Assembly: GCA_002371025.1 (NCBI GenBank)
Contig: DFFQ01000045.1
Coordinates: forward strand, 1 to 19,071
DNA from: Lachnospiraceae bacterium UBA3772
GTDB taxonomy: Bacteria > Bacillota > Clostridia > Lachnospirales > Lachnospiraceae
Length of the DNA: 19,071 nucleotides
Reading direction: 5' to 3'
Position 1 is the first letter of the stretch. Each line of letters starts with the position of its first letter. The position numbers were made by a program, and so were the translations under genes. Shown piece by piece: positions 1 to 19,071 of the stretch. A model generated the notes under the pieces. The model was not told the DNA's origin. It saw nothing but the letters and a program-made list of their open reading frames with translations, and searched no databases.

Positions 1-12
1 AAGGGGGTAAAT

Positions 13-1224
13 ATGAATGAATCCAAAAAGAATAAGCCCTTAACAGGATATCGTTTAAAGATATTATCTATCGGGGCATTTTTACTTATCTTATTTTTCC
101 TGTCAGTAGCAGTATGTTCAGCTGTTCTTATTAAAAAAATCGTAGAAAATGGCTTTGCGGATACATTTAAAAGTGACTGGCCGCTCCTTACAGCATTAAT
201 AATTATTGAAGCTCTTATCTTCTGGGCAGGTATCATTATGGTATATACCACATCAGTTCAGCTGGGAGTAAAACTTCGTTTTGTTGGAGTACTATGTGGC
301 TGGATCCCTATAGTACATCTTTTCGTATTATTTAAGATAATCAAAGTTACAACAGCAGAAGCTCATTTTGAAAAGAAAAAACTTAAACTTAATGAAAAAA
401 GAAAACTTCAGCAGATCTGTAAAACAAGATATCCGATTTTAATGGTTCATGGAGTTTTTTTCAGAGATTTTAAGTATTTTAATTACTGGGGCAGGATCCC
501 GGATGAGCTGGAAAAAAATGGAGCACGCGTGTTTTATGGGAATCATCAGTCAGCAGCTTCAGTTGTTAACAGTGCAAAGGAACTTGCGGCAAGGATAAAT
601 GAAATCGTGGATTCTACAGGATGCGGCAAGGTTAATATTATAGCTCATTCCAAAGGAGGCTTAGATATTAAGACTGCGGTAAGCTGCCTTGGTATAGCAG
701 ATAAGGTGGCATCGATAATAACAGTAAATACTCCGCATCGAGGCTGTGAATTTGCTGAATATTTATTAAATAAAGCACCAGCAGGTTTTAAAGAGAAAGT
801 TGCAAATAGTTATAACAGTGCTCTTCGTAAATTAGGAGATACAAATCCGGATTTTATTGCAGCTGTTACAGATCTTACAGCATCAGGTTGTAAAAAAATC
901 TGGGATATGACTGCGGGATTTGATTTTAAAGGCCATGGAATTTATACAAAGAGTATAGGTTCATGTATGAAACAGGCAGGAAGCGGTGCATTTCCACTTA
1001 ATATGAGTTATATGTTCGTAAAATTATTTGACGGAAGAAATGATGGCTTAGTTGGGGAAAAATCATTTCCATGGGGAGATGAATATATCTTCCTTGAAAA
1101 TAAAAAGAAGAGAGGAATATCTCATGGAGATATGATCGACCTTAATAGAGAAAATATCCCGGGTTTTGATGTAAGGGAATTTTTTGTTGATATAGTTGCA
1201 GACCTGAAAAATAAAGGATTATAA
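13..1224 (+). CDS. Membrane-anchored alpha/beta hydrolase, lipase/esterase-like
   Basis: 403 residues. The first third has about three hydrophobic segments (near residues 18-40, 57-79 and 88-110), so the protein is probably membrane-anchored. The rest is an alpha/beta hydrolase resembling bacterial triacylglycerol lipases. An oxyanion-hole-type HG follows a hydrophobic strand (MVHG, 144-147). The nucleophile elbow is AHSKGG (211-216, Ser213). A likely acid lies in DGRNDGLV (Asp344), and a likely catalytic His in ISHGD (His371), so the triad appears complete and the enzyme active. The substrate cannot be read from sequence; a lipid or acyl ester is the family expectation. The start is supported by a GGGGG Shine-Dalgarno at 3-7. 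The gene stands 64 bases before the response regulator, with no terminator seen between them, so co-transcription is possible. The catalytic fold is fairly sure; the physiological role is unknown. Confidence 0.8.
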   Translation: MNESKKNKPLTGYRLKILSIGAFLLILFFLSVAVCSAVLIKKIVENGFADTFKSDWPLLTALIIIEALIFWAGIIMVYTTSVQLGVKLRFVGVLCGWIPIVHLFVLFKIIKVTTAEAHFEKKKLKLNEKRKLQQICKTRYPILMVHGVFFRDFKYFNYWGRIPDELEKNGARVFYGNHQSAASVVNSAKELAARINEIVDSTGCGKVNIIAHSKGGLDIKTAVSCLGIADKVASIITVNTPHRGCEFAEYLLNKAPAGFKEKVANSYNSALRKLGDTNPDFIAAVTDLTASGCKKIWDMTAGFDFKGHGIYTKSIGSCMKQAGSGAFPLNMSYMFVKLFDGRNDGLVGEKSFPWGDEYIFLENKKKRGISHGDMIDLNRENIPGFDVREFFVDIVADLKNKGL

Positions 1225-1288
1225 GATATAAGTCAGGTTGAGTTAAAATTAAAAGGAAAATCAGTGAGAGGTAATATACGAGGTAAAA

Positions 1289-1987
1289 ATGTGCAGGGTT
1301 CTTATTGTAGAAGATGATAAAGAAATAAGAGAATTACTTGGGAATTTTCTGTCTCAAAATGGCTTTTTGATAAAAGAAGCAAGAGATGGTTCTATTGCAT
1401 CAAGATTAATGGCCCAAGAAACATATGACGTAATACTTATGGATATGATGCTTCCATTTAAGTCAGGGGACGAGCTGATAAAAGAGATACGTTCATCTAA
1501 AGATATAGAAAAAAGCAGAACTCCGGTTATTGTTATATCTGCTAAAACAAAGATAGAAACGAGAATTGAAGTTCTTCGTATGGGAGCAGATGATTATATC
1601 CTTAAACCATTTGACTTAAATGAAGTATTAGCCCGTATTGAAGTTGTCTTACGAAGATTAAGAGAAAGTAAGAATGAGGAAGATGATCTTACTTTTAAAA
1701 GCCTTACAGTAAGTCAGAAGAATAATACCGTGAGCTGTAATGGTAAAGAACTAAAGCTTACATTAAAGGAAATGCAGCTTTTAATCTTATTCATGAAGAA
1801 TCCTAAAAAGACTTTTTCCAAGGCTAATCTTTACGAAGCTGTCTGGGAAGATGATTATATCTATGAGGACAATACAATAAATGTCCATATCAGTAATCTC
1901 AGGTCAAAATTAAAGAAGGCAGCGGGAGAAGATATAATCGAAACAGTCTGGGGAATCGGATATAGATTGAAACAAGAGGGAAAATAA
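1289..1987 (+). CDS. OmpR/PhoB-family response regulator
   Basis: 232 residues, normal length for the family. The N-terminal receiver domain (about 1-120) keeps the acidic pair D9/D10, the phosphoacceptor D52 in MDMMLP, a Ser at the switch position (S84) and K106 in LKPFD. The C-terminal half (about 132-230) is a winged-helix DNA-binding domain ending in the typical TVWGIGYRL. It should be phosphorylated by the kinase encoded directly downstream, whose ATG overlaps this gene's TAA by one base (TAATG), which indicates translational coupling. The neighbouring ABC exporter operon is the obvious candidate target, as in LanRK- and CprRK-type systems. That link is inference; I did not find a convincing operator. 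An AGG-type ribosome site precedes the ATG. Confidence 0.95.
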   Translation: MCRVLIVEDDKEIRELLGNFLSQNGFLIKEARDGSIASRLMAQETYDVILMDMMLPFKSGDELIKEIRSSKDIEKSRTPVIVISAKTKIETRIEVLRMGADDYILKPFDLNEVLARIEVVLRRLRESKNEEDDLTFKSLTVSQKNNTVSCNGKELKLTLKEMQLLILFMKNPKKTFSKANLYEAVWEDDYIYEDNTINVHISNLRSKLKKAAGEDIIETVWGIGYRLKQEGK

Positions 1988-2991
1988 TGAAAACAGAAGC
2001 GTATTATATCATAGCTTTAAGCCTTTTAAGCCTCTTTTTTATAAGGCGATGGATCCTTCTTAGAATAAATATTAAAAATATTATAAAAGAACTAAGAAAG
2101 ACAAGAAATACCGGTTATGACAGACAGTTAAGAGTAGATCTTTCTGATAAGAATTTAAATAAACTGGCGAAAGAGATAAATGATAATCTTTCCTTTCAAA
2201 AAAATATCAAATTAGAAACAGAAAAAAGAAGTAAGATTCTAGAGCAGTCTGTTTCTGATACATGTCACGATCTTCGCACGCCGCTTACGGTAATAAAAGG
2301 GAATCTTCAGCTGCTGGAAAATGAGGTCAGTTCAACAGAAGGAAAGAAATATTTAGAGATAAGTAAAAACAAGGCAGATGATTTAAAGAAAATGATAGAT
2401 GAATTCTTTGAATTATCAGTTCTTGAAAGTGACAGTAAGGCAGTGGAATTAGAAAAGATAGACGTAGTGGCATTTTTAACTGACTTTATCTTAGAAAATG
2501 AATCTATCATCCGGAAGAAAAACATCACTCCAGAGATATCATTTCCTGAAAAAGCAGTGAATATCAGAGCCAGCAGCGAATTGCTCAGCAGAGTATTCAG
2601 TAATCTTATCAGCAATACTTTAAAATATGCCAGTGATAGTTTTGTTCTTAAGGTATATCTGGATGCTGTGAATTTTGAGAATGAAGAATTAAATGCAGAG
2701 AATTATAAGACCGAAGACTTAAAAGAGAAAGTATCAATGGATGAGTTACCTTTAGATATGGAATGCAATATGTATCATATAAGAATCGGAAACAGGGTAA
2801 AAGATCCTGAGGCGATAGATATTCAGCATATCTTTGATAGAACATATAGGGCAGATAAGGCTAGAACTGATGGCAGTGCAGGACTAGGTCTTTATATAGC
2901 AAAGCTTCTCTTGGAAAAACAGAAGGCAAAGATCAAAGCTAAGATAGAAGATGATTTTATATATTTTGATCTTTATTTTTTACAGGACTAA
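1987..2991 (+). CDS. Sensor histidine kinase, short N-terminus
   Basis: 334 residues. A single membrane helix (about 6-26) is followed directly by a linker and the dimerisation/phosphoacceptor domain with H94 in CHDLRTPL. There is no sizeable extracellular sensor domain. The ATPase domain has an N box (NLISNTLKYA, about 206-215), an F box (HIFDRTYRADKAR) and a G2 box (GSAGLGLYIAK, 296-306). The usual G1 DxGxG is absent: the strand reads IRIGNRVKD. About 35 acidic residues (roughly 228-262) are inserted before it. Kinases of lantibiotic and antimicrobial-peptide systems commonly have short sensors and a weak G1. It partners with the regulator encoded immediately upstream, with a one-base overlap. 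Signal and target are inferred only from the adjacent exporter. Confidence 0.93.
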   Translation: MKTEAYYIIALSLLSLFFIRRWILLRINIKNIIKELRKTRNTGYDRQLRVDLSDKNLNKLAKEINDNLSFQKNIKLETEKRSKILEQSVSDTCHDLRTPLTVIKGNLQLLENEVSSTEGKKYLEISKNKADDLKKMIDEFFELSVLESDSKAVELEKIDVVAFLTDFILENESIIRKKNITPEISFPEKAVNIRASSELLSRVFSNLISNTLKYASDSFVLKVYLDAVNFENEELNAENYKTEDLKEKVSMDELPLDMECNMYHIRIGNRVKDPEAIDIQHIFDRTYRADKARTDGSAGLGLYIAKLLLEKQKAKIKAKIEDDFIYFDLYFLQD

Positions 2992-2993
2992 AT

Positions 2994-3034
2994 AAAAACC
3001 TCTTTACTGATTTAAACAGTAGAGAGGTTTTTTT
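2994..3034 (+). terminator. Intrinsic terminator of the two-component operon
   Basis: A 13-base-pair stem with one G-T pair (2997-3009 with 3017-3029), a seven-base loop and a T run at 3028-3034. It begins three bases after the kinase stop codon, so it should close the regulator-kinase transcript. Confidence 0.93.
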
Positions 3035-3059
3035 AGTGCGGATTTTGGCGCACTTTTTT
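3035..3059 (+). terminator. Second, tandem terminator hairpin
   Basis: AGTGCG (3035-3040) pairs with CGCACT (3049-3054) around an eight-base loop, followed by T residues to 3059. It lies right after the first terminator and may act as a backup. It also shows that the frame upstream of the ABC gene's ATG is not coding. Confidence 0.65.
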
Positions 3060-3167
3060 ATTTTAAAAAATTTTAAATTATTTAAGAATTTCTTTATATT
3101 TAACTTTTATCATGATCATTGTAAAGAAAGTATGAGGTTATTTAGATACCTAGAAAAGGAGAAAAAT

Positions 3168-4082
3168 ATGTCGGAAAGCATTGTAAGAGTTAATGATCTG
3201 ACAAAGCAATATAAAAAACAACTTGCTTTAGATCATGTAAGTTTTGAAATAAAAAAAGGTTCAATAGTAGGCCTTATCGGTCCAAATGGAGCCGGCAAGA
3301 CCACCATAATGAAAATACTTGGAGGGCTGGCTTATCCTACTGATGGAAGCATTGAAATGTATGGTGAGAGCAGTGAAAAAGGTCTTAATCATGCCAGAAC
3401 AAGAATGAGCTTTATGATAGAGACTCCTTATGAAAAAGAGAAGATGACAGCCAAAGAGAATCTGGAAAAACAGAGACTTCAGAAAGGCATCCCTGATAAG
3501 CAGAGGATTGATGAAGTGTTAAAGCAGGTTAACCTTCTTAATACTGGTAAGAAGGTGGTGAAGAATTTTTCGCTTGGAATGAGACAGAGACTGGGACTTG
3601 CAAATGCTCTTCTTGGAAAACCAGAATTTATGGTGCTTGATGAGCCGATTAATGGTCTTGATCCGGAAGGTATAGTTGAGATGAGAGAACTCTTTAAGAA
3701 GATAAATAAAGAAGAAGGAGTAACACTTGTAATTTCATCTCATATATTAAGTGAACTTTCACTTCTCTGTACGGATTACATTTTTATAAATAAGGGCAAG
3801 ATTAAAGGAATATTTACTGCTGATGAACTTAGGGCTCAGTGCAGTGAATATATTGAGATTGATACAGATAATAATGAAAAGGCCTGTACAATTCTTACTG
3901 AAAAATGCGCTATAAAAAATCTGGATGTGCAGGAATCAGGAAAGATAAGGATCTATGACGGCTTAGAGGACATAAGGAACATTTCCCTTAGTCTTTATAA
4001 GGACAATGTGATTCCGGTTGAAATATCGAGAAATGAAATCAACCTGGAAGATTACTATATGCGTAAGGTACAAGAGGAGTGA
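3168..4082 (+). CDS. ABC exporter ATPase, LanF/CprA/BcrA-like
   Basis: 304 residues. Walker A is GPNGAGKT (38-45), the signature is SLGMRQR (135-141), Walker B ends in LDEP with E159, and the switch His is in SSHILSE (H192). All catalytic elements are present. The roughly 90-residue C-terminal extension is typical of drug and bacteriocin exporter ATPases. The open frame continues upstream to a GTG at 3036, but that stretch carries the tandem terminators. The ATG at 3168 has AAAAGGAG at 3154-3161, so I use it. The gene runs directly into two permease genes, giving the one-ATPase, two-permease layout of LanFEG immunity and CprABC peptide-resistance transporters. The AT-rich leader (3060-3167) must hold the promoter, but I could not fix a clear -35/-10 pair. 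Function: energises export or expulsion of a membrane-active compound, inferred from the family. Confidence 0.92.
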   Translation: MSESIVRVNDLTKQYKKQLALDHVSFEIKKGSIVGLIGPNGAGKTTIMKILGGLAYPTDGSIEMYGESSEKGLNHARTRMSFMIETPYEKEKMTAKENLEKQRLQKGIPDKQRIDEVLKQVNLLNTGKKVVKNFSLGMRQRLGLANALLGKPEFMVLDEPINGLDPEGIVEMRELFKKINKEEGVTLVISSHILSELSLLCTDYIFINKGKIKGIFTADELRAQCSEYIEIDTDNNEKACTILTEKCAIKNLDVQESGKIRIYDGLEDIRNISLSLYKDNVIPVEISRNEINLEDYYMRKVQEE

Positions 4083-4087
4083 TGCTT

Positions 4088-4888
4088 ATGTTTAATATTA
4101 TAAAATCTCAAAATTATTCGCTTCGCCGTGATCTACTGGTGGTGCTTACGATACTTACAGCTATAGCTCTGCCTTTCCTTGGAATTTATTTTACCAGAAT
4201 GATGCAGGAAATAGATTTTTCAAATATTACAGGATCAATGTATCATATTCTTCTCAATGAGGATATTGTTGCATTTAATATTTTTATCATTATGATCTTT
4301 GCGGCTAAGACTGTGGGAGGAGATAGCAGTGATAAGACAATAAATTATGAATTAATGAATGGTCACAGCAGAGAAAAGGTGTTTTTTGCAAGAGTGATAA
4401 ATGGTTTTTTCTGGAGTGTCATATTTGTAATGATCACCATATTCCTGCCTTATGTTGTAGTGATTTTTATCAATGGCTGGGGAGATAATTGTTCCTTAAA
4501 TGAGATGCTTATAAGAAATGGACTTTTGTTTTTTCCTATACTCAGACTATCTGCACTTTTTATGCTGATAACAGTTCTGGCTGATAGCTGTGGCGCAGGA
4601 ATTGGAGTTAGTTACCTTATTGTCCTTATTGAGGCTGTTTTTGATTCTGTCTTAGATGAAACTCAAAATAAAGAAGAGTATTTTAATTTTTTAAGTCTTT
4701 CAAATCTCACTAAGCTGGCAGAGGTTAACAACTCGTGGCAGACTGTTAAAGAGGGAAGGGTCATAAACTGGTTTGATTTTAGTACAAATAGTGAAATGGT
4801 AAGGAAGACATGTTATGTATCACTTATCATGGCAGCTATTTATATTATAGGAGCCTATTTATATTTTAAAAAGAAAGACAAGGGTTGA
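4088..4888 (+). CDS. ABC-2-type permease, first of a paralogous pair
   Basis: About 266 residues with six hydrophobic segments, the size and layout of LanE/LanG- or BcrB-like permeases. A conserved motif NYELMNGHSREKVFFAR follows the second helix, and its counterpart NYEVMSGHSR occurs in the next gene. The two proteins are therefore paralogues that probably form a heterodimeric channel with the ATPase upstream. Candidate starts are GTG 4079, ATG 4082 and ATG 4088. I choose 4088 because the GGAG at 4076-4079 then sits at an eight-base spacing; the other two lie on or two bases from it. Substrate is unknown; an antimicrobial peptide is the family expectation. Confidence 0.88.
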   Translation: MFNIIKSQNYSLRRDLLVVLTILTAIALPFLGIYFTRMMQEIDFSNITGSMYHILLNEDIVAFNIFIIMIFAAKTVGGDSSDKTINYELMNGHSREKVFFARVINGFFWSVIFVMITIFLPYVVVIFINGWGDNCSLNEMLIRNGLLFFPILRLSALFMLITVLADSCGAGIGVSYLIVLIEAVFDSVLDETQNKEEYFNFLSLSNLTKLAEVNNSWQTVKEGRVINWFDFSTNSEMVRKTCYVSLIMAAIYIIGAYLYFKKKDKG

Positions 4889-4893
4889 TGATT

Positions 4894-5682
4894 ATGAAAA
4901 ATATGATCAGATCGTTATTATATGAGATAAGAAAAAATAAATCTTTAAAGCTGGCATTTATAGGACTAGCTCTGTTAAATATTTTATTAGTTTTTATCAA
5001 TATAGGAGAAAATTCATTTTGTGAAGAATCAGCTAGTGCAATGCTTGCAGAGGGAAACAGTTTTTCATATATGATGGGGATGTATTTTGTTTTATTTGCT
5101 GTTGCTATGATAGCTGGCGGAGATTTTAAAGATAAGGTTATTAATTATGAGGTGATGTCAGGACATTCCAGGTTAAGTATCTTTATGGCAAGGAATATAA
5201 TTGCGATATTAGTTGCTTCATTTGGTGGGCTGATCCTTAGTTTTGTTCCGCTTGTTGCGTCCTGTATCGGATGGGGATTTGGAAACAGACTGGTACTTAG
5301 CGACGTGATTTTAAGAACATGTCTTTATTTATTTCCGTTTATCAGGATAGCCGCATTATTTTCAATGTTTACATTTTTGATAAAAAATCAATATGCAATG
5401 TTGGGAATTGGTTATGGCATCATATCATTTTGCCTTGTTACCTCAGGTACGGTAAAAGATCATACTAATTTTTTTACAGCAATGTTTAATCTGAATCTTT
5501 TATCAGGTTTTAAAGGCTGGAGTGTTTACAATATCAGCAATTTAAGAGGATTAGTGACTTATGCCGCTTTTGACAGCTCAGTAACTGTAAAGATGGTGGC
5601 AGGGACAGTGATCATATCCCTTATTGCAACGGGCATTTATCTTCTTTTAGGATATGCACTATTTAAAAGGGATGAGCTTTAG
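4894..5682 (+). CDS. ABC-2-type permease, second of a paralogous pair
   Basis: About 262 residues with about six hydrophobic segments and the NYEVMSGHSR motif shared with the previous permease, so it arose by tandem duplication of the same family. The frame opens at a TTG (4885), with ATGs at 4888 and 4894. The AGGG at 4881-4884 best fits ATG 4894 (nine-base spacing). The junction with the previous gene is compact, consistent with translational coupling in one operon. It should complete the transporter with the ATPase and the first permease. Confidence 0.87.
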   Translation: MKNMIRSLLYEIRKNKSLKLAFIGLALLNILLVFINIGENSFCEESASAMLAEGNSFSYMMGMYFVLFAVAMIAGGDFKDKVINYEVMSGHSRLSIFMARNIIAILVASFGGLILSFVPLVASCIGWGFGNRLVLSDVILRTCLYLFPFIRIAALFSMFTFLIKNQYAMLGIGYGIISFCLVTSGTVKDHTNFFTAMFNLNLLSGFKGWSVYNISNLRGLVTYAAFDSSVTVKMVAGTVIISLIATGIYLLLGYALFKRDEL

Positions 5683-5716
5683 GATATTAGATGGATTATA
5701 AAAAAGGAGGATTTCC

Positions 5717-7459
5717 GTGGATATATCATTTGCGATTTTGGAGATATTACTGTCAGTATTTCTATTTTTTATGTCAGTACGTTTAAAAAAATATCCCACT
5801 CCAAAAGGCAGGGTTTTATATTTTGTACCGGTGGCAGTTGCCTTAATTATGCTTGGTTTTGTGGGCTTTAATCTGATAATGGCGGGGCTTTATTTAGCTT
5901 CCTCTTTACTTTGCCTTAGTCTGTTTACGGAGAAGATTAATGTAAGAAGGGGCATAGCCTTGGCGGCATTTCTTTTATCATTAAGCAGTTTGCTTATGAT
6001 GAAATTTTCAAAAAATTATAAAAGATATTCCATAAGTGAAGATTTTGAAAATGTCTACAACACTATGAAAGAGCATTATGTTTTGTCAGAAGAAAAGGGA
6101 ATAGATTTTGATGGGCTTTATCTTAAATATCAGCCTTTGTTTAAGGAGGCGGATAAAAAGCAGGATCTTACTTTAAATTATCAGCTTTGGCAGCAGTTTT
6201 CTCAGGAATTCTATGACGGTCATGTAGGTTATGCACCTGGTAATATGAAGGATAAAGAAGTGAGCCGTATCATTTGTGAGTCCTATGGCAATGATTACGG
6301 ACTTTCAATAATAAAGCTTTCTTCAGGAGAATTTGTGGCAGTAAATGTTGAAGGAAGCAAGGCTTCTTATTCAATAAAGAGTTTAGAAGAAGGGAATTAC
6401 TTAGAAGATGAAGAGATTAAATTATTTAAGGATGCAAGGTTAGAATTTAAAACAAAAAACTCAGATAATGACAGGCTCAGTCTTTTAAATGCAGGAATTA
6501 AAAATGGTACCGTTATCACTAAATGGAATGGAAAAAATATAGAAGATTATTATGATGATATAAAATACTATTTCTTTCAGGTACCTGTAGATGAAAACGA
6601 AGAATTCTATAAGCCGATGTATGTGGCAGGTATGGGAGGAGATTCGGTAGAGATTTCATTTATTGATGAAGAAGGAAAAGAAAAGACTGTAACAGTAAAT
6701 AAGCTGGGAGCTTATGCCCCTAGGCTTTATAATACATTAATGACTATTGATAAAGGTCTTAAGATAAATAATCTTGGCTGGGAAGCTTTAAATGAAGAAA
6801 CTGTTGTCCTTAGAATTTATCAGATGGCTTATGATATGAAATCTTATACTGGCACAGATTATAGTGAAATGACAGATAAGCTTAGAAGCGAGCTTTTAGC
6901 CTATAAAGATGCAGGATATAAGAATATAATAATCGACCTTAGATCAAATACAGGAGGAAGTCCATTTATGGTAAGGGGAGTGGCGTGTCTCTTTGCCCCT
7001 GAGGGAAAGCATTTAGCATATTATTCAGCAAAGATAAATGAAAACACAGCTACATATGAAAGAGGAGAAGATGGAAGATACATAATAGGAGAAGAGGCTG
7101 TTAGCTATGAAGGCGAAGATCTTTGGCATGATGGAAATATCACCCTGCTTGTAAATGCCCAGACAGTCAGTGCCGGGGATGATATGGTATACATGATGGG
7201 AGAGTATCCTAATGTAAAAATAAAAGGAATAACAAAAAGTAATAATTCCTGTCAGGCTGTACAGGCAATGGATATTTCAACAGGCTCATTTTCTTTTTCA
7301 GTAGTTCCAAATCTTACTCCAGAAGGAGACATTGCAATCGACACCTTAAAAGATCATAAAGCAAGAGTTGATTTTGATGAATACATCCCTGTAACAAAAG
7401 AGATGGTGAAGGCTATATTTGATGAGGGGGAGGATTATATACTTCAGCAAGTAGATTAA
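5717..7459 (+). CDS. Membrane-anchored S41-family peptidase
   Basis: 580 residues starting at GTG behind a strong AAAGGAGG (5703-5710). The N-terminus has four hydrophobic segments (about 4-21, 34-51, 52-70, 79-96). Then come a helical region with EFYDGHVGY (H169), a PDZ-like stretch (GIKNGTVITKWNGKNI, 260-275), and the S41 core with IIDLRSNTGGSP (405-416). The nucleophile region is NAQTVSAGDDM (480-490, Ser485). The Lys of the CtpA/Prc Ser-Lys dyad is not visible where expected: the segment reads GITKSNNSCQAVQ. The DGH plus SAGD combination is instead like Tricorn-core or non-Lys S41 enzymes using Ser-His. It follows the exporter genes by 34 bases and is probably co-transcribed, so it may process or degrade a peptide at the membrane surface. 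Family assignment is sure; activity and substrate are inferred. Confidence 0.85.
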   Translation: MDISFAILEILLSVFLFFMSVRLKKYPTPKGRVLYFVPVAVALIMLGFVGFNLIMAGLYLASSLLCLSLFTEKINVRRGIALAAFLLSLSSLLMMKFSKNYKRYSISEDFENVYNTMKEHYVLSEEKGIDFDGLYLKYQPLFKEADKKQDLTLNYQLWQQFSQEFYDGHVGYAPGNMKDKEVSRIICESYGNDYGLSIIKLSSGEFVAVNVEGSKASYSIKSLEEGNYLEDEEIKLFKDARLEFKTKNSDNDRLSLLNAGIKNGTVITKWNGKNIEDYYDDIKYYFFQVPVDENEEFYKPMYVAGMGGDSVEISFIDEEGKEKTVTVNKLGAYAPRLYNTLMTIDKGLKINNLGWEALNEETVVLRIYQMAYDMKSYTGTDYSEMTDKLRSELLAYKDAGYKNIIIDLRSNTGGSPFMVRGVACLFAPEGKHLAYYSAKINENTATYERGEDGRYIIGEEAVSYEGEDLWHDGNITLLVNAQTVSAGDDMVYMMGEYPNVKIKGITKSNNSCQAVQAMDISTGSFSFSVVPNLTPEGDIAIDTLKDHKARVDFDEYIPVTKEMVKAIFDEGEDYILQQVD

Positions 7460-7466
7460 ATATGGT

Positions 7467-7525
7467 GGACGCCAAAATATAGACGAACGAACGCCAAAAT
7501 ATGGACGAACGGACGCCAAAATATA
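7467..7525. repeat. 22-base tandem repeat, 2.7 copies
   Basis: Units at 7467-7488, 7489-7510 and a partial unit at 7511-7525 share the core ACGCCAAAATAT. Units 1 and 2 differ at two positions. The third copy leads into the left arm of the palindrome that follows, so the repeats and the palindrome are built from the same sequence. Confidence 0.9.
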
Positions 7526-7606
7526 AAAGACACTCAAGCAATGCCATCAGCGGGCTAAAACATGCCCTTTGATGGCATTCTTTCGTGCCTTTTATTATAT
7601 TTTGGC
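7515..7606. repeat. 92-base imperfect palindrome with nested hairpin
   Basis: The outer arms are GCCAAAATATAAAAGACAC (7515-7533) and its near reverse complement at 7585-7606. An inner stem has 7541-7555 pairing with 7564-7578 at 13 of 15 positions around an eight-base loop. Such a structure can act as a transcription terminator for the protease operon. It can equally be a REP- or MITE-like element; the sequence alone does not decide. Confidence 0.75.
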
Positions 7607-7756
7607 TGGGCAGGCGGCTCTTATATAAGGTGTTGGTTTGCGGCGGTACTATAATTTTTGTGGGGGGGGCAGACACAATCGTGGAATTTAGCCAATGTGT
7701 CTTATGCATCACAGGAAGCTTTATTAAGAGACAAATTTCTGCATCCATTTTTTGTA

Positions 7757-7786
7757 TAGACATCCACAATAAATAAGGCGTATTAT
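7757..7786 (+). promoter_or_regulatory. Possible promoter of the small membrane protein gene
   Basis: TAGACA (7757-7762) and TATTAT (7781-7786) with an 18-base spacer each match the sigma-70 consensus at five of six positions. They lie about 50 bases before the ATG at 7838. In such AT-rich DNA a chance match is possible. Confidence 0.35.
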
Positions 7787-7837
7787 AGAATAATAAAAAT
7801 CACGTAGAAAATCATTAGGGGATTAAGGAAGGTTGAT

Positions 7838-8245
7838 ATGAAAACCATTAACAAAGTAGGGAGATTTCTAGGAATCATATCATCAATTGTGATAATAATT
7901 GCATTATTCCTGCCAAGTGTGGACAGAGATTATATGGATATCAGATATAGTACGCTTACTGTATTTGATAGCAACAGAGTAGGTGGGGTAATTATTATCA
8001 TGGTAGCACTTGCAGGATGTTATGCTGCATATAAGGGCAGCGGCCTTGCAACAGGAATTGCAGGTATAGCGTCCCTTGCTACAAATATTTATTTCGCAGT
8101 GCGTTTTGAAAGCGCTGATCCAGTGGCAAGAGCACTAAAAAGGATTGATCTGGGGCTCGTTACTCAGGGACTCGGTTTTTGGATAGCGATTCTTGGTTCG
8201 CTGGTTTTATTAGTAGCAGGAATCATGCTTTCAAAACAAAACTAA
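7838..8245 (+). CDS. Small four-helix membrane protein of unknown function
   Basis: 135 residues with about four hydrophobic segments (near 10-28, 48-66, 70-88 and 112-132). A short polar loop (PSVDRDYMDIRYSTLTVFDSN) sits between the first two helices. The fold resembles small hypothetical membrane proteins common in Clostridia, but I do not recognise the family. An AAGGAAGG-type ribosome site lies just upstream. The gene stands alone between the repeat region and the acetyltransferase gene. Its last codons, including the stop, lie in a 23-base segment that is repeated 39 bases downstream. Confidence 0.75.
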   Translation: MKTINKVGRFLGIISSIVIIIALFLPSVDRDYMDIRYSTLTVFDSNRVGGVIIIMVALAGCYAAYKGSGLATGIAGIASLATNIYFAVRFESADPVARALKRIDLGLVTQGLGFWIAILGSLVLLVAGIMLSKQN

Positions 8246-8286
8246 GCGTAACAAGCAACAATTATGCTTTCAAAACAAAACTAAGC
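8225..8286. repeat. 23-base direct repeat at the 3' end of the small membrane gene
   Basis: Copies at 8225-8247 and 8264-8286 are identical over 23 bases and start 39 bases apart. The first contains the last five codons and the stop of the preceding gene. The second is non-coding. This is a tandem duplication of a gene end with a diverged spacer. Confidence 0.9.
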
Positions 8287-8381
8287 ATTAAAAGCAGAGT
8301 ATCAGCAATAAAAAAACGGTTGTTCATGCAACTTATTTTATATAAAGAAAAATATTTTTTCTAGGTTATGCGTTTAACCTA

Positions 8382-8410
8382 TTGCCAAATAAGGAAACTT
8401 AGGTAATAAT
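8382..8410 (+). promoter_or_regulatory. Possible promoter of the AAC(3)-like gene
   Basis: TTGCCA (8382-8387) is followed after 16 bases by TAATAA (8404-8409), or after 17 by AATAAT. The gene's ATG is about 50 bases on. A short hairpin just upstream (AGGTTA with TAACCT, near 8363-8380) has no T run after it and is not a terminator on this strand. Confidence 0.35.
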
Positions 8411-8459
8411 CATAAACAGGACAGATAATAAATCTAACGAAACGACAGGAGATTTTTTA

Positions 8460-9254
8460 ATGGAAAAGTTTATGACGACAGTTACCAAAGAAGATATAAA
8501 AAAATCATTAAAAGAATTAGGACTTGCTAGTGGGGACACTGTAATGGTGCATACTTCACTTGGAAGTATTGGATATGTATGTGGCGGAGCTCAAGGTGTT
8601 ATTGAAGCTTTAATTGAGACAGTAGGCAGTGAAGGAACAATTATGATGCCAACTCAGTCCTGGAAGAATCTTGATCCAGAAGATGGCGTTCATTGGACTA
8701 TCTCAAAGGATGACTGGCAGATCGTAAGAGATAACTGGCCAGCATATGATAAGGCTATAACTCCAACAAATACAATGGGAGCCGTTGCAGAAATGTTTAG
8801 AAGCTGGCCTGGAGCTTTAAGAAGTGATCATCCAGCCAGATCTGTTGCAGCATGGGGAAAACATGCTGAGTATCTTACAAAAGATCATGATCTCTCTAAT
8901 ATCTTTGGAGAGGGTTCACCTATTGCAAAATTATATGAATTAAATGCCAAGGTACTTCTTATCGGTGTTGGATATGATAAGAATACATCTATTCATCTTG
9001 CGGATGTTAGAGCTGATTATCCAGGAAAACATAACTGCACTGAATATAGTGCCATTATGGAAAATGGAAAGAGAGTATGGAAGGCATATGATACTTTATT
9101 TGTTGATGGCGAAGATTTTGATGCCATCGGAGAAGCATTTGAGGCAGAGTGTTCTGTAGCACATGCTAAGGCAGGAGACGCCGAACTCAGACTTATGAAT
9201 CAGCGTGATATAGTTGATTTTTCTGTAAAATGGATTGAAGCAAACAGAAAATAA
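8460..9254 (+). CDS. AAC(3)-family N-acetyltransferase (YokD-like)
   Basis: 264 residues, the usual length. It has the family's N-terminal VMVHTSLGSIG (28-38), the strand GTIMMPTQSW, the HPARSVAAWG segment (124-133), GEGSPIAKLYEL (150-161) and TSIHLAD with the conserved His (H179). The family transfers acetyl from acetyl-CoA to the 3-amino group of aminoglycosides or to other small amines. Chromosomal members in Firmicutes are often of uncertain substrate, so resistance should not be assumed. AGGAG at 8447-8451 sits eight bases before the chosen ATG; a second ATG at codon 5 lacks such a site. The gene has its own terminator and no operon partner. Confidence 0.92.
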   Translation: MEKFMTTVTKEDIKKSLKELGLASGDTVMVHTSLGSIGYVCGGAQGVIEALIETVGSEGTIMMPTQSWKNLDPEDGVHWTISKDDWQIVRDNWPAYDKAITPTNTMGAVAEMFRSWPGALRSDHPARSVAAWGKHAEYLTKDHDLSNIFGEGSPIAKLYELNAKVLLIGVGYDKNTSIHLADVRADYPGKHNCTEYSAIMENGKRVWKAYDTLFVDGEDFDAIGEAFEAECSVAHAKAGDAELRLMNQRDIVDFSVKWIEANRK

Positions 9255-9339
9255 GTCTGTTAGTCTCACAATTTAATTTGGCTTAGAGGGTATGAGTTTC
9301 CCTTTAGCATTTTACCCGCTTTAAAACTCACTTATTTAG

Positions 9340-9386
9340 CTGATGGTCTTTGTTTTTGTTCGTTTTCAAAGACCATCAGTTTTTTT
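9340..9386 (+). terminator. Strong intrinsic terminator after the AAC(3)-like gene
   Basis: A perfect 13-base-pair stem, 9340-9352 with 9367-9379, with a T-rich 14-base loop and seven T at 9380-9386. It lies 85 bases past the stop. A weaker inverted repeat, TGAGTTT (9293-9299) with AAACTCA (9324-9330), lies between. Confidence 0.92.
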
Positions 9387-9415
9387 GGTTTTTTTTCGTT
9401 TTCAAAGTCCATCAG
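9359..9415. repeat. Duplicated 3' arm of the terminator
   Basis: Positions 9359-9379 and 9395-9415 match at 20 of 21 bases with an offset of 36. The second copy could pair with the same 5' arm (9340-9352) with one mismatch, giving a longer alternative hairpin. Confidence 0.9.
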
Positions 9416-9531
9416 CTTGTCTATTTGCTTATTTTTGGTTGCAGATAAAGTTGTCAATGACGTAAAATAACAAAAAAAGAAAAAACAAAAGATAGAAATA
9501 TTTATAAGTTAAAGCAAAGGATTTTTGACGG

Positions 9532-11433
9532 ATGTTTTTACCAATATCTAAAAATGAAATGAAGGAAAGAGGCTGGGACACAGCTGATTTTATATATGTG
9601 ATCGGAGATGCGTATGTGGACCATTCTTCATTTGGCCCGGCTATAATCAGCCGTACACTTGAAGCTCATGGTTACAAAATAGCTATCATTTCACAGCCGG
9701 ATTATAAAAATTCTGCCAGTATTACGGTCCTGGGAAAACCACGTCTTGGGTTCCTTGTATCAGCCGGTAATATGGATTCCATGGTAAATCATTATACAGT
9801 TAACAAAAAAAGAAGACATGAGGATGCTTATACGCCTGGCGGAAAAGCTGGAAGAAGACCAGATAATGCTACAATATGCTACTGTCAGATGATAAGAAAA
9901 GAGTATGGAAATGACATGCCTATAATAATAGGCGGCATTGAAGCGAGCTTAAGACGTCTGGCTCATTATGATTATTGGGCGGATAAGTATAAAAAATCTA
10001 TTCTTCTTGATTCTGGGGCAGATCTTTTAATATATGGAATGGGAGAACTGGCTACAGTTGAAGTGGCAGATGCACTTAATTCAGGAATAGCCATAAGAGA
10101 TATAACTTATGTGGCGGGAACTGCATATAATGCTAAAAACCTTGATACAGTATATGATCATATAATGCTTCCTTCTTATGATGAATGTCTTCAGGATAAA
10201 ACAAAATATGCAGAGTCCTTTAGAGTACAGCACATGAATACGGATAGTATAAGTGGAAAAACTTTGGTGGAACAGTATGGAGCTCACAGATTTGTGATAC
10301 AGAATCCTCCAATGCGCCCCCTTACTACTATGGAATTAGATGATGTATACGCACTTCCTTATGAAAATAAATGGCATTCTTCCTATGACAAACTAGGAGG
10401 GGTTCCGGCTTTTGGAGACATGAAATTTTCCCTTACTGTAAATCGTGGATGCTTTGGGGGATGCAGTTTCTGTGCAATAACATTTCATCAGGGGAGAGTT
10501 TTGCAGGCGAGATCAAAGGAATCCATCCTTAAGGAAGCGAAATGGATGATAGAACAGCCGGATTTCAAAGGATATATCTATGACGTGGGAGGACCAACGG
10601 CAGATTTTGATCATCCAGCCTGTGAGAAGCAAAAGAAATATGGCGTATGTCCGAATAAGCAGTGCCTTTATCCAGAAGTTTGTCCAAATATGAAGGTGGA
10701 TCATAAGGCATATGTTCAGATCCTGCGTGAACTAAGAAATCTTCCGGGAGTTAAAAAGGTTTTTATCAGATCTGGTATAAGGTTTGATTATGTCCTTGCA
10801 GATAAGGATGATACATTTTTTAGAGAGTTGATAAAATATCATATCTCAGGACAGCTTCGTGTAGCACCGGAACATGTAACTGATCACGTGCTGGATCTTA
10901 TGGGAAAACCAAGAAGTGAGGTATATCACAGATTCTGTCAGAGGTTTGAAAAAATAAATAAGGAATGTAAGAAAGATCAGTACCTTGTTCCTTATCTTAT
11001 TTCTTCTCATCCGGGTTCGGATTTAAATGATGCCATTGCTCTTGCGGAAGCTATAAGGGATATGGGATATATGCCGGAACAGGTGCAGGATTTTTATCCG
11101 ACACCATCCACAGTTTCAACGGTTATGTATTACACAGGTCTTGATCCAAGAACCATGAAAAAAGTAAGAACAGCTCATGATATGCATGAGAAGGCAATGC
11201 AGAGGGCTCTTCTTCAATATAAAAAACCTGAAAATTATGAATTGGTGAAAGAGGCTTTACTTAAGGCGAACAGGAAAGACCTGATTGGATTTGGAGAGAA
11301 ATGTCTCATTCCACCTAGAAAGATGAATCCAGAGAACCGAGGAAATATTAATCAAGAGAAGCGTGGAAAGAAGAAACCGGAGAAACAAGGAAAGATAAAG
11401 CAAACCAAAGTAAAATATAAGAAAAATTTATGA
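9532..11433 (+). CDS. YgiQ-family radical SAM protein
   Basis: 633 residues. The N-terminal half (about 1-290) is the UPF0313/YgiQ domain, with FLVSAGNMDSMVNHYT and IIIGGIEASLRRLAHYDYW as hallmarks. The radical SAM core follows, with the cluster-binding motif C307-x3-C311-x2-C314 in NRGCFGGCSFC. A Cys-rich insert (about 363-385, YGVCPNKQCLYPEVC) may hold a further metal or cluster. The C-terminus, from about residue 600, is a very basic Lys/Arg/Asn/Gln-rich tail, probably disordered. It should bind a [4Fe-4S] cluster and cleave S-adenosylmethionine; the substrate of YgiQ proteins is not known to me. AAAGG precedes the ATG by about 12 bases. Between the preceding terminator and this gene I saw no convincing promoter. 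Confidence 0.93.
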   Translation: MFLPISKNEMKERGWDTADFIYVIGDAYVDHSSFGPAIISRTLEAHGYKIAIISQPDYKNSASITVLGKPRLGFLVSAGNMDSMVNHYTVNKKRRHEDAYTPGGKAGRRPDNATICYCQMIRKEYGNDMPIIIGGIEASLRRLAHYDYWADKYKKSILLDSGADLLIYGMGELATVEVADALNSGIAIRDITYVAGTAYNAKNLDTVYDHIMLPSYDECLQDKTKYAESFRVQHMNTDSISGKTLVEQYGAHRFVIQNPPMRPLTTMELDDVYALPYENKWHSSYDKLGGVPAFGDMKFSLTVNRGCFGGCSFCAITFHQGRVLQARSKESILKEAKWMIEQPDFKGYIYDVGGPTADFDHPACEKQKKYGVCPNKQCLYPEVCPNMKVDHKAYVQILRELRNLPGVKKVFIRSGIRFDYVLADKDDTFFRELIKYHISGQLRVAPEHVTDHVLDLMGKPRSEVYHRFCQRFEKINKECKKDQYLVPYLISSHPGSDLNDAIALAEAIRDMGYMPEQVQDFYPTPSTVSTVMYYTGLDPRTMKKVRTAHDMHEKAMQRALLQYKKPENYELVKEALLKANRKDLIGFGEKCLIPPRKMNPENRGNINQEKRGKKKPEKQGKIKQTKVKYKKNL

Positions 11434-11480
11434 ACTTAAAAGTCATTTTATAGAGAACAAATATTCCATATGATAAAATT

Positions 11481-11515
11481 ATCCTGTATATGTGTTGCAT
11501 TTACAGGATTTTTTT
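11481..11515 (+). terminator. Intrinsic terminator between ygiQ-like and PAS genes
   Basis: ATCCTGTA (11481-11488) pairs with TACAGGAT (11502-11509), followed by seven T (11509-11515). It ends only 13 bases before the PAS gene's ATG, so it overlaps that gene's leader. No promoter is evident between hairpin and ATG. Confidence 0.7.
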
Positions 11516-11527
11516 ATGGGGGCGCTT

Positions 11528-11902
11528 ATGAAAAATAGTTTTTTTTTAGATAATAAAGAAGATTTTGATAATTCAGATATGGGGGTATATTGTCTTGATG
11601 AGGATAGACGAATTACCTATTGGAATAAAAAGGCAGAAGAGATCACTGGCTATACAGCAGACGAAATGATGGGAAAGTATTGCTTTGAAGGTGGACTTGA
11701 TCATATAACGGAAGATGATGTTCATCTTTGTAATACTATGTGTCCTATGCTGGGAAGCATGTTTGATGGGGAGAAGAGGGCAGCTGAAGTATGGCTTCTT
11801 AGTAAATCCCAAGATAGGATAAAAGTTAAAGTTGAAACGGATTGTTTATATGATGGAGATAAAACCATAGGAGCAATTGAATTTTTCAGACTTATAGACT
11901 GA
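11528..11902 (+). CDS. Stand-alone PAS domain protein with Cys/His cluster
   Basis: About 124 residues, nearly all one PAS domain: GVYCLDEDRRITYWNKKAEEITGY (19-42), then a strand pair ending in AIEFFRL. The insert C52-x6-H59-x8-C68-x3-C72 (ending LCNTMCP) is the pattern seen in PAS domains that usually sit in front of GGDEF domains. Its conserved Cys and His could bind a metal or sense redox; this is inferred. The frame extends upstream to ATG 11492, but that part is the terminator hairpin. ATG 11528 has a G-rich site (GGGGGCG, 11517-11523) at good spacing. The gene ends 12 bases before the PAS-GGDEF-EAL gene and probably feeds a signal to it. Confidence 0.82.
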   Translation: MKNSFFLDNKEDFDNSDMGVYCLDEDRRITYWNKKAEEITGYTADEMMGKYCFEGGLDHITEDDVHLCNTMCPMLGSMFDGEKRAAEVWLLSKSQDRIKVKVETDCLYDGDKTIGAIEFFRLID

Positions 11903-11914
11903 GGGGATTAGCAT

Positions 11915-13978
11915 ATGGGGAAATATGACGCAGATAAATATAAAGAGCAGCTTTTATTTCATGCATTTGATTCAATGCCGGGAGGAGTGCTGATATATAA
12001 AGCAAATGAAGAGGAAGAGATTCTCTATGCGAATCATGCGACCCTCACTATTTTTGAATGCGATTCTTTCGATGAATTTATGGAATTATCAGAGGGATCA
12101 TTTAAAAAAATGGTCCATCCCGATGATATTGAGCTGGTTGAGAGTGATATCGAGAATCAGATAATCACCGGCATCGATAAATTTGACCATGTTAATTACA
12201 GGATAATCACAAAAAATAATAAAGTCAGATATCTGGAAGATTATGGAAAGTTAGTTGAGCATCCTGAACTGGGGCTTTTATATTATGTTTTCCTTGTGGA
12301 TACAGATATTAAATATCTTACTTATGATGTGGATAAATTAACAGGACTGCCTGGGCAGAAAAGATTTGATGAATATGCTACCAGGCTGCTAAAGTTAATG
12401 TCTATTAATAAAGATGCACCGGAAATGGTGTATATCTATTTAAATATCAGTCATTTCAAAATAATAAATATTAAATATGGCATTGAACGTGGAGACAGGA
12501 TCTTAAAGGAAGTTGCATCAATCTTAAAAGATACCTTTAAGAATGATTATATTTCCAGGTTTGCAGATGATCATTTTGCTCTTCTTACGGTACATGAAGG
12601 CATTAAAGAAAAGATTGAATCTGTAAGCAGACGCATAATGGATATAGAACTTATAGGAAATACTATAGAATTAAAAATAGGTGCATATCTGGTAACTGAT
12701 TATAATGAGAAGGCGGAGATTTCTGTTGGATATGCACAGATCGCCTGCGAAAGCATAAAATATCAGGCAGGGGAACATTTTATATATTATACAGAGGAAC
12801 TGGGACGTAAGATAAATCTTCAGTACTATGTGGTAAATAATATAGAAAAGGCTATTGAAAAAGGTTATATAAAAGTATTTTATCAGCCGGTGATAAGAGC
12901 ACTGACTGGTGAATTATGTGGCATGGAAGCCCTCGCCAGGTGGATTGATCCGGAAGTGGGATTTCTTAATCCCTACGATTTCATATCCGCACTTGAAGAT
13001 GCAAGACTGATCCATAAACTGGACAGGTATATTGTTGAAGAAGTATGCAAAAATTATAAGAGATGTGTTGAAAATGATATCCCTCTCGTTCCGGTATCAT
13101 TTAACCTTTCAAGACTCGATTTTGTACTTACAGACATTAGAAAAGAAATTGATGATCTTGCAGTTCTTTATAATGTACCTAAAAAAATGCTGAATATTGA
13201 GATTACTGAAAGTATGTTTATGGAGGATGCAAGCCGGATCAAATCACAAATCGATGGCTTCCATGAATCAGGATACAATGTATGGATGGATGACTTTGGA
13301 AGCGGATATTCATCTTTAAATGTTCTAAAAGACTTTGATTTCGATGAATTAAAGATTGATATGGTCTTTCTTTCAAACTTTAATAAAAAGTCAAAAGATA
13401 TCCTGGAATCAGCAGTAATGATGGCGAAAAAAATAAATATCCAGACTCTTGCTGAAGGAGTCGAAAATAAAGAGCAGTTTGAATTTTTAAGAAGTATTGG
13501 ATGTGAGAAGATCCAAGGGTATTATTTCAGTAAGCCGTCTCCTTACGAAGAGATAATTAAAAATTGTGAGGAGAAGGGGGCCGTGGTGGAAGAATTGTCA
13601 GAGTCAGAATATTATGACAGGGTAGGTAAGGTTAATTTCCTTACAGATAAGCCGCTGGCTATTTCAGAAGATGATGGGAAACATTTCCGTATATTCTTTG
13701 CAAATGAACTGTTTAGTGAGATTCTACGTGACAGTGGGGTTCAATCAGTCGAAGAGGCAGAAAGAAATATGAATAATCCTGATAATCCTATTCATAAAAT
13801 GCTTCGTGAATTTGCGGTAAGAGTTCAGGAAAATGAGGAAAAGGAAATGACCTATCCTTATGGCAAAGAATATATGGAGCTGGAAGCCCGCGTAATTGCT
13901 GAACTAAACGGTAGATATATGTATGCTTTAAGTATTAACAATATTACAAAGAATGTTAATATGAAGGAAAAGATCTAA
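11915..13978 (+). CDS. PAS-GGDEF-EAL protein, probable c-di-GMP phosphodiesterase
   Basis: 687 residues with no membrane segment. An N-terminal PAS domain (about 15-135) is followed by a GGDEF domain starting at DKLTGLPGQKRFDEY. Its active site reads ADDHF (217-221) instead of GGDEF, so cyclase activity is probably lost. The EAL domain (from about 315) keeps MEALAR (E338), FNLS, EITES, DDFGSGYSSL (D459, D460), LKID, AEGVE and GYYFSKP, the residues that bind Mg2+ and hydrolyse c-di-GMP. A C-terminal region of about 130 residues (from about 555) ends in a PAS-like fold. Expected role: cytoplasmic hydrolysis of c-di-GMP, with the dead GGDEF as a possible GTP sensor. GGGG precedes the ATG. It forms an operon with the PAS gene and is closed by the terminator after it. 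Confidence 0.92.
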   Translation: MGKYDADKYKEQLLFHAFDSMPGGVLIYKANEEEEILYANHATLTIFECDSFDEFMELSEGSFKKMVHPDDIELVESDIENQIITGIDKFDHVNYRIITKNNKVRYLEDYGKLVEHPELGLLYYVFLVDTDIKYLTYDVDKLTGLPGQKRFDEYATRLLKLMSINKDAPEMVYIYLNISHFKIINIKYGIERGDRILKEVASILKDTFKNDYISRFADDHFALLTVHEGIKEKIESVSRRIMDIELIGNTIELKIGAYLVTDYNEKAEISVGYAQIACESIKYQAGEHFIYYTEELGRKINLQYYVVNNIEKAIEKGYIKVFYQPVIRALTGELCGMEALARWIDPEVGFLNPYDFISALEDARLIHKLDRYIVEEVCKNYKRCVENDIPLVPVSFNLSRLDFVLTDIRKEIDDLAVLYNVPKKMLNIEITESMFMEDASRIKSQIDGFHESGYNVWMDDFGSGYSSLNVLKDFDFDELKIDMVFLSNFNKKSKDILESAVMMAKKINIQTLAEGVENKEQFEFLRSIGCEKIQGYYFSKPSPYEEIIKNCEEKGAVVEELSESEYYDRVGKVNFLTDKPLAISEDDGKHFRIFFANELFSEILRDSGVQSVEEAERNMNNPDNPIHKMLREFAVRVQENEEKEMTYPYGKEYMELEARVIAELNGRYMYALSINNITKNVNMKEKI

Positions 13979-13984
13979 ATCAAG

Positions 13985-14050
13985 AAAAACCTGTCAGATA
14001 TGATTATCAGATATTATTTACTAAAATCTGAGGCTAATGACAGGTTTTTT
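13985..14050 (+). terminator. Terminator after the EAL gene
   Basis: A 12-base stem, 13985-13996 with 14038-14049 (core AACCTGTCA with TGACAGGTT), ends in a T run. The long loop has its own short stem, CAGAT with ATCTG, so the structure may be branched. Confidence 0.82.
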
Positions 14051-14064
14051 CGTTTCTTATATGG

Positions 14065-14093
14065 TTGTTAATTTCATTTTTTTTTATTATAAT
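14065..14093 (+). promoter_or_regulatory. Sigma-70-type promoter of the phosphoesterase-suf operon
   Basis: TTGTTA (14065-14070), a 17-base spacer and a perfect TATAAT (14088-14093). Transcription should begin near 14100. It is the best promoter in the window, and no terminator follows before the window ends. Confidence 0.8.
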
Positions 14094-14112
14094 ATGAAGG
14101 TATGTAAAAAAA

Positions 14113-14129
14113 TGGGTATAGTCTACCCA
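14113..14129 (+). promoter_or_regulatory. Small hairpin in the operon leader
   Basis: TGGGTA (14113-14118) and TACCCA (14124-14129) form a six-base-pair stem with a five-base loop. It lies about 13 bases into the predicted transcript and is not followed by a T run. It may stabilise the mRNA end or be a protein-binding palindrome. Confidence 0.4.
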
Positions 14130-14161
14130 CGTATTTATTTAAGAATGAAGAAGGATTAAAT

Positions 14162-15220
14162 ATGAGGTTTATTCATACATCAGATATATGTCTTGGGGCC
14201 GTTCCTGATGAAGGACGTGAATGGAGTCAGGATCGTGCAAGAGAAATTGAAGAAGCATTTGATAGAATAATATCAGACTGTAATGAGAAACATGTAGATC
14301 TTCTCCTTATTGCTGGTAATCTTTTTAATGCGCCACCAACCTTCGATGACCTGGTAAAGGTGGATGCAAAGCTTCAGACCCTTGAACATACAAGGACTAT
14401 TATGATCTCTGGAGACAGAGATTATATGGAACCAACAAGTGACTGGGCACATTTTAAATTCAGATCAAAGAGCGCAGTTCTTCCTGCAGAGAAGACTACG
14501 AATGCGTTCCTTAAAAATATAAATACATGTATTACAGGATATAGCTACGGTAAAAATGAGCATATAGAAAATGTTATCGGGAATATCAATCCTGGTAAGC
14601 CGGGAGCAATCAATATCTTACTTGGTTGTGGCGGTGATGCTGAGCATATGCCGTTTAGCAGAGAAAATATTGCAAGAAAAGGTTTCCACTATATTGCACT
14701 GGGACATTCAACTAATCCGGTGCACATATTAAAAAATCGTATGGCTTATTCAGGTTCACCGGAACCACTGGGGCCAAATGACAGAGGAAATCACGGTTAT
14801 ATTCTTGGAGAAATTGATGAGAAAGGCACCAGGATCAAATGGTGTCCTATAGCTAAAAGAAGTTATATCAATTTCCAGTTTGATCTCAGCTCAGATCTTA
14901 AGAATGAAGAAGTTGAGAAGATGGCTGAGGATAAGATGCTTAAGCTTGGTAAAGAGAATATCTATACCATTATTTTAAAAGGCTTTACCAATGAAGATAA
15001 GAGACCGGATTTTACAAGAATCCAGAGCAGGTTTAATGTATATAGGATAGTTGATAAGACTATTTCAAGAAAGAAAGTTGAACAGATGGAGGCTGATAAC
15101 GAGAAAAATCTTGTTGGAAGATTCATCAGTGAAGTAAATGATAGTTACACTATAGACACAAGGATTAGAGAAAAAGCTTTAAGATATGGTCTTGAAGCTC
15201 TGATCAAGGCAGGAGAATAA
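14162..15220 (+). CDS. SbcD/YhaO-like phosphoesterase with degenerate metal site
   Basis: 352 residues with the calcineurin-like fold order of SbcD/Mre11/YhaO, but almost every metal-ligand position is changed. DxH reads D8-I-C10. GDxxD reads G52-N53-L-F-N56. GNHD reads G84-D85-R86-D87. The next His motif reads LLGCGG (C156). GHxH reads GH182-S-T184. D8 and H182 remain. The structural tail YSGSPEPLG (196-204) is kept, as is a C-terminal region of about 130 residues like the capping part of this family. Known enzymes of this family are Mn2+-dependent nucleases working with a Rad50-like ATPase. This copy is predicted to lack nuclease activity and may act as a scaffold. AAGGA at 14151-14155 supports the start. 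It is the first gene of the operon, two bases before its ATPase partner. Confidence 0.85.
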   Translation: MRFIHTSDICLGAVPDEGREWSQDRAREIEEAFDRIISDCNEKHVDLLLIAGNLFNAPPTFDDLVKVDAKLQTLEHTRTIMISGDRDYMEPTSDWAHFKFRSKSAVLPAEKTTNAFLKNINTCITGYSYGKNEHIENVIGNINPGKPGAINILLGCGGDAEHMPFSRENIARKGFHYIALGHSTNPVHILKNRMAYSGSPEPLGPNDRGNHGYILGEIDEKGTRIKWCPIAKRSYINFQFDLSSDLKNEEVEKMAEDKMLKLGKENIYTIILKGFTNEDKRPDFTRIQSRFNVYRIVDKTISRKKVEQMEADNEKNLVGRFISEVNDSYTIDTRIREKALRYGLEALIKAGE

Positions 15221-15222
15221 AT

Positions 15223-16899
15223 ATGTATCTTACAAAGCTCTTATTAAGAGATTTTGGTAAATTTCATAACGAAGAGATTGTTCTTAAGCCTGGTCTTAAT
15301 GTAGTTCATGGTGGCAAAGATTCAGGTAAATCAACTGTTGGTTCATTTATCAAGGGAATGATGTTTGGTATTCCTAAGGATGATAAGAAAAACAGTGAAT
15401 ACAATCTCTATAAACCGGAAAAAGGCGCTTATTATTCAGGAGCGGCCTATCTTAAAAAAGATGGTACTAATTATCTTTTAGACAGAACATTCCTGGATGG
15501 AGCAAAGAAAATGTCTGTGCTTGATGTTAATTCAGGCAGAGATATTACTTTAAAAGACAGCAATACCATAACAGGTACTCTTATTGAAACTGATAAGAAT
15601 ACCTATCGTGATACAATGTATATTGGAGATAACAGAGAAGGAGCAGCTAAGGAATTAAATGATTATCTTAGCAGTATGATCCTTACTGGTTCATCTGATA
15701 TAGATTTAAACAAGGCAATCGCTCATCTTAAGGAGGAGAAAGAAAAGCATAATTCAAGGGCTCTTTCTCATAAGGTAAGTGAACTGGCTGAAAAGATAGA
15801 AGAATATGATGATGTAGATCCGGGACTTGCTGAAAATAAACAGGCTCTTAAAGATCTGACTGAGAAATTCTCTATGGAAGCTCAGAGAAGAAAAAGAGTG
15901 GCAAGACAGTTGGTGGAAAATGAAGATGGCTCAGTTTCTTATAAGGATGATGAAGAGATAGATAAAGAAATTGAGGCTTTGAATGGAAAAAAGGACGAGG
16001 ATGATGTAGAAATTGAGGAGGCTAAAGAGACTCCTTTAACTGACAGAATGCCAGTGATCCTTCTTACAGGTGTTTTGGTAGTACTTGTTATAGCTGAAAT
16101 AGTTCATCTTCTTCCATTTGATGAAGCAATTCAGAAGCTGTTTATTATATTTTCAATAGGTCTTGTAATAATCACCATTGTAGATGGTCTTAGAAGAAAA
16201 GGATTCTTCAATACGGATGACATAGAAACTCCGGATGAAGATGAATTTAATAAAGTCCTGGAAGAGATTAAAGAAGAGAGAGAACAGCAGGAAGAAACAG
16301 AATTTGATATGACCTTTGCAAAGGAATATCAGGAGAAGAAACAGAAATTAGCTGAGGAAAAAGAAAAGCTCTTAGAGAGAAAAGCTGCCAGAGATAAACT
16401 TAAGGCAGAGCAGGCTCAGGTATTTAAAAAGAAGGCAGAGCTTGAGGACGAAGTTAAGAGTATCAAGCTGGCTATAAGCACAATTGAAGCTTTATCAAGA
16501 AGTTATATGGAAAAAGCAGGAAAGAATATCGTTCCTTATCTTTCAGAGTTTGTTCCTGTTCTTACCAATAATCTTTTTGTTGGTATTTCATCAGATAGCG
16601 AAGGTAAACTTATTGCAGAAGGACATGGCGAAAATATGCCGGTTTCATCTCTTTCAGAAGAAATGGCTGCAAAGGTTTATACAGCTGTAAGGCTTAGTAT
16701 TGCCAAGCATACAGATAATGAGAAGCTTCCGCTTATCATAGATAATGCTATTAATTTTAAAAACCAGAAGGATACAGAAGCACTTCTTTCTGTACTTTCA
16801 GGTATAAATACGGAACAGATTGTAATTCTTACTTCAGAGGATACAGTTTCAAACATCCTTGATGATATGAAGATTTCTTATAATTATATTGATCTGTAG
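15223..16899 (+). CDS. SbcC/YhaN-like ATPase with two membrane helices, degenerate
   Basis: 558 residues, shorter than YhaN or SbcC (about 950-1,050). Walker A is intact (G30-GKDSGKST, K36). Two charged coiled-coil arms (about 165-265 and 340-425) flank two membrane helices (about 277-293 and 305-321), so the head domains would be cytoplasmic and tethered. The C-terminal head departs from the family. The signature reads LSEEMAAKVY (477-486), with Glu where Gly is expected. Walker B reads LIIDNA (504-509), with Asn508 replacing the catalytic acid. The H-loop reads ILTSED, with no His. It may therefore bind ATP but turn it over slowly or not at all. AGGAG (15211-15215) supports the start. Pairing with the upstream phosphoesterase is inferred from adjacency and from SbcCD and YhaNO precedent. 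Confidence 0.85.
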   Translation: MYLTKLLLRDFGKFHNEEIVLKPGLNVVHGGKDSGKSTVGSFIKGMMFGIPKDDKKNSEYNLYKPEKGAYYSGAAYLKKDGTNYLLDRTFLDGAKKMSVLDVNSGRDITLKDSNTITGTLIETDKNTYRDTMYIGDNREGAAKELNDYLSSMILTGSSDIDLNKAIAHLKEEKEKHNSRALSHKVSELAEKIEEYDDVDPGLAENKQALKDLTEKFSMEAQRRKRVARQLVENEDGSVSYKDDEEIDKEIEALNGKKDEDDVEIEEAKETPLTDRMPVILLTGVLVVLVIAEIVHLLPFDEAIQKLFIIFSIGLVIITIVDGLRRKGFFNTDDIETPDEDEFNKVLEEIKEEREQQEETEFDMTFAKEYQEKKQKLAEEKEKLLERKAARDKLKAEQAQVFKKKAELEDEVKSIKLAISTIEALSRSYMEKAGKNIVPYLSEFVPVLTNNLFVGISSDSEGKLIAEGHGENMPVSSLSEEMAAKVYTAVRLSIAKHTDNEKLPLIIDNAINFKNQKDTEALLSVLSGINTEQIVILTSEDTVSNILDDMKISYNYIDL

Positions 16900-16910
16900 G
16901 AGTTTTTTAA

Positions 16911-17852
16911 ATGGAATTAAAGCATAACATTCATAAATCCGGTCCTAATTTTCCAGGAACGGATTTTATTAAGGAGAAAATCATAGGAAAAAGGTATGTT
17001 AATACAAAGGTGGTAGATTTCCACGTGCATATCTTTCCTGATGAAATTGCAGAAAGAACAATCAGTAAACTGGAAGATCTTAGTGGGATTGGGCCATATA
17101 CCCGCGGAACAGCCGCAGATTTAAAAGCTTCCATGGAGAAATCAGGAACAGATATCTCTGTGGTACTTCCTATTGTTACAAATCCTGCCAAGGCATCACA
17201 TATTAATCAGGTGGCAGCACGCACTAATGAGACTTTTAGTGAGACAGGTATCATGTCTATTGGCGGAATTCATCCTGATAATGATAATTATAAGGAGATC
17301 ATTAAAGAGATAAAGTCTCTTGGACTTAAAGGTATCAAACTTCATCCGGATTATTATGGTGTAAGACTTGATGATATCAGACTTGAAAGGATTATAGATG
17401 AGGCTTCAAATCAGGGATTATTTATAGTAACTCATGCAGGTCCTGATATCGGACTCTATCCACCGGCCCTTAGTCCCGTAGATAGCATCGTAAAGGTAAT
17501 AAAGGATGTCAATCCTGAAAAATTCATCCTGGCTCATATGGGAGGATGGATGGTATGGAATGAAGCTTTTGATAAATTAAGAGAAACAAATGTTTATCTT
17601 GATACTTCATTTTCAATTGGTGAGATAAACTGGAAGCAGTTATCTAAAATAAGATATGGTTTCCATATGATGAATGATGACCTCTTTGTAAAGATGGTCA
17701 AAGGATTTGGCAGCGAGAGAATACTCTTTGCCACTGATTCTCCATGGTCAGATCAGAAGGAATATATTGACAGGATCAGTATCATGCCTCTCTCTGATGA
17801 AGAGAAAGATAATATTTTTTATAAGAATGCATATAAGCTGTTACAGCTTTAA
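16911..17852 (+). CDS. Amidohydrolase-2 (ACMSD-like) family metal hydrolase
   Basis: 313 residues. The metal site of the amidohydrolase superfamily is complete: HxH in DFHVHIFP (H38, H40), H175 in VTHAG, H209 in LAHMGG and D276 in FATDSPWSDQ, with IKLHP (H145) near the pocket. It should be a one- or two-metal TIM-barrel hydrolase or decarboxylase of the PF04909 type; the substrate is unknown. About 34 residues precede the first barrel strand, longer than usual. The ATG at 16911 has TAGGAG eight bases before it, overlapping the stop of the ATPase gene, so the extension looks real. Its place between the ATPase and sufC, with gaps of 11 and 17 bases, makes it part of the same transcript. Confidence 0.87.
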   Translation: MELKHNIHKSGPNFPGTDFIKEKIIGKRYVNTKVVDFHVHIFPDEIAERTISKLEDLSGIGPYTRGTAADLKASMEKSGTDISVVLPIVTNPAKASHINQVAARTNETFSETGIMSIGGIHPDNDNYKEIIKEIKSLGLKGIKLHPDYYGVRLDDIRLERIIDEASNQGLFIVTHAGPDIGLYPPALSPVDSIVKVIKDVNPEKFILAHMGGWMVWNEAFDKLRETNVYLDTSFSIGEINWKQLSKIRYGFHMMNDDLFVKMVKGFGSERILFATDSPWSDQKEYIDRISIMPLSDEEKDNIFYKNAYKLLQL

Positions 17853-17869
17853 ATAAATGGAGGTACATT

Positions 17870-18613
17870 ATGCCACAGTTGTTAGAAATAAAAGGGCTGA
17901 CTGTTAACGTGAGCGATAAAGAGATTCTTCACGGAGTTGATCTTAATGTCAACAAGGGAGAAGTTCATGTGTTGATGGGACCAAATGGTGCCGGAAAATC
18001 AACACTTGGCTACGCATTAATGGGAAATCCTAATTATTCAGTAACGGGAGGTTCAATAACCTTTAACGGCAAAGATATCCTGGAAGAGAACGCAGCAGAG
18101 CGCGCAAAAGACGGACTGTTCCTTTCGTTCCAGAATCCTATTGAAGTTCCTGGTATCACACTTTCAAATTTTATCAGAAGTTCTGTTGATCAGAAGACTG
18201 GTAAGCGTTCAAGACTCTGGGACTTCAGAAAGAAGTTAGAAAAAGAAATGAAGGTTCTTAAGATGGATCCTTCATATGCTGATAGAGATCTTAATGTAGG
18301 TTTTTCAGGCGGCGAGAAGAAGAAGGCAGAGATTCTTCAGATGCTTATGTTAAAGCCTGATCTTGCAATCCTTGATGAGACTGATTCGGGACTTGATGTT
18401 GATGCAGTAAGAACTGTATCAGATGGTGTGGAAGAGTTCATGAAGGAAAGAGAAGGAGCACTTATTATCATTACACATAGTACAAGAATTCTTGAGTCAC
18501 TTCATGTTGATTATACTCACATTCTTGTTAATGGTAAGATCGTTGCTTCAGGAGATGGTTCTCTTGTAGATGAGATCAATGAAAATGGATTTGAGAAATA
18601 TTTAGGTAAGTAA
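17870..18613 (+). CDS. sufC: SufC, ATPase of the SUF iron-sulfur assembly complex
   Basis: 247 residues, typical SufC length. Walker A is GPNGAGKST (37-45), the signature is FSGGEKKK (145-152), Walker B is LAILDETDSGLD (E170) and the switch His is in IIITHSTR. The LSFQNPIEVPGI segment (85-96) and the TDSGLD D-loop distinguish SufC from transport ATPases. It is the soluble ATPase that drives the SufBC(D) scaffold in building [Fe-S] clusters in the cytoplasm. GGAGG at 17859-17863 supports the start. sufB follows 27 bases later, the usual order. Unusually, sufC has no promoter or terminator separating it from the amidohydrolase gene upstream. Client enzymes such as the radical SAM protein in this window need its product. 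Confidence 0.96.
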   Translation: MPQLLEIKGLTVNVSDKEILHGVDLNVNKGEVHVLMGPNGAGKSTLGYALMGNPNYSVTGGSITFNGKDILEENAAERAKDGLFLSFQNPIEVPGITLSNFIRSSVDQKTGKRSRLWDFRKKLEKEMKVLKMDPSYADRDLNVGFSGGEKKKAEILQMLMLKPDLAILDETDSGLDVDAVRTVSDGVEEFMKEREGALIIITHSTRILESLHVDYTHILVNGKIVASGDGSLVDEINENGFEKYLGK

Positions 18614-18640
18614 TCTGACCAGATTAATTTAGGAGACTAT

Positions 18641-19071
18641 ATGAAAGAAAAGACTAAAGTCGAAGATATTTCAAGAGAGTTCTATGATTTCAGATATGAG
18701 GAAAAGGACTACTACAGGGTAGATGAAGGACTTACAGAAGAGATTGTAGAACAGATTTCAAAAGAAAAGAATGATCCTGAATGGATGCGTGAATTCAGAC
18801 TGAAATCTCTTGAAGAATACCGTAAGATAAGAGTCCCTCAGTGGGGACCTTCTATAGATGGTCTTAACATGGATAATATCGTTACCTATGTAAGACCAAA
18901 GAATAATAAAATGAGTGCTGACTGGGATGAAGTTCCGGAAGAGATCAAAGAGACTTTTGAAAAGCTTGGTATTCCAAAGGCTGAAAGAGAGAGTCTTGCA
19001 GGGGTTGGAGCCCAGTATGATTCAGAACTTGTTTATCATAATGTAAAAGAAGAAGTTGCAGCTCAGGGAGT
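18641..19071 (+). CDS. sufB: SufB, Fe-S assembly scaffold (5' part, cut by window edge)
   Basis: The first 143 codons are present and the frame runs off the end. The translation holds SufB N-terminal hallmarks: GLTEEIVEQISKEKNDPEWM, EFRLKSLEEY, VPQWGPSIDGL, KLGIPKAERESLAGVGAQYDSE and VYHNVKEE. SufB with SufC (and often SufD) forms the scaffold on which [Fe-S] clusters are built. AGGAG lies at 18631-18635 before the ATG. The rest of the gene, and any SufD, SufS or SufU genes, would lie beyond the window. Confidence 0.95.
   Translation, partial: MKEKTKVEDISREFYDFRYEEKDYYRVDEGLTEEIVEQISKEKNDPEWMREFRLKSLEEYRKIRVPQWGPSIDGLNMDNIVTYVRPKNNKMSADWDEVPEEIKETFEKLGIPKAERESLAGVGAQYDSELVYHNVKEEVAAQG

Follow-up and report, generated by a model that had tools for sequence, protein, structure and literature searches.

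Mre11-Rad50 is usually studied as an ATP-run cutting machine. SbcCD/Mre11-Rad50 and the YhaO/YhaN-type pairs of Firmicutes are the described systems closest to the gene pair analysed here, which lies in a window of 19,071 nucleotides (the whole stretch of DNA analysed: contig DFFQ01000045.1, positions 1 to 19,071, of assembly GCA_002371025.1, Lachnospiraceae bacterium UBA3772). With SbcCD/Mre11-Rad50 the window pair shares two adjacent genes, an Mre11-type fold and a Rad50-type head split by a coiled coil; with the YhaO/YhaN-type pairs it shares the gene order, a 350-aa nuclease and a PF13514 ATPase. Some YhaO/YhaN-type members carry the database labels ‘DNA repair exonuclease’ or ‘uncharacterized protein YhaN’, and in open-access papers containing both words neither YhaN nor YhaO stands in the title or abstract. 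Judged from sequence, the catalytic sites are gone from both proteins of the window pair: the nuclease site from the first, and the ABC signature and Walker B from the second (Table 1).

The nuclease gene is an intact reading frame with an ATG start and AAGGA upstream, which agrees with the intact frame and good ribosome site of the original prediction. Against the NCBIfam Mre11/SbcD models the best E-value was about 1e-9, with every model under its cut-off (at best 37.7 bits for a cut-off of 500; TIGR00619: 36.9 bits, cut-off 77.65), so the curated SbcD/Mre11 family cut-off is not reached; PF00149 was matched at an E-value of 2.5e-4 (22 bits, cut-off 21.5), and 399 homologues were found. An AlphaFold2 model, a check proposed with the original prediction, has a mean pLDDT of 92.6, and all 50 of the 50 Foldseek matches shown are Mre11/SbcD chains (E-value 8e-13 to 1.4e-8). 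Profile alignment matched the window sites to the ligand motifs of solved Mre11 (DNH, GDLF, GNH, LHQG, GHIH). Model, Foldseek and profile alignment agree on an Mre11-type fold, and together with the family matches and homologues they bear out the predicted Mre11/SbcD-like identity.

Eight nuclease positions were scored (D8, H10, D53, N85, H86, H156, H182 and H184, within the motifs DxH, GD, GNH, H and GHxH); from Mre11 we take D53 to be the bridging residue, H86 the catalytic one, and H10, H156 and H184 to be ligands. Throughout, a protein with at most one of its eight positions lost is termed (near-)intact and one with at least two lost is termed dead. Six of the eight are replaced in the window nuclease, leaving D8 and H182. 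The motif readings of the original prediction stand as written, and so does its count of six changed ligand or catalytic positions, provided that residue 56 is left out: the second D of GDxxD, which it had used, is not invariant in this family, H standing there in 94% of the 108 (near-)intact proteins, and we rejected residue 56 as a lost ligand. Across 121 rows (the 120 best of the 399 homologues plus the window), 28 have all eight residues, 5 lack one and 88 lack at least two. A full ligand set in close homologues, named beforehand as a sign of recent pseudogenization, is absent: of these 120 homologues, the highest-ranked one without a loss, P0070, shares 50% identity with the window. D8 was replaced in none of the 179 nuclease rows having a letter there. 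A Coprococcus eutactus homologue (P0118; 816 member sequences) lacks D53, N85, H86 and H184 (GNLYH, GSSD, GHLR) and is labelled a DNA repair exonuclease by its source despite these four lost positions.

The second gene starts 2 bases past the nuclease stop codon, giving the adjacent nuclease and PF13514 ATPase genes of the YhaO/YhaN type; neither its Rad50/YhaN-like identity nor its degeneracy was part of the original prediction. In the model (mean pLDDT 82) the head is split and coiled coils are present; between the two coiled-coil helices lie two hydrophobic ones, read as putative membrane helices, and Foldseek matched the model to Rad50 and SMC-type proteins, so that model and search agree on a Rad50-type head split by a coiled coil. 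In the window the Walker A motif is kept, and since it is intact ATP binding may persist; it is lost in some other dead lineages. The LSxGx signature, the Walker B acidic pair and the D-loop of SbcC/Rad50 read LSEEM, DN and N514 in the window. There is no CxxC zinc hook at the coiled-coil tip of the window ATPase, which has zero Cys; among the partners, CxxC occurs somewhere in the protein in 1/70 dead and 5/108 (near-)intact ones. By Kyte-Doolittle hydropathy, 68/70 dead and 89/105 intact partners carry at least two hydrophobic helices mid-protein.

Table 1. Features of the window pair and its surroundings (positions are those of the window).
Feature	Position	Strand	Basis
Aminoglycoside 3-N-acetyltransferase-like	8460-9254		PF02522, E 1e-86 (family match only)
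PAS-GGDEF-EAL protein, just upstream of the pair	11915-13978		
Mre11/SbcD (YhaO-type) pseudo-nuclease, 352 aa	14162-15220	+	homologues, AlphaFold2 model, Foldseek; 6/8 catalytic/ligand positions replaced
Motif I, DIC for DxH: D8 kept, H10 to C	14183-14191	+	alignment to homologues
Motif II, GNLFN: D53 to N	14315-14329	+	alignment to homologues
Motif III, GDRD for GNHD: N85 to D, H86 to R	14411-14422	+	alignment
Motif IV, CGG for HGG: H156 to C	14627-14635	+	alignment
Motif V, GHST for GHxH: H182 kept, H184 to T	14702-14713	+	alignment
Short Rad50/YhaN-like ATPase partner, 558 aa, degenerate	15223-16899	+	PF13476 E 4.5e-11, PF13514 E 1.3e-9
Walker A, HGGKDSGKST, kept in the window	15307-15336	+	alignment of partners
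Basic stretch near the putative membrane part, end of first coiled-coil helix	15868-15942	+	entropy, clade consensus
Two putative membrane-spanning helices (aa 276-296, 301-325)	16048-16197	+	Kyte-Doolittle hydropathy, model helices
Second helix of the coiled coil, well kept in the dead clade	16201-16497	+	identity comparison
ABC signature, SSLSEEMAAKVY: LSxGT lost, G480 to E	16645-16680	+	alignment of partners
Walker B/D-loop, LPLIIDNAINFKNQKD: second acidic residue (508) to N, D514 to N	16726-16773	+	alignment
Amidohydrolase gene (PF04909)	16911-17852	+	relative at most 1800 bases downstream of the ATPase in 19/42 testable clade loci (leaving out L046 and L056, where the amidohydrolase overlaps the ATPase end)
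sufC-like ABC protein	17870-18613	+	SufC/SufB relatives downstream of the pair, counted on the same strand, in 37/42 testable clade loci (at least 1800 bases after the ATPase)

To compare the two proteins across loci, we combined the nearest 80 of at least 531 confirmed loci (L031-L110; in 80/80 of these the ATPase gene follows the nuclease gene) with 100 matches picked among the best-scoring part of a 397-genome list (L126-L225). After two duplicates were dropped, the pair set comprised 178 loci plus the window. Matches of the scan behind L031-L110 are labelled mainly as Lachnospiraceae or Eubacterium, besides some Clostridium and Clostridiales and a single ‘Bacteroides’. For each locus, eight positions were counted in the nuclease and eight in the ATPase, and 174 rows were readable, five rows with unreadable positions being left out. 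The nuclease is (near-)intact in 105 of the 174 rows, and there the ATPase is (near-)intact in 105/105; it is dead in the other 69, a share which is no unbiased estimate for the bacterial family, and of these the ATPase is dead in 62 and has no position lost in 7 (L108, L190, L194, L206, L210, L213, L224). An intact nuclease with a dead ATPase occurs in 0 of the 174 readable pairs. Intact orthologues were found in many genera of the window's bacterial family. Walker A is also altered in the Eubacterium ruminantium group (L069, L072, L073, L075, L076, L078), in L059, L092, L094, L095, L099 and L100, as well as in L044, L082, L088 and L131; for Eubacterium ruminantium ATCC 17233 (L072) neither protein of the pair has a Pfam match at an E-value of 0.01.

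The direction of change was read from outgroups and a tree. Outgroup pairs from four further families of the order carry all motifs in nuclease and ATPase alike (4/4, one of them, L256, being only 24% identical and perhaps no orthologue), and because these are intact we took the intact state as ancestral and the losses as derived. A tree was built from 178 nuclease sequences with the motif columns excluded (quick LG+G4; L219 left out); with the outgroups, it makes the window pair an orthologue of intact pairs from its bacterial family. The window's clade comprises 47 rows, every one dead (support 93), and spans the window's own genus and at least two other genera (L061; L127). On this tree 9 changes are needed to explain the dead nuclease, 7 of which well-supported branches make unavoidable, and 4 to explain the dead ATPase. 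Counted as losses only, these are 9 nuclease and 4 ATPase losses, all 4 within dead-nuclease clades, a count which presumes that full motif sets were never regained; equal-cost parsimony also allows a single ATPase loss in the large clade with three later regains, and we consider regain of a whole motif set unlikely. A dependent model of the two traits fitted better than an independent one (likelihood ratio 29.6, p 6e-6 at 4 df, with the root set to intact), with runaway rates because nuclease and ATPase losses for the most part share branches; an independent-pairs test, underpowered, gave 3 for, 0 against and 4 tied (p 0.25). The order ‘nuclease first’ is drawn from the seven one-sided rows with dead nuclease and intact ATPase.

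Within the ATPase, conservation in the window clade is inverted. Identities were compared between sequence pairs at a matched nuclease identity of 42-62% (dead clade: 735 pairs; three intact groups in the same range: 16, 123 and 44 pairs) and among all intact rows (2275 pairs); one intact and two other dead groups have zero sequence pairs at 42-62%, and the inversion is therefore described for the window clade. Identity of the C-terminal head is 0.30 in the dead clade versus 0.72, 0.50 and 0.61 in the intact groups (all intact: 0.41), that of the membrane hairpin is 0.56 versus 0.46, 0.28 and 0.19 (all intact: 0.14), and that of the second coiled coil is 0.56 versus 0.40, 0.30 and 0.36 (all intact: 0.19). 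By this sequence comparison, no part of the window-clade ATPase is kept better than the putative membrane hairpin and the second coiled coil, and the C-terminal head drifts. The basic stretch beside the putative membrane segment is nearly fixed in the clade (entropy of block 221-240: 0.53, versus 2.94 in the intact set, which is more diverse and was not matched for divergence). The nearest intact group already shows good conservation of the hairpin (0.46), so the constraint on it is probably older than the loss of catalysis. At short distance the head is still constrained (dN 0.006-0.045 at dS about 0.37), which argues that it is not free of function.

These observations suggest a DNA-cutting machine turned into a non-cutting membrane scaffold, and we consider a membrane-anchored, non-catalytic scaffold of the Mre11-Rad50 type to be a reasonably probable reading of the pair. 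The Mre11-like protein would still dimerise and join two Rad50-like heads, and the coiled coils, anchored by the putative hairpin, would fix the assembly to the inner side of the membrane. As a non-enzymatic scaffold or tether, and with no clamp cycle driven by ATP, it would keep nucleic acid or protein at the membrane. For cutting, the cell retains canonical SbcCD. The path to this state, as present states suggest it, would lead from a membrane-bound working pair through loss of the nuclease to an ATPase head partly freed from selection.

The genome of the window itself encodes SbcD with full motifs and an adjoining SbcC (C238), as well as two more YhaO/YhaN-type pairs, C77 (full nuclease motifs) and C169. 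The YhaO-type protein of C169 (G000; L123, 655-1773, minus strand) has GNHG for GNHD, with the remaining motifs present. Loss of cutting by the window pair would be tolerable because canonical SbcCD and these two pairs remain. The same set, with (nearly) full nuclease motifs, would also provide targets for a regulatory decoy, in which the dead pair tunes active Mre11-Rad50-type paralogues via mixed complexes. This appears unlikely: 20 of the 56 orthologue-bearing genomes of the genus show that orthologue as their sole match at an E-value of 1e-3 (e.g. G011, G022, G456; several of the 20 are incomplete), so that a YhaO-type partner is not generally visible, and identity of the window nuclease to C77 and C169 is 29% and 23%. 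Canonical SbcCD could still be such a partner.

Downstream of the pair, the amidohydrolase gene begins 11 bases past the ATPase and the sufC-like gene follows after a further 17 bases; genes upstream vary among loci. SufC/SufB relatives, common downstream of the pair in the window clade, were found downstream in 0 of 35 other loci (no length filter). This arrangement suggests that the pair is co-transcribed with Fe-S assembly genes in the window clade. Taken further, the whole Mre11-Rad50-type machine might have been exapted in one genus as a non-enzymatic membrane scaffold within a suf operon, placing or regulating SufBCD, which we hold to be doubtful at best; because other dead lineages have no suf link, the core function need not be tied to suf.

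The suf genes, together with C10, C156, H182 and D8 in the old metal site of the window, could also be read as signs of a new ligand or chemistry, the altered pocket binding another metal or a nucleotide and having a different activity. Within the 45 window-clade rows, D8 is held in 100% and position 53 is N in 98% (D in 100% of 108 (near-)intact rows), which fits this reading. Position 10 varies in the clade among H, Y, R and C, and position 156 among H, C, S, N, V and A. With neither C10 nor C156 conserved, a new Cys-based metal site built from the two was rejected, and in the lack of a common new ligand set we regard new chemistry in general as improbable. D53N is nearly fixed in the clade and the other lost nuclease sites differ by lineage. 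The original prediction had looked to an orthologous group sharing the same substitutions across Lachnospiraceae; the group exists, and no single set of substitutions is common to its members.

Such differences among lineages are what slow decay of a dispensable gene pair would produce, and the drift of the ATPase C-terminal head at depth points the same way. Gene absence can be added: no orthologue was found in 5 of the 61 genomes of the window genus (G019, G023, G024, G474, G476; three of the five are >90% complete), and in G019, G023 and G024 the partner ATPase is missing too or is only a distant paralogue. One dead gene of the genus (G013, 350-aa frame) has a stop in the matched range near its end. 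Decay is nevertheless already contradicted by the dN/dS values and is very improbable. Between the window and its two nearest relatives (L031 and L032; nuclease 97-98% identical), dN/dS (Nei-Gojobori) is 0.028 and 0.031 for the nuclease and 0.047 and 0.064 for the ATPase; nuclease dN/dS lies between 0 and 0.15 in 18 of 19 dead pairs (one saturated) and between 0.03 and 0.08 in 7 of 9 intact pairs (two saturated), the window nuclease thus being as low as intact pairs. Strong purifying selection acts on both genes of the window pair. An orthologue is present in 56 of the 61 genomes of the genus (a few as fragments, with motifs read at the fetched loci), full-length frames occur in many lineages, and the dead pair is carried by isolates, such as Eubacterium ruminantium ATCC 17233, as well as by MAGs. 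Because dN/dS is about 0.03 and the orthologue is so widespread in the genus, the window nuclease, as its pattern of substitution indicates, is no pseudogene, and on the sequence side the earlier reading of retention rather than decay holds. A residual or alternative nuclease, cutting by other residues or with the partner's help, could draw on D8, H182, the acidic D85 and a fold intact in the model, and is highly unlikely with D53, H86, H10, H156 and H184 all replaced and 7 of the 8 positions lost in 13 of 174 rows.

Three further candidates were rejected. Many sister loci (L070-L107), intact and dead, have spoIIID directly upstream of the pair (the L085 copy matches PF12116 at an E-value of 6e-39), and another dead group retains it (L080-L082, L084, L085, L088). 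It was found within about 1.2 kb upstream at 0 of 20 more distant pairs, and none of the 61 window-genus genomes has a SpoIIID match that passes the cut-off (3 weak ones fall below it); we read it as local synteny and not as a link to sporulation. Anti-phage defence (Lamassu, Gabija, PtuA) gave no strong model match to either protein: none for the nuclease and five weak N-terminal AAA matches for the ATPase (E-value 3e-6 to 1e-3). A promoter-like site at 14065-14093 belongs to a class of which 16 were found versus 15.7 expected in shuffles.

The favoured reading, a membrane-anchored scaffold, points to a membrane-anchored branch of the Mre11-Rad50 family. In several lineages the nuclease and then the ATPase motifs were lost and the remainder was kept, the sole intermediate seen in the 174 pairs being dead nuclease with intact ATPase; this is a natural experiment on the question which parts of the complex matter without catalysis. 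Some gut and rumen proteins labelled ‘DNA repair exonuclease’ are very probably no exonucleases. No description of a dead Mre11-Rad50-like pair was found in the open-access literature by title or start of abstract.

The original statement that no function is described for such a dead phosphoesterase was partly wrong, since inactivated calcineurin-like phosphoesterase domains occur in other complexes. Vps29 of the retromer is a metallophosphoesterase fold serving as a protein scaffold, and is not known to be linked to DNA ends or to an ABC/SMC-type partner. Dpb2 belongs to another complex with another partner, and is not known to have a Rad50-like protein or a membrane anchor. In PMC7308368, Dpb2, the B subunit of DNA polymerase epsilon, is described as having an inactivated calcineurin-like phosphoesterase domain inside the complex, and its likeness to the window nuclease is this retention of an inactivated domain in a larger assembly. 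Compared with the YhaO/YhaN-type pairs, the window clade is dead in both parts. Compared with SbcCD/Mre11-Rad50, the window pair has lost the nuclease and ATPase motifs, and its coiled coil is short, carries a putative membrane hairpin and has no CxxC hook; on the predicted features, it fails as a member of the SbcCD enzyme family in the catalytic features of both parts and retains the architecture.
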